Assembly (NCBI RefSeq): GCF_003751225.1
Contig: NZ_RJKE01000001.1
Coordinates: 5,208,001-5,272,000 of the forward strand
Origin: Actinocorallia herbida
GTDB taxonomy: Bacteria > Actinomycetota > Actinomycetes > Streptosporangiales > Streptosporangiaceae
Length of the DNA: 64,000 bases
Reading direction: 5' to 3'
Position numbers and translations under genes: made by a program. Of the stretch, positions 1 to 64,000 are shown in pieces. Every line of letters begins with the position of its first letter. Within the stretch, counting starts at the first letter, position 1. The notes under the pieces were generated by a model, which was given only the letters and a program-made list of their open reading frames with translations, had not been told where the DNA came from and made no database searches.

Positions 1-3000
1 GGTCGAGGGAGACCAGGGCCATGTCGGAGGGGGTGTGGCCGCCGACGGGGCCGTCGCCGGAGACGTGCGCGGCGAGGCCGTCGAGCGCGGCGGTCCAGTC
101 CTCGGCGAGCGCCTCGACCTCCCACCGGGCGAACAGCCCGGACGGGTAGGTCCACGAGGCCCGTAGGACGGGTCCGGCCGCGGTGTCCTCGGCCAGGACC
201 GTCACCTCCAGGGCCGCGGCGGCCGGGGCCGCCGGGTCGTCGACACCCGTGAGCGCCGCGAACTCCGCGGCCTCGGTCCACGGTCCGTCCGGCGCCCCGC
301 CGCCGAACCTGCCGAGGTAGTTGAACAGGATCGGCGGCTCGGGGGCGTCGGCGAGTTCGGGCGCGGTCACCGGGTTCAGGTGGCGCAGCAGCCCGTAGCC
401 GAGGCCCCGGTCGGGCACCGACCGCAGGCTCTCCTTGACGGCCTTGACGGCGCGGCCCGCATCGGGGCCTCCCGCGAGGACGTCCTGGGCGTCGATGCCG
501 CCGAGGTCGAGGGCCACCGGGTACTTGGAGGTGAACCAGCCGACGGTCCGGGACACCTCGGCCCCGGCGACGGCCTCCTCCTCACGCCCGTGCCCCTCCA
601 GGGAAACCCGTACGGACGAGTGGCCGGTGCGCGCGGCGACCGCGACGCCGACGGCGGCCAGCAGCACGTCGTCGATCCCCGCGTAGAACGCCTCGGGCAC
701 CTCGGCGAGGACCGCGCGGGCGGTCTCCACCGGGACCGCGACGCGCACGGTGTCGAGGGTCTCCCCCACGTCCACGGCGGGATCGAGCGGGCGGGCACCC
801 AGCGGGGCCCCTTCGGCTTCGGTCATGGCCTTCCACACCGGCAGTTCGGCGACTCGGGCGGGCTGCGCGGCGGCTTCGACGAGGCCGAGCGCCCAGTGCC
901 GGAACGGGGTCCCGGCAGGGCCGAGATCCGCCTCGGTCCCGGCCAGGGCCGCGGCGTAGGCGGCGGCGAGGTCTGGCACGAGCACGCCCCACGACACCGC
1001 GTCGACCGCGAGGTGGTGGACGACGAGGCCGAGCCTGCCGCCGTGGCCGCCGCCGTCGAACCAGACGGCCTGGAGCAGCACCCCGCGGCCTGGATCCAGC
1101 CGCTCGGCGGCGCCGGCCATCTCCCGCACCACCAGCGCCTGCGCCTCGGGGGCGCCCCACGGCCCGGCTTCGACCCGCCGCAGCAGGGCCGCCGGACCAC
1201 CGGACCGGCCTCCCGGCTCGGCGGGTCCGGGATCATCGGTCGCGGCGCAGGCCGTCAGCGTGGCATCGGCGGTCACGGCCGGTCCCGCCCCGGCCCCGGA
1301 GCCGTCATTTGCCCTGCCACCGGCGGACCCGGCCGGGTCCGCCTCGTTCACGGGGATGCGCAGGCTCCAGCCGTCGCCGTCGGGCGTCACCACCGCCCTC
1401 AGCACGTCGTGCCGGGCGAGCAGTGTGCCCAGTGCACTGGCGAGGGCGGACGGGTCGAGAACGTCCGGCGCCTCCAGCACCGTCGTCTGGGTGAAGCGGG
1501 GGCGCAGGCCGTCGCGGGCCAGGACCTCCCGCATGAGCGGGGTGAGGGGCACGGGGCCGGTGGCGGCGTGCGCGGTCGGCGCCGGCGTCTTGTCGCGCCG
1601 GGGCCGGGCCTCCAGGGCCGCGGCGAGGTCGCCGAGGGTGCGGTGCTCGAACACGTCGCGCGGGGAGGCGGTGAGGCCCGCCGCGCGCAGCCGGGAGACC
1701 AGCCTGATCGAGACGATGCTGTCGCCGCCGAGGGCGAAGAACGCGTCGTCCGGTCCTGCCGTCTCCAGCGCGAGCAGGTCGGCGACGATTCCGCAGACCA
1801 GTTCCTCGGTCTGCGTGCCGGCCGCTCGCGACGTCGTCTCGGTCTCCGGCTCGGGCAGCGCCCTGCGGTCCACCTTGCCCGACGGCATCAGCGGGAACAC
1901 CGGCAGGTGGGTGAACACGTCGGGGACCATGTGCTCGGGCAGCCGGGCGAGCGCCCAGGCCCGCAGCTCCGCGGCGTCGAAGGCCGAGCCCGCGCGGGTG
2001 ACGGTGTGGCCGATGAGCCGGTCGGCCCCCGCGGCGTTGCGGTGCACGACCACGACCGCTTGGCGGACCGCCGGGTGCTCGCCTAGCGCGGCCTCGATCT
2101 CCTGGAGCTCGACCCGCATGCCGCGGATCTTCACCTGGTGGTCGGCCCGTCCGAGGAACTCCAGGGTCCCATCGGGCGCCCAGCGGGCCAGGTCTCCGGT
2201 CCGGTAGAGGCGGGCGCCGGGCGTCCACGGGTCGGCGACGAACTTCGCCGCGGTCTGCCCGGGATCGCCGACGTAGCCGCGGCCGAGCGGCAGGCCGCCC
2301 GTGTACAGCTCGCCCTGGACGCCGACCGGCACCGGCTCGAGCGCCGCGTCCAGCACGTGGATGCGGGTGTTCGGGTTGGGCCGCCCGATGCTGATGCCGT
2401 GACGTTCCTCGCCGTCGCGGTAGAACTGGTGGCTGACGCCGATCGTCGCCTCCGCCGGGCCGTACCCGTGGTACATGACGGCGTCGAGGGTCCGCCGGAA
2501 CCGCGCGAAGAGGTCGGGCGTGAGGGCCTCGCCGCCGCACCACACGTGCTTGAGGGTCGGCACGGCGGCGGTGATCCCGTCGAGCTGGAGCAGCATGTCC
2601 AGCATCGAGGCGACGAGGTAGGTGAAGCTCACCCGGTGCCGGACGATGAGGTCCAGCAGGTACTCCACGTCGCGTTCCCCACCGGGCTCGGCGACGACCA
2701 CGGTCGCGCCGGTGACCAGCGGCAGGAAGATCTCGTTGACGGAGATGTCGAAACCGAGCGGCGCCTTGAACAGGGCGGCGTCGCCGGGGCCGAACCCGAG
2801 CATCGTCTCCTGCCACAGCAGCCGGGCCGCGATCGCCCGGTGGCAGATCATCGCGCCCTTCGGCGTCCCGGTGGAGCCCGAGGTGTAGATGACGTACGCG
2901 AGCCCGTCCCCGTGCAGGGGCGCGGGCACGACGGGGCGGTCGGCCGGGCCGATGTCGCCGGTGCGCAGGACGGGAACGCCTTCGGGCAGGCCGTCGCCGG

Positions 3001-4689
3001 TCAGGCTGACGACCGCGCGGAGCCGGGCCGTGGCGTGCACGTCGGCGTAGCGCCGGTCGGGCCAGGCGGGCTCCAGCGGGACGAACGCGGCGCCCGTCCG
3101 CTGGATCCCGAGCAGGACCGCGACGAGGTCGGCCGAGCGGTCGAGGTGGACGCCCACGATGTCCTCGGCCCCGGTCCCCAGCGTGAGCAGGGCGGCGGCC
3201 ACCTCGTCGGCACGCCGGTCCAGGTCGGCGTAGGACAGGACCCGGTCGCCGTCGACGACGGCGGGGGCGCCGGGCGTGCGGGCGGCCTGCGCGGCGAACA
3301 GGCCGGGCACCGTCACCTCGGGAACGGGCGCGGCGGTGGCGTTCCATTCGGTGACGAGCCGGCGCCGCTCGGCCGGGTCGAGCACGTCGATCCGGGACAG
3401 CCGGGTGTCGGGGTCCTCGGCGAAGGCGGTGAGGATCCTGCCGAGCCTCGCGGCGAGGACTTCGACGCTCTCCTTGTCGAAAAGACCGGAGTCGTACTCG
3501 ATCGTCCCGTCGTAGGACCCGTCGGGCAGCGGACCGAAGTTGACCGCGAGGTCGAACTTCGCGCCGGCCTCCGTGCCGCCGCCGGACAGGACCTCGACGT
3601 CGATGCCGGGCAGGCCGGGGTGGCGGGGGCCGTCGGTGCGGAAGTCCACCATCGCCTGGAACAGCGGGTGGCGGCCCGCCGCGCGCGGCGGGTTGACCGC
3701 CTCCACGACCCGGTCGAACGGGGCGGCGGCGTGCGCGTAGGCGTCGAGCGCCGTCTCCCGGACCCGGCCGAGCAGTGCGCGCGCGGTCGGATCGCCGGAC
3801 ACGTCGGTGCGCAGCACGACGGTGTTGACGAAGAAGCCGACGAGATCGTGCAGCGCCGCGTCGTCCCGGCCCGCAGACAGGGCGCCGAGCGGGAGGTCGG
3901 TGCCCGCGCCGAGCCGGTGCAGCAGCGTGCCCACGGCGGCCTGGACGACCATGAACTCGCTCGCCCCCGCCGACCTGGCCAGAGCGCGCAGCCCCGCGAC
4001 GGTCACGGCGGGGACCGGGAAGGAGACGAGCCCGCCGGGGCCGCCGCGCTTCGTCCGGTCGGTGGGCAGGGCCAGCTCCTCGGGGAGCCCGGCCAGGGCC
4101 GCCTTCCAGTGGGCGAGGTGCCCGGCGAGCGCGCTGCCCGGGTCGTCGGCGCGGCCCAGGACCTCGTCCTGCCAGAGCGTGTAGTCGGCGTACTGGACGG
4201 GCAGCGGGTCCCAGCCGGGGGCGGCGCCCGCGGACCGGGCCCGGTAGGCGGCCGACAGGTCGGCCAGCAGGGGCCCGGTGGACCAGTCGTCGCCCGCGAT
4301 GTGGTGGACGACGAGGACCAGCACGTGGTCGTCGGCGGCGCGCCGCAGGAGTCCGGCCCGCAGCGGCGGGGCGTGCTCCAGGTCGAACGGCCGGGCCGCG
4401 ATCTCGGCGACGAGCCCGTCCAGGTCGGCCTCGGCGGCCTCGAGGACGGGCACGGCCACCGGACCCGGGGGCAGGATGCGCTGGTACGGGGTGCCGTCGT
4501 CGTCGGGGAAGACCGTGCGCAGGGTCTCGTGGCGGGCCACGACGTCGGCGAGCGCCGCGGTGAGCGCGGCGGTGTCGAGCGGGCCGCGCAGCCGCGCCGC
4601 GAACGGCACGTTGTAGGTGCCGGACGGCCCTTCCAGCCGGTGCAGGAACCACAGCCTGGCCTGCGCCGGGGACAGCGGCAGCCGGGCGG
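1..4689 (-). other. NRPS module 6: C-A-PCP-E, predicted N-hydroxyornithine
   Basis: LCL-type C domain ([13 protein letters not shown] opening, HHIAGDDWS), A domain, PCP (ALGGDSIVS) and epimerization domain ([28 protein letters not shown]). The pocket reads D-I-N-Y-W-G-G-I-G ([32 protein letters not shown]). With the invariant Lys this is the code described for the N-delta-formyl-N-delta-hydroxyornithine module of coelichelin synthetase. It predicts a hydroxamate ligand, epimerised to D. The C domain is a close duplicate of the module 5 C domain. The window cuts the linker after the E domain. Confidence 0.8.
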
Positions 4690-7600
4690 GACGCGGGCGG
4701 GACGCGAGCACCGCCCCCGTGTCCTCCGGGGCCGCCCGGTCGAGCGCGGCGGCGAGACCCGCGACCGTCGGATCGTCGAACACCGTGCGGACGGGCAGGG
4801 ACCTCCCGGTCTCGGCCCGCAGCAGCGCCAGGAGCCTGGTGGCGAGGAGCGAGTGACCGCCGAGGTCGAAGAACGAGTCGTCGGGGCCCGCGCCCGTGAC
4901 GTCGAGGACCGCGCCGAACAGCCGCGCGACGAGCCGCTCGGAGGCGGTCCGGACGACCGCGCCGCCGCCGGTGAACTCCGGGACGGGCAGCGCGGCCCGG
5001 TCGAGTTTGCCGTGCGGGGAGCGCGGGAAGGCGCCGAGCACGACGACCGCGGCGGGCACGAGGTGCCCGGGGAGGGTCGTGCGGAGCCGCGCGCGGACGT
5101 CCGCCGGATCGACGGCCGCGCCCGCCGCCGGGGTCACGTAGCCGACGAGGCGGGTCACCGCGCCATCCGTGCGGGCGACGACCGCGGCCTGCGCCACCTC
5201 GGGCAGCGCGGTGAGAGCGGCTTCGACCTCACCGGGTTCGATCCGGAAGCCGCGGATCTTCACCTGGTCGTCGCCGCGGCCGAGGAATTCCAGGGTCCCG
5301 GCGGCGGTCCAGCGGACGAGGTCGCCGGTCCGGTACAGGCGTCCGCCCGTGCCGAAGGGGTCGGCGACGAACCGGGCCGCCGTCTCCCCCGGCCGGTCCA
5401 GGTACCCGCGGGCCAGGCCGGCGCCCGACACGTACAGCTCGCCCGGGACCCCCGCGGGCACCGGCGCGAGCCCGGCGTCCAGGACGCGGACGGACAGTCC
5501 CGCGACCGGGCCGCCGATGTGCGGTGCCTCGCCCGGCAGGATCGGCGTCCACGTCGCGTCGACCGTGCACTCGGTCGGGCCGTAGAAGTTCAGCGCCGTC
5601 ACGCCGTCGACCGCCGCGAGGTCCCGCCACAGGGCGGGTCCGACGGCCTCCGCGCCCGTCGCCACGACCGACGGCCGGTGCTCCCCGGTGAGGAGTCCTT
5701 CGGCCAGCAGCGGGTCGAGCAGGGAGGGCGGCACGTCGAGGAAGTCGATCCGGTGCTCCCGGACGTAGCCGACGATGCCCGCGGCGTCTCCCATGAGGGC
5801 GTCGGGCAGGACGTGCATCTCGTGCCCGGCCAGCAGCCACGCCAGGGGGTCGACCGACCCGTCGAAGGCGAACGACAGCAGGTTCAGCACCCGCAGCCGG
5901 CGGCCCGCGGCGCCCGTGGCCGGGTCCATCACCGCTGAGCGGTGGGCCGCCACGAGGTTGGCGACGCCGCCGTGCGCGGCGACGACGCCCTTGGGCCGTC
6001 CGGTGGAGCCGGAGGTGAACACGACGTAGGCCGCCGCGTCCGATCCGACGGGGCCCGCCGGGGTCGCGCCGCCGGTCCAGGAGGCCGGTTCGTCGGCGAA
6101 GACCAGGGCGGTGCCCGGCGCGAAGGAGCCGGCCAGCGCGCGGGTGGTGAGGACGAGGCGCGGCCTCGCCTCGGCGAGGATCGCGGCGAGGCGCTCGGCC
6201 GGGTGGGACGGGTCGAGCGGGACCGTGGCGGCCCCGGTCTTCCAGACCGCGAGCATCGCGGTGACCGCGGCGGCGGAGCGGGGCAGCGCGACGGCCACCC
6301 GTTCCTCCGGGCCCGCGCCGAGGGCGGCGAGGTGGCCGGCGAGCCGGTCGGCGCGCACGTCGGCCGCGCCGAAGGAGACCGCTCCGTCCTGGCCGACCAG
6401 GGCCGTCGCGGAGTACGCGGCGCGCACCTGGCCGTTCCACAGCTCGGGGATGGTCCCGGAGGCGGGCAGGTCGGTGCCGCCCCAGACGTCGAGGAGGGTG
6501 TGGCGCTCGTCGTCGGAGAGCGTGTCCAGGGCGGACAGCGGGCGATCGGGCAGCGCGGCCATCCCGGCGAGGACGCGGGCGAGCCGGTCGAGCAGCCCGG
6601 CGACGGTCGCCTCGTCGAAGAGGTCGGCGTCGTACTCGGCGGAGCCGAGGAGGGCGCCGGTCTCCCGGTCGGCGGTGAAGCTGAGGCCGAGGTCGAACTT
6701 GGCGGTCGCGGGCGCGGGCGGCGCCAGCGGGGCGACGTCGAGCCCGGTGAGGCCGGGGTCGTCGCCCGCCGGGTTCCAGTAGTCCACCAGCGTCTGGAAC
6801 AGCGGGTGGCGGCCCGCCGCGCGCGGCGGGTTCACCGCCTCCACGACGGCGTCGAAGGGCACGTCGGCGTGCGCGTAGGCGTCCAGGGCCGCAGCGCGGA
6901 CGCGGCGCAGCACCTCGCGCGGCGTCGGGTCGCCGGAGAGGTCGATCCGCAGCACCACCGTGTTGACGAAGAAGCCGACGAGCGGCTCCAGCGCGGGCTC
7001 GGACCTGCCGGACACCAGGGCGCCGAGCGGGATGTCGGTGCCCGCGCCCAGCTTGTGCAGCAGCACCGCGACCGCGGCGTGCACGAGCATCAGCTCGCTC
7101 GCGCCGGTCTCGGCGAGCAGCGGGCGCAGCGCCGCGAGCGTCCCGGCCGGGATCTCGGCGCGCACGCGCCCGCCGCCCGCGGCGGGGACGATCGGGCGGG
7201 GCCGGTCGGCGGGCAGCTCGATCGCCTCGGGCAGGTCGGCGAGCGCCGCCTTCCAGTGCGCGAGCTGGCGCTCGGCGAGCGGCGCGGGCCGCTCGGGCGT
7301 GCCCAGCAGCGCCTCCTGCCAGAGCGTGTAGTCGGCGTACTGGACGGGCAGGCCGGCGGGCCGCGTGCCGCCGCCGGAAAGACGCGCGGCGTAAGCGGCG
7401 GAGAGGTCGCGCAGCAGCGGTCCGGTCGAGCCCTCGTCGCCCGCGATGTGGTGGACGACGAACGCCAGGACATGGTCCGCGGCGGCCAGGCGCAGGAGCA
7501 GCACCCGGATCGGGAGGTCGGTCTCCAGCGCGAAGGGCGCGGCGCAGAAGGCCCGCACCGCTTCGGACAGCCCCTCCTCGGTGGCGTCGGCGATGGCGAA

Positions 7601-10600
7601 GGGCACCTCCGCGTCGGTCCGGACGAGCTGGACGGGCACTCCCCCCGCATCGGGGAAGACCGTCCGCAGGCTTTCGTGCCGGGCGGTCACCTCGGTGAAG
7701 GCACCGCGCAGAGCGGCGGTGTCCAGCGGGCCCGTCAGGCGCATCGCGAAGGGCAGGTTGTAGGTAGAGGACGGCCCTTCGAGGCGGTCTAGGAACCAGA
7801 GCCTTCGCTGCGCGGCCGACGGCGGCAGCGCGGCCGGGCGGGCGGCCCGGACCAGGGCGGGGCGTGCCGTGTCGGCCGCCGACGCGTCGAGGTGCGCGGC
7901 GAGCCCGGCGACGGTCGGCGCGTCGAAGACCGCGCGGATCGACACCGCGCCGCCGCGCTCGGCCCGGACCCGGGAGATGAGGCGGGTGGCGAGCAGTGAG
8001 TGCCCGCCGAGGGCGAAGAAGGAGTCGTCGGCGCCGACCTCGGCGACGCCCAGGACGTCGGCGAACAGGCGGGCGACGAGCCGCTCGGTCTCGGTGCCGG
8101 GCTTTCGCCCCGCGGCCGCCTCGCGCGCGGGGGCGGGCAGGGCGCGCCGGTCGAGCTTGCCGTGCGGGGAGACGGGGAAGGCGTCGAGCACGACGACGGC
8201 CTCGGGCACGAGGTGGCCGGGCAGCCTGTCGCGCAGCGCCGCACGCAGCGCGGCGGCGTCGAGCGTGGTGCCTTCGGCCGGTGTGACGTAGCCGGTCAGC
8301 CGGTCGGTCCCGTCGTCCGCGCGCACGAGGACGACGGCCTGGGCGACCCCGGGCAGCGCGACGAGGGCCGCTTCGACCTCGCCCGGCTCGATCCGGAAGC
8401 CGCGGATCTTCACCTGGTCGTCGGTGCGGCCCAGGAACTCCAGGGTGCCGTCGGGCGTCCAGCGGACCAGGTCGCCGGTCCGGTAGAGCCGTCCACCGGA
8501 CCCGAACGGGTCGGCGACGAACCGGGCGGCGGTCTCCCCCGGCCGGTCCAGATACCCGCGGGCGAGACCCGCGCCCGACACGTACAGCTCGCCGGGCGCG
8601 CCGACGGGCGCGAGGGCCAGGCCGGCGTCGAGGACGTACGCGCCGAGCCCGGCGACCGGGCGGCCGATGTGCGGGGCCGCCCCCGGCAGGATCGGCGTCC
8701 ACGTCGCGTCGACCGTGCACTCGGTCGGACCGTAGAAGTTCAGCGCCGTCACGCCGTCGGCCTCGGCGAGCGCGTTCCACACGCCGGGTCCGACGGCCTC
8801 CGCGCCGGTCGCGACGACCGACGGCCGGTGGTCCCCGGTGAGCAGGCCGTCGGCGAGGAGCAGTTCCAGCAGGGACGGCGGGGCATCGAGGAAGTCGATC
8901 CGGTTCTCCCGGACGTAGCGCACGATCTCGCCGGAATCGCCCATCAGGGCGTCGGGGAGGACGTGCATCTCGTGCCCGGCGAACATCCACACCAGGGGGT
9001 CCACCGACCCGTCGAACGCGAACGACAGCAGGTTCAGCACCCGCAGCGGACGGCCCAGCCGTGTCCGGGCGTCGTCCATCACCGCCGCGCGGTGCGCCAG
9101 CGCCAGGTTCACCGCGCCGCCGTGCGACGCGACGACCCCCTTGGGCCGGCCGGTCGAGCCGGAGGTGAACACCACGTAGGCGGCCGTGTCCGGGCCGACC
9201 GGACCCGCTGGGGACCTCCCAGGCGTCCAGGACTCAGGGTCGTCGACGAGCACGACGGGCAGGTCCGGCGCGTGAAGGCCGGTGCCGTGGGCGGTGAGCA
9301 GCAGCGCGGGCCGGGCCTCGGCGAGGATCGCGGCGACGCGGGCGGGCGGGTGGGCCGGGTCCAGCGGGACGGTGGCCGCGCCGGTCTTCCAGACCGCGAG
9401 CATCGCCACGACGGTCGCGGCCGAGCGCGGCACGGCGACGGCGACGCGGGACTCCGGTCCCGCGCCCATCGCCGCCAGGTGGGCGGCGAGCCGTTCGGCG
9501 CGGGCGTCGAGGTCGGCGAACGTGCGGGATCCGTCGGGGCCGGTGACCGCGACGGCGTCCGGGGTGCGCGCCGTCTGCGCGGCCCACAGGCCGGGGAGGG
9601 TGCCGGTGCCCGCGGGCCCGGCCTCCGCGCCGCTCCACGCGCGGAGGCCGGTGCGCTCCCCCGGGGTCAGCGTGTCGAGCCGGTGCAGCGGGACGCCCTC
9701 GGCGAGGGCCTCCAGCACGCTCAGCACCCGGCGCAGGATCACCGCGGCGGCGTCGTCGGCGTACAGGTCGGCGCGGTACTCCAGCTTGACGCGCAGGAGG
9801 TCGCCGTCCGGCATGAGCATGAGCGTCAGCGGATAGTGGGTGAAGCCCCGCGACCAGCCGACCTCGGCGCTGAGCCCCCCGGCTCGGGCGGGGTCGAGCA
9901 GGTCGGCGGTGTCCAGCGGGAACGTCTCGAACACCATGAGGGTGTCGAAGAGACGGCCGTCGGCGCCCGCGGCCTCCTGGATCTCGGTGAGGCCGAGGTA
10001 CTGGTGGTCCAGGACCCGGGTCTGCGCGTCCTGGAGCCGGGTCAGCAGGTCGGCCGCGGTGTCGCCCGGCGTCCAGCGGACCCGGACGGGCACCGTGTTG
10101 ATGAAGAGACCGACCATGGACTCCACGCCGGCGAGCTCGGGCGGACGGCCGGAGACCGTCATGCCGAACACGACGTCGGACGTGCCGGTGATCCGGCCGA
10201 GCGCGACGCCCCAGGCGGTGCTGAGCAGGGTGTTCAGGGTGACGCCCGTGGCGCGGGCGGTCCGGGCGAGCCGCGCGGTCAGGGCGGGCGGGATCACGTC
10301 GTGCACCTCGGACGGCGGCACGACGCCGTCGCCCGCGCCGGGCCCCGCGACGAGCGTCGGCCCCTCGGCACCGTCGAGGACCTCGGCCCACGCGGCGCGC
10401 GCCTCGGCCCGGTCGCGGCGGGCCAGCCAGGCCAGGAAGTCCCGGTACGGGCGGGATCGTTCGGGAAGGTCCGCCTCCTCGGCCGCCTCGTAGAGGGCGA
10501 AGAGGTCGCGGACGACCAGGGGCGTCGACCAGCCGTCGAGGACGAGGTGGTGGTTGGTGACGACGAGCCGGTGGTCGCCATCGCCCAGGCGCAGCAGGGT

Positions 10601-13600
10601 GAGCCGCAGCAGCGGGGCGCGGGTGAGGTCGAACGGCGCGCGCCGGTCGGCCTCCAGGAACCCCGACAGGTCTTCTGCGGCCAGGTCGAGCCGGGTGAGC
10701 AGCGGTTCGACGCCCTCGGTGACGATCTGGACGGGCTCGCCCGCACGGGTGTCGGCGAAGACGGTCCGCAGCACCGGGTGCCGGTCCAGCAGCGCGCGGG
10801 CCGCGTCGCGCAGGCGCGCGAAGTCCAGCGGCCCCCGGAGGTCGACGACGAGCTGGACCGCGTACAGGTCCTCGGCGTCGGCGTCGAACCTGGCGTGGAA
10901 CAGCAGCCCTTCCTGGAGCGGCGAGAGCGGCAGCACGTCCGACAGCGCGGGATGCGCGGCCTCCCACAGCTCGACGTCGGCCTGCGCGGCGCGCACGAGG
11001 GGCAGGTCGGACGGGGTCCGGCCGCCCGCGCCGTCGCGGCGCACCCGCAGCACGACCGCGGCGAGGGCGTCGCGCCACAGCCCGGCGAGCCCGGCGACCT
11101 CGGCGTCGGTGAACAGCGCGGCGGGGAACTGGGCGCGGATCACGAGCTCGGTCCCGTCCCGGCCGTCCACGGCGGCGACGTTGAAGACGAGCGCGGCTCC
11201 GGCGGGCAGCCCGGGGTCCGCGGCCGGGGCGATGCCGCCGAACGCGATCGCGGCGAAGCCGAGCGGGTCGGCCTCGGCGCGGGCGGCCCGGCCGACGTAG
11301 TTGAAGAGGATCTGCGGCTCCGGCCACGGCCCCTCCGCACCGCCGAGGAACCTGACCAGGCCGTATCCGGCGCCCCGGTCGGGCAGCGTCCGCAGGTGCT
11401 CCTTGACCCGCTTGACCATGTCCGTCGCCTCGGGTCCCGCGCCGAAGGCGGCGTCGAGGTCGAGTCCCGCCGCGTCGAGCCGCACCGGGTACTGGGTGGT
11501 GAACCAGCCGACGGTGCGCGAAAGGTCGGCGTCCGGCACGAGCTGCTGCTCACGGCCGTGCGCTTCGATGTTCACCAGCACCGACGGGACGTCCTGGCCC
11601 CGGTCGGCGCGCCAGCGTGCGACGGCGAGGCCGAGCGCGGCGAGGAGGACGTCGTCCGCGCCCGCGTGGAACGCGGCGGGCACGTCGCCGACGACGGCGG
11701 CCGACAGGTCGCCCGGCAGGGTGAGGGAGACCGTCCGGACCGTCGCGCGGGTGTCCCGGCGCGGGTCGAACGGGCGGACGCCCAGGGCAGGGTCCCCCGC
11801 GGCGACGATGCCGCGCCACAGGTCCGGTTCCCCGGCGCGGTCCCGCGCGGCGGCGTCGAGGCCGAGGGCCCAGGCACGGAACGAGGTCGGAACCTCCGGC
11901 AGCGCCTTGCCCGGCTCGGCCAGGGCGGCGGCGAGGTCGCCGGCGAGGATCCGGCAGGAGATCCCGTCGGTGACGACGTGGTGGCAGGTGAGCAGCAGCC
12001 CGCCGGGCGCGGCGGCGCCCCCGTCGAGCCAGGTCGCCCGTGCCATGACGCCCTCGGTCCGGGCGAGCCGGGCCACGGCCGCCGCGTGCTCGCGGCGCAC
12101 GGCCTCGGCGGCGCCGGTTCCCTCCAGCGGAACCCGCAGCAGGACGGCACCGGCGGCGACGCTCCCGGCCGGGCGGACCACGAGGTGGTCGGCGCCGTCG
12201 GGGAAGACCGCGCGCAGCAGGTCGTGCCGGTCCAGTACCGCCTGCACGGCGGACTCGACCCGCTCGTATGCGGTGCCGGGCTCGACGGGCACGAGGACGG
12301 CCTGGGAGAACCGCTCGAACGGTCCGCCGCGCTCCAGGAAGGCGCGCATGATCGGCGTCAGCGGCACCGCTCCGGTGGCGGCCTCCGCGGGGGCGGCCTG
12401 GGCCGCGGGGCGGGCGACCGCCGCGAGCTCGGCGACCGTGCGCAGCTCGAACACCTGGCGTGGGGTGAGGCCGAGGCCCGCGGCGCGGGCGCGGGAGACG
12501 AGCTGGATGGAGACGATGCTGTCGCCGCCGAGGTCGAAGAACGACTCGTCGGCGCCGACGGACTCGTGCCCGAGGAGGTCGGCGAACAGCCCCGCGAGGA
12601 GCCGTTCGGTGTCGTCGGCGGGCGCGCGGCCCGCCGTGCGGCCGGAGGAGAGGTCGGGGTCGGGCAGCGCACGGCGGTCGAGCTTGCCGTTGGCGGTGAG
12701 CGGGAACGCGTCGAGCGGGGTCAGCGCGGCGGGGACCATGTGCTCGGGCAGCCGCGCGGCGAGTGCCTCGCGGACGTCGCGCGGGTCGGCGTCACCGGTG
12801 TAGTACCCGGCGAGGACGCGGATGGACGGGACGGACCGGTGCGCGGACGCCCCGGCGAAGCCGGGTCCTCCATGTGGCCGAGCACCGGTCCCAAGGGGCA
12901 CGGACCGGACGGTGACCGCCGCGCCGGTCACGCCCGGCACCGCCGCCAGCGCGGATTCGACCTCACCCGGCTCGATCCGAAAACCGCGGATCTTCACCTG
13001 GTCGTCGGCGCGGCCGAGGTACTCCAGCTCGCCGGACGACGTCCAGCGGGCGCGGTCGCCCGTCCGGTAGAGGCGGGATCCCGGCGCGCCGAACGGGTCG
13101 GCGACGAACCGGGTGGCGGTGAGCGCGGGCCGGCCGAGGTAGCCGCGCGCGAGCTGCGGCCCGCTCAGGTAGAGCTCGCCCGGTGCGCCGTCCGGGACGG
13201 GGCGCAGTGCCGGGTCGAGCAGGTGGACCCCGAAGCCGGGCAGGCCGCGCCCGATGACGCTCGACGGCGAGGAGAAGGCCGCCCGGTCGAGCGCGCGGAA
13301 GGTGACGTGGACCGTCGTCTCGGTGATCCCGTACATGTTGACCAGGCGCGGCCCGTCCGGGCGGCGGGCGTGCCAGTCGGCGAGCCGCGCCGGATCGAGC
13401 GCCTCGCCGCCGAACACCACGGTCCGCAGCGCCAACGGGGTGCCCGGCCGGTCGGCGTCGGCGGAGGCGAGCTGGTAGAACGCCGACGGCGTCTGGTTGA
13501 GCACGGTCACGCGGTGCCGGGACAGCAGGGCGAGGAGGTCGTCGGGTGAGCGGGAGTCGGCGTGCGAGACGACGACGAGCCTGCCGCCGTGCAGGAGCGG

Positions 13601-15582
13601 CCCCCAGGTCTCCCAGACCGAGAAGTCGAAGGCGAACGAGTGGAAGAGCGTCCACACGTCGTCGGCGCCGAACGCGAACCGTTCGCGGGCGGCGGCCAGC
13701 AGCGCGGCGACGGCGCGGTGCGGGACGACGGCGCCCTTGGGGGCGCCGGTCGAGCCCGAGGTGTAGATGACGTACGCGGCGGCGTCCGCCCGGTCGGCGC
13801 GGGCGGGCCGCTCGGGTGTCGACCGGCCGTCGGGGGCGAGGCGCGGGGGCGCTCCGGCGGGCAGCGCGAGGTCGTCGAGGGCGACGACGGCGACGGGCTC
13901 CGCGTCGGACAGCGTGAACGCGATCCGCTCGGCCGGGTAGCCGGGATCGATCGGCAGGTAGGCGGCACCGGTCTTCAGCGCGGCGAGCGCGGCGACCACG
14001 AGGTCGGCCGATCGCGGGAGCAGCACGGCGACCAGGCGCTCCGGTCCGGCGCCGAGCGCGGCGAGGCGGGCGGCGAGGGCGTTGGCGCGGCCGTCGAGTT
14101 CGGCGTAGGTGAGGGTGCGGTCTCCGTCTTCGATCGCGACGGCGTCGGGCGCGCGGTCGGCGACGGTCTCGAACGCGGTGGCGAGCGTGGTGTCCGGGAC
14201 GGCCAGGGCCGTGCCGGCGAGCGCGCGGCCGACGAGCGCGGCGGTCTCGTCCTCGGCGAGCGGCTCCAGGGACGCGGCGGGCGCGGTCGGGTCGGCGACG
14301 AGCCCGGCGAGGACCCGGCGGAACCGGGCGACGAGTTCCCGCGCGCCTTCGGCGGACCGGACGTCGGGCCGGTACTTGAGGGTGACCTCGAGGCCGTCCG
14401 CCGAGGGCATGACCATGAGCGTCAGCGGATAGTGGGTGGAGATCGGCCGGTGGACCCCGGCCACCCGCAGCCCGCCCGCGGTCAGGGCCGCGTCGATGGC
14501 GGCGTTGTCGAACGGGAACGACTCGAACACCACGAGGCAGTCGAACAGCTCGCCGGTGCCGAAACCCGCGGCCTGCTGGAGGTCGGCGAGGCCGACGTGC
14601 TGGTGGTCGAGCAGGTCGGCCTGCTCGCCCTGGACGCGCGCGGCCAGCGCGGCGACGCTCTCCCCGGCCCGCAGCCCGATCCGGACCGGCAGGGTGTTGA
14701 TGAACAGGCCGACCATCGACTCCACGCCGGGCAGGTCGGCGGGCCGGCCCGAGACCGTCGCGCCGAAGAGCACGTCGTCGCGCCCGGTCAGCCGGGCGGT
14801 GAGCAGGCCCCACGCGACCTGCACCAGGGTGTTGACGGTGACGCCGAGGGAGCGGGCGAGCTCCGCGAGGCCGTCGCCGAGCGCGGCGGGAAGGGTCTCG
14901 ACGTGCTCGGCGGGCAGCAGCGCGGGGGCGTCCCGCGTAGACGGCGTGAGCAGCGTCGGCTCCTCGACGCCGTCCAGCGCGGTCCGCCACGCGGCGAGGG
15001 CCGCGGCGCGGTCGCGCCCGGCGAGCCAGGCGAGGTGGTCGCGGTAGGGCGCGGCGTACGGGAGGCGCGGGTCGGCGCCGTCCGCGGCGTAGAGGGCGAA
15101 CAGGTCGCGCATGAGGAGCGGCGTGGACCAGCCGTCCAGGACGATGTGGTGGTTGGTCAGGACGAACCTGTGCGCCTGCGGGCCGAGCCGCACCACCGTC
15201 GCGCGGATCAGCGGCGGCTCGGTCAGGTCGAACCTGCGGGTCCGGTCGGCCTCGACGACGGCCCGCGCCCGGTCCTCGGCGTCCGGGCCCGCGACGTCGA
15301 CCTCGGTCCACGGCACCTCGACCGAGCGCAGCACGAGCTGCACGGGGTCGCCCACGTCGAGCGCGAACGCGCTGCGCAGGGCGGTGTGCCGGGCGGCGAG
15401 GGCGTTCACCGCGCGGCGCATCCGCGCGGCGTCGAACGGCCCGGCGAAGTCCACGACGAGCTGGGCGACGTAGACGTCGACGGACTCCGCGGCCGCCCCG
15501 TCGTCCAGGACCGAGTGGAACAGCAGGCCCTTCTGGAGCGGGGACAGCGGCAGGATGTCCTCGATCGGGGATCCTCCGGCGC

Positions 15583-15586
<4 letters not shown>
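1..15586 (-). CDS. Giant NRPS, four modules, 3' end beyond window
   Basis: Peptide-elongating nonribosomal peptide synthetase, cytoplasmic. The frame is open without a stop from ATG 15586 to the window edge (at least 5195 residues). The start begins ATGAGCGCCGG and overlaps the TGA of the upstream NRPS (ATGA), so translation is probably coupled. Domain order, with rough residues, is C (1-430, HHIVLDGW near 147), A (FDFSVW near 650), PCP (GGDSI near 1018), E ([10 protein letters not shown] near 1200), C (1545-), A (FDGSVD near 2190), PCP (GGHSL near 2525), C (2590-), A (FDGSVD near 3240), PCP (near 3580), C (3635-), A (FDISVN near 4285), PCP (GGDSI near 4620), E ([10 protein letters not shown] near 4860). 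C domains that follow an E domain carry the PLSPLQ(K/E)GLLFH opening typical of DCL domains, so the chain logic is consistent. The window ends in the linker after the last E, so the protein may stop soon or continue with another module. Modules are described separately. Confidence 0.95.
3100..9396 (-). repeat. Tandem A-PCP-C duplication inside the NRPS gene
   Basis: Two copies of an A-PCP-C unit lie in tandem with a period of about 3147 bp: A4-PCP4-C5 (about 6250..9396) and A5-PCP5-C6 (about 3100..6249). Matching landmarks include CCGGTCTTCC at 9381 and 6234, AGGATCGGCG at 8688 and 5538, and CGCCCGCGAT at 7438 and 4291. The offsets are 3147-3150, close to or exactly 1049-1050 codons. The outer limits are approximate because they were judged by eye. 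Confidence 0.75.
4690..7834 (-). other. NRPS module 5: C-A-PCP, same unassigned code as module 4
   Basis: LCL-type C domain ([13 protein letters not shown] opening, HHIAGDEGS active site), then an A domain whose pocket residues are identical to module 4 (D-G-D-D-V-T-F-V-D), then a GGHSL-type PCP. Long stretches match module 4 almost base for base at a spacing of about 3147-3150 bp. Two consecutive identical residues are therefore predicted in the product. Confidence 0.75.
7835..10969 (-). other. NRPS module 4: C-A-PCP, unassigned (possibly basic) residue
   Basis: The C domain opens with [13 protein letters not shown] and has HHLVLDGWS, a DCL-type domain after the preceding E. The A-domain pocket reads D-G-D-D-V-T-F-V-D by eye ([32 protein letters not shown]). 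Three acidic residues besides the invariant Asp235 and a Gly at 236 would suit a cationic side chain such as Arg, Lys or Orn, but I do not recognise this code and the inference is weak. There is no E domain, so an L-residue is expected. The A and PCP domains are near-duplicates of module 5. Confidence 0.75.
10970..15586 (-). other. NRPS module 3: C-A-PCP-E, predicted threonine (to D-form)
   Basis: First module of the giant NRPS. The A-domain pocket, aligned by eye to GrsA positions 235-331, reads D-F-W-N-V-G-M-V-H, with the invariant Lys assumed. The pieces are [32 protein letters not shown]. This matches the established threonine code (DFWN-I/V-GMVHK). The PCP is followed by an epimerization domain with HHVVTDG and an EAHGRE motif, so a D-threonine or D-allo-threonine residue is expected. 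The leading C domain is DCL-like, fitting the E domain at the end of the upstream protein. Confidence 0.85.
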
Positions 15587-21859
<6,273 letters not shown>

Positions 21860-21863
<4 letters not shown>

Positions 21864-24800
21864 GCCGCGCCCTCCTCGTCCATCAGCGCCAGCACCTCGG
21901 CGTCGGTCATCGACTCGATCTCCCAGACCACCGCGGCGATCTCCTCGAGCCGTCCCGGCCTCGCCTGGCCGCGCACCAGCGCGGCGGCGAGCCCGGCGAC
22001 GGTCGGCGCGCCGAACAGCGCGCGGACCGAGAGGGACGCGGTGTCCAGCAGGTCGCGCAGCCGGGCGATGATCGCGGTCGCCAGGACCGAGTCGCCGCCG
22101 ACCGCGAAGTACTCCTCGCGGGCGCCGAGCCCGTCCAGGCCGAGCGTCTGCCGCCAGACGAGCGCGATGACCTCCTCCAGTGCGCCGGACGGGGCGGGCC
22201 CCCGGTCCGGGCCGCCGGCCTCGGCCGCGAGCGCGGCGGCGACGGCCCTGCGGTCGATCTTGCGGTTGGGGGTGAGCGGCAGGGCGTCGAGCACGGTGAT
22301 CCGGCCCGGCACCATGTGCGGCGGGAGCAGACCGCGCGCCCGCTCGGCGATCCGCGCGGCGACGCCTTCGGGCGCGCCCGGGACCGGGACCACCGCCGCG
22401 CCGAGGACGGGCGCGGAGCCCGTGCCGACGATCGCCGCCGCCGCGGCGGACGCCTCGGGGTCGGCGGCCAGCGCGGCCTCGACCTCGCCCAGCTCGATCC
22501 GGAAGCCCCGGATCTTCACCTGATCGTCGCGGCGGCCGAGGAACTCGAGGCCGCCGTCGGGCCGGTAGCGCGCGAGGTCGCCCGTCCGGTACCAGCGGCC
22601 GCCCTCGTGTTCGACGAACCGGTCGGCGGTGCGCGCGGGATCGGCGCGGTAGCCGTGCGCGACGCCCGCGCCGCCGATCCACAGCTCGCCGGGCACCCAG
22701 TCGGGCCGGTCGGTCCCCGCGGCGTCCACGACGCGGCAGCGCACATTGCCCAGCGGGACGCCGTAGGGCACCGAGTGCCAGTCGGCCGGGACGTCCCCGG
22801 CGACCTCGAGGAAGGTCGAGTGGATGGCGGTCTCGGTGGTGCCGCCGAGCGCGGTGAACCGGCAGCGGGGCGCGGCCGCGGCGAGCCGGGCGGGCAGATC
22901 GGTGCCGACCCGGTCGCCGCCGAGCAGCACCGCGCGCAGCGTCGAGCCGAGCGGTACGCCGGCGGCGAGCAGCATGTCGAGCAGCGCGGGCACGCAGTTG
23001 AGGATCGTGACGCCGTGTTCGGCGACGAGCGCGCCCCAGCCCTCGGCGTCCCGCCGGTCCTCGGTGACGGGCACGACCGCGCCGCCCACCGACAGCGGGG
23101 CGAACAGGTCGAACACCGACAGGTCGAAGTCCAGCGCGGACAGCCCGAGCGTCCGGTCCGCGGGGCCGAGCCCGTACCGGTCGATCAGGTCCTCGATCGT
23201 GGCCATCGCCGCGCGGTGCGGGACCTCGACGCCCTTCGGCTCGCCGGTCGAGCCCGAGGTGAACAGGATGTAGGCGGTCGTCTCCTCCGGAACCGCGAGG
23301 GGCCCGGCGAGCGGCGCGGCCGTCAGCGCCTCGGCCGGCCGAAGGGTCTCCGGCCCGCCCGTCTCGGCGAGGACGACCCGGTGGCCGGTGCGGGCGGCGA
23401 TCCGGGCGGCGCGCGCCTCCGGCTGCTCCACCCCGATCGGGACGTAGGCCGCCCCGGCGGCCAGCACACCGAGGACCGCGGCGACCTGGTCCGGCCCCTT
23501 GGGCAGCGTCACCGCCACGGGATCGCCCGGCCGCACGCCGCGCGCGGTCAGCGCCCCGGCGACGCGCAGCGCCCGGTCGGCCAGCTCCCCGTAGGTGACG
23601 GTCTCCGCGCCGAGCAGCGCGGGCGCGTCCGGCGCGGTGCGGGCACGGGCGAAGAACCCGTGGTGCAGCAGCGCGCCGGAGCGGGGCCGGTCGGTGGCGT
23701 TGACGCGGGCGCGGCGCTCGCGCTGGCCCTCGGGCAGGAACCCTCCGGCGGCCTCCCGCCAGGCGGCGGGATCGGCGGCGAGCCTGCGGACGAGGCCGGT
23801 GAACGCGGCGAACATGGCGTCCGCGACGCCGTCCGCCAGTTCGTCCTCCCGGCAGTCCCAGTTGACGAGCAGCCCGCCGTTCAGCTCGGTGATCTGGGCG
23901 TCCAGCAGCACCTGCGGGCCCTGGGAGATGATCCAGGCGGGCTCGCCGAACCGCCCGCGCACCTCGGCGTCGAAGAGCTCGCCGAGACCCAGCGCGCTGG
24001 TGAACACCACGGGCGCGAGGACCTGCTCGCCGTGCAGGCGGGTGAGGTCGCGCAGCACCTCGACCCCGGTGTAGTCGGCGTGCGCGGTGTCGGCGTGCAT
24101 CCGGGCCTGGACCCGCCGGGCCCGGTCGGCGAACGCCTCGGGCGCCGAGAGGTCCACCTCCAGCAGGACCGACCCGGTGAAGTCGCCGACCAGGCCCGCG
24201 ACGTCCGGGTGGACCGGCTCGCGGTCGAACAGCGGCACGTTGAGCAGGAAGCGCGGCTCGGCGCTCCACGCCCCGATCACCTCGGCGAACGCGCTCGCCA
24301 CGGCCATCGCGGGGGTGACGCCGTGGGCGCGCGCCGCGGTCTCGAGCGCGGCCTTCTCCCCGGCCGTCAGCGTGACCGCGCGGCGGGTGACCCGCGGCGG
24401 CCCGTCGGGGGCGTGCGGTGTGCGGGGCAGGTCGGGCGCGCCGGGCAGGGACGGCAGCCGGTCGCGCCACCACTCGGCGGCGCGCCGCGCGGACTCGGCG
24501 CGGGCGGCGGGACGGGCCGCGCGATAGGACGGGTAGTCGTAGGCGAGCGGTGGTAGGCCCGCGTCCGGGTCGGCGTAGAAGCGGGCGAGGTCGGCGAGCA
24601 GGATGCGGTAGCTGACGGCGTCGGCGGCGACCATGTCGACGTCCAGGTGCAGCCGGGTCCGGCCGCCGGGCAGCAGGGTCAGCGCGGTGGCGAACACCTC
24701 GCCCGCCTCGATGTCCAGCATCTGGTGGGAGTACCGGTCGCGGATCGCGGCGAGTTCCGCCTCTCGCTCGGCGCCGGGGAGACCGCGCAGGTCGTGCACG

Positions 24801-26650
24801 GTGAGCCCGCGCCACCCCGAGGTCTCCGCGACGTGCTGGCGACCGTTGTCGGTGACGACGACGCGCAGCATCGCGTGCCGGGCGACGAGCCGCTCGATCG
24901 CGGCGCGCAGCCGTGCGGGGTCGACCTCGGCGCCGTCGAACTCGGTGTAGAGGTGGGCGGCGACTCCGCCGAGCCGCTGGCCCGAGCCACGGCCCACCCA
25001 GTAGGCGTGCTGGAGGACGGCGAGGGGGAAGGTCCCGTCATCGTCGGCGGACGCGCCGGCCGCCACGGGCTCGGGCCCGGGTTCCGGCACGGCCGCGGGA
25101 CGGCGCGCGGCCAGCAGCTTGGTCCAGCCGTCGAGCGTAGGGTGCTCGGCCAGCTCGGCGAAGCTCACCTCCACCCCGGCCTGCCGCCAGGTCCCGACGA
25201 CCTTCATCAGCGAGATCGAGTCGAGGCCGAGCTCGAAGAGGTTGTCGTCGAGCTCGATGTCCTCGGGCTCTTCCTCGGTCAGCCTGGCGGCCAGGACGCG
25301 CAGCGCGCCCTCGGACAGGTCGGGCCCCTCGACCTCCGGGGCCGCCGGGGCCGCCGCCGGGACGAGGAAGCGGGAGACGCTGAGCAGCTTCTCGTTCGTC
25401 TCCTCCAGCTCCCGCTCCGGCGTGGACATCGCGACGACGCCCGCGCCCGCCCGCAGCCAGGTCCGGCCGTCGCGCGAGTAGACCGAGCGCAGCACGAGCG
25501 CGGCGTCGAGTCCCCCGTCGGCGTCCGCGGCGAAGACCGCGCCGCTGTAGAGGCCGCGCGGCTCGCTCTCGTGCCGGGCGATGAGGTCGAGGGCGGGCGG
25601 CTTGGGAATGCCCGAGGCGGTGACCGCCGGGAACAGCGCGGCGAGCGCGTCCCAGGGGCCGACGCCATCGGCGAGGACGCCCGACACCCGCGACGCGAGA
25701 TGCTGGACGCTGCCGCGCTCCTTCACGTCGAGGAACTCCGACACGTGCAGGGAGCCGTCGCGGCACAGCCCGCGCAGCTCGTCCTGGGCGAGCCGGACGG
25801 AGATGGCGTGCTCGAAGACCTCCTTGGGGTCGGCGAGCAGTTCGCGGCGGTGCGCGAGGTCGGTCTCCGGGTCGCCGACGAGGCTGCGGGTCCCCGCGAG
25901 CGGCTGGGTGGAGACCGACCCGTCGGGGGCGACCTCGGTGACGGTCTCCGGGCTGAACCCCGCGGCGCGGACGCCGCCGAGGTCGAGCAGGAAGGACCGG
26001 GCCGGGTCGTTGCCGCGCCGCCCGGCGACGTAGGTCGCGGGCAGGTCGATCTCGCCGGGGACGGGCACGACGCGGGAGAGGATGACCTTCTCCAGCAGGC
26101 CGGCGTTGATGTCCGCGACGGCCCTGGACACGGCGGCCTTGTAGGCGTCGGCGCCGACCTCGCGGAAGGGGGCGGGATCGTGCGGCGGGGCGGCGGGGGG
26201 CGCGGGGTCGGCGAGGGCCGCGGCGTACTCGGCGCGGGTTCCTTCGCCGGAGGCGTCCACCGCCCCGTCGGGGCCGAGCACGATCTCGCGCTCGGGGACG
26301 AGCAGGTGGAGCAGCGTGCCGGATCCGGCCGCGGCGGCGGAGCCGTGCAGCAGGTGGGCCAGCTCGAACGCGGCCCAGCCGTAGGCGCGCCGCCAGGGAA
26401 GCCCGGACAGCAGGGCCGCGACCTGGCGCAGCGGGTGGGGGCCGGTCGGCTCCTCACGCACGGTGCCGCCGTGAACGAGCGTCACGCGCTCCCGGTCCAG
26501 CCGCAGCTCGGCGGCGGCGCCCGCCGCGAACGTCCAGACTCCGTGCCGTTCGTAGACCACGTGCGGGTCGGTGGTGCGGCGGGCGAGCGCGGCAGCGGTG
26601 ACGAGCGGATCGGAGGACGGCTCGGAAGTCGGAGTGGGGGTCAGGGACAT
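21860..26650 (-). CDS. Salicylate synthase-ArCP-Cy-A-PCP fusion
   Basis: 1596-residue fusion that should make the first ligand. Residues 1-430 are an MbtI/Irp9-type salicylate synthase (chorismate to salicylate plus pyruvate): LLEKVILSR, EHAISVRLAQ, VKERGSVQHL, FPAVTASGIPK, RGLYSGAVF and GAGVVAMSTPERE align closely with MbtI. An aryl carrier domain follows (GLDSISLMK near 478). Then comes a heterocyclization domain (DVDMVAADAVS near 672, the DxxxxDxxS motif), an A domain (FDFDLSVFD near 1175) and a PCP (VGGDSVLAT near 1518). The A pocket reads D-L-F-N-L-G-L-I-H by eye. It resembles the cysteine code of Cy modules (DLYNLSLIW) but with Gly and His replacing Ser and Trp, so Ser, Thr or Cys cannot be separated. 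The product should be a salicyl-oxazoline or -thiazoline. Start ATG 26650 follows GCAGAGG. A salicylate synthase fused to an NRPS is unusual; it is normally a separate gene. Confidence 0.93.
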
Positions 26651-26695
26651 GGGGACCTCTGCCTTCGAAGACGGGGCGGGCGGCTCGGGACGGCG

Positions 26696-26920
26696 TCAGG
26701 CGGTCCGGTCCTCGGCCATCGCGGCGATGAGGCTCGCCGGGCGCATGTCCGTCCAGTTCTCCTCGATGTACTCCAGGCAGTCCCGCCGGGCGTCGGGGCC
26801 GTGAACCGTCGTCCAACCTGCGGGGACGTCGGTGAACACGGGCCACAGGGAGTGCTGTCCCTCGGCGTTGACCAGGACGAGGAAGGTGCCGTTCTCGTCG
26901 TCGAAAGGGTTGACGGACAT
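26696..26920 (-). CDS. MbtH-like NRPS accessory protein
   Basis: 74-residue MbtH-family protein that binds and activates adenylation domains. Family hallmarks are [28 protein letters not shown] and a C-terminal WTDMRPASL. It is the first gene of the siderophore operon: 45 bp separate it from the fused salicylate synthase/NRPS, and AGGAGG lies 8 bases before its ATG. The iron box lies about 95 bp upstream. It probably serves several of the A domains downstream. Partner specificity cannot be read from the sequence. Confidence 0.96.
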
Positions 26921-27013
26921 GGGTGAGGCCTCCTGGGGCGAGCGGCGACCCGGGGTTTTCCGGCATGGCGAAGCAGCCGGTCATCCGCCGTCGCCAGAGG
27001 CGGGGCGGCCCGG

Positions 27014-27032
27014 TTAGGTAAGGCTAAGCTAA
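27014..27032. promoter_or_regulatory. IdeR/DmdR iron box
   Basis: TTAGGTAAGGCTAAGCTAA matches the actinobacterial iron box TTAGGTTAGGCTAACCTAA at 17 of 19 positions. It sits just downstream of the proposed -10 of the siderophore operon, where Fe2+-loaded IdeR/DmdR would block transcription. This indicates iron-repressed expression. Confidence 0.85.
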
Positions 27033-27036
27033 TCTC

Positions 27037-27050
27037 CTACAAGCTTGTAG
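27037..27050. promoter_or_regulatory. Palindrome CTACAAGCTTGTAG
   Basis: Perfect 14-bp palindrome four bases beyond the iron box, overlapping the proposed -10 of the minus-strand promoter. It shares the half-site CTTGTAG with a second palindrome at 27109..27128. It may be an operator for a second regulator or a coincidence of promoter sequence. Confidence 0.5.
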
Positions 27051-27071
27051 TTGATAGCGGTCGGCTGTCAA
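27044..27071 (-). promoter_or_regulatory. Proposed promoter of the siderophore operon
   Basis: On the minus strand, TTGACA (27071..27066) is a perfect -35. It is followed after 16 bases by TACAAG (27049..27044) as a possible -10. The iron box lies immediately downstream, which fits repression by IdeR. The -10 is only a 4/6 match. Confidence 0.5.
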
Positions 27072-27108
27072 GCCGCCAAAGGAGCCAGTGATCGACACTT
27101 TTCACCCA

Positions 27109-27128
27109 CTACTACATACTTGTAGTAG
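27109..27128. promoter_or_regulatory. Palindrome CTACTACATACTTGTAGTAG
   Basis: Inverted repeat with perfect 8-bp arms (CTACTACA and TGTAGTAG) around TACT. It is related to the palindrome at 27037..27050 and lies 80 bases upstream of it relative to the siderophore operon. It is in the AT-rich gap between that operon and the plus-strand small gene at 27265. The paired sites suggest one dimeric regulator of the TetR, GntR or MarR kind. Confidence 0.5.
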
Positions 27129-27264
27129 AAAAGGGACTTGCCCCGCCCTGACCTCGCACGACGCGTCGGCCGCACGCCGCGCGAGGAACGGAACGGGCGC
27201 ACGCGGCCTCCCGTGGTCGCCCACGAGACCGGTGGCCCACCACAGGACTGTGACGGACGGTGAC

Positions 27265-27618
27265 ATGGCACAACGGCGCAACGGCACGGCGGCGCACCCC
27301 CGACCGGAGCTCCTGCCCCACCCGGGTCCGGTCCCCCAGGTCAGGGCCGGCGACCCCATCTGGTGCCGCGACGCCCTCGGGCGCGGCTGGGGCCGTCGCG
27401 TCGCCCTCGACGGTCCCCGCTACGACCAGCCCGCCGCCTACCGCGCCTGCCGCCTGACCGTCCCCACCGCGACCGTCCAGGACTGGCACGAACACGGAGC
27501 CGCGGCCCCCTCGGTCAACTGGCCCGCCGAAGACGTCGCCCGAGCCGACCTCCCCGTCCCCGGCCCCATCATGGCCACCGGCCTCGGCAGAACCCCCATC
27601 TCAAACGCTGAACCGTGA
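27265..27618 (+). CDS. Small hypothetical protein
   Basis: 117-residue protein starting MAQRRNGTAAHP. The codons have strong G/C at third positions, which supports coding. No family is recognised. The middle reads GDPIWCRDALGRGWGRR followed by YDQPAAYRACRLTV and VQDWHEHGAA; it is tryptophan-rich with no membrane segment or signal peptide. It diverges from the siderophore operon across a 345-base regulatory gap holding an iron box and two palindromes, so co-regulation is possible but unproven. No convincing ribosome site precedes the ATG, and an upstream ATG at 27088 would add a tail without coding character. Confidence 0.5.
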   Translation: MAQRRNGTAAHPRPELLPHPGPVPQVRAGDPIWCRDALGRGWGRRVALDGPRYDQPAAYRACRLTVPTATVQDWHEHGAAAPSVNWPAEDVARADLPVPGPIMATGLGRTPISNAEP

Positions 27619-28232
27619 GCGTGATCACACCGGGCATGAGTTCGCGCGCACTCCCTGACCACCGCCGCCCGACTCGCGCGCGGCTGATTTCTCCGTCCAT
27701 CACGAGTCTGGCGCCTCCGTGAGCGCGGCTGGCCGATCGACCGCCCGCGCTCAAGGCCGCGACGTCGAGCTGTGATCCGGACGTGCGCGGCTCTGCGGTC
27801 CGCGAGCGGAGAAGACCTGGGCGTCGGCTCGCGGGTATCCCGCCCGAGCCGGAGCGCGCGGGCGGTCGAGAAGTTCCTTGAGCGGTGGGGGCGGCCGCAG
27901 GACGCCCCCGTTCAGCACGGGCAGGTCTATCGATCCGTCCCTGAGCGCCGTCACCGGCCTCGTGGCGGGAGCGGCCGCCCATCCGATGATGGGCGGCGCG
28001 CTGCCCGCGGCGGGCGCCCTGCGTGGGTGACGGCCACGCAGACGGGAGCCCCGGCACCGCTCGGGAGAGCAGGCGGCGCTTGACTCCGCCCCGCTGCGCC
28101 GCCGGATCCGCGAACGGTTGGGCGACCTCGAAGGACCCGAGGGCGACCGCACCGCGGCTTCGCGGCCGAGCACCCGGATCAGCGCGTCGTAGATGGGGTG
28201 CCCGGACAGGTCGGGCCGCGTGGGCCGGGCGG
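27619..28232. other. Gene-poor stretch, possible degraded coding remnants
   Basis: No gene can be supported. On the minus strand two short stretches look coding: RPDLSGHPIYDALIRVLGRE (about 28160..28220) and DGSIDLPVLNGGVLRPPPPL (about 27885..27945). They are in one frame but separated by arginine/serine-rich nonsense. This could be a decayed small gene downstream of the VKOR gene, or chance. Confidence 0.3.
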
Positions 28233-28802
28233 TTACAGGAGGGTGCGCCAGTAGAACCAGAAGCGGTTGAGGATCAGGAGGGCGATCGCGAGGTACCAGA
28301 GGACGGGGAGGAGCCAGGCCACGCGGGGTGGAAGGCGCCGGACCCGGACGGCGGTCACGCAGGCCAGGAGGATCGTGACGATCCAGATGGCGACGCAGTA
28401 GGGGCAGACGGCGCCGATGCGGTAGAGGGTCTGGAAGATCAGCCAGTGGACGAAGACCAGGCCCGCGACGCTGCCGGCGTGCAGGCCCAGCCAGATGCGG
28501 CGGTGCAGCGCGGTCCCGGAGAGCAGGACGGCGCCCAGCGTCAGCACGACGGCGAAGGCGACCAGGCCGAGGAGCGGGTTGGGGAAGCCGAAGGCGGCCG
28601 CCTGCTCGGTCTTCATGACCGTGCCGCAGCTGAGGATCGGGCTGATGTTGCAGCTGGGACGGTATCCGGGATTCTCCAGCAGCCGGATCCTCTCCAGGGT
28701 CAGGACGGCCGAGACCGCCAGTCCCACGGCTCCGGAGAGGGCGATCGTCCAGGCGAAGGAGCGTGCGGCCGCGTCGCGCCCCGGGTCGGCGGTCGTGGTC
28801 AC
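28233..28802 (-). CDS. Vitamin K epoxide reductase (VKOR) family protein
   Basis: 189-residue integral membrane quinone-linked thiol oxidoreductase with about five hydrophobic helices. It carries the loop cysteines in CNISPILSCG and the active-site CPYC in RIGAVCPYCVAIW. In actinobacteria VKOR reoxidises the periplasmic DsbA-like enzyme and passes electrons to quinone. The gene directly upstream encodes such a DsbA, and its stop overlaps this GTG start (GTGA), so the two form a disulfide-bond pair. Complete length for the family. Confidence 0.92.
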   Translation of the reverse strand: MTTTADPGRDAAARSFAWTIALSGAVGLAVSAVLTLERIRLLENPGYRPSCNISPILSCGTVMKTEQAAAFGFPNPLLGLVAFAVVLTLGAVLLSGTALHRRIWLGLHAGSVAGLVFVHWLIFQTLYRIGAVCPYCVAIWIVTILLACVTAVRVRRLPPRVAWLLPVLWYLAIALLILNRFWFYWRTLL

Positions 28803-29560
28803 TTCGCCTGCTCCACGAGGGTGCGGAGGGAGCCCGAGGCCAGGTCGAGCTCGGTCCCGTCGAGGAGCGCGGTCGGGGTGCCCTGGACGCCGCTGGAGTC
28901 GAACGCCGCGGAGACCTGGGAGGCCCAGGGACGGAAGACGCCGTCGCGGACCTGCCGGTCGAAGGTCGAACCGCGCAGGCCGGGCACCTTGGCCGCGATC
29001 TCCAGAAGGGTGTCGGGGTCGGCGAACGCGTCGGAGGACTCCTCCGGCTGGGCGGCGTAGAGGGCGTCGTGGAAGGCCTTGAACTTCGCGACGCTCTGGT
29101 CGAGCGCGGCTCCGGCGGCGGCCAGGGCCGCCAGGGAGCCCTCGCCGCCCAGGTTGCGGTCGAGGAAGGTGCCGAAGTGGTAGTTGATCTTGATCTTGCC
29201 CTCATCGGCCAGGGCCTGCATCTCGGTGCCCTGGGTCTGCTCCAGGTTCTTGCAGACCGGGCAGCGGAAGTCCTCAAAGAGATCGAGAGTGCGCGGGGCC
29301 GAGGCCGATCCGTAGGTGACCGTCGTGCCCTGCGCGTGCGCCGGCGCGACGAGGGGGCCGTTCGCGGCCGGCCCGGTGTCCGCCGTCTTGATCGCGACGA
29401 AGATCGCGCCGGCCAGGGCCAGGACCGCGACCGCGCCGATGAGCGCGCGGCGCAGGAGTCCCGCTCGCCGTTCCGCGGCGCGCCGCCGCTCGATCTCGAC
29501 GCGTGCCGAGCTCTTGTTCCGGGCGTCGCCGGAGGTGTTTCCTGAGGTCTTGCCGGTCAT
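28799..29560 (-). CDS. DsbA-like membrane-anchored thioredoxin-fold protein
   Basis: 253 residues. A basic cytoplasmic start is followed by one transmembrane anchor (RRALIGAVAVLALAGAIFVA, about 36-56) and an extracytoplasmic DsbA/thioredoxin fold with active site FRCPVCK. It also has a cis-proline region GVQGTPTALLDG. It should introduce disulfide bonds in exported proteins and be reoxidised by the adjacent VKOR. Start ATG 29560 follows GAGGACGAC; the open frame extends further upstream but that part has no protein-like sequence. Confidence 0.92.
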   Translation of the reverse strand: MTGKTSGNTSGDARNKSSARVEIERRRAAERRAGLLRRALIGAVAVLALAGAIFVAIKTADTGPAANGPLVAPAHAQGTTVTYGSASAPRTLDLFEDFRCPVCKNLEQTQGTEMQALADEGKIKINYHFGTFLDRNLGGEGSLAALAAAGAALDQSVAKFKAFHDALYAAQPEESSDAFADPDTLLEIAAKVPGLRGSTFDRQVRDGVFRPWASQVSAAFDSSGVQGTPTALLDGTELDLASGSLRTLVEQAK

Positions 29561-29651
29561 GTCGTCCTCGCATGCGTAAGAGAGCACTGAAGAGTGCGGG
29601 GAAGAAGCGCATGGGCCATGACCGGAGGCCGCTGGAAGGCAGGGGCGTCCG

Positions 29652-30281
29652 TCAGGCCGGAACGACGAAGGGCGGACCGCGGCGGCCCGTGCCGGAGCGC
29701 AGGACGTCCTGGGCCCCGCGGACGACCGGTGGGCCGTCGGGCCGGGGCGTCCACGGCCGTTCGGCCGCGGCGGGGACGGCGGCCGACAGGACCAGCAGCG
29801 CCGACCAGCCGCGCCACAGCAGCAACGCGGCGGCCACGGCGACCGCGACCACCGCGATCTCACCGCGCCGCAGCCACCACGCGAGCAGAAGGACGGCGGC
29901 CAGGTTCACCAGCAGCAGGACGGCGATCGGCCCGGCACCGAGCGCGATCGAGCCGTCCCCGTGCGGGGTGTACTGCGCGGAACCACCGCAGACCAGGTCG
30001 CCCAGCCCGGGCGGACAGGCGTTCTGGCCGATGTTGAGGAGCGCGTTGAGCAGCAGCTCCAGCGGCACCAGCACGGCGACGATCGAGACGAAGCGCCGCT
30101 CCCCCGCACTCAGTGCCAGCGCGAGCGCGAACACGACGGCGAAGGCCCCCAGCACGAGCACCACCGGCACCGCGTTCCCGGTGACGACCTGGCGCAGCCC
30201 GCACGCCAAGGCGACCGCGAGACCGGCGAACAACGCCGACCGGATCACCCTCAGCTGCGGACCCCACCCCATGCCGCACAT
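29652..30281 (-). CDS. Hypothetical multi-pass membrane protein
   Basis: 209-residue protein with about five hydrophobic helices (for example LFAGLAVALACGLRQVV, VPVVLVLGAFAVVFALALAL and AVLLLVNLAAVLLLAWWL) and a two-cysteine extracytoplasmic loop NIGQNACPPGLGDLVC. No family is recognised. It lies 91 bases upstream of the dsbA-like gene in the same direction, so it may belong to the disulfide-bond transcript. The start MCGMGWGP could be either of two nearby ATGs (30281 or 30272). Confidence 0.75.
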   Translation of the reverse strand: MCGMGWGPQLRVIRSALFAGLAVALACGLRQVVTGNAVPVVLVLGAFAVVFALALALSAGERRFVSIVAVLVPLELLLNALLNIGQNACPPGLGDLVCGGSAQYTPHGDGSIALGAGPIAVLLLVNLAAVLLLAWWLRRGEIAVVAVAVAAALLLWRGWSALLVLSAAVPAAAERPWTPRPDGPPVVRGAQDVLRSGTGRRGPPFVVPA

Positions 30282-30524
30282 GCTCCCACCGGGCCGATAA
30301 AGCGGGCGTCTGTCGCGGTCGCCGGCGGTTGGTCGCCTCCGTCCTCGTCGAGGCGCACCGGGACGGCGGACGTCGGGCCGGAGCGCGGTCGCCGCGGTCT
30401 CGCCGCCCGGGGCCGGGGGCGCTTGAAGGTCCGGGATCTTGCGATCGTAGGGTGGCGCCGTGGCACACGACTCCGGGCACCAGGTCCGTCCCCGCCGCCG
30501 CGGAAGCCGGGCAGGGTGACCGCG

Positions 30525-30971
30525 ATGCGGCTGCCCGACTCTCTCGAGGTCGTCCTCGCCGTCGACGTCGACGGGCACGGGCGCACGACTCCGCTCCTGC
30601 TGATCGGCGACCCCAACGGCGAGACCGAACACGGCACGAACGTCCTCGTCTCGGCACTGCTCGGGGACGGCTGGCAGCTCGTCATCGCCACGGGCTCATT
30701 CACCGCGCGTCCACCGACCGCCGCCTGGTCGGTCGAGGTCGGCGCCGGGCCCGACCCCGTGCTGCGCGGGCCGGGTGGGCTGAGGCTCCGCCTCTACGGC
30801 GAGGACCTGCCCGTCGACTGGACGGCGATGGCCCGCGGCAGCCGGTCCGTCCTGGGCGTCGCCGGGCGCATCCCGGCGGAGGAGGCCAGAGCGCGCGCCG
30901 AGCTGGACGCCGCGATCGGCGCGGGCATGGTCGTCGCCGCCGCCCTCCCCGTCATCGACGCCGGCCGCTGA
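30525..30971 (+). CDS. Hypothetical cytoplasmic protein
   Basis: 148-residue acidic protein, MRLPDSLEVVLAVDVDGHG onward, with a coding-like base pattern and no membrane segment or recognised domain. An in-frame GTG at 30516 could be the start instead. It is divergent from the membrane protein gene at 29652. A hairpin with a T-tract 120 bases downstream may terminate it. Function unknown. Confidence 0.6.
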   Translation: MRLPDSLEVVLAVDVDGHGRTTPLLLIGDPNGETEHGTNVLVSALLGDGWQLVIATGSFTARPPTAAWSVEVGAGPDPVLRGPGGLRLRLYGEDLPVDWTAMARGSRSVLGVAGRIPAEEARARAELDAAIGAGMVVAAALPVIDAGR

Positions 30972-31041
30972 CGGACCGGGTCGGCGGCCGCAGGCCAGAG
31001 CGGGTGGTTTCGTCCCGTTCGCTTTCTGCGGAGACAAGCGC

Positions 31042-31047
31042 TATAGT
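31042..31047 (+). promoter_or_regulatory. Possible -10 element TATAGT
   Basis: TATAGT lies in an AT-rich patch upstream of the cold-shock gene with no good -35. If used, the transcript would meet the hairpin/T8 element at 31091..31132 after about 80 nt and reach the cold-shock start codon after about 175 nt. Confidence 0.3.
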
Positions 31048-31090
31048 CGTCGTTAGCTGTACTGTAGTAGTGGTTTCCATAAACTTTTTA

Positions 31091-31132
31091 TGCGCTCCGC
31101 AGGCACCTGGCTGGCGGCAGCGCATTTTTTTT
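31091..31132 (+). terminator. Hairpin plus T8, intrinsic terminator or attenuator
   Basis: TGCGCT-CCGC pairs with GCGG-C-AGCGCA (one bulged C) and is followed by eight consecutive T. This is a canonical intrinsic terminator shape, rare in such GC-rich DNA. It lies between the hypothetical gene ending at 30971 and the cold-shock gene, with a TTGACA just after it at 31135..31140. Confidence 0.65.
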
Positions 31133-31223
31133 GTTTGACAGGTTATTCCTGACGGGGCCAACTCGGCAGCTGAGGGGTTCGCAAACCGCGGGCTCCACGC
31201 ACGCCTTCAGAGGAGATTCACCT

Positions 31224-31427
31224 ATGGCTACTGGCACCGTGAAGTGGTTCAACGCGGAAAAGGGCTTCGGCTTCATCGAGCAGGACGGCGGCGGCGCCGA
31301 CGTCTTCGCCCACTACTCGAACATCGCCGCTCAGGGCTACCGTGAGCTGCAGGAGGGCCAGAAGGTCTCCTTCGACGTCACCCAGGGCCAGAAGGGCCCG
31401 CAGGCCGAGAACATCGTTCCCGCCTAA
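31224..31427 (+). CDS. Cold-shock protein, CspA family
   Basis: 67-residue single cold-shock domain that binds single-stranded RNA/DNA and acts as an RNA chaperone. Both RNP motifs are present (KGFGFIEQ and VFAHYS), with a typical start [25 protein letters not shown] precedes the ATG by 7 bases. The upstream region is long and structured, as is common for cold-shock genes. The neighbour downstream is a DEAD-box RNA helicase, a common functional partner at low temperature. Confidence 0.97.
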
Positions 31428-31438
31428 GAGCTTCACCT

Positions 31439-31480
31439 CCCGCGGGGGCTCGCACGCATCGCGTTGCGAGCCCCCGCGGG
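31439..31480 (+). terminator. Hairpin terminator after cold-shock gene
   Basis: Perfect 16-bp inverted repeat (CCCGCGGGGGCTCGCA and its complement) with a 10-base loop, 11 bases after the stop codon. No T-tract follows, as is usual in high-GC actinomycetes. Confidence 0.8.
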
Positions 31481-31553
31481 CTGTCTGCTCCCACACTGGT
31501 TCGTACTTGGGTTCGTTTCCTCGATACGTGCCGCTTCGAGGAAGGTCGATCCC

Positions 31554-32972
31554 ATGACCCGTGCACCCCAGCGCAGGCCGAACCGCTCAAACTCCCCCCG
31601 CAAGACCCAGCCCGCCACTCGGCACAGCGAGTTCGCGATGCCGGTCAACACCGTGCCCGCGCTTCCGCCGGTCGAAGAGTTCGCCTCGATGGACATGGCG
31701 GCCCCGCTGCTGTCCACCCTCGAAGCGCAGGGCCTGACCTCGCCGTTCCCGATCCAGGCCGCGACGCTGCCCAACGCGCTCGCCGGCCGCGACGTGCTCG
31801 GCCGGGGCCGTACCGGCTCCGGCAAGACGCTCGCCTTCGGGCTCGCCATGCTCTCCCGGATCGCCGGGAAACGGGCCCGGCCCGGCCAGCCGCTGGCCTT
31901 GGTGCTGGTGCCGACCCGCGAGCTCGCCCAGCAGGTCACCGACGCGCTCACCCCGTACGCCGACGCCGTGCGGAGCCGCCTCACCACGGTCGTCGGCGGC
32001 ATGTCCATCGGCCGGCAGGCCTCCTCGCTCCAGCGCGGCTGCGAGGTCGTCATCGCGACCCCGGGCCGGCTCGCCGACCTCATCGACCGCGGCGCCGTGC
32101 GGCTCGACCAGGTCGGCATCACCGTCCTGGACGAGGCCGACCAGATGGCCGACATGGGCTTCCTGCCGCAGGTCACCCGGCTGCTCGACCAGGTCGAGCC
32201 CGGCGGGCAGCGCATGCTGTTCTCGGCCACGCTCGACCGCAACGTCGACCGGCTGGTCCGGACTTTCCTCAGCGACCCGGTCACCCACTCGGTCGACCCG
32301 TCGGCTGGCGCGGTCACCACGATGGAGCACCACCTGCTGCACGTCTCGGACGCCGGCAAGCTGGACGCGGCCGTCCACATCGCCGCCCGGGACGGGCGCA
32401 CCATCATGTTCGTCGGCATGAAGCACGCCGCCGACCGCCTCACCAAGAAGCTGCTGTCCAGCGGCGTCCGGGCCGCGGCCCTGCACGGCGGGAAGTCCCA
32501 GCCGCAGCGCAACCGGACCCTGGAGCAGTTCCGCACGGGCGAGGTCAACGTGCTGGTCGCCACCAACGTGGCCGCCCGCGGCATCCACATCGACGGCCTG
32601 GACATGGTCGTCAACGTCGACCCGCCGACCGACCACAAGGACTACCTGCACCGCGGCGGCCGCACGGCCCGCGCCGGCGAGTCCGGCACGGTCGTCACCC
32701 TGGTCCTGTCCGGCCAGCGCCGCGAGATGGACCGGATGATGCGCACCGCCGGCATCACCCCCGCAGAGGCCCGCGTGGCCGCGGGCGAAGCCCTCCTCAC
32801 CCGCATCACCGGCGCCCGGCCCCCGTCCGGCATCCCGGTGGTCATCGCGCCCGCGGCCGAGCCCGCCCCACGCCGCACCGCCCAGGGCAACGGCCGCCGC
32901 CGCTCCGGCTCCGGCAATCCCCGCCGCGCCGGCGGCCACGGCCGCCCGCAGCGCACCGCCGCCACCCGCTAG
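31554..32972 (+). CDS. DEAD-box ATP-dependent RNA helicase
   Basis: 472 residues. Helicase motifs in order are Q-motif SPFPIQAATLP, motif I GRTGSGKT, PTRELA, TPGRL, DEAD (VLDEADQMADMGF), SAT (LFSATLD), VATNVAARGIHI and HRGGRTARAG. The C-terminal tail is basic and Gly/Arg/Pro-rich, likely for RNA binding, as in actinobacterial RhlE-like helicases. ATG 31554 follows GAGGAAGG at 8 bases; an upstream in-frame ATG at 31464 lies inside the terminator of the cold-shock gene and is rejected. Likely role: RNA unwinding or ribosome assembly, perhaps in the cold. Confidence 0.95.
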   Translation: MTRAPQRRPNRSNSPRKTQPATRHSEFAMPVNTVPALPPVEEFASMDMAAPLLSTLEAQGLTSPFPIQAATLPNALAGRDVLGRGRTGSGKTLAFGLAMLSRIAGKRARPGQPLALVLVPTRELAQQVTDALTPYADAVRSRLTTVVGGMSIGRQASSLQRGCEVVIATPGRLADLIDRGAVRLDQVGITVLDEADQMADMGFLPQVTRLLDQVEPGGQRMLFSATLDRNVDRLVRTFLSDPVTHSVDPSAGAVTTMEHHLLHVSDAGKLDAAVHIAARDGRTIMFVGMKHAADRLTKKLLSSGVRAAALHGGKSQPQRNRTLEQFRTGEVNVLVATNVAARGIHIDGLDMVVNVDPPTDHKDYLHRGGRTARAGESGTVVTLVLSGQRREMDRMMRTAGITPAEARVAAGEALLTRITGARPPSGIPVVIAPAAEPAPRRTAQGNGRRRSGSGNPRRAGGHGRPQRTAATR

Positions 32973-32992
32973 ACCAGCACCTCCCGCACTCG

Positions 32993-33031
32993 CGGAGCGG
33001 CGCGCACCCCACCGGGGTGCGCGCCGCTCCG
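32993..33031 (+). terminator. Hairpin terminator after helicase gene
   Basis: Perfect 18-bp inverted repeat (CGGAGCGGCGCGCACCCC and complement) around ACC, 20 bases after the helicase stop. Confidence 0.8.
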
Positions 33032-33817
33032 GCTTCCAGCCCCGCATCAGACGGCCCCGCCTTCGCTCACCGCGTCATGAGCCCCCACCCGGCCGAGCCC
33101 TTCCCGTCGACCGCGCCCGCCCTGACGGCGACGTCGGCCGGTCGGCGATGCCGCGGGGAGGGATGTGCGACCTCGCGCGTTCCCTCACCGCGACCGAGGA
33201 CATGGTCTGGACGGCGGCCTTCACCGAACTGCGCGGCTACGCGTTCTCCGACCTCCTGGCGGGCCGCGTCGCGGAGCCGAAGATCCGCGTCGCCCGAGGG
33301 CGAGGGCTGCCGACCCGCGGCGATGCCACGATGAACGTCGGTAGGCGACGGTGAACCCGATCCCTTGAGGTGGCTCTCTCAAGGCCGGGGACCTCGACGC
33401 GGCCTCTCCCTGGGCGGCGGTCCGTTCCGCCCGATCATCGCGTCGTGGGGCGGCTCCACCGGCCGGAAGGGAGCGGCGTGCCCGGAGATCTCGGCGATCG
33501 GTCCTGCCACCGACTTCCAAGCCCCATGGTCCGCCTTCGCCGACCGCTTCTTCACGGGCTGACCCACCGTCATCCGACCTTGTGTCGGCGGTGCTCGCCG
33601 CGCGAGGTCCGAGGGCGTTCTCGGGCTCCGTGTTGCCCCGTTGTTTCGGCCCGTTTATCCGGCTGTTGCGGTGTGGACGTTCTGTCAAGGCTCTGGGTCC
33701 TTCCACCGATGGATCGCTCATTGCGGGCGCCTCGGGCGCGTTGCGAGGCTTGTCGTGCGGCCGGAAGACCCTCTCTGGCCTGCAGCTTCCGTCGCAGATG
33801 TCCGCTGGAGGATTTAC
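33032..33817. other. Long gene-poor stretch before the catabolic cluster
   Basis: No gene is confidently supported in 786 bases. A short plus-strand frame (33148..33354) has a coding-like middle, LTATEDMVWTAAFTELRGYA, and another (33365..33562) ends IGPATDFQAPWSAFADRFF. Both could be gene fragments. The last 200 bases, with lower GC and a GGAGG at 33807, are probably the promoter and leader of the lipoprotein gene. Confidence 0.3.
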
Positions 33818-34876
33818 ATGAACAGGTCACGTGGGGCGCGCGGCGGTGTGCACGGGCGGCGCGAGGTCCTCAGGCTCTTCGGCGCGGGCGCCGGAGTGCT
33901 CGCCGCGGGCGGGCTGCTGTCCGCCTGCGGCGGAGAGTCGTCGGGCGGTACGTCGTCGGACGGCACCCTCACCGTCAAGGACCAGCTCGGCTGGCTGAAG
34001 CTCACCCAGTACGGCGGGTTCTACGCCGCCGAGAAGAAGGGCTACTACGCCGCGGAGAAGATCTCCACCACCTTCACCGCGGGCGGCCCCAACATCCTCG
34101 CCTGGCAGCAGATCGCCTCCGGTCGTGCCATGACCGGCGACGACGACAACACCAACGTCCTCGTCGCCGCCGCCAAGGGCAGGCCCCTGGTCGTCTACGG
34201 CGCGATCTTCCAGACGTCGCCGTTCGCGATCATCAGCAAGAAGAGCGACCCGATCACCGGCATCGAGGACTTCGCGGGCCGCACCATCGCCGTCACCGAG
34301 GCCTCCCGCCAGCAGTTCGAGTCCCTGGTGAAGAAGGCCGGCGTCAAGAACGTCACCTTCGTGCCGGCGGGCACCGACCCCACCCAGCTCACCACCGGCC
34401 AGGCCTCCGGTTACTCCGGCTACGCCACCTCCCAGGCGGTGGCCCTCCAGCAGCAGGGCGTCGAGGTGAACGTGCTCTACCTGGAGGACCTCGGCGTCAA
34501 GAGCTACGGCAACGTCCTGGTCACCACGCGGGACCAGCTGGACGACCACCACGACGACCTGGTCCGCTTCCTGCGCGCCACCATCAAGGGCCACGAGTAC
34601 ATGAACGCCAACCCCGCCGAGATCGGCGGGCTCGTGGCGACCGACTGGAACTCGGGCGGCCTGAAGGCCGCGGACGAGGTGGCCACCGCCGAGTTCCAGA
34701 AGGACCTCATCGCCTCGCCCAAGGGCGTCCTTCAGGTCGACCCGGCGAAGATGCAGGAGATCATCGACGGCCTGGTGGAGGTGGGCACGCTGTCGAAGTC
34801 GCTCAAGGCCTCCGACGTCGTCGACACCTCCGTGCTGGAAGCCGCCTACGGCGGGCGCACCTCCCTCCTGTCCTGA
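33818..34876 (+). CDS. ABC transporter substrate-binding lipoprotein (NMT1/SsuA-like)
   Basis: 352-residue exported lipoprotein with a lipobox (GGLLSAC, Cys near 31). It is an NMT1/THI5/SsuA-type binding protein: QLGWLKLTQYGGFYAAEKKGYY, GPNILAWQQIASG and FAGRTIAVTEAS are the family's usual blocks. These proteins bind pyrimidines, sulfonates, nitrate or riboflavin-like ligands; the ligand here is not predictable. ATG 33818 is preceded by GGAGG at 6 bases. It is the first gene of the catabolic cluster and supplies the ABC proteins three genes on. An arginine-rich N-terminal stretch is Tat-like or simply the positive n-region. Confidence 0.93.
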   Translation: MNRSRGARGGVHGRREVLRLFGAGAGVLAAGGLLSACGGESSGGTSSDGTLTVKDQLGWLKLTQYGGFYAAEKKGYYAAEKISTTFTAGGPNILAWQQIASGRAMTGDDDNTNVLVAAAKGRPLVVYGAIFQTSPFAIISKKSDPITGIEDFAGRTIAVTEASRQQFESLVKKAGVKNVTFVPAGTDPTQLTTGQASGYSGYATSQAVALQQQGVEVNVLYLEDLGVKSYGNVLVTTRDQLDDHHDDLVRFLRATIKGHEYMNANPAEIGGLVATDWNSGGLKAADEVATAEFQKDLIASPKGVLQVDPAKMQEIIDGLVEVGTLSKSLKASDVVDTSVLEAAYGGRTSLLS

Positions 34877-34976
34877 GCCCGCGCCCCGGGCGCCGCCTCC
34901 CCGCGGCGGCCCGGGAACGCCGCCGCCTGTGCGCCGCACCGCACAGGACCGATCACCCGAACGAAGCGGAGCACCC

Positions 34977-35744
34977 GTGATCATCGACGCGTACAACAAC
35001 GTCTGGCAGGCCGGGGGAACCTCGGACTACCTGACCGCCGAGTCCTACACCCCGGAGAACATGATCGCGTCGATGGACGCGGCCGGCGTCGACATGGCGG
35101 TGGGCTGCTCCCTCGGGCAGATGATCGACAACGCGTTCATCTCCCGCACGGTCGCGGCGTACCCGGACCGGATCGTCGGCTTCGGCCAGGTCGACCCGCG
35201 CCGCCCCGACGCCGTCGAGACGGTCACCGCGTGCGCTCAGGAGTACGGGCTGCGCGGGCTGAAGCTCCACCCCACCATGCACGGCTACCACTTCGCCGAC
35301 CATGGACTGCTCGACCCGATCTTCGAGGCCTGCCGGGAGAACGGCCTGATGATCCTGGTGAACGCGCTGGACGATCCGTTCTGCGCGCCGCTGTCCATCG
35401 AGGAGATCTCCCGGTCGTTCCCCGAGGTGCCGCTGCTGATCGCGCACATGGGGACGATCTGGAACGTCAACGAGGCCATCCTGGTGGCCGAGCGCAACGA
35501 GCACATCTACCTGGAGACCTCCGGCACCCAGCTCATCGAGGTCCAGATGGCCTACAAGCGGCTCGGCGCGGGCCGGCTGGTCATGGGCACCGACTGGCCC
35601 GGCAGCCACTTCGACCTGGAACGCGCGAAGATCGCCCGGGCGATCCCCGACGAGAAGGACCGGGCCCTGGTCGAGGGCGCCAACCTCGCCCGGCTGCTGG
35701 GCCTGACCGACCGGGCCGCGGGCGCGGAAGCGGGCCGGGTATGA
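34977..35744 (+). CDS. Amidohydrolase-2 (ACMSD-like) family protein lacking HxH
   Basis: 255-residue TIM-barrel protein of the amidohydrolase-related family (ACMSD/LigW-like). Conserved pieces are GFGQVDPR, GLRGLKLHPTMH, LIAHMGT and the terminal metal-site aspartate in LVMGTDWPGS. The N-terminal metal motif, normally HxH right after IDxxxH, reads IDAYNNVW, so both histidines are missing. The enzyme may use a different metal arrangement or have lost hydrolase chemistry. The start is GTG 34977, after AGCGGAG; an ATG at 34929 would add an unlikely tail. Its TGA overlaps the ATG of the ABC ATPase gene. Substrate unknown. Confidence 0.88.
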   Translation: MIIDAYNNVWQAGGTSDYLTAESYTPENMIASMDAAGVDMAVGCSLGQMIDNAFISRTVAAYPDRIVGFGQVDPRRPDAVETVTACAQEYGLRGLKLHPTMHGYHFADHGLLDPIFEACRENGLMILVNALDDPFCAPLSIEEISRSFPEVPLLIAHMGTIWNVNEAILVAERNEHIYLETSGTQLIEVQMAYKRLGAGRLVMGTDWPGSHFDLERAKIARAIPDEKDRALVEGANLARLLGLTDRAAGAEAGRV

Positions 35745-36577
35745 GCCCCTCGAAGGGCGCCCTTCCGGCCCCCGTGCCGCGCACCGCCGACGGCGGAACG
35801 GGGGTCGTCCGCGCCACCGGCATCGGCAAGCGGTTCGACGTCGGCGGCGGCGACTTCACCGCACTGGACGGCATCGCCCTCACCGTCCGCGAAGGCAGCT
35901 TCTGCAGCCTCATCGGCCCGTCCGGCTGCGGGAAGTCCACCCTTCTGCGCATCCTGTCGGACGTCGTGCCGCCCACCACCGGCACCGTCGAGATCTTCGG
36001 CCGCTCCCCCGCCGAGGCGCGCGGCGAAAGCGAGTTCGGCTTCGTCTTCCAGGACCCGGTGCTCCTGCCCTGGCGCACCGCCCAGGCCAACGTGGAGCTG
36101 CCCCTCCAGGTCACCGGTGTGCCGAAGGCCGAGCGCCGCGAGCGCGCCGCCGAGCTGCTGCGGCTGGTCGGCCTGGAGGGCTTCGAGAAGGCCCTGCCCG
36201 CGAAGCTGTCCGGCGGCATGGCCCGCCGGGTGGCGATCGCCCGCGCGCTGATCCTCAAGCCCCGGCTGCTCTTCCTCGACGAGCCGTTCAACGGCCTCGA
36301 CGAGATCCGCCGCCGCCAGATGAACGACGAACTCCAGCGGATCTGGATGAGCACCGGCACCACCGCGGTCCTGGTCACCCACAACGTCTCCGAAGCGGTG
36401 TTCCTGTCCGACCAGGTCCTGGTCATGGGCCGCGGCCCCGGCCGCGTCATCGCCGAACTGGACATCGACCTGCCTCGCCCGCGCACCGCCGAGACCATGC
36501 TGCTGCCGCGGTTCACCGAGTACGAGCGCACGCTGACCGCCCTGCTGACCGACGCCTACGCGGGAGCCGGTCTGTGA
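35741..36577 (+). CDS. ABC transporter ATPase (SsuB/TauB/NrtD type)
   Basis: 278-residue nucleotide-binding subunit that powers uptake with the two permeases that follow. Walker A GPSGCGKST, Q-loop FVFQDPVLLPW, signature LSGGMARRVAIARA, Walker B LLFLDEPF and H-loop VLVTHNVSEAV are all intact. It is the nitrate/sulfonate/taurine-type ATPase. It starts with an ATGA overlap with the preceding amidohydrolase gene and ends in a GTGA overlap with the first permease, so the genes are strictly co-transcribed. Confidence 0.96.
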   Translation: MSPSKGALPAPVPRTADGGTGVVRATGIGKRFDVGGGDFTALDGIALTVREGSFCSLIGPSGCGKSTLLRILSDVVPPTTGTVEIFGRSPAEARGESEFGFVFQDPVLLPWRTAQANVELPLQVTGVPKAERRERAAELLRLVGLEGFEKALPAKLSGGMARRVAIARALILKPRLLFLDEPFNGLDEIRRRQMNDELQRIWMSTGTTAVLVTHNVSEAVFLSDQVLVMGRGPGRVIAELDIDLPRPRTAETMLLPRFTEYERTLTALLTDAYAGAGL

Positions 36578-37395
36578 GCCGGCGCCGCGCGGCCGGGACC
36601 GACGTCCTCGGCCGGCACGCGATGAGCCGCCGCGCCTCCCTGCTGATCGGGGTGGCCGTCTACGCCGTCCTCCTCGCCGCCTGGGAGCTCTACGGCCGCT
36701 CCGCCTACCGACCGGGCGGGGCGTTCCCGCCGCCGTCCAGGATCCTCGGCGTCCTCTGGGACGGCCGGGACGGCTACGTCCGCAACACCTGGGCCACCGT
36801 CGGCGAGGCCGCGGCCGGGTTCGCCGGAGGGGTGCTCCTCGCCGTGCTGCTCGCCCTGGTCATGGACCGGTTCCGGGCGGTCGGCGACGGACTGCACCGC
36901 CTCGCCCTGATGCTCTACAGCATCCCGGTGATCGGCCTCGCGCCCGCCCTCGTCGCCTGGCTCGGGCTCGGCTTCACCTCCAAGGCGGTGGTGGCGCTGC
37001 TCGCCGCGTTCTTCCCCGTCCTGGTCAACCTGGCGGGCGCGCTGCGCGCCACCGACCCCCGGGTGCGGGAGCTGGGCAGGATCCTCGCCCTCGGCCGGAC
37101 GAAGGAGCTGCTGCGGCTCCGGCTGCCGTACGCGCTGCCCGCGCTCGTGGCGTCCCTGAAGATCGCCGCGCCCGCCGCGTTCATCGGCGCCATGATCGCC
37201 GAGTGGGTCGGCGCCGACCAGGGCCTCGGACTCGCCCTGCTGTACGCGATGTTCGGCTACCAGATGCCCGAGATGTGGGCCGCGCTCGTGCTGTCGACCG
37301 CCGTCACCGGGCTGCTGGCCGCGCTGTTCGGCGGCCTCGCCCGGATCGCCACCCCGTGGCACGCCTCGGTCGGCACGGCGGGAGAGGGACGGTGA
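36574..37395 (+). CDS. ABC transporter permease 1
   Basis: 273-residue inner-membrane permease of the SsuC/TauC (BPD_transp_1) family with about six hydrophobic helices. The ATPase-contact EAA loop appears around ELGRILALGRTKELLRLRLPYALPALV. The GTG start overlaps the ATPase stop (GTGA) and the stop overlaps the second permease start. A second ATG 16 codons in (MSRRASLL) is a possible alternative start. Confidence 0.95.
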   Translation: MSRRRAAGTDVLGRHAMSRRASLLIGVAVYAVLLAAWELYGRSAYRPGGAFPPPSRILGVLWDGRDGYVRNTWATVGEAAAGFAGGVLLAVLLALVMDRFRAVGDGLHRLALMLYSIPVIGLAPALVAWLGLGFTSKAVVALLAAFFPVLVNLAGALRATDPRVRELGRILALGRTKELLRLRLPYALPALVASLKIAAPAAFIGAMIAEWVGADQGLGLALLYAMFGYQMPEMWAALVLSTAVTGLLAALFGGLARIATPWHASVGTAGEGR

Positions 37396-38213
37396 CCGTC
37401 ATGAACCCCTCGCGCCCGGCCACCGCGACCGCCGCGGCCACGCCCGGCCGCCGGGCGGCCCGCGTCCTGCGCCGCCTGCGCGAACCCCTCGTGTCCGCCA
37501 CGGTGTTCGGCCTCGCGATCCTCGGGTGGGAGGTCGGCGTACGCGTCACCGGCACCCCCGACTACGCGCTCCCCGCCCCCAGCCTGATCGTCTCCACCGC
37601 GGACTGGGCGGGTGTGCTGACCGCCGCCCGGGACACCGTGGGCTCGGTCCTGATGGGATTCGCCGCCGGCAACGCGGCCGGACTGCTCCTCGCCCTGCTC
37701 ATTTCCGCGTCCCCGCTGCTGGCCGCGGTCCTCTACCCCCTCGCGCTCACCGTGCGGGCCGTTCCGGTGGTGGCGCTCGCCCCCTTCATCACCCTGGTCG
37801 CGGGCCGGGGCGCCGCCCCCACCGTCGTGGTCGCCGCCCTGATCGTGTTCTTCCCCACCCTGGTCAACGTGCTGCTCGGGCTGCGCTCGGTGGAGCGCGA
37901 GGCGCTGGAGCTGATGCACGTGCTCAACTGCCGCGCCAGGACGGTCTACTGGCGGGTCCGGCTGCCCGCCGCGATGCCCGCCTTCTTCGACTCGCTGCGG
38001 ATCGCCGCGCCCTCCGCGGTGCTCGGCGTGATGACCGCGGAGTGGCTGATCGGCGGCGACGGCCTCGGCAAGCTCGTCATCAGCACGGCGCTGTCCCAGG
38101 ACACCGCCACGATGTGGGGCGCGATCCTCGCCTCGTCCGCCGTCGCGGGCCTGGTGTACGCCGCCATCACCCTCGCCGAGCGCCGCCTGCTGCCCTGGGC
38201 GGTGCGCCGATGA
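37392..38213 (+). CDS. ABC transporter permease 2
   Basis: 273-residue permease, same family as permease 1 but divergent in sequence, so the transporter is a permease heterodimer. Its EAA-type loop is LELMHVLNCRARTVYWRVRLPAAMPAF. It has about six membrane helices. The start is GTG 37392 (GTGA overlap); ATG 37401 is an alternative. The stop overlaps the next ATG. Confidence 0.95.
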   Translation: MTVMNPSRPATATAAATPGRRAARVLRRLREPLVSATVFGLAILGWEVGVRVTGTPDYALPAPSLIVSTADWAGVLTAARDTVGSVLMGFAAGNAAGLLLALLISASPLLAAVLYPLALTVRAVPVVALAPFITLVAGRGAAPTVVVAALIVFFPTLVNVLLGLRSVEREALELMHVLNCRARTVYWRVRLPAAMPAFFDSLRIAAPSAVLGVMTAEWLIGGDGLGKLVISTALSQDTATMWGAILASSAVAGLVYAAITLAERRLLPWAVRR

Positions 38214-39706
38214 CCCGCCCGCCGGCCGACGGCCCCCTGCTGCTGCGCTGCCGCACCCTGGTCGCCGACGCCGCGTCCGCGCCGCTGGCCGACGCCGGAG
38301 TGCTGGTGGACGCCACCGGCACCGTGACCCGGGTGGCGCCCTACGCGCTGCTGGCCGACAAGGCGCCCGCCGCCCGCACCGAGGTCCTGGACGGCGTGGT
38401 CCTGCCCGCCTTCACCGACGCGCACAGCCATCTGCGGGCGCTGCCCCTGGCCGAGCAGGACGTCGCCGACGCCGACCTGGAGAGCTGGGTCGTCCGGCTG
38501 ACCGGCGCCACCGCGCTCGACCCCGGCGACGACGCCCTCGTCGCCGCGGACGGTCTGACGGCCACCGGGGTGACGACCGTGCAGGCCGTCCACCACACCT
38601 TCGCCGGGCCCGAGGAGTACACCGCCTCGGTGACCGCGGTCGCGCGGGAGCTGGTCCTGTCCGGGCTGCGGGCCCAGCTCGCCGTCGGCCTCACCGACCA
38701 GGCCGAGTTCTCCCCGGAAACCGCCTCCGGGACTCGGGGAACTCCCGCGGCGCCGCACCGCGGTCTGCGCCCCGACCGGCTCCCTCCCCTGCTCGCCGGG
38801 CTCCTCCGGTCCGCCGGACGGTGGCCCGGCGTACGGATCGCCCTCGCGCCGGTGGCCCCCCAGTGGTGCTCCGATGAGGCGCTCGACGCGCTGCGCCGCT
38901 GCGCGGCCGACGGCGTGCGGCTGCACACCCATCTGCTGGAGAGCCCCCACCAGCGCGGCTGGCTCGCCGACGGCGACGACCCGGTGGCCCGGCTCGACCG
39001 GCACCGGCTGCTGGGCCCCGGCACCTCGGCCGCCCACGGCGTCTGGCTCACCGACGCCGAGACCGCCCTGCTCGCGGAGCGCGGCACGGCGCTCGTGCAC
39101 TGCCCCACGTCCAATCTGCGGCTCGGCTCCGGCGACGCCCGGGTCCGGTCCTGGCTCGACGCCGGGGCGGCCGTCGCGCTGGGCCTGGACAGCCAGCACC
39201 AGGGGCCGCCCGACATGTTCGCCGAGATGCGCGCCGCGCTGGCCGCGGCCGAACGCGCCGGAGGTCCGCTGACCTCCCGGGAAGTGCTCGCCATGGCCAC
39301 CGAGGGCGGGGCCGCCGCGACCGGGAACACCGGCCGCCTCGGCCGGATCGCCCCGGGCCACCGCGCGGACCTGGTGTGCGTCGCGGTCCCCGGCGGCATC
39401 GGCACCGACCCCGTGGAGCACGTCGTCCACGAGGCGACGCACCGCGACGTCAGCGACGTGCTGCGAGCCGGGCGCTGGCTGGTCGGGGCGGGGGTGACCC
39501 TGCGCGGGGCCGAGGCGAACGCCGCCCGGACCAGGCTCCGGGCGGCCCTCTTCGCCGACCGGGCCGCCCGAGCGCGCCGGATGGCCGCCCTCGCCCCGAC
39601 GGAGGCGGCCCTGCGCGCCCTGCTGGACGACACGAACACACGACGGCTCCCGCCGAACGACCGCACCGAGCGGTACGCGCGGACCCGGGACCGGGGGGAG
39701 GCATGA
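38210..39706 (+). CDS. TrzA/AtzA/SsnA-like metal-dependent amidohydrolase (deaminase family)
   Basis: 498-residue cytoplasmic amidohydrolase resembling chlorohydrolases, guanine deaminases and SsnA. Metal and active-site pieces are FTDAHSHLRAL (HxH), LHTHLLESP, AAHGVWLTD, HCPTSNLRLGSG and LGLDSQHQGP with the conserved aspartate. The C-terminal composite-domain segment is IAPGHRADLVCV. Such enzymes hydrolyse amidine or halide groups on nitrogen heterocycles. Its place right after an ABC importer and before a lactonase suggests it attacks the imported compound. The start is ATG 38210 (ATGA overlap with permease 2). Exact substrate unknown. Confidence 0.9.
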   Translation: MTRPPADGPLLLRCRTLVADAASAPLADAGVLVDATGTVTRVAPYALLADKAPAARTEVLDGVVLPAFTDAHSHLRALPLAEQDVADADLESWVVRLTGATALDPGDDALVAADGLTATGVTTVQAVHHTFAGPEEYTASVTAVARELVLSGLRAQLAVGLTDQAEFSPETASGTRGTPAAPHRGLRPDRLPPLLAGLLRSAGRWPGVRIALAPVAPQWCSDEALDALRRCAADGVRLHTHLLESPHQRGWLADGDDPVARLDRHRLLGPGTSAAHGVWLTDAETALLAERGTALVHCPTSNLRLGSGDARVRSWLDAGAAVALGLDSQHQGPPDMFAEMRAALAAAERAGGPLTSREVLAMATEGGAAATGNTGRLGRIAPGHRADLVCVAVPGGIGTDPVEHVVHEATHRDVSDVLRAGRWLVGAGVTLRGAEANAARTRLRAALFADRAARARRMAALAPTEAALRALLDDTNTRRLPPNDRTERYARTRDRGEA

Positions 39707-40590
39707 TGCCGGTCCTGCACGCGCCCGCCGCGCCGGTCCTGGCCGCGGGCTGCGCACTGGGCGAGGGGCCCGCCTGGGACGACGCCACCGGTGAACTGCA
39801 CTGGGCGGACATCCCGTCCGGCCGGCTCCACCGCTACCACCCGCCGACCGGCAAGGCCCGGCACCGCGACTTCGGGCACACGGTGAGCGCCGTCCTGCCC
39901 CGCGCCGGAGGCGGCCACGCGGTCGCCGCCCGGCACGGCCTCCTGGTCCTCGACGGGGAGGGCCGCACCGAGCGGACCGTCGCCGTACCCGGCGAACCCG
40001 AGGGCAACCGGCTCGGCGACGCCGGGGTGGACCCCGCCGGACGGCTCTGGTTCGGCACCCTCGACCTCGACATGCTGCCCGGCCGCGGCGCCCTGTACCG
40101 GCTCGACCCCGGTGCCGAGGCGCCCCGCCGGATCCTGTCGGCCACCAGCGTCGCCAACGGCCTCGGCTGGTCCCCGGACGGAGCCCGGATGTACTTCATC
40201 GACAGCGCCACCCGCCGCGTCGACGTCCTCGACTACGACCCCGCCACCGGCGAGGCCACCGGGCGGCGCCCCTGGGCGACCGTCGAGGACGAGGCGGGCG
40301 TGCCCGACGGGCTCGCCGTCGACGCCGAGGGCGGGGTGTGGGTCGCCCTCTGGCGCGGCGGCCAGGTCCGCCGCTACGGCCCGGACGGGACCCACGACAT
40401 GACCCTTCCGCTCCCGGTCAGCCAGGTCACCAGCTGCGCGTTCGGCGGCCCCGGCCTCGGGCTGCTCTATGTCACCACCGGCCGGGTCGGCATGAGCGAC
40501 CGCCGGCTGGCCGCCGAGCCCGCCGCGGGCGCCGTGTTCGCCGCCGACGTAGGCGTCCCCGGCCTGCCGGTGCCGCCCTGCGCGGTCTGA
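39703..40590 (+). CDS. SMP-30/gluconolactonase/LRE family protein
   Basis: 295-residue six-bladed beta-propeller. Family marks are LGEGPAWDDATGELHWADIPSGRLHRY, NRLGDAGVDPAGRLWFGTLD, VANGLGWSPDG, MYFIDSATRRVDVLDYD and GVPDGLAVDAEGGVWVALW. They contain the calcium ligands Glu, Asn and Asp. These enzymes open sugar or other lactones. The ATG overlaps the previous stop. In context it may hydrolyse a lactone or cyclic ester intermediate, or act more broadly. Confidence 0.92.
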   Translation: MMPVLHAPAAPVLAAGCALGEGPAWDDATGELHWADIPSGRLHRYHPPTGKARHRDFGHTVSAVLPRAGGGHAVAARHGLLVLDGEGRTERTVAVPGEPEGNRLGDAGVDPAGRLWFGTLDLDMLPGRGALYRLDPGAEAPRRILSATSVANGLGWSPDGARMYFIDSATRRVDVLDYDPATGEATGRRPWATVEDEAGVPDGLAVDAEGGVWVALWRGGQVRRYGPDGTHDMTLPLPVSQVTSCAFGGPGLGLLYVTTGRVGMSDRRLAAEPAAGAVFAADVGVPGLPVPPCAV

Positions 40591-40670
40591 CCGGTGCGGG
40601 AGGACGGGATGAGCACGCCGTGCCACGGGACGCACGGACCGACGGACACACGAAGGACGGAGAGACCACG

Positions 40671-42461
40671 ATGACCATCGCGCAGGGATTCGAGCAGCCC
40701 CTGACCCCCGCCGCACGGGGGGCGGGCATGGGCGGCGGAGTCGTGCCCGGGGTGTTCGCCGGGGCCGAGTCGATGCGCCCCACGCTGCTCGGCGAACGCT
40801 GGGCGGTCGTCGCCGGGCACCCGCTGGTCAGCCAGGTCGCCGCCGAGATCCTCGGCCGCGGCGGCAACGCCGTGGACGCCGGGGTCGCCGCGGGCCTCGC
40901 CTCCAACGTCGTCCAGGCCGACATGGCGAACTTCGGCGGCATCGCCCCCGTCCTCGTCCGCACCGCCGGTTCCGCCACCGCGCACAGCGTCGCCGGGGTC
41001 GGCCGGTGGGGCCGTGCCGCCACCCTCGACGCCATGCTCGCCCGGCACGGCGGCAAGCTCCCGCTGGGCGGCGCCCCCTCCATCGTCCCCGGCGCTCCCT
41101 CCGGCTGGATCACCACGCTGCGCGAGTTCGGCACCCTGAGCTTCGCCGAGGCCGCCGCGCCCGCGATCGAGCTCGCCGAGGAGGGCTTCCCGCTGGACGT
41201 GCGCACCGCCCACAGCCTCACCGTGATGGGCCGCGGCTTCTCCCAATGGGAGTCCAGCCGCGCCGTGTACTGGCCCGAGGGCCGCGCGCCCCGGCCCGGC
41301 GAGCGCCTCACCCAGCCCGAACTCGGCGCGCTGCTGCGCTCCCTGGCCGATGCCGAGACCGCCGCGATCGGCGCGGGCGCGGGCCGGGACGGCGGTCTGC
41401 GCGCCGCCCACGATGCCTTCTACCGGGGCGAACCGGCCCGCCGCATCGCCGAGTTCGTCACCGCCGCCGGGGGTTTCCTGGACGTCGGCGACCTGGCCTC
41501 CTTCACCGCCGAGGTCGGCGAGGCCCCCGCCGTCCGCTTCGGCGACCGCACCGTCCACGTCACCCCCGCCTGGAGCCAGGGCCTCATCGTCGCCCAGGCG
41601 CTCGGCGTGCTCGGCGGCCACGACCTCGCCGCCGCCGGGCACAACAGCGAGACCTATCTGCACCTGGTCACCGAGGCTCTGAAGCTCGCCTTCGCCGAAC
41701 GCGAGCGGCACTACGGCGACCCCGCGCACACCGCCGCAGACCCGGCCGACCTGCTGGCCCCCGCCCGGCTGGACGCCCTGCGCGCCCGCATCGGGCACCG
41801 GGCCCTGCCCGACCTGCCCGCCCCCGACGACGGACGGCCCCGGATCGGCAGCACCACCGCGATCGTCGTCATGGACGCCGACGGCAACGCCTTCGCCTCC
41901 TCGCCCAGCGACACCGCCGACGGCGCGCCCCTCATCCCCGGCCTCGGCATCCTGTGCTCCCCGCGCGGCGTCCAGAGCAGGCTCGTCGCCGGGCACCCCA
42001 ACGTCATCGCGCCGGGCAAGCGGCCCTGCGTCACCCCGGCCGCCATGATCACCCTCACCGACCGTCCCGGCGGCGGCGAGCCGGCGGTCGGCGCGCTCGC
42101 CTGCCCGGGCGGCGACGTCATCGTGCAGGCCATGCTCCAGGCGTTCCTGAACGACGCCGTGTTCGGCATGACCGCCCAGCAGGCCGTCGAGGCGCCCCGG
42201 GTCTTCGGCTCCAGCTTCCCCGGCGGATTCCACCCGCACCCGTCCGGCGGCGGCCTGCTGCTCGTCGAGGACCGGATCCCGGCCGCCGTCCGCGACGCCC
42301 TCGCCGCCCGCGGCCACCTCGTGCGGCCCTGGCCCGCCTATGAGTTCGACGCCGGGTCCGTCCAGACCGTCGGCGACCTCGTGCCGCCGTCCCTTGATGG
42401 GCGGCGCGTCCTGGCGGCGGGCGCCGACCCGAGGCGCAGCGCCTACGCGGCGGCCCGCTGA
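40671..42461 (+). CDS. Gamma-glutamyltransferase-like Ntn hydrolase
   Basis: 596-residue member of the gamma-glutamyltranspeptidase/cephalosporin acylase superfamily, which self-cleaves and uses the new N-terminal threonine. The expected nucleophile is Thr395 in IGSTTAIVVMDADGNAFA, close to Thr391 of E. coli GGT. Other conserved parts are GRGGNAVDAGVAAG and LGILCSPRG. No signal peptide is visible, so unlike most bacterial GGTs it should act in the cytoplasm. Start ATG 40671 follows GGACGGAGAG. The downstream GGCT-like fusion hints that gamma-glutamyl or related amide chemistry is part of this pathway. Confidence 0.9.
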   Translation: MTIAQGFEQPLTPAARGAGMGGGVVPGVFAGAESMRPTLLGERWAVVAGHPLVSQVAAEILGRGGNAVDAGVAAGLASNVVQADMANFGGIAPVLVRTAGSATAHSVAGVGRWGRAATLDAMLARHGGKLPLGGAPSIVPGAPSGWITTLREFGTLSFAEAAAPAIELAEEGFPLDVRTAHSLTVMGRGFSQWESSRAVYWPEGRAPRPGERLTQPELGALLRSLADAETAAIGAGAGRDGGLRAAHDAFYRGEPARRIAEFVTAAGGFLDVGDLASFTAEVGEAPAVRFGDRTVHVTPAWSQGLIVAQALGVLGGHDLAAAGHNSETYLHLVTEALKLAFAERERHYGDPAHTAADPADLLAPARLDALRARIGHRALPDLPAPDDGRPRIGSTTAIVVMDADGNAFASSPSDTADGAPLIPGLGILCSPRGVQSRLVAGHPNVIAPGKRPCVTPAAMITLTDRPGGGEPAVGALACPGGDVIVQAMLQAFLNDAVFGMTAQQAVEAPRVFGSSFPGGFHPHPSGGGLLLVEDRIPAAVRDALAARGHLVRPWPAYEFDAGSVQTVGDLVPPSLDGRRVLAAGADPRRSAYAAAR

Positions 42462-42515
42462 GACCCGGCCCGCAGACCCCGCCCTCACCGCATTCCGCCC
42501 AGAGGAGAGACTCCC

Positions 42516-43400
42516 GTGCCACTCCAAGCCCCGCCCGCGATCGACCTGTTCGTCAACGGCACCCTGATGCGCGGCCTGGCGCTGCACGCCAACCTCGCGG
42601 GTGCCGCGTACCTCGGCACCGCCCGCACCGTGCCCGAGTACCGGCTCCACTCGATCGGCGACGTCCACCCCGGCATGTACCGGCTCGCCCCCGGCGAGGC
42701 CGCGGACCGCGGGATCTCCGTCCCCGGAGAGGTCTACCGGGTGCCCGCCGACGTCCTGCGCGCCGTCGAGGAGGGCGAGCCCCCGGGCCTGTACCGGGGT
42801 CCCGTCGACCTCGCCGACGGCCGCACCCTGGACGGCATCCTCTACCCCAGGGACCTGGCCGAGGGCCGGCACCTCGACATCTCCGCCTACGGCGGCTGGC
42901 GCGCGTACAACGCCGCCCGCCCCGCGGCCGCCCGCACCGGCACGGCCGCCACCTGGGCCTGGCACCACACCGGGACCGTCGTCCCCGACCTGGCCGACGC
43001 CGTCGCCTTCCACCACGAGGTCCTCGGCTTCGAGGCGACCTTCGAGGCGTACGGCATGACGGACCTCGTCGAGAGCCTGCTCGGCCTGCCCGGGCTGCGC
43101 TGCGACCTCGTCCAGATGGCCTCCCCGGTCACCGGGCAGCACCTGGAACTCCTCTCCTTCACCGGCGTCCCCGACGACACCCCGCCCTGGCTGCCCGTCC
43201 GCCCCGGCGACAGCCACACCGCCCACCTCGTGGGCGACCTCGACGCCGCGCTCGCCGCGCTGACCGCCGCGGGCGGCACCCTGATCGGCCGGCCGACCGA
43301 GTTCGCCGAGGGCCGCTCCGCCTACTGCCTCACCCCTTCCGGGACCGTCGTGGAGCTGGAGGAACAGCCCTGTCCCGCGCCCGACCACCACCCCGCCTGA
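42516..43400 (+). CDS. GGCT/AtzF C-terminal-like domain fused to VOC domain
   Basis: 294-residue two-domain protein. Residues 5-135 look like a gamma-glutamylcyclotransferase-fold domain as in the C-terminal half of allophanate hydrolase AtzF: LFVNGTLMRGLAL, VPEYRLHSIGDVHPGMYRL and VYRVPADVLRAVEEGEP. Residues 150-285 look like a vicinal-oxygen-chelate (glyoxalase) domain: HHTGTVVPDLADAVAFHHEVLGF, HLELLSFTG, HTAHLVGDLDAALAAL and PSGTVVELEEQ. The VOC metal-ligand pattern (His early, Glu late) appears present. The start is GTG 42516 after AGAGGAGAG. I know of no characterised protein with this fusion. Confidence 0.8.
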   Translation: MPLQAPPAIDLFVNGTLMRGLALHANLAGAAYLGTARTVPEYRLHSIGDVHPGMYRLAPGEAADRGISVPGEVYRVPADVLRAVEEGEPPGLYRGPVDLADGRTLDGILYPRDLAEGRHLDISAYGGWRAYNAARPAAARTGTAATWAWHHTGTVVPDLADAVAFHHEVLGFEATFEAYGMTDLVESLLGLPGLRCDLVQMASPVTGQHLELLSFTGVPDDTPPWLPVRPGDSHTAHLVGDLDAALAALTAAGGTLIGRPTEFAEGRSAYCLTPSGTVVELEEQPCPAPDHHPA

Positions 43401-43436
43401 GCCACGACGACCCGCAGACGACCGAGGAGCACACCC

Positions 43437-44411
43437 ATGGACGGACCCACACTCGTACAGCGCTACCTGGACATGGTGCGCATGCGCCGCTTCGAGGAGG
43501 CGTGCCTGGCCGGCGTGCCCACCCGCGAGATCCACGGCGAACTGCACACCGGCATCGGCCAGGAAGCCGTCGCCGCGGGCCTCATCGGCGCGCTGCGCCC
43601 CGACGACGCCCTGGTCGGCACCCACCGCAGCCATCTCCACGCCCTCGCCAAGGGCGTCGAGGCCCGGCCGCTGCTCGCCGAGATCTACGAGCGCGCCACC
43701 GGCCTGTGCGGCGGCTTCGGCGGCCACATGCACCTGTTCGACCAGAAGCGCCGGTTCTCCACCACCGGCATCGTCGGCGCCAACCTCCCGGTCGCCCTCG
43801 GCCACGCCTGGGCCGCTCAACTGGAGGGGCGTGACTCCGTCGCGGTGGGCGTCACCGGCGACGGCGGCGCCAACACCGGCGGCTTCCACGAGAGCCTCAA
43901 CATGGCCGGCGCCTGGAAACTCCCCCTCGTGGTCCTCATCGAGAACAACGAGTGGGCCATCTCCGTCCCCTTCACCGACTCCACCGCGACCCCCACCCTC
44001 GCCGAGCGCGCCACCGCCTACGGCGCCTGGGGCCGCCGGGTCGACGGCCTGGACGTCGAGGCGGTCGACGAGGCGTTCGCCGAGGCCGTCGCGCACGCCC
44101 GCGCCGGGAACGGGCCCGCGATCCTGGAGGCCACCTGCTACCGCTTCCGCGGCCACTTCGAGGGCGACCTGGACCTGTACCGGCCCGCCGCCGAGAAGGA
44201 CCGGCGCCGCCAGGAACGCGACCCGCTGCCCCTGACCCGGGCCAGGATCCTCGCCCGCGGCCTCATCGCCGAGGACCTGCTGGACGAGCGGGAAGAGGAG
44301 GTCACCGAGGAGATCGAGGCGCTCCTCGACCAGGTGCGCGCCGACCCGATGCCCGACCCCGCCACCGCCCGCGACCATGTTTTCGTCTCCGCGAAAGGCT
44401 CCCGCGCATGA
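43437..44411 (+). CDS. 2-oxoacid dehydrogenase E1 alpha subunit (AcoA/PdhA-like)
   Basis: 324-residue thiamine diphosphate-dependent E1 alpha subunit. The ThDP motif is GDGGANTGGFHESLNMAGAWKL...ENNEWA. Other family blocks are HGELHTGIGQEAVAAG, GTHRSHLHALAKG and CGGFGGHMHLFD. It pairs with the E1 beta encoded next (ATGA overlap). The short length and HMHLFD block resemble acetoin-dehydrogenase-type E1. No E2 or E3 gene lies in the cluster, so it either borrows a cellular E2/E3 or performs a decarboxylase/ligase-type reaction. Confidence 0.92.
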   Translation: MDGPTLVQRYLDMVRMRRFEEACLAGVPTREIHGELHTGIGQEAVAAGLIGALRPDDALVGTHRSHLHALAKGVEARPLLAEIYERATGLCGGFGGHMHLFDQKRRFSTTGIVGANLPVALGHAWAAQLEGRDSVAVGVTGDGGANTGGFHESLNMAGAWKLPLVVLIENNEWAISVPFTDSTATPTLAERATAYGAWGRRVDGLDVEAVDEAFAEAVAHARAGNGPAILEATCYRFRGHFEGDLDLYRPAAEKDRRRQERDPLPLTRARILARGLIAEDLLDEREEEVTEEIEALLDQVRADPMPDPATARDHVFVSAKGSRA

Positions 44412-45427
44412 CCACCACCGCCACTCCGACCCGCAACATCAACGTCTCCCAGTGCGTCGCGGAGTCCCTGCGCCTGGAGATGGAACGCGACGAGCGCGTC
44501 CTCGTGCTCGGTGAGGACGTCGGCCTCCAGGGCGGCGTCTTCGGCAGCACCCGCGGCCTCCAGAAGGCCTTCGGACGCGACCGGGTGCGCGACACCCCGA
44601 TCTCCGAGATGGCCTTCACCGGCGCCGCCGTCGGCCTCGCCATGGAGGGCTACCGCCCCGTCGTCGAGGTGATGTTCGTCGACTTCATCGGGGTCTGCCT
44701 GGAGCAGGTCTACAACGCCGCCGCGAAGATCCGCTACATGACCGGCGGCCGGGTCGGCATGCCGATGGTCATCAAGACCGCGGGCGGCTGCATCGGCTCC
44801 GCCGCCCAGCACTCCCAGTGCCTGTGGGGCACCTTCGCCCACCTGCCCGGACTCCAGGTCGTCGCGCCGTCCTCGCCGTACGACAGCAAGGGCCTGATGG
44901 CCGCGGCCGTCCGCAGCGACGACCCCGTGGTGTTCATCGAGCACAAGGGACTGCTCCTGCAGAAGGCGGGGACCTTCACCCACGGCGCCGAGGTGCCGCG
45001 GGAGGCGTACACCGTGCCCCTCGGCCGGGCGTCCGTTGTGCGGCCCGGCTCCGACCTGACCCTGGTCACCCTGAGCGCGACCGTCGGGGAGAGCCTGCTC
45101 GCCGCCGGGGACCTGGCCGCCGAGGGCGTCGACGTCGAGGTGATCGACCTGCGCAGCGTCGTCCCCCTCGACCTCGACACCGTCTGCGCGTCGGTCGCCC
45201 GCACCGGACGCCTGCTGGTCGTGGACGAGGACTACCTCGGCTTCGGCCTCAGCGGCGAGATCATCACCCGCGTCATCGAACGCCTCGGCCCGCAGGCCCT
45301 GCGCCAGGTCTCCCGGCACGGCACCCCCGACGTGCCGGTGCCCGCCGCCCTCGGCCTCGAAGAGGCCGTCGTGCCCCGCCGGGCCTCCATCGCGCAGGCC
45401 GTCCGTGCCATGGGCGCCGCCGCATGA
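44408..45427 (+). CDS. 2-oxoacid dehydrogenase E1 beta subunit (AcoB/PdhB-like)
   Basis: 339-residue E1 beta subunit, complete. Family blocks are VLVLGEDVGLQGGVFGST, DTPISEMAFTGAAVGLAMEGYRPV, QHSQCLWGTFAHLPGLQVVAPS and VIDLRSVVPLDLDTV. It completes the heterotetrameric E1 with the preceding subunit. Its end overlaps the SDR gene start (ATGA). Confidence 0.94.
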   Translation: MTTTATPTRNINVSQCVAESLRLEMERDERVLVLGEDVGLQGGVFGSTRGLQKAFGRDRVRDTPISEMAFTGAAVGLAMEGYRPVVEVMFVDFIGVCLEQVYNAAAKIRYMTGGRVGMPMVIKTAGGCIGSAAQHSQCLWGTFAHLPGLQVVAPSSPYDSKGLMAAAVRSDDPVVFIEHKGLLLQKAGTFTHGAEVPREAYTVPLGRASVVRPGSDLTLVTLSATVGESLLAAGDLAAEGVDVEVIDLRSVVPLDLDTVCASVARTGRLLVVDEDYLGFGLSGEIITRVIERLGPQALRQVSRHGTPDVPVPAALGLEEAVVPRRASIAQAVRAMGAAA

Positions 45428-46194
45428 GCGCACCACGTTCTTCCCGCGTCGTCGTCATCGGCGCCGCCGGAGCCCTCGGCGCGGCCGCCTGCGCCGCCCT
45501 CGCGGCCCGCGGCCACGCCGTCTGGGCGGCCGACGCCGCCGACGCCGCGCCCGCCCTCGCGGACCTGCCCGGCGACGGGCACCGCGCCGTCCACGTGGAC
45601 GTCACCGACCAGCAGTCCGTCGACGATCTCCTGCGCACCGCGTGGGACGCCCCCGGCGCCCTCCTCGACGGGCTCGTCTACTCCCCCGGCGTCAACCTGA
45701 CCGGCCCGGTCGCCGGCCTCGACTGGCCCGGCTACGAGCGCCTCATGGACGTCAACCTGGCCGGCGCCTTCCGCACCGGGCAGGCCCTCGCCCGCCTGCT
45801 GGAGAAAGGCCCCCGGCCCTTCGGAGCGGTCTTCCTGTCCTCGACCGCGGGACTGCGCGGGGAGGCGGGCGGCGCCGCCTACAGCGCCTCCAAGTTCGCC
45901 CTCATCGGCTTCGTCCAGTCCTTCGCCGCCGAGATCGCCGAGCACGGCGGCCGGGCCAACGCCGTGTGCCCCGGCAACGTCGACAGCCCCATGCTGCGCC
46001 GGCTGGCCGCCCAGGTCGCCGACCGGGAGAACACCACGACCGAGGAGATCCTGGCCCGGTTCGCGGACGCCTCCGCCTTCCGCCGCCTGATCGACCCCGC
46101 CGAGGTCGGCCGCGTCTGCGCCTGGCTGGCGTCGGCGGAGTCCTCCGGGCTCAGCGGCCAGAACCTGGTCGTCGACGGCCCTCCGGCAGGCTGA
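45424..46194 (+). CDS. Short-chain dehydrogenase/reductase
   Basis: 256-residue classical SDR. The nucleotide-binding loop is VIGAAGALGAAACAAL (a GxxGxxG variant of TGxxxGIG). NVNLAGAF, serine in FLSSTAG and the catalytic pair YSASK are present, with CPGNVDSPM following. Probably an NAD(P)-dependent alcohol/ketone step of the pathway. ATGA overlap with the E1 beta gene. Confidence 0.93.
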   Translation: MSAPRSSRVVVIGAAGALGAAACAALAARGHAVWAADAADAAPALADLPGDGHRAVHVDVTDQQSVDDLLRTAWDAPGALLDGLVYSPGVNLTGPVAGLDWPGYERLMDVNLAGAFRTGQALARLLEKGPRPFGAVFLSSTAGLRGEAGGAAYSASKFALIGFVQSFAAEIAEHGGRANAVCPGNVDSPMLRRLAAQVADRENTTTEEILARFADASAFRRLIDPAEVGRVCAWLASAESSGLSGQNLVVDGPPAG

Positions 46195-46242
46195 CCCGGC
46201 CCCGCCGGCCCCACCACCGACCCGCACACCCCGAGGAACGAC

Positions 46243-47418
46243 ATGATCTCCCTGGACCGCGTCATCAGCGACACCCGCTCCCTGATCGGCATCGACAGCC
46301 AGAACCCAGGACCGCTGGAAGGCAAGTGCGCCGAGTGGGTCGGCAACCGCCTCACCGAAGCGGGCCTGGACGTCGAGCGGATGCCGGTCGCCGAGGGCCG
46401 GGACAACATCGTGGCCCGGGTCCCCGGCGAGGGCACCGCCCCCCGCCTGGTGCTGCTCGGCCACATGGACACGGTCCCCGTCGGCGAGGGCTGGACCTTC
46501 CCGCCGCTGGGCGGCGCCATCGCCGACGGCCGCCTCTACGGCCGCGGCGCCTGCGACATGAAGGCCGGGCTCGCCCTCTCCATCAACCTGCTCGACGCGC
46601 TCGCCGCCGGGGGACGCCCGCCCGCGGGCGACGTCCTGCTCGTCGCCACCGTCGACGAGGAGGCCCCCGACATGGCGGGCGCCCACCGGCTCGTCGAGAG
46701 CGGGCTGCTGCGCCCCGACGACCAGGTCCTCGCCCTCGAACCCACCGGCATGCGCCTGCGGATCGCCCAGATGGGCCTGCGCTGGCTCACCCTGCGTGTC
46801 CGCGGCCGGATGGCCCACGCCGGCCGCGCCCACCTCGGCATCGACGCCAACCACCTGATGGCCAAGATCGTCGACCGGCTGAAGACCGTGTTCGCCGCCC
46901 TGCCCTACGAGGACGAGCTCCTCGGCCGGCCCCGCTTCACCTGCGGCACCTTCCACGGCGGCGTCGCCACCAACGTCGTGCCGCCCTCCTGCGAGGCCGG
47001 ACTCGACGTGCGGATCGTGCCCCCGATGACCCCCGCCCACGCCCAGGCGATCGTCGACCGGGTCGCCGCGGCCGTGATCGCCGAGTACCCCGGCGCCGAG
47101 TACGTGATCGAGCCGCTCGGCGCCGAGCGGCCGCCGGTCCGGGCGTCCGACGACGCCCCGGTGGTGCGCGGGCTGCGCGCCGCCCACCTGGAGCACACCG
47201 GGCGGGCCGTGCCGGTCGGCGGCGCCGACGGGCACGAGGCCTACACCGACGCCTCCATGGTCGCCGCCCTCACCGGCAGCACCTCCTGCACCGTCTTCGG
47301 CCCCGGCGCCACCGACCAGGCGCACACCGCGGACGAGTACGTCCCCCTCGCCGATCTGGACCTCGGTGCCAGAATGCTCGGGACTCTGGTGAACAATTGG
47401 GGTGAAACTGCACTTTAA
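46243..47418 (+). CDS. M20-family metallohydrolase (ArgE/DapE-like)
   Basis: 391-residue di-zinc amidohydrolase/peptidase. Metal ligands and catalytic residues are seen in GHMDTVPVGEGW, GRGACDMKAG, VDEEAPDMAG and the late histidine in ATDQAHTADEYVPL. It hydrolyses N-acyl or peptide amide bonds. The lid-domain block GRMAHAGRAHLGIDANH is typical of ArgE/DapE/carboxypeptidase G2. ATG 46243 follows a GAGGAACGAC site. It is the last enzyme gene before the regulator. Confidence 0.93.
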   Translation: MISLDRVISDTRSLIGIDSQNPGPLEGKCAEWVGNRLTEAGLDVERMPVAEGRDNIVARVPGEGTAPRLVLLGHMDTVPVGEGWTFPPLGGAIADGRLYGRGACDMKAGLALSINLLDALAAGGRPPAGDVLLVATVDEEAPDMAGAHRLVESGLLRPDDQVLALEPTGMRLRIAQMGLRWLTLRVRGRMAHAGRAHLGIDANHLMAKIVDRLKTVFAALPYEDELLGRPRFTCGTFHGGVATNVVPPSCEAGLDVRIVPPMTPAHAQAIVDRVAAAVIAEYPGAEYVIEPLGAERPPVRASDDAPVVRGLRAAHLEHTGRAVPVGGADGHEAYTDASMVAALTGSTSCTVFGPGATDQAHTADEYVPLADLDLGARMLGTLVNNWGETAL

Positions 47419-47445
47419 GGATCTTCTAGGAAAGGCGGGACGCAG

Positions 47446-49140
47446 ATGGACGGCAGACCCGGAGATCACTCTCGGCTCACCGACCCCACCCGTCCCGCCT
47501 TCCCCGCCGTGGAGAGCCTGCCCACCGTGGCCGAGGTCCTGGAGTTCCCCTCCCTGCGCGAAGGCCGGCCGAAGGTCGTCGCCGGCGCCGCGGGCCTGAC
47601 CCGCCAGGTGCGCTGGGTCCACGTGAGCGAGCTGCCGTCCATCGCCCCCATGCTGCGCGGCGGCGAACTCATCCTCACCACCGGCATCGCCCTGCCCTCC
47701 GACGACGCCTCCCTGGTCCGCTTCGTCGACGAGCTCGCCGGGATCGGCGCCGCCGGGATCGTCGTCGGCCTCGGGCCGCGCTTCCGCGACTCCGTCCCGC
47801 AGGCCATGCGGGCCGCCGCCGAACGCCACGGGCTTCCCCTGGTCGCCCTGCTGCGCACGACCCGGTTCGTCGAGGTCACCGAGGACGTGCACTGGCGCAT
47901 CCTGGAGAACCGCATCGACGAACTGCGCGCCTCCGAACAGATCCACCAGATCTTCAACGAACTCACCGTGGAGGGCGCCGAGCCCACCGACGTCCTCCAC
48001 CAGGTCGTCCGCATGGCCCAGCGCCCCGCCGTCCTGGAGAACCTCGCCCACCAGGTCCTCGCCTACGACACGGCGGGCCGGGCCGCCGACACCGTCCTCG
48101 ACCAGTGGGAGGCCCGCTCCCGGGCCGTGCAGGCCGACACCCGCACCGCCTACGACGCGGGCAACGGCTGGCTGACCAGCACCGTCGGAGCCCGCGGCCA
48201 GGACTGGGGACGCCTCGTGCTGACGTCCGTGCCCGCGCCCCTGCCGCGGTTGACGATGCTCGTCGAGCGGGCGGCCTCCACGCTCGCCGTCGGCCGGCTC
48301 GTCGCCCGCGACGAGGAGACCCTCGCCCTGCACACCCACCGCACCCTGCTGTCCGGGCTGCTGTCGCCCAAGCGGACCAGCGCCGAGATCGCCGCCGAGG
48401 CCCGCGCCATCGGCGTGCCGCTGGAAGGACGCCGCCTCGTGCCCGTCGTCCTCACCACCCGCGACTCCCTCCCCGGCAACGCCCGCGCCCGGCAGGCCGT
48501 CCTGCGGACCGCGGCCGGCGTGGCCACCGACGCGGTCCGCGACACCCGGCTGCTCGCCCTGGTCGGCCCGGTCGAGGACACCGTGATCGGCATCCTGCTC
48601 TCCCTGGGCGTCGGCGACGACCCCCAGGCCGCCGTGGAACGCCTGGCCCAGCGCGTCCACCGCGGCGACCCCGAAGGCAGCGGGTACGTCCTGGCCGTCG
48701 GCGACGTCCTGTCCTCCGTCAGCGAGGTGCGCGGCGTCCTGCTCGGCGCCATGCAGGTCGCCGACGCCGCCTCCCGCACAGGCGAACGCCGCCTCTTCTA
48801 CCGTCTCTCGGACCTGCGCCTCCGCGGCCTCCTCCAGCTGATGCGCGACGACGCCAGACTCCAGGTCTTCGCCGAAGGCGAACTACGCCCGCTCCTCCTG
48901 CACGACGAGAAACACGGCACCGACCTCCTCCACCTCCTCCGCACCTACCTCGACTCCGGCCGCAACAAGACCGCCGCCGCCGAGGCCGCCCACGTCTCCC
49001 GCGCCTGGATGTACGAACGCCTCGCCCGCATCTCCACCATCCTCGACGTGGACCTCGACTCCGACGACGTCTGCACCTCCCTCTCCGTAGCCCTCATGGC
49101 CCTCGACGCCATGCGCGACCAACACCCGCCCGGATCCTGA
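47446..49140 (+). CDS. PucR-family transcriptional regulator
   Basis: 564-residue activator-type regulator. The N-terminal PucR domain (about 22-150: TVAEVLEFPSLREGRPKVVAG, VRWVHVSELPS, LTTGIALPSDD) senses a ligand, and the C-terminal helix-turn-helix (about 500-550: LLRTYLDSGRNKTAAAEAAHVSRAWMYERL) binds DNA. PucR of Bacillus controls purine catabolism. It lies 27 bases after the M20 gene in the same direction and probably controls the cluster, possibly with itself in the transcript. Confidence 0.92.
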   Translation: MDGRPGDHSRLTDPTRPAFPAVESLPTVAEVLEFPSLREGRPKVVAGAAGLTRQVRWVHVSELPSIAPMLRGGELILTTGIALPSDDASLVRFVDELAGIGAAGIVVGLGPRFRDSVPQAMRAAAERHGLPLVALLRTTRFVEVTEDVHWRILENRIDELRASEQIHQIFNELTVEGAEPTDVLHQVVRMAQRPAVLENLAHQVLAYDTAGRAADTVLDQWEARSRAVQADTRTAYDAGNGWLTSTVGARGQDWGRLVLTSVPAPLPRLTMLVERAASTLAVGRLVARDEETLALHTHRTLLSGLLSPKRTSAEIAAEARAIGVPLEGRRLVPVVLTTRDSLPGNARARQAVLRTAAGVATDAVRDTRLLALVGPVEDTVIGILLSLGVGDDPQAAVERLAQRVHRGDPEGSGYVLAVGDVLSSVSEVRGVLLGAMQVADAASRTGERRLFYRLSDLRLRGLLQLMRDDARLQVFAEGELRPLLLHDEKHGTDLLHLLRTYLDSGRNKTAAAEAAHVSRAWMYERLARISTILDVDLDSDDVCTSLSVALMALDAMRDQHPPGS

Positions 49141-49187
49141 GGCGGTCGAGCCTTGAGTCCCGCGGTGATCGCAGAGCGAGTCCGGCG

Positions 49188-49793
49188 CTACTCCCCCGGG
49201 TCGGCGGGAGGGGTCAGCATGCGGTCGACGATGATGTGCAGAATGGTTCTGAAGTAGGTCCGGGCCTGTGGGTTGTCGGCCCGGAACATGCCCGATTTCG
49301 GGGCCAGGAGCCCGGTGCCCAGGAACCCGTTGACGCACCAGATCATGACGCCCAAAAAGGCGTAGGGGCCGAGGTCCGGAGGCACCGCACTCTTGATCTT
49401 TCTGGCGGACATGGTCATCAGGGGGCGCGTATAGAGGTCTTCGATCTCGGGAATTCCCGTGGCATCGGACGCCCACCGCTGCGCCCACAGTGCCAGCAAC
49501 TCGGGGTTCTCGAGAAAGACGTCCAGATAGGCGTCCGCGATCTGATGTGCCGCAACGTACGGGGATTCGGTCTCGTCCAGTACGGCCTGGATTCTGGCCC
49601 GGTGCTCCTCGTACATGCGATCCATCATCCGAAGGTAGAGCTGACGCTTGTCACCCCCCAGCGCCACGACCGTGGAGACGGGCACCCCCACCGAATCCGC
49701 GACGAGCTCGAGGGAGGTCATGTCGTAGCCGAGCCCCGCGAACAATCGGGTGGCGACCTCGATGACCTGCTCGCGCGTAACCTCTTCACTCAC
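49188..49793 (-). CDS. TetR-family regulator
   Basis: 201 residues. The N-terminal TetR helix-turn-helix is TREQVIEVATRLFAGLGYDMTSLELVADSVGVPVSTVVALGGDKRQLYL; the usual tyrosine of the recognition turn (YxHFxxK) is replaced by ALGGDK. The ligand-binding C-terminus is unassigned. It is convergent with the PucR gene and GC content is lower around its 5' end. Target genes unknown. Confidence 0.88.
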   Translation of the reverse strand: MSEEVTREQVIEVATRLFAGLGYDMTSLELVADSVGVPVSTVVALGGDKRQLYLRMMDRMYEEHRARIQAVLDETESPYVAAHQIADAYLDVFLENPELLALWAQRWASDATGIPEIEDLYTRPLMTMSARKIKSAVPPDLGPYAFLGVMIWCVNGFLGTGLLAPKSGMFRADNPQARTYFRTILHIIVDRMLTPPADPGE

Positions 49794-50264
49794 ACTCCCA
49801 CCCTACGGGGCAGACAGGTCGTTTCGACAGATCATCATTAACGGAAACACCAACGATCGGTCTTGACATCGCCTACTCCCCAGCGCAAGCATCACCAATA
49901 CAGGTTTTCTCGCGCCCGGCAGAATACCTGCGGCGTCATTGACCATCCGCCTTTCTGCCATTTGAATCCGTCCAATGTTCGAACTCGACGACACCGCGGC
50001 CGATCGACTCAGAATGATCCGTCGCCGGATTCGAGGGCGGCGCCGGAATTCGCCCGAATGGCGGAGCCATGGGCGCGGGTCGAGCGGGACCGGCATCGGC
50101 CTGTCACGGTGGTGGAACATCGAGCACGTTCAGCACGCCGATGCCCTGGGCGCAGGAGTGCGTTCCGCCGTGGCGCGAAGGGCTGGCCGCGCCCTGGCGC
50201 TCTTGCTATCCTCCACCTATCGACACTCGATAGATTTCGATCAAGAATCGATGGATGGATGGCT
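49794..50264. other. AT-richer intergenic region with promoter signals
   Basis: No gene supported. GC is lower than in neighbouring DNA, especially 49840..50040. A TTGACA-like element lies near 49863. The right end carries repeated TCGAT boxes that look like the operator of the DUF2975/XRE pair. Confidence 0.4.
50217..50233. promoter_or_regulatory. Palindrome CTATCGACACTCGATAG, likely XRE operator
   Basis: Perfect 7-bp arms around CAC, 32 bases upstream of the DUF2975 gene. A second imperfect pair TCGAT/ATCGA (50237..50251) follows. It fits autoregulation by the small XRE protein encoded downstream. Confidence 0.5.
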
Positions 50265-50750
50265 ATGGGGAAGCTGACGGTGGGCGCGCTGCGTGCCGTG
50301 CTCGTGGTGGTGTTCGTCGGCACCGTGTTCGTGCAGGCGTCGATGGTCTGGGCGTTGGCCACCGATCCGGAGGACGGGACGCTCCCGTTGACGCCCCTCC
50401 GCTTGATCACCATCCTGGGGATGGTGTCCGCCCAGGTCGCGCTGTTCTGTGTCTGGCGGCTCATGGCCATGGTGCGGCGCGGAAACGTGTTCTCCACCGC
50501 CGCCTTCCGCTACGTGGACGGCGTGATCGGCGCGATCGTGGCGGCCGCCCTCGTGTGGTTCGCCGTCACGGCCCTCAACGCACCCGGCCAGCGAGAGGAC
50601 CCGGGCGTCACCTTGATCATGGGCGGCGTCGGCGTGGCCATCCTGGGGGTGGCGCTCCTCGTGCTCGTGCTGCGGATGCTGCTCGCCCAGGCCGTGGCGC
50701 TCGATGCCGAGGCGGCACAGCTGAAGGCCGAACTGGACGAGGTGATCTGA
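50265..50750 (+). CDS. DUF2975-type membrane protein
   Basis: 161 residues with four hydrophobic helices (ALRAVLVVVFVGTVFVQASMV, ITILGMVSAQVALFCVWRLM, VIGAIVAAALVWFAV, VAILGVALLVLVLRMLL) and the RRGNVFSTAAFRYVDG block typical of DUF2975. These proteins are usually encoded with a small Cro/CI-like regulator, as here, where the genes overlap (TGATG). ATG 50265 was taken as the start; an ATG two codons earlier is equally possible. Confidence 0.85.
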   Translation: MGKLTVGALRAVLVVVFVGTVFVQASMVWALATDPEDGTLPLTPLRLITILGMVSAQVALFCVWRLMAMVRRGNVFSTAAFRYVDGVIGAIVAAALVWFAVTALNAPGQREDPGVTLIMGGVGVAILGVALLVLVLRMLLAQAVALDAEAAQLKAELDEVI

Positions 50751-50986
50751 TGCCGATCGCCGTCGACATCGACGTGATGCTGGCCAAACGGAAGATGTCC
50801 GTGGGCGAACTCGCGGACCGCGTCGGGATCACCCCCGCCAATCTGGCGGTCCTCAAGAACGGCCGCGCCAAAGCGGTACGCTTCGCGACACTCGCCGCGC
50901 TCTGCGAAGCACTCGACTGCCAGCCAGGCGACCTGCTGCGCTGGGAGACCGAAGCCACCACGGCGAACGGCAAGGCCCAGGATTGA
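50750..50986 (+). CDS. Small XRE/Cro-family regulator (YozG-like)
   Basis: 78-residue DNA-binding protein consisting almost only of a helix-turn-helix: MLAKRKMSVGELADRVGITPANLAVLKNGRAKAVRF then LCEALDCQPGDLL. It is typical of the partner of DUF2975 membrane proteins. The start overlaps the upstream stop. It probably binds the TCGAT palindrome upstream of the pair. Confidence 0.9.
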   Translation: MPIAVDIDVMLAKRKMSVGELADRVGITPANLAVLKNGRAKAVRFATLAALCEALDCQPGDLLRWETEATTANGKAQD

Positions 50987-51096
50987 CCTTCCCCGCTCGA
51001 TGGGCGCACGCGGGTCGAGGTCCGCACCGGTGTGGCGGGTCGCCGTAGGCGATCTGTCCTAGTGTGATCCCTCTTACCTGAGGAGGAGTGAGCACC

Positions 51097-52317
51097 GTGC
51101 GGCTGACCGATCTGGATCTGACCGAGGACCAAGCCGCTGAACTCGGTGAAGCGCTGCGCGGGAGCCTTCCCGAGGTCACCGCCGAAGCGGTCCGCGAAAT
51201 CGAGAACCAGATCCCGACGCTGGTCCGGCCGCACGATCCCCGGTATGCCGCCTTCCTCGCCCAGGCGGTCCAATGGGGCATCGGAAGGTTCATCGAGCTG
51301 CTCGCGGGCGGCGACGCCCATCTTGAGGAGTTGCACGACTTCTACCGCGACCTCGGCGAACTCCTCGCGGAGGAGGGCGTCGCGCAGGACGACTGGCAGG
51401 CCACCTTCAGGATCAGCACCGGCGTGGCGATCAACCGGTTGACCGAGGCGGTCGGCTCCCATCCGGGAGTCACCCCCACCGCGATCGCCCGGGTCGCCCA
51501 GGACGTCCTGTACTACCTCGAGCAGATCACCGGCGCCATGACCGAGGGCTATGCCGGCGCCCGGGTCGGCGACACCCTGCACCACCGCCGCAAGCTCCTC
51601 GATCTGCTCATCGGCGAAGGGCCCCGCCCCGAGGACATCCACCAGGTCGCCGCGGAGGCCGGCTGGCCCGTCCCCAGAACGATCGCCGTCGTGGCCCTGC
51701 GACGACGCACCGACATCGTGAAGCTCCGGCCCGCCCTCCCCGCGGACGCCCTCCCCGGCCTCCATCTCCCGGACCCCTGCATCGTCATCCCCGACCCCGC
51801 CGGGCCCGGCCGCCGCCACGGGCTCGCGACCGAGCTGCGCGACTGGACCGCGGCCGTCGGCCCGACCGTCGGCATCACCGACGCCGCCCGATCCCTGCGC
51901 TGGGCCCGCCGCGCCCTCGACCTCTCCGCCGAGGGCCTCCTCGGCGGCGACCGGCTCTTCCACACCGACGACCACACCCTGCCCATCGTGCTCCTGCACG
52001 GCGGCGAAATGATGGAGCATCTCGTCGACACCCTGCTGTCCCCCGTCGACGCCCTGCGGACCACCACCCGCGACGCGCTCCTGGAAACCCTGCTGCGCTG
52101 CCTGCAGTGCGGATTCAACGCCTCCGACGTCGCCGCCCGCCTGCGCCTGCACCCCCAGAGCATCCGCTACCGCATCCGCCAGCTCGAGGAGGTCTTCGGG
52201 CCCGCCATCCGGGACCCCGAGCGCAACTTCGAATACCAGGCGGCCCTCACCTACCGGCTCCGCACCCGGCCCCGCACCAACCCGGAAGACCCTCCACAGG
52301 GCGACATCGAGACCTGA
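51097..52317 (+). CDS. CdaR/PucR C-terminal HTH transcriptional regulator
   Basis: 406-residue regulator. The N-terminal half is a RsbT-co-antagonist-like helical region (EIENQIPTLV to YLEQITGAM). The C-terminus holds a GGDEF-like middle domain and a HTH_30 (LLRCLQCGFNASDVAARLRLHPQSIRYRIRQLEEVFG). GTG 51097 is chosen because AGGAGGAG (51081..51088) is 8 bases away; a GTG at 51088 overlaps that site. Target unknown. Confidence 0.85.
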   Translation: MRLTDLDLTEDQAAELGEALRGSLPEVTAEAVREIENQIPTLVRPHDPRYAAFLAQAVQWGIGRFIELLAGGDAHLEELHDFYRDLGELLAEEGVAQDDWQATFRISTGVAINRLTEAVGSHPGVTPTAIARVAQDVLYYLEQITGAMTEGYAGARVGDTLHHRRKLLDLLIGEGPRPEDIHQVAAEAGWPVPRTIAVVALRRRTDIVKLRPALPADALPGLHLPDPCIVIPDPAGPGRRHGLATELRDWTAAVGPTVGITDAARSLRWARRALDLSAEGLLGGDRLFHTDDHTLPIVLLHGGEMMEHLVDTLLSPVDALRTTTRDALLETLLRCLQCGFNASDVAARLRLHPQSIRYRIRQLEEVFGPAIRDPERNFEYQAALTYRLRTRPRTNPEDPPQGDIET

Positions 52318-52370
52318 GCACCCGCCAGGCGCATCACGCCCTGACGACCCCCACCGTCCTCCCCCGTACT

Positions 52371-52403
52371 CCGCCCTCCAGCCCCGCGTCCCGCTGAGGG
52401 CGG
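52371..52403. terminator. Weak hairpin between convergent genes
   Basis: Arms CCGCCCTC and GAGGGCGG with a 17-base loop between the CdaR-type regulator and the SARP regulator genes. It could act on both strands. Confidence 0.35.
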
Positions 52404-52438
52404 GCCGGAGCGGCGGGGGTGGGCGACCTTGAGGCCGG

Positions 52439-55400
52439 TCAGGGCCTCGGGGAGGGTGTCGCGTCAGCGTCCGATGAGGGCGGTTCGCCGTGCCGCGCGG
52501 GCTCGGCGGGTGGGGCGAGCGTGTCGAGGAACTCCTGGGCGCGGCGTGCGAAGAGGTGGGTCTCGTGGGCGGTGGACCAGGCGCGGGCCGCTTCGGCGGC
52601 GTGCCTGACGGCGGGGGCGGGCTCGCCGCGTGCGTGCAGGAGCCGGGCTCGCAGCAGCCGGAGCAGCCCTTCGGAGTAGCGCTGGCCGTGGGCCTCCAGT
52701 GCCCGATCCGCCCGGTCGAGGGCGTTCTCGGCCCGGTCGGGCCGGCCGGCGGCCAGCCACATCTCGGCGATCAGTCCGAGGTGGAAGGCCAGGCCGAAGC
52801 GGGGCGGGTCGGTCAGCGTCTCGGCCAGGAGCCGTTCGGCCTCCTCGGCGGTGCCGGCCGGATCGTCGCCGGTGAGCGCGCGGGCCCAGTACCAGTCCAG
52901 CCGGACGTAGTGCTCCTGCTGCAGGGCGAGGCGGCCGGTGCCCACCGCGGTCCACCGGTCGACCACCTGCAGCACCCGGGCGGCGTCACCGGCCATGGCC
53001 GTGATCATGGTGATGTAGTAGGCCCACGTCGCGACCGCGTAGCCGTCGGCCGGTCCGTTCCATCGGTCGAGCAGGGCGGCGGCCTTCTCGACGTCGCCGT
53101 GCAGCGCGGTCACGACGGCCTGCCAGCCGGGCCACTCGCCCGAGACGTCGCGCCGGATCGGGGTGTCGGTCGGTCCGGACGCCGGGCCGTGCCGAATGGC
53201 GAGGTCGTTCTCGTTGAAGTGCCGGTACGCCTCGCCGATGTTGCCGATGTCCCACTGGTGCAGGCCCCAGGCCTGCCTGCCGTACACCTGGACGACCGGA
53301 TCGCCGGACGCCTTTCCCTGCTCGTGCAGCCGGCGGACCAGGTGCTCGCGGTCCCATTCGAGGAACGTGTAGGCCCCGAACAGGCGGGCGAAGAGGAGCC
53401 CGGCGGCCTCGGCGTCCCGGCCGAGGCCGCGGGCCAGTCGCTCCGCCCGCTCCAGCAGGTCGGAGGTCGTGCCGCCGTAGCCCGCCTGCCGCCGCGGAGC
53501 GATCGCGAGCAGGGAGAGAGCGGACAGCTCCAGCTCCGGGAGCCCGGCCGTCCGCGCGATCCGGGCGGCTTCCTGCAGATGCCGGTCCGCCGCGGCGAAC
53601 GCGAGCTTGGCCGTCGCGCGGCGGCCCGCCCGTTTCATCGCCTCCGCGGCGCGCACCGGGTCGGCGAGGGGGCCCGCCGCTCCCAGGTGGTAGGCCAGCC
53701 GTTCGGTGACGGACTCGTCGTCCGCGTCGCTCTGCTCGAGCGCGTCCGCGATGCGCAGGTGCAGCCTGAGTGCCTCCTGGGGCGTTGTCGTCTCGGCGAC
53801 GGACTCACGGACCAGGTCGTGCGAGAAGCGGAACGCGAACGGATCGGCCGGCCGGGGCTCCAGCACGCCGAGCGCACGCAGCGGCTCCAGCATGCCGAGG
53901 CAGTCCGCGAGGTCGACGCCCGCCGTGCGGGCGAGCAGCCGGGCCTCGACGTCGCGGCCGATGAGCGCGGCGATCCGCAGCAGCTCTCCGGCACCGCGAT
54001 CGAGCCCCGCCATCCGGTCGCGGACGACGTCGCGCACCGTGGCCGGGACCCCGGTCTCCACCGGGGCTCCGGCGCCCGCGAGCGCGCCCGCGTCGCTGAG
54101 GAGCCGGGACAGTTCGCGGACGAAGAACGGATTGCCGCCGGTGCGGGAGTGGATGGTCCGGGCGACGCCCGCACCGGGCTCACGGCCGGTCTCGCGGCGG
54201 ATGAGTTCGGCCACGTCGGGCGGGCCGAGCGGGCCGAGCCGGATCCTGCGGTGGCCGGGCAGCCGGCCGGCGGCGGCCAGGACCCGGGAGAGCTCGGAGC
54301 CGGGTTCGGGCGCGCGGTCCCGCAGCGAGCCGATGATGGAGGCGCGGGGCGGCAGGCGGGCCGCCAGATGGCCGAACAGCTGGAGCGAGGTGGCGTCGGC
54401 CCACTGCAGATCGTCGACGATGAGCAGCGTGGGCCGCCCGCTCGCGGCCTGGCCGACGACGGTGACGACCTGCTCGAACAGGCGGAACTGGGCGCGGCTC
54501 CCGGAGAGCATGGGCGCGGGATCGTCCCGCGCTTCGAAGAGGATGCCGAGGTCGCCGCTCAGCCACTTCTCCCGCGCCGGCGCGGGCAGGCCGTCGAGCA
54601 CCACCGCGAGCGCCTGCGCCCACGGCCACAGCGCCGGTGCCGCGTCGCCTTCCAGGCACGACGCCCAGACGACGAGCGCGCCGCGCCGCCCGGCCCCGTC
54701 CGCGACCTCCTCCAGCAGGCGGGTCTTGCCCACGCCCGGTTCGCCTTCGACGATCCCGCGCCCGGCGCGTCCGCTGAACGCCTCCCGCAGCACCTGGCGC
54801 AGCACGGCGAGTTCCTCGGCCCGGCCGACCAGACCGGCGTCGCCGCTCCCGGGAGCCCGGTCGACGTCCCCGCCCGGTCGCGGCGACGGCGTCGAGGTCC
54901 GCGTCAGCACCTGGAGGTGCGCGGCCTGCAGCGCCGGTCCGGGGTCGATGCCGAGTTCGTCGGCCAGGCGGTCGCGGAGCGCGTCGAAGGCCGACAGCGC
55001 CTCGGCCTGGCGTCCTGCGGCGCCGAGCGCCGTGATGAGGGCCGCCTGCACGGGCTCGTGGAACGGGCCCATCTTCGCGGCCAGCTGCAGCGCCGGCAGC
55101 ACCCGGTCCGCGCGGCCCAGCGCGACGGCCAGATCGGCCGCGGCGGCGCACGCGGCGTGGAACTCGTCGTCGATGGACGAGAAGACCGCCATGGCCGCCG
55201 TGCCGTGGGCGAAGCCGTCGCCTGCCGGGCCCTGCCACAGCCCGAGCGCCTCGACGTAGTGGTCGAGTGCCTCCTCGCGCCGCCGCTCGCCCACGTCCGC
55301 CGCGGCGCGGTCCACGAGCTCCCGGAAGGCGACCAGGTCCAGTGCGCCGGGCCCCGCGCTGAGCAGGTAGGCGTTGCCCCTGCGGTGCAGATAGGAGCTG

Positions 55401-55813
55401 GCCCCCCTGGCGCCGATCGCGGGTTCGAGCAGCCGGCGCAGACCTCCGACGTACTTGTGGATGACGTTGAGCGCGCTCGCGGGCGGATCGTCGCCCCAGA
55501 TCAGGTCGATCAGCTCGCCCGTGGTGACCGGCCGGCCGGCGCTCGCCAGGAGCAGGGCCAGCAGATAGGCCTGCTGGCGGGGTCCGGCGTCCCGCTCGGC
55601 TCCGTCACGGAACACCCGCAGGGGACCGAGGATCCGCAGCCGGACGGAACCGGCGTCGGCCGACGGATCCGCGCCATCGGGCCGGGCCGTGCCCACTGGA
55701 CCCGGTTCACGGGCGCTCTGCGAACCCGGCTTCGCCGGGGCACCCGTGAACCGGGCCGGGGGGACGGGCATGACCACGCGGCTCGGCTCCCGAATGGACA
55801 ATAGATCATCCAT
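52439..55813 (-). CDS. SARP-type regulator with AAA ATPase and TPR-like tail
   Basis: 1124-residue AfsR-like regulator. From about 57 there is an OmpR-type winged helix (VRLRILGPLRVFRDGAE, LIDLIWGDDPPASALNVIHKYVGGLRRLL) and a bacterial transcriptional activation domain (DLVAFRELVDRA to DELGIDPGPALQAAHLQVL). A STAND/AAA domain follows (GLVGRAEELAVLRQVL, Walker A EGEPGVGKT, LLIVDDLQWADATS), then a long helical TPR-like C-terminus. Such proteins activate secondary-metabolite genes. No partner cluster is adjacent except distant peripheral genes. The start could instead be the ATG 14 codons later; neither has a good ribosome site. Confidence 0.9.
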   Translation of the reverse strand: MDDLLSIREPSRVVMPVPPARFTGAPAKPGSQSAREPGPVGTARPDGADPSADAGSVRLRILGPLRVFRDGAERDAGPRQQAYLLALLLASAGRPVTTGELIDLIWGDDPPASALNVIHKYVGGLRRLLEPAIGARGASSYLHRRGNAYLLSAGPGALDLVAFRELVDRAAADVGERRREEALDHYVEALGLWQGPAGDGFAHGTAAMAVFSSIDDEFHAACAAAADLAVALGRADRVLPALQLAAKMGPFHEPVQAALITALGAAGRQAEALSAFDALRDRLADELGIDPGPALQAAHLQVLTRTSTPSPRPGGDVDRAPGSGDAGLVGRAEELAVLRQVLREAFSGRAGRGIVEGEPGVGKTRLLEEVADGAGRRGALVVWASCLEGDAAPALWPWAQALAVVLDGLPAPAREKWLSGDLGILFEARDDPAPMLSGSRAQFRLFEQVVTVVGQAASGRPTLLIVDDLQWADATSLQLFGHLAARLPPRASIIGSLRDRAPEPGSELSRVLAAAGRLPGHRRIRLGPLGPPDVAELIRRETGREPGAGVARTIHSRTGGNPFFVRELSRLLSDAGALAGAGAPVETGVPATVRDVVRDRMAGLDRGAGELLRIAALIGRDVEARLLARTAGVDLADCLGMLEPLRALGVLEPRPADPFAFRFSHDLVRESVAETTTPQEALRLHLRIADALEQSDADDESVTERLAYHLGAAGPLADPVRAAEAMKRAGRRATAKLAFAAADRHLQEAARIARTAGLPELELSALSLLAIAPRRQAGYGGTTSDLLERAERLARGLGRDAEAAGLLFARLFGAYTFLEWDREHLVRRLHEQGKASGDPVVQVYGRQAWGLHQWDIGNIGEAYRHFNENDLAIRHGPASGPTDTPIRRDVSGEWPGWQAVVTALHGDVEKAAALLDRWNGPADGYAVATWAYYITMITAMAGDAARVLQVVDRWTAVGTGRLALQQEHYVRLDWYWARALTGDDPAGTAEEAERLLAETLTDPPRFGLAFHLGLIAEMWLAAGRPDRAENALDRADRALEAHGQRYSEGLLRLLRARLLHARGEPAPAVRHAAEAARAWSTAHETHLFARRAQEFLDTLAPPAEPARHGEPPSSDADATPSPRP

Positions 55814-55880
55814 TATGAGCCGTTTGTGAAGCCCGGGTCCAGCGGGTCCGCGCAGGTTCAGGCGTGGAGCCGAGGCGGGT

Positions 55881-56786
55881 TCAACCGGGCTCCCCCACCG
55901 GCGCGCGCCCGTCCACAGCGGACCGTCGCGGGCCTCGTCGGGTGAGCAGCCGTCCGAACCCCGCGGCCGTGAAGAACATGATGACGCCGTACACCACGGC
56001 CGGGATCGCCATCTCCGCGTTGTTCAGCAGCGCCGGACCGAGGGCCACCGTCATCGCGAACGCGGTGTTGTGGATCCCGATCTCGAATCCGACCGCGACG
56101 GCCTCCCGGTGACCGGCTCCGACGAGGCGCGGCACCGCGTACCCGGCCACCAGGCTCACGAGGTTGAAGGCCAGCGCGGCCGCGCCGACCGCGACGAAGT
56201 AGCCGGCGAGGTTCTCCCGCTGCCCGAGCAGAACCGTGCCGATGGCCACGACCAGGACGACGACCGACAGCACCCGGACGGGGCCGTCGAGCCGCCTCGC
56301 CACCCGGGGCGCCCGCGCGCGCACGAGCATCCCCAGCGCGACCGGCAGCACCACGATCATGAAGACCTGGACCACCTTCCCGGTCTGCAGCCCGACCTCG
56401 GCCCCGTCGGCCAGGAAGTACGCCGTCGACAGGTTCACCACGATCGGCAGGGTGATCACGACCAGCGCCGAGGTGACCGCGGTGAGCGTGACGTTCAGCG
56501 CGACGTGGCCGCCGAACAGGTGGCTGAACAGGTTCGCCGTGGGACCGCCCGGTGATGCCGCGACCAGCATCAGCCCCACCGCGGGTTCGGGCGGGAGCCC
56601 GAACGCCAGCACCAGGCCGAAGCAGACCACCGGCAGCACCACCAGCTGGCACAGCAGCGCCGCCGCCACCGCCCGCGGATGGCGGCCCACCCGCAGGAAG
56701 TCGTCCACCGTCAGGCTGAGCCCCAGCCCGAACATGACGACGCCGAGCGCGTAGGGCAGACTCGCCGCGATCACTTCGGAATCCAT
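55881..56786 (-). CDS. BASS-family sodium-dependent transporter
   Basis: 301-residue bile acid:sodium symporter-type membrane protein with about nine to ten helices. Family blocks are MFGLGLSLTVDDF, ASPGGPTANLFSHLFGGHVALN and FEIGIHNTAFAMTVAL. The likely substrate is an organic anion. Its start lies inside the 3' end of the methyltransferase gene (16-base overlap), so the two are one operon. Confidence 0.9.
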   Translation of the reverse strand: MDSEVIAASLPYALGVVMFGLGLSLTVDDFLRVGRHPRAVAAALLCQLVVLPVVCFGLVLAFGLPPEPAVGLMLVAASPGGPTANLFSHLFGGHVALNVTLTAVTSALVVITLPIVVNLSTAYFLADGAEVGLQTGKVVQVFMIVVLPVALGMLVRARAPRVARRLDGPVRVLSVVVLVVAIGTVLLGQRENLAGYFVAVGAAALAFNLVSLVAGYAVPRLVGAGHREAVAVGFEIGIHNTAFAMTVALGPALLNNAEMAIPAVVYGVIMFFTAAGFGRLLTRRGPRRSAVDGRAPVGEPG

Positions 56787-57451
56787 GGCGCATGGTCCCA
56801 AGCGGACCCCCGGCCGGTCAACGGCCCGTCGCCGCCGCGCTCCGCCCCCGCGAGGGCGCGAACCGGCCGTCCGGGCTCGGCGACCGGACGGCGGCAGTAG
56901 TACACCAGCGCGGGCGGAAGGTTGGCCCACACCGTGCGGCCGACCACGACCTCGTCGAACCGCGACCGCAGCTCCGCGTGCAGCCGCCGGGCGGGCGGCA
57001 TCCAGCGGGCGTGCACGTAGGCGAACGTGGTGAAGACCCCGTGCGGTGGCAGGGACGCGACCACGGCGGACAGCACGGCATGTCGCCGGTCACCGGTGAA
57101 CGCCGCCCAGGGCAGGCCGCTGACCACCACGTCGGCGCGGCCGAGTCCGCGCCGCGCGAGCACCTCGGCGAGATCGGACGCGTCCGCGTGCACCACCTCG
57201 ACGCCGGGGAGCGACACCGCGAGACGCCGTGCGAACCGCACATTGACCTCGACGGCGATGTGCCGGCCCCGTCCGGCGAGGCGCCGCTGGATGGGGCCGG
57301 TGAAGGCGCCGGTACCCGGGCCGAGCTCCACCACGACGGGGGAGCCGGTCCCGGGCACCACCGCGGTCGCGGCCCGCGCCAGCGCCGGCCCGCTCGGCGC
57401 GACCGCGCCCACCGTCCTGGGGTCGTGCGCGAACTCCCGGAGGAACGGCAC
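56771..57451 (-). CDS. SAM-dependent methyltransferase (phospholipid N-methyltransferase/KsgA-like)
   Basis: 226 residues. The SAM site is VVVELGPGTGAFTGPI, followed by ADVVVSGLPWAAF. It resembles PmtA-like phospholipid N-methyltransferases and rRNA dimethylase-like enzymes; the opening FLREFAHDPRTVGAVAPSG is typical of the former. GTG start after GGGGAG. It follows the 2TM gene by 3 bases and overlaps the BASS transporter gene. Confidence 0.82.
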   Translation of the reverse strand: MPFLREFAHDPRTVGAVAPSGPALARAATAVVPGTGSPVVVELGPGTGAFTGPIQRRLAGRGRHIAVEVNVRFARRLAVSLPGVEVVHADASDLAEVLARRGLGRADVVVSGLPWAAFTGDRRHAVLSAVVASLPPHGVFTTFAYVHARWMPPARRLHAELRSRFDEVVVGRTVWANLPPALVYYCRRPVAEPGRPVRALAGAERGGDGPLTGRGSAWDHAPWIPK

Positions 57452-57454
57452 GGC

Positions 57455-57667
57455 TCAGCTCCCCGTGCGCGTCTTGGACGACGACACCGCCAAGGCGTGG
57501 CAGGCCAGCCCGACGCCCCAGCCGAGGGCCGGCCACAGGGGCCAGAAGAAGTGCTCGGGCGTGACGGTCCACCACACGATGATCTGGGCGGGAATGGCGA
57601 TGGCGTAGGCGATGGCGTGGGCGCGCAGGCCCCATTTCACGGCGTTCTCGCTCTTCGTGGATCTCAT
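57455..57667 (-). CDS. 2TM-domain small membrane protein
   Basis: 70 residues with two hydrophobic helices. The pattern GLRAHAIAYAIAIPAQIIVWW, HFFWPLWPALGWGVGLACHALAV matches the 2TM domain family, often attached to kinases or regulators but here alone. The start is taken as ATG 57667; a GTG at 57691 would add eight residues. First gene of the 2TM-methyltransferase-BASS operon. Confidence 0.7.
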   Translation of the reverse strand: MRSTKSENAVKWGLRAHAIAYAIAIPAQIIVWWTVTPEHFFWPLWPALGWGVGLACHALAVSSSKTRTGS

Positions 57668-57691
57668 GCCGCGAACGCTAGGACGCGGCAC

Positions 57692-57728
57692 TTGACGTCC
57701 ACTGGATCGGCCGTTCAGTGGGCGTCAA
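57692..57728. promoter_or_regulatory. Inverted repeat operator between divergent genes
   Basis: TTGACGTCCACTG and CAGTGGGCGTCAA are complementary at 12 of 13 positions around an 11-base spacer. It lies between the 2TM operon and the exported hydrolase, and is a candidate operator for a dimeric repressor or activator not encoded next to it. Confidence 0.55.
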
Positions 57729-57784
57729 TCGGGCCTCCGCACCATGGCACCCGAGATCGAACACCACGGTGAAAGGTGCACATC

Positions 57785-58573
57785 ATGACGACTCGCCGAG
57801 CGGTACTCGCCGGATCCACCGCGATCGCCACCGGGGCGCTCCTGGGGACGGACACGGCGGCGGCAGGCCCACGGCCGGAGGCCAGGCCCACGGTGGTACT
57901 CGTGCACGGGGCGTTCGCCGACGCGTCCGGCTGGAACGAGGTCGCCTCCCGCCTCGTCCGCGACGCCTATCCGGTCCTCGCCCCGGCGAACCCGCTACGC
58001 GGCGTCGCCTCCGACTCCGCCTACCTGGCGGACGTCCTGCGGACCCTCCCGGGCCCGATCGTCATAGCGGCGCATTCCTACGGCGGCATCGTCGCCACGA
58101 ACGCCGCGGCCGGCAACCCGAACGTGAAGGCGCTCGTCTACGTCGCCGCGTTCGCCCCCGATCAGGGCGAGACGCTGCTCGGCCTGCAGACGAAGTTCCC
58201 CGGGAGCCGCCTCGACGAGGCGGCGCTGGACTTCCGCCCCTATGGCGACGGGAGCGTCGACGGGTACATCAAGCGGGACTCCTTCCCCGACGTGTTCGCC
58301 GGAGACGTCCCGAGGGCCACCGCCGCCTTGATGTGGGCCACCCAGCGGCCGGCCGACGTGCGCACCCTCGGCGAACCCTCCGGCCCGCCCGCCTGGTCGA
58401 CCATCCCGTCCTTCTACCTGGTCGCGCGCCGGGACCAGGTGCTGCCCGCCGAGGCGCAGCGGTTCATGGCCGAGCGGGCCGGGTCGCACGTCCGGGAGGT
58501 CAATGCCTCGCACGTCGCGATGGTCTCGCAGCCCGCCGTCACGGCCGACCTGATCCGGCGCGCCGCCCGCTGA
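57785..58573 (+). CDS. Exported alpha/beta hydrolase
   Basis: 262-residue alpha/beta-fold hydrolase with a Tat-type signal (TTRRAVLAGSTAIATGALLG). The oxyanion loop LVHGAFADASGW, nucleophile AHSYGG, acid ARRDQVLPAEAQ and catalytic His (NASHVAMVSQP) are visible. The family includes esterases and salicylate-esterase-like proteins; substrate unknown. Start ATG 57785 after GAAAGGTG; a GTG at 57776 is possible. Confidence 0.88.
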   Translation: MTTRRAVLAGSTAIATGALLGTDTAAAGPRPEARPTVVLVHGAFADASGWNEVASRLVRDAYPVLAPANPLRGVASDSAYLADVLRTLPGPIVIAAHSYGGIVATNAAAGNPNVKALVYVAAFAPDQGETLLGLQTKFPGSRLDEAALDFRPYGDGSVDGYIKRDSFPDVFAGDVPRATAALMWATQRPADVRTLGEPSGPPAWSTIPSFYLVARRDQVLPAEAQRFMAERAGSHVREVNASHVAMVSQPAVTADLIRRAAR

Positions 58574-58581
58574 CCCCGCGT

Positions 58582-58632
58582 CGCGGACGAGGGAGGCGTC
58601 GCCGTCCTCGGTGACGCCTCCCCTCGTCCGCG
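58582..58632 (+). terminator. Long hairpin after hydrolase gene
   Basis: Arms of about 19 bases (CGCGGACGAGGGAGGCGTC and its complement with one bulge) around a 12-base loop, 8 bases after the hydrolase stop and just before the MFS gene. It probably separates the two transcripts or reduces read-through. Confidence 0.7.
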
Positions 58633-58653
58633 CTGACCATCGAGGAAGAGAAG

Positions 58654-59865
58654 ATGCACCAGCAAGCCTTCGACGACCGGCGCGAGCGCGGCCGGCACAC
58701 CCGCGACCCGAGACCGGTCCTGTTCGCGCTCGCCCTCGGCACCTTCGCGATCGGCACGGGCGAGTTCGGCAGCAACGGCGTCATCCAGCTGTTCGCCGCC
58801 GACCTCGCCGTGTCGATCCCGGTCGCCACCCACGCGATCACCGCCTACGCCCTGGGCGTCGTCATCGGATCCCCGGCGATCACGCTGCTCGCCGCGCGCG
58901 CCGACCGGCGCGCCCTGCTACTCGGCCTCATCGTGCTCTTCCTCGTCGGCAACGGCCTTTCCGCGCTCGCGCCGAACATCGCCGGCCTCGTCGTCTTCCG
59001 GTTCGTCGCGGGCAGCGTGCAGGGCGCGTTCTTCGGCGCGGGGGCCGTCGTCGCCTCCTACGTGTACGGACCCGGCCGAGGCGGAAGGGCGTTCGCCACC
59101 GTGATGGCCGGCCTCACCGTCGCCACCGTCGTCGGCTCTCCGCTCGCCGCCTTCGTCGGCCAGCACGCCGGATGGCGCGCCATGTACTGGACGGTGACCG
59201 GTCTCGGCCTGCTCGCCGGTGCCGCCCTCCTGGCCTGGCTCCCCCGCACCGACGACCTGCGCGGCGGCTCCGTCGCGGCCGAGCTGAGCGCGCTGCGCCG
59301 GGGCGGCGTCTGGCTCATGGTCGGGGTCGCGGCGCTCGGCATCTCCAGCATCTTCGCCGTCTACACCTTCATCGGCCCGTTCGTCACCGACGCGGCACGG
59401 CGCGACGCCGCGCTGGTGCCCGTCGCCCTCGCCGTCTTCGGCGCCGGCATGGCGGCCGGCAACCACTTCGGCGGCCGCCTCGCCGACCGCTACGCGCACC
59501 TCGGCCTGACCGGAGGCTACGGCGGCGTCCTGGTGTTCCTCGTGCTGATCGGCACGGCCGGAGCCGACCTGCGCGTCCTGCTGCCCTGCCTCTTCGGCGT
59601 CGGCGCCACCATGATGCTCGCGATCCCCACGATCCAGGTCCGCCTGACCGCCCTCGCCCCGAACGCCCCCACCCTGGTGGGCGCCCTCAACCTGGCCGCA
59701 CTCAACCTGGCCAACTCCCTCGGCGCCGTCGGCGGCGCCATCACCCTCGCCGCCGGCTGGGGCCCCCTCTCCACCGTCTGGGCCGGCTTCGCCCTGACCT
59801 CCGCAGGCCTCCTCCTCTACACCCTGACCCTCACCCACCGGAAACCGACGAGCCCGCTCCGGTGA
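58654..59865 (+). CDS. MFS exporter, DHA1 family (AraJ/drug efflux type)
   Basis: 403-residue transporter with twelve hydrophobic helices. Family blocks are GTFAIGTGEFGSNGV, the motif-A-like LLAARADRRALL and FRFVAGSVQGAFFGAGAVVA. It probably exports a drug or sugar-like compound. RBS GAGGAAGAGAAG precedes the ATG closely. It lies downstream of the exported hydrolase, possibly sharing its regulation. Confidence 0.93.
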   Translation: MHQQAFDDRRERGRHTRDPRPVLFALALGTFAIGTGEFGSNGVIQLFAADLAVSIPVATHAITAYALGVVIGSPAITLLAARADRRALLLGLIVLFLVGNGLSALAPNIAGLVVFRFVAGSVQGAFFGAGAVVASYVYGPGRGGRAFATVMAGLTVATVVGSPLAAFVGQHAGWRAMYWTVTGLGLLAGAALLAWLPRTDDLRGGSVAAELSALRRGGVWLMVGVAALGISSIFAVYTFIGPFVTDAARRDAALVPVALAVFGAGMAAGNHFGGRLADRYAHLGLTGGYGGVLVFLVLIGTAGADLRVLLPCLFGVGATMMLAIPTIQVRLTALAPNAPTLVGALNLAALNLANSLGAVGGAITLAAGWGPLSTVWAGFALTSAGLLLYTLTLTHRKPTSPLR

Positions 59866-59873
59866 CCCCCGCA

Positions 59874-59916
59874 CCGCCGCGGTCCTGGACGACGGGAGCG
59901 CCCAGGACCGCGGCGG
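59874..59916 (+). terminator. Hairpin terminator after MFS gene
   Basis: Perfect 15-bp inverted repeat (CCGCCGCGGTCCTGG and complement) with a 13-base loop, 8 bases after the MFS stop, in the gap before the convergent protease gene. Confidence 0.75.
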
Positions 59917-60046
59917 ACCTGCGAGAGCTTCCCTTGACCGGAGATCGGGCGAAGAGCCGCGCATGGTCCGGCCGACCGAGAAGGCCGACGGCCGGGAAGG
60001 GCCGTCGGGGCACGGCGTCGGGATGTCGGCGGCTTCGGGTCGGTGG

Positions 60047-61360
60047 TCAGTGGACGCGGACCGTCCAGCCGTTGAGGGCACTGGGGACCAGGGAGACGAG
60101 GGAGACGAGGTCACGGCGTCCTTCGCCCTCCCACATGCCGCCCTTGGTGATGCCCGCGGCCGCGCCGCCGGAGAACCAGGGGCCTCCGCTGTCCCCGCCG
60201 TCGGTGATCTCGGTCTCCATCATCATGAGCCTCGAGGCCGTGCCGGCGGCGGTGGTGACGGTGATGCCGTGCTTGCGGATCGCCGTGCAGCCGCGGCCCG
60301 TCACCGTGCCGAACTTGCAGAGGGCACGGCCCGCGTAGAGTTCGGAGAGCGGCATGACGCTCGTCACGTAGCGCTTGGTGCTCCAGTCCTCGTAGAAGGT
60401 GTCGGTGGCGCTCATGGTGCCCGGACCGAACCGGGAGAAGTCCCCGTAGGCGCCGACGTGGCGGAGCTTGGAGTACACGTTCGTCGTCGATGAGCCGTCG
60501 CCGCCGTGCAGCTGGTAGATCATGTACCAGCTGCCGACCTGCCCCACCGGGACGCAGTGCCCGGCGGTCATGGGGCTGTAGACGCCGTCCTTCTCGATGT
60601 TGAAGCCCGCCGTGCACTGGCTGCCGAAGCCCCGGTCGAGGTACCCGCCGCCCCGCAGCCAGCCGTCGTGGTCCTCGACGTCCGGGGCCGTGTCGACCTC
60701 CACCTCGCCCGTGTACGGGTCCGCCGAAACCGCGTAGGAGCCGCCCTTCTCCGCGAGGTCGGCGGCCTTCTCGTCGACCGCGGCCTGTACGTCCTCCCCG
60801 CTGTAGCCCTTGTTCGCCTCGAAGTCGATCGGCGCCGGCACCTTCTTGGCCTGTGCGACCACGTCCGCGGGCACCTCGCCTTCGAACGCGACCCAGCCGC
60901 GGCGGACGCCGTCGACCTCGCGGATCGCGTACCCGGCGTTGGTTCGGGGGTATCGCTCGGCGATGTAGCGGGCCAGGACGGTGAACTGGTCCTCCCACCC
61001 GTACTCGTCGACGATCTTCTCCAGGGGCAGGCCCTTCTCCTTCGCCATCAGCTCGAAATCCGCGAACCGCATCGCGTCGATTCCGTCGACCTCGGCGTCC
61101 GGGTAGTCGGAGTCGGAGACCTTGGGGAGCCTGCCGAACTCCGACCTCAGTTGCGCGCCGAGGGAGACCCCGTTCGCCTTGGCACGCTGCTTGACCTTCT
61201 CCAGTTCGGGGCGCTGCGCCCGCGGCTGGCTCGCCGCTTCGAGCGAGAAGTGGACCGGCTCGTCCGCCGGCGCGCCCGCGGCGGGGGCGTGAAGGGCGAG
61301 CACGGTGAGGGCGGTGAGACCGAAGAGGAAGTGAAGGCGGAGGAGGCGCATGGGCCACAT
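60047..61360 (-). CDS. Secreted S1 (streptogrisin-like) serine protease precursor
   Basis: 437 residues. It has a Sec signal peptide (MRLLRLHFLFGLTALTVLALHAPAAGA), a propeptide of about 200 residues and a chymotrypsin-fold domain. The triad is seen in MTAGHC (His near 265), GAYGDFSRF (Asp near 304) and GDSGGPW (Ser near 389), with paired cysteines around them. Secreted protease, self-activated by loss of the propeptide as in alpha-lytic protease and streptogrisins. An ATG three codons in is an alternative start. Confidence 0.9.
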   Translation of the reverse strand: MWPMRLLRLHFLFGLTALTVLALHAPAAGAPADEPVHFSLEAASQPRAQRPELEKVKQRAKANGVSLGAQLRSEFGRLPKVSDSDYPDAEVDGIDAMRFADFELMAKEKGLPLEKIVDEYGWEDQFTVLARYIAERYPRTNAGYAIREVDGVRRGWVAFEGEVPADVVAQAKKVPAPIDFEANKGYSGEDVQAAVDEKAADLAEKGGSYAVSADPYTGEVEVDTAPDVEDHDGWLRGGGYLDRGFGSQCTAGFNIEKDGVYSPMTAGHCVPVGQVGSWYMIYQLHGGDGSSTTNVYSKLRHVGAYGDFSRFGPGTMSATDTFYEDWSTKRYVTSVMPLSELYAGRALCKFGTVTGRGCTAIRKHGITVTTAAGTASRLMMMETEITDGGDSGGPWFSGGAAAGITKGGMWEGEGRRDLVSLVSLVPSALNGWTVRVH

Positions 61361-61444
61361 GCTTGATCATTTCATCGGGAGATGACCACCCCATGTCCGT
61401 CTCCGGCCATCCGGCCGCTCCGCCCCACCCCTAGACTCCGCCAG

Positions 61445-62005
61445 GTGCCGCTCACTCGCCTGACCGCCGCCCTCGCTTCGCTCGCGCTCGGGCTCCTCGC
61501 GGCGTGCGGCGCGCGGACCGGGCCTGCCCGGGACGCATCGCGCTCCCCGGGTGCGCGAACGCAGGCGCCCGCCGTGGAGCTCACCTCCCCCACGGTCGAC
61601 AAGACCGACCTTGTTCTTGAAGCGGGCCAGACCAGACGTTTCTGGAACACCTGGTCCATCTCCTATGAGGGCCTGCGTCCCCACCGAACCGACGGCACCG
61701 GCACCTTGCCCGGCGGGAGTGCCCAGCCCCACGCCTGGATCGCCGACCTCACCATCGGCACCCTCATCGACGACACGGTGCGCGTCACCCCGACGCTCAC
61801 CGTCCGCTCAGGCGAAGACGCACCCGGGAGTTTCGGCGGATTCCTCGACCAGGCCGCGGCCGCCGACATCGCCCCGACCGAGCCCGTCGCCTTCCACGCC
61901 CTCATCGGCACCCGGTCCGCCGACGGCATCGTCCTCACCCTCGACCTCGGCCTCCCCGGCCAGCCCCGCATCACCCTCACCACCCCCGAGAACCCCAAGC
62001 CCTGA
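61445..62005 (+). CDS. Hypothetical lipoprotein
   Basis: 186 residues. The N-terminus LTRLTAALASLALGLLAACG has a lipobox with cysteine, so it should be lipid-anchored outside the membrane. The remainder is a beta-rich domain resembling DUF4352-type exported proteins (TRRFWNTWSISYEGL, VRVTPTLTVRSGED). Start GTG 61445 is preferred because it begins the signal peptide. Function unknown. Confidence 0.75.
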   Translation: MPLTRLTAALASLALGLLAACGARTGPARDASRSPGARTQAPAVELTSPTVDKTDLVLEAGQTRRFWNTWSISYEGLRPHRTDGTGTLPGGSAQPHAWIADLTIGTLIDDTVRVTPTLTVRSGEDAPGSFGGFLDQAAAADIAPTEPVAFHALIGTRSADGIVLTLDLGLPGQPRITLTTPENPKP

Positions 62006-62135
62006 GCCTCCCCCGGTGAAACCCGGCAGGGGTCGCGGCAGATGCCGTCGGGGGCGATCCGGGCCTTGAATCCGAGGCGTCCGGAAGGGAGTTCTTTCTG
62101 GCTCACTCGTCCCTCCGGGCGGGTGAGCCGACGCG

Positions 62136-62789
62136 CTACGCGGCGGAGTGGGCGCGGATCGCGGCGTCGAGGTCGGGCAGGGGGCGGGTGCTGATGTCGT
62201 GGGCTTCGGCGGAGCTGACGCCGAACATGCGCAGCAGGTCCTCGGTCACCTGGTCGGTGGCTTCGGCGTCGTCCCGCTCGGGGTGGTGGTGCAGCAGCCG
62301 GGCGAGACCGAGGGCGGCGCCCGCGACGGTCACCATCGCCAGCTCGGGGTCGCGCACGGTGAAGCGGCCCTCGCGGGCGGCGTCCTCGATGTCGCGGCGG
62401 GCGCGGGGAGCGAGTCCGTGGTCCGAGGTGGTCAGTTCGAACCCGAAGTGGAGCACCACTTTGCTGAGCTCGGGCCGCCGGCGGTGCAGGCGGCCGGTCA
62501 GCCGGAAGCTCTGCGCGAAGACCTGCGCCGGGTCGGCCAGGTCCGCGGTCAGCTCGTCGAGCAGCGCGCCGTGGGCTTCCAGCGCGGCTTCGAGCGCGGC
62601 CCGGAAGAGCTCCTCCTTCGTCGCGAAGTGGTTGTAGAACGAGCCCATGCCCACGTCCGCGGCCTGGGTGATCTCCAGGACCGGTGCGTTGGTCCGGCCC
62701 GTCGCGATGAGCGCCTGCGCGGCCCGGACGAGGGCCGCACGGGTGTGGGCCTTGCGGCGCTCCAGCCGGCTCGGGGGCTGCTCGGGCAT
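62136..62789 (-). CDS. TetR-family repressor
   Basis: 217 residues. The helix-turn-helix is ALVRAAQALIATGRTNAPVLEITQAADVGMGSFYNHFATKEELFRAAL, with the FYNHF signature, and a ligand-binding helical C-terminus follows. It is divergent from the exported hydrolase at 62950, and the gap holds a perfect TGACGATATCGTCA palindrome. It probably represses both its own gene and the hydrolase gene. Confidence 0.93.
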   Translation of the reverse strand: MPEQPPSRLERRKAHTRAALVRAAQALIATGRTNAPVLEITQAADVGMGSFYNHFATKEELFRAALEAALEAHGALLDELTADLADPAQVFAQSFRLTGRLHRRRPELSKVVLHFGFELTTSDHGLAPRARRDIEDAAREGRFTVRDPELAMVTVAGAALGLARLLHHHPERDDAEATDQVTEDLLRMFGVSSAEAHDISTRPLPDLDAAIRAHSAA

Positions 62790-62873
62790 ACGTCTCCTTC
62801 TGTCGTTCCGTCATCCAGCCTAGGCCAGCTGAGGAAATCGTCAGAACCTATTGACTGAGGTGATCGTCGTGAC

Positions 62874-62887
62874 TGACGATATCGTCA
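62874..62887. promoter_or_regulatory. TetR operator palindrome TGACGATATCGTCA
   Basis: Perfect 14-bp palindrome, 18 bases downstream of a TTGACT (62851..62856) reading toward the hydrolase gene, so it would overlap the -10. Further TCGTCA half-sites lie at 62838 and 62864. Confidence 0.65.
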
Positions 62888-62949
62888 CAAATCGGCCGAC
62901 CCCCCGGCTGCCCGCGACGCCGCCCCGGTTCGCACAGAGGAGAAGCAAC

Positions 62950-64000
62950 ATGAGCGCATCTGACAAGATCTCGCGCCGCCACGCACTGGCGGCAGGCGCC
63001 GGAGCGCTGGGCGCCGGCGTCCTGGCGAGCGTGCTGGGAAGCGGCCCCGCCCGGGCGTCCGCCCTCACCGAGGACGGTTACTGGCATGCCCGGGTGGACG
63101 CGGCCGGCTACTGCGCGAAGACGGCGCAGGTCGGCGGCGTGAACTTCAGCTACCGCGAAGGACCGGCGAACGGCCCCGCCCTGCTGCTCCTGCACGCCCA
63201 GCAGGTGGACTGGTTCTCCTACAGCCGCGTCCTGCCCGACCTCGCGGCCTCCTTCCACGTCTTCGACGTCGACTACCAAGGCCACGGCACGACCACCACG
63301 ACGGTCGGCTACCCGATGAACGCGAACCGGATCGGCACCGACCTCGCCGCGTTCATCGAGTCCGTGATCGGCGGGCCCGCATACGTCACCGGCAACTCCT
63401 CAGGCGGCCTCCTGACGACCTGGCTCGCGGCCAACCGGCCCGACCTCGTCACCGCCGCGATCCTGGAGGACCCGCCGCTGTTCGCCTCGGAGTACCCGCG
63501 GATCATGAAGACCATCGCCTACCGCGACTTCGCCTCCAGCGCCAAGGGCGTCGCGCAGAACGTCCAGGACTTCCTGCTGTTCTGGATCTCCGACAACAAG
63601 GAATTCATCACCCAGAACATCGCCCCGGGAGCCGTCTTCGTCCTCACCGAGACGATCAAGGCCAAGCGCCTGCTCAACCCCGGAGAACCCGTCGAACTCG
63701 CCATCATCCCCGACGACACCGTCCGCCTCTTCCTCCGCGGCATGGACCACCAGTACGACCCCCGCTTCGGCGCGGCCTTCTACGACGGCAGCTGGAACGC
63801 CGGCTTCGACCACGCCACCGCACTGGCCGACATCACCGTGCCCACCATGCTGATGCACGCCAACTACTCCTGGGTCGAAGGCGACATCCTCTACGGCGCC
63901 ATGGACCAGAACGACGCCGACAAGGCCATGTCGTACCTGCCCCACGGCATCTACAAGCGCGTCGACGCCGGCCACGTCACCCACCTCGACAAGCCCCAGG
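62950..64000 (+). CDS. Exported alpha/beta hydrolase, cut by window end
   Basis: At least 350 residues, running off the right edge. Tat-type signal (ISRRHALAAGAGALGAGVLASVLGSGPARA). Alpha/beta fold: LLLLHAQQVDWFSY, FDVDYQGHG, nucleophile motif GNSSGG, acid region TMLMHANYSW and probable catalytic His in DAGHVTHLDKP. It resembles haloalkane-dehalogenase or epoxide-hydrolase-like proteins. Controlled, by position, by the divergent TetR gene. Start ATG 62950 after AGAGGAGAAG. Confidence 0.88.
   Translation, partial: MSASDKISRRHALAAGAGALGAGVLASVLGSGPARASALTEDGYWHARVDAAGYCAKTAQVGGVNFSYREGPANGPALLLLHAQQVDWFSYSRVLPDLAASFHVFDVDYQGHGTTTTTVGYPMNANRIGTDLAAFIESVIGGPAYVTGNSSGGLLTTWLAANRPDLVTAAILEDPPLFASEYPRIMKTIAYRDFASSAKGVAQNVQDFLLFWISDNKEFITQNIAPGAVFVLTETIKAKRLLNPGEPVELAIIPDDTVRLFLRGMDHQYDPRFGAAFYDGSWNAGFDHATALADITVPTMLMHANYSWVEGDILYGAMDQNDADKAMSYLPHGIYKRVDAGHVTHLDKPQ

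Follow-up and report, generated by a model that had tools for sequence, protein, structure and literature searches.

A Salicylate Synthase Fused in One Frame to an ArCP-Cy-A-PCP Module in a Probable Siderophore Cluster of Actinocorallia herbida

Results and Discussion

Genes and Domains at the Locus

The window, meaning the whole stretch of DNA analysed, is 64,000 nucleotides of the Actinocorallia herbida genome. The following genes and domains were annotated:

26696..26920, minus strand: MbtH-like protein, 74 aa, directly upstream of the fusion (Pfam MbtH, 1.1e-28)
21860..26650, minus strand: salicylate synthase-ArCP-Cy-A-PCP fusion, 1596 aa, single frame, ATG start
25361..26599, minus strand: salicylate synthase domain, residues 18-430 (TIGR03494, MbtI/Irp9 alignments, fold match)
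25304..25360, minus strand: linker between the two domain models, residues 431-449, with an Ala/Pro-rich beginning and low pLDDT
25115..25303, minus strand: aryl carrier (ArCP), residues 450-512, with LGLDS (Pfam PP-binding; EntB and HMWP2 ArCP matches)
24005..24946, minus strand: core of the Cy domain, residues 569-882, whole domain about 540-980 (Pfam Condensation, 2.2e-24)
22259..23656, minus strand: adenylation domain, residues 999-1464, pocket code DLFNLGLIHK (Pfam)
21962..22198, minus strand: peptidyl carrier (PCP), about residues 1485-1563 (second PP-binding stretch; bounds approximate)
20220..21863, minus strand: separate salicyl-AMP ligase, 547 aa, overlapping each adjacent gene by GTGA
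15583..20223, minus strand: NRPS C-A-PCP-E, code DFTKVAEVGK (profile matches)
1..15586, minus strand: giant NRPS, 5209 aa, with 4 A, 4 PCP and 7 condensation-type domains

Domain Architecture of the Fused Protein

The ORF at 21860-26650 contains no internal stop. TIGR03494 and Pfam models matched an MbtI-like domain, ArCP, Cy, A and PCP in succession over the 1596 aa, confirming the one-frame arrangement proposed in the initial annotation. The protein scored 426.9 bits against TIGR03494 (equivalog cut-off 325.15) and covered positions 6-424 of the 425 in the model; Pfam Chorismate_bind was found at residues 168-421 (4.9e-69). Alignment to MbtI showed that the equivalents of its catalytic or Mg-binding residues K205, E252, T271, E297, H334 and E434 (MbtI numbering) are retained. 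The AlphaFold2 model of residues 1-535 matched the salicylate synthase of M. abscessus and MbtI, and the fold match gave 37-41% identity to the MbtI chains. The free-standing form is usual, though not defining, for MbtI-type salicylate synthases. Unlike MbtI and Irp9, the domain here is not free-standing and shares its frame with ArCP-Cy-A-PCP.

Pfam found PP-binding in two stretches of the fusion, the best at 450-512, and this first carrier matched the ArCP part of EntB chains (2fq1, 3rg2) and HMWP2 (2n6z). The condensation domain contains DMVAADAVS, which fits DxxxxDxxS, presumably the Cy motif. AMP-binding (999-1334, 9.6e-74) and AMP-binding_C (1389-1464) define the adenylation domain. On our assumed code positions and meanings, DLFNLGLIHK is Cys/Ser/Thr-like, and its likeness to Cys is as great as that to Ser/Thr. 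ArCP-Cy-A-PCP is the initiation module of phenolate siderophores, and the fusion has this order: ArCP with its serine, Cy with DxxxxDxxS, A and PCP.

The GC content at codon position 3 was 0.90-1.00 in all 20 blocks (up to 80 codons each), with no shift at the junction. A chance open frame in high-GC DNA was rejected on the domain scores and this codon-position GC. No in-frame ATG, GTG or TTG was found in the linker (431-449) of the window fusion, so a single polypeptide is expected, and an internal start yielding a free NRPS was rejected for the window. The union of an MbtI-type salicylate synthase and ArCP-Cy-A-PCP in one frame is genuine.

Neighbouring Genes

The stop of the fusion and the start of the ligase gene share the sequence GTGA. 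As originally annotated, the ligase is separate from the fusion; its own gene (20220-21863, minus strand) has as its nearest solved sequence 5wm2, a salicylate-AMP ligase (E 7.8e-199). Its score against the DHB-AMP ligase equivalog TIGR02275 was 648.7 bits, under the cut-off of 723.55, which would fit a relative specific for salicylate better than EntE itself. The code DFTKVAEVGK of the next NRPS is presumably Asp/Asn-like, and the giant NRPS extends 44 bases (stop included) beyond the window start. The 9.8-Mb genome is a single contig, in which the fusion is the one salicylate synthase over the cut-off. Since the two ornithine monooxygenases of the genome lie more than 1 Mb from the cluster, the proposed hydroxamate part of the siderophore rests on the presumed meaning of an A-domain code. 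The cluster probably makes a mixed-ligand siderophore.

Distribution of the Fusion

In the order to which the window belongs, 78 salicylate synthase matches were found in 72 of 345 genomes, and the window fusion was the only fused one among them (1/78). In the family of Frankia, 20 of 26 matches had ArCP and Cy in frame, F. gtarii among them; 17 of these 20 genes were followed through to the PCP and three were cut by contig ends. The full domain order was also present in one Actinokineospora. The domain order that the initial annotation called unusual is rare in the window's order, yet it is no singleton. The fusion is an uncommon yet recurrent variant of a well-known pathway. Neither ArCP nor Cy was found in the long frames G223, G154, G107 and G053 of the window's order, G479 and G526 of another family, and G525 and G582 of Frankia's family.

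Domain identity between the window fusion and its fused relatives was 48-80%. F. gtarii showed 68% (SalS), 64% (ArCP), 79% (Cy), 64% (A) and 73% (PCP), and Actinokineospora 67%, 67%, 72%, 71% and 70% for the same domains. Among the intact fused loci, MbtH lay no more than 0.4 kb upstream of the synthase match in 17 of 20, and the ligase was the next gene downstream in 18 of 20, the remaining two ending before that point. No MbtH was found in about 3 kb upstream of L175 and L176. L175, from one Frankia-family draft genome, has the ligase too in the same open frame as the fusion, and L178, a fused gene from a single-contig genome, has its frame broken within Cy.

The linker ranged from 0 to 81 residues across the relatives, with biased composition and no conserved sequence. 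An in-frame start codon was present in the linker of 11 of the 18 relatives scanned, and in L036 it is a GTG accompanied by a Shine-Dalgarno-like stretch. No such codon was found in L161, L162, L166, L171 and L175 (at least nine codons scanned each), and the stretches of L172 and L173 (2 and 0 codons) were too short for a call. Judging from these codons, internal starts may occur in the relatives' linkers. In split relatives the two parts can be overlapping neighbour genes; GTGA, ATGA or TGATG junctions were present in five of six.

No description of the fusion was found among the papers listed in an open-access library. As to the well-described homologues that the initial annotation said would count against its reading, fused homologues are many, but none was found described in the papers so listed.

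Phylogenetic Analysis

Before the row set was fixed, 15 short or weak matches were left out, including the fused Frankia-family fragments L176, L157 and L179, and 30 loci were also removed as copies of others. In this set the label "free" was also given to L155 (at a contig end) and L178. The salicylate synthase tree used 52 of 126 rows: 19 fused, 6 neighbour pairs and 27 chosen from 101 labelled "free". This tree alone gave two fused groups, with an AU p of 0.03 for one clade; the test, in which L155 and L178 were kept with the fused genes, speaks against one origin.

The concatenated tree of 37 rows (20 fused, counting L178, with 6 neighbour pairs and 11 chosen others) kept the fused rows together to one side of a branch with support 85/75. 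The neighbour pair of P. xinjiangensis stood beside the fused genes (83/70). A second one-clade test used a tree of 46 loci with a Cy match over 300 residues, in which all 21 fused rows and L178 came together at 90/82. Its p of 2.5e-8 was rejected as evidence for two origins because L178, fused with a broken frame, had been counted in the "other" group. Overlapping neighbour genes are the likely ancestor of the fusion, and evolution would have run from the overlapping pair to the fused gene.

Proposed Role and Alternative Explanations

We consider it highly probable that the locus carries an inherited gene fusion with a starter role in a siderophore pathway, fusion and role taken jointly. The frame, domains, retained residues, flanking genes and independent homologues are established here; for activity, product and benefit we propose the following. 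Like MbtI, Irp9 and YbtS, the N-terminal domain would convert chorismate through isochorismate to salicylate. The adjacent ligase would adenylate salicylate and load it onto the ArCP, which is on the same chain as the synthase. The Cy domain would couple salicylate to the PCP-bound amino acid and cyclize the product to a 2-hydroxyphenyl-oxazoline or -thiazoline, and the downstream NRPSs would extend this heterocycle starter into a mixed-ligand siderophore. Two overlapping neighbour genes probably became the fusion when the intervening stop was lost. As a flexible tether, it would provide 1:1 stoichiometry and a higher local concentration of salicylate near the ArCP and the docking ligase, with no tunnel; at most, the tether would raise proximity.

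Two alternatives differ from this starter-role explanation solely on the purpose of the fusion. The loss of the stop between overlapping genes could have been harmless and have spread with the cluster. Overlapping neighbour pairs do exist around the fusion, the linker varies, and related pathways are described with free-standing enzymes (PMC10951976, PMC13238742), but the fusion is kept in 20 of 26 Frankia-family matches despite divergence and is common to two further families. We regard such neutrality as credible but rather doubtful. The other alternative is the direct channelling suggested in the initial annotation, in which salicylate would pass from the synthase to a docked ligase and on to the ArCP without bulk mixing. 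Retention of the fusion across diverged lineages, the ligase directly downstream in every intact fused locus that extends far enough and the shared open frame of the draft genome are in keeping with it. Against it, the ligase is separate in the window, and the unconserved linker has low pLDDT. Since salicylate must leave the synthase for a separate ligase to adenylate it, and the variable linker is predicted to be disordered, direct channelling is not supported, and we judge it unlikely.

A sequencing or assembly error, or a decayed gene, has nothing in its favour in the window, the frame break of L178 being found in one relative. The genome is a single contig, codon-position GC is uniform and independent homologues share the same frame; this explanation is negligible. 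A stop removed by sequencing error, which the initial annotation had considered, was rejected because diverged relatives retain the fusion in the identical frame.

The starter-role fusion might also be one stage in a stepwise draw of aryl-acid synthesis onto the NRPS, from overlapping genes to the synthase fusion and then to inclusion of the ligase, as the open frame of L175 may indicate. One chain would then make, activate, load and cyclize its own starter, with salicylate truly retained. We consider this extension improbable.

One protein is predicted both to make salicylate and to carry the first steps of siderophore assembly from it. Fused and overlapping neighbour genes form a natural pair with which one can measure what is gained by keeping a diffusible precursor tethered to its carrier. 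The fusion could serve as a ready-made starter cassette for phenolate siderophore engineering, and genome mining may have to look for salicylate synthase within NRPS genes.

Comparison with Known Systems

MbtI/MbtB/MbtA of mycobactin and Irp9/YbtS with HMWP2 are the same enzymes as those of the window, with a free-standing synthase. EntB is an isochorismatase-ArCP protein whose ligase, EntE, is separate. It resembles the window fusion in that a precursor-making enzyme is joined to an aryl carrier while the ligase stays separate, and the window ArCP matches that of EntB. The enzyme is different, however, and EntB has no Cy-A-PCP continuation. The fusion may be read as a flexible tether comparable to EntB.

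The starters of amychelin, gobichelin, cahuitamycin and kineochelin (AmcL-AmcH-AmcG, KinL-KinH-KinA) are described in PMC13238742. Like the window, these clusters have a salicylate synthase, a salicyl-AMP ligase, an ArCP and a Cy-A-PCP initiating NRPS, but KinL is called standalone there (PMC13238742), whereas the synthase and initiating NRPS of the window are on one chain. Madurastatin (Mad31, Mad60, Mad63; ReneM, N, Q) shows the same activities and a heterocycle starter, with the synthase and NRPS on separate genes rather than fused (PMC10951976).

Among the closest counterparts are the fused genes of Frankia's family (L035, L161-L177, L179), which share the window's domain order and, for the most part, its flanking genes. 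L035 falls with the window; the others make up a branch apart from the window, F. gtarii and Actinokineospora.

Domain Structure of the Fused Gene

Curated models matched one uninterrupted frame in the order salicylate synthase, aryl carrier (ArCP), cyclization domain (Cy), adenylation domain (A) and PCP, as the initial annotation had correctly described from the sequence.

21860-26650, minus strand: fused frame, 1596 residues, stop-free
Residues 18-430: salicylate synthase domain (curated model, well over the equivalog cut-off)
Residues 450-512: first carrier, ArCP (curated model)
Residues 569-882: condensation-type domain (curated model)
Residues 999-1464: adenylation domain (curated model)
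C-terminal of the adenylation domain: second carrier (curated model)

The first carrier matched the ArCPs of EntB and HMWP2, and the condensation domain contains the heterocyclization motif. The GC content at codon position 3 was 0.90-1.00 in all 20 blocks of the frame, including the junction. The carrier motif is GLDS in the window versus GLES in Frankia gtarii (L035), Actinokineospora sp. NBRC 105648 (L036) and the Frankia-family ArCPs compared, with the serine kept.

The fused synthase could be aligned over its length to the salicylate synthases of M. abscessus and M. tuberculosis and to Irp9, and residues known as catalytic or Mg-binding in MbtI were retained. The first 535 residues were modelled with AlphaFold2 (22 sequences; mean pLDDT 85.3, pTM 0.77); the fold search with this model placed 8qij at the top (TM by target 0.93, 43% identity) and MbtI second. 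In the 9.8-Mb single-contig genome, only the fused synthase scored above the family cut-off, and three further matches (76-103 bits) are probably related chorismate enzymes. Judged by alignment and model, the fused synthase looks active.

The linker between the synthase and ArCP models was scanned for internal starts. No in-frame ATG, GTG or TTG was found among its 19 residues in the window, which makes it unlikely that an internal start yields an additional, shorter NRPS there. Some in-frame start codon was present in the linker of 11 of 18 relatives scanned, where internal starts may occur. The pLDDT was low across the linker (59 and 61 for the blocks covering residues 431-450, with a segment below 50 at 437-442). 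Model confidence for the ArCP was no more than moderate (block means 49-78), so we drew nothing from its placement relative to the synthase. Linker length, taken between the end of the synthase match and a point 38 residues ahead of the carrier motif, ranged from 0 to 81 residues (4 in the window). Where present, linkers consisted of 75-100% Ala, Pro, Gly, Ser, Thr and Val; the composition and length range are as expected of a tether.

Distribution of the Fusion

The named-genome scan retained 80 loci from 93 relatives and relied on exact peptide patterns, so its counts are lower bounds. The whole fusion occurred in one frame at at least two loci (F. gtarii and Actinokineospora); at no fewer than six, ArCP-Cy is encoded by its own gene immediately downstream of the synthase gene. 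In the window's order, 78 matches (E up to 1e-90) were found in 72 of 345 genomes. Besides the window's own match, 74 lay in frames of 639 aa or less, which cannot accommodate synthase, ArCP and Cy together, and the remaining three (in G154, G107 and G223) had no ArCP or Cy in frame.

Across 394 genomes of the class, frames longer than 1300 aa were confined to the window and a single family, which includes F. gtarii (the same contig place in two scans). Frankia's family had 26 matches in 23 of 35 genomes. ArCP and Cy were in frame in 20 of them (19 genomes), of which 17 could be traced through to the PCP and 3 were cut by contig ends; four matches had no ArCP or Cy in frame, one ended with its contig, and one (L144/L178) breaks inside Cy. 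In L178, from the single-contig genome G509, Cy continues in another frame. Two genomes of this family carry both a fused and an unfused synthase (G332, L164 and L180; G428, L166 and L160), and G517 carries two fused synthases (L176 and L177), each on its own contig and each truncated by the contig end. The per-domain identity of fused relatives to the window was 48 to 80%.

The domain order had been called unusual; it is indeed uncommon (1 of 78 in the window's order), but it recurs in F. gtarii, Actinokineospora and most Frankia-family matches. We consider the fusion a genuine, conserved, uncommon architecture with ordinary chemistry.

Origin and Flanking Genes

The junctions between the synthase and ArCP-Cy genes of split relatives, read at the candidate starts found, were GTGA in P. 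xinjiangensis and N. donostiensis, ATGA in P. lacus and P. humida, TGATG in Burkholderia guangdongensis and a join over 12 bases in P. endophytica. The window, F. gtarii and Actinokineospora grouped together in three trees (99/96, 100/99 and 100/99), yet they represent three families, which suggests that the cassette was probably transferred between families. A single origin of all fusions is favoured by the Cy tree with L178 (fused group support 90/82) and the concatenated tree (85/75); evidence against it comes from the synthase tree (AU p 0.03).

The intact fused loci number 20 (L035, L036, L161-L177 and L179). In 17 of them, MbtH lies upstream of the synthase match at a distance of up to 0.4 kb; none was found in some 3 kb upstream of L175 and L176, and L179 has no room for one. 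The ligase came next downstream in 18; the sequences of L176 and L177 stop short of this position. Another condensation domain comes next in most fused loci with enough sequence. The split pair L037 has MbtH and ligase in the same order as the fused loci, L092 has the ligase upstream, and at L039, L052, L053 and L062 the sequence examined gave no match to either gene above the thresholds applied. L092 (B. guangdongensis) carries another fusion, in which ligase and salicylate synthase form one 996-aa frame (6276-9263), joined by the TGATG to the separate ArCP-Cy gene.

Gene Neighbourhood and Predicted Product

In the window, an MbtH gene precedes the fusion, and a salicyl-AMP ligase, an NRPS C-A-PCP-E and a 5209-aa NRPS follow with stop/start overlaps. 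The closest solved match of the ligase was 5wm2; its score with the DHB-AMP ligase model (648.7) was below the cut-off (723.55). Beyond the window lie C-A-PCP-TE, a siderophore-type binding protein, an oxygenase, two ABC transporters and two FecCD permeases.

L115:12134-13129, minus strand: TauD-type oxygenase, adjoining the siderophore-type binding protein

This oxygenase is a candidate tailoring enzyme, perhaps acting on an Asp-like residue. Taking the code positions to be those of GrsA, the A-domain code of the fusion (DLFNLGLIHK) is presumably Cys/Ser/Thr-like, and the later codes are, in order, presumably Asp/Asn-like, Thr, two without clear meaning, hydroxyornithine-like and one without clear meaning. 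The genome has two ornithine monooxygenases, each more than 1 Mb from the cluster. PMC13238742 describes N-OH-Orn production from an external gene as in keeping with related siderophores. The cluster most likely directs synthesis of a mixed-ligand, phenolate-heterocycle siderophore. Beside the cluster, two adjoining genes perhaps form a disulfide-forming pair.

28233-28802, minus strand: VKOR gene
28802-29905, minus strand: DsbA/thioredoxin-like gene

Mechanism and Comparison with Known Systems

In the open-access literature searched, the related clusters of madurastatin (PMC10951976) and fatuamide (PMC11877528) have a separate synthase and KinL of kineochelin (PMC13238742) is called 'standalone', whereas the synthase is fused here. 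The kasichelin paper (PMC12305651) indicates a synthase located in a different cluster. The main text of a metallophore-mining paper (PMC12971057) has 'salicylate synthase' four times, with 'fused', 'fusion' and Frankia absent. No description of a synthase-NRPS fusion was found in the open-access literature searched, and publication elsewhere is possible.

The mechanism is observed as far as the parts of the fused protein. The N-terminal domain would convert chorismate to salicylate and release it, the separate ligase would adenylate it and load the salicyl group onto the ArCP of the same chain, and Cy would catalyse joining and cyclization. The fusion had been proposed to channel salicylate; since activation occurs in trans, the covalent synthase-ArCP link cannot do so alone. 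What it can do is hold the synthase at the docking place of the ligase. Only for one exception, L175 (G437, Frankia family; one draft genome, about 850 contigs), would channelling be readily conceivable. Its frame (2674-9528 on the gene's strand) continues past the PCP into a ligase part, 67% identical across ligase residues 12-462, and is still open where the contig stops; it may encode a synthase-ArCP-Cy-A-PCP-ligase chain, incomplete in this assembly.

EntB is an isochorismatase-ArCP protein, and its ligase EntE is separate. The fusion follows the same logic, with a precursor-making enzyme and the ArCP on one chain and the ligase apart, and its ArCP matches that of EntB.
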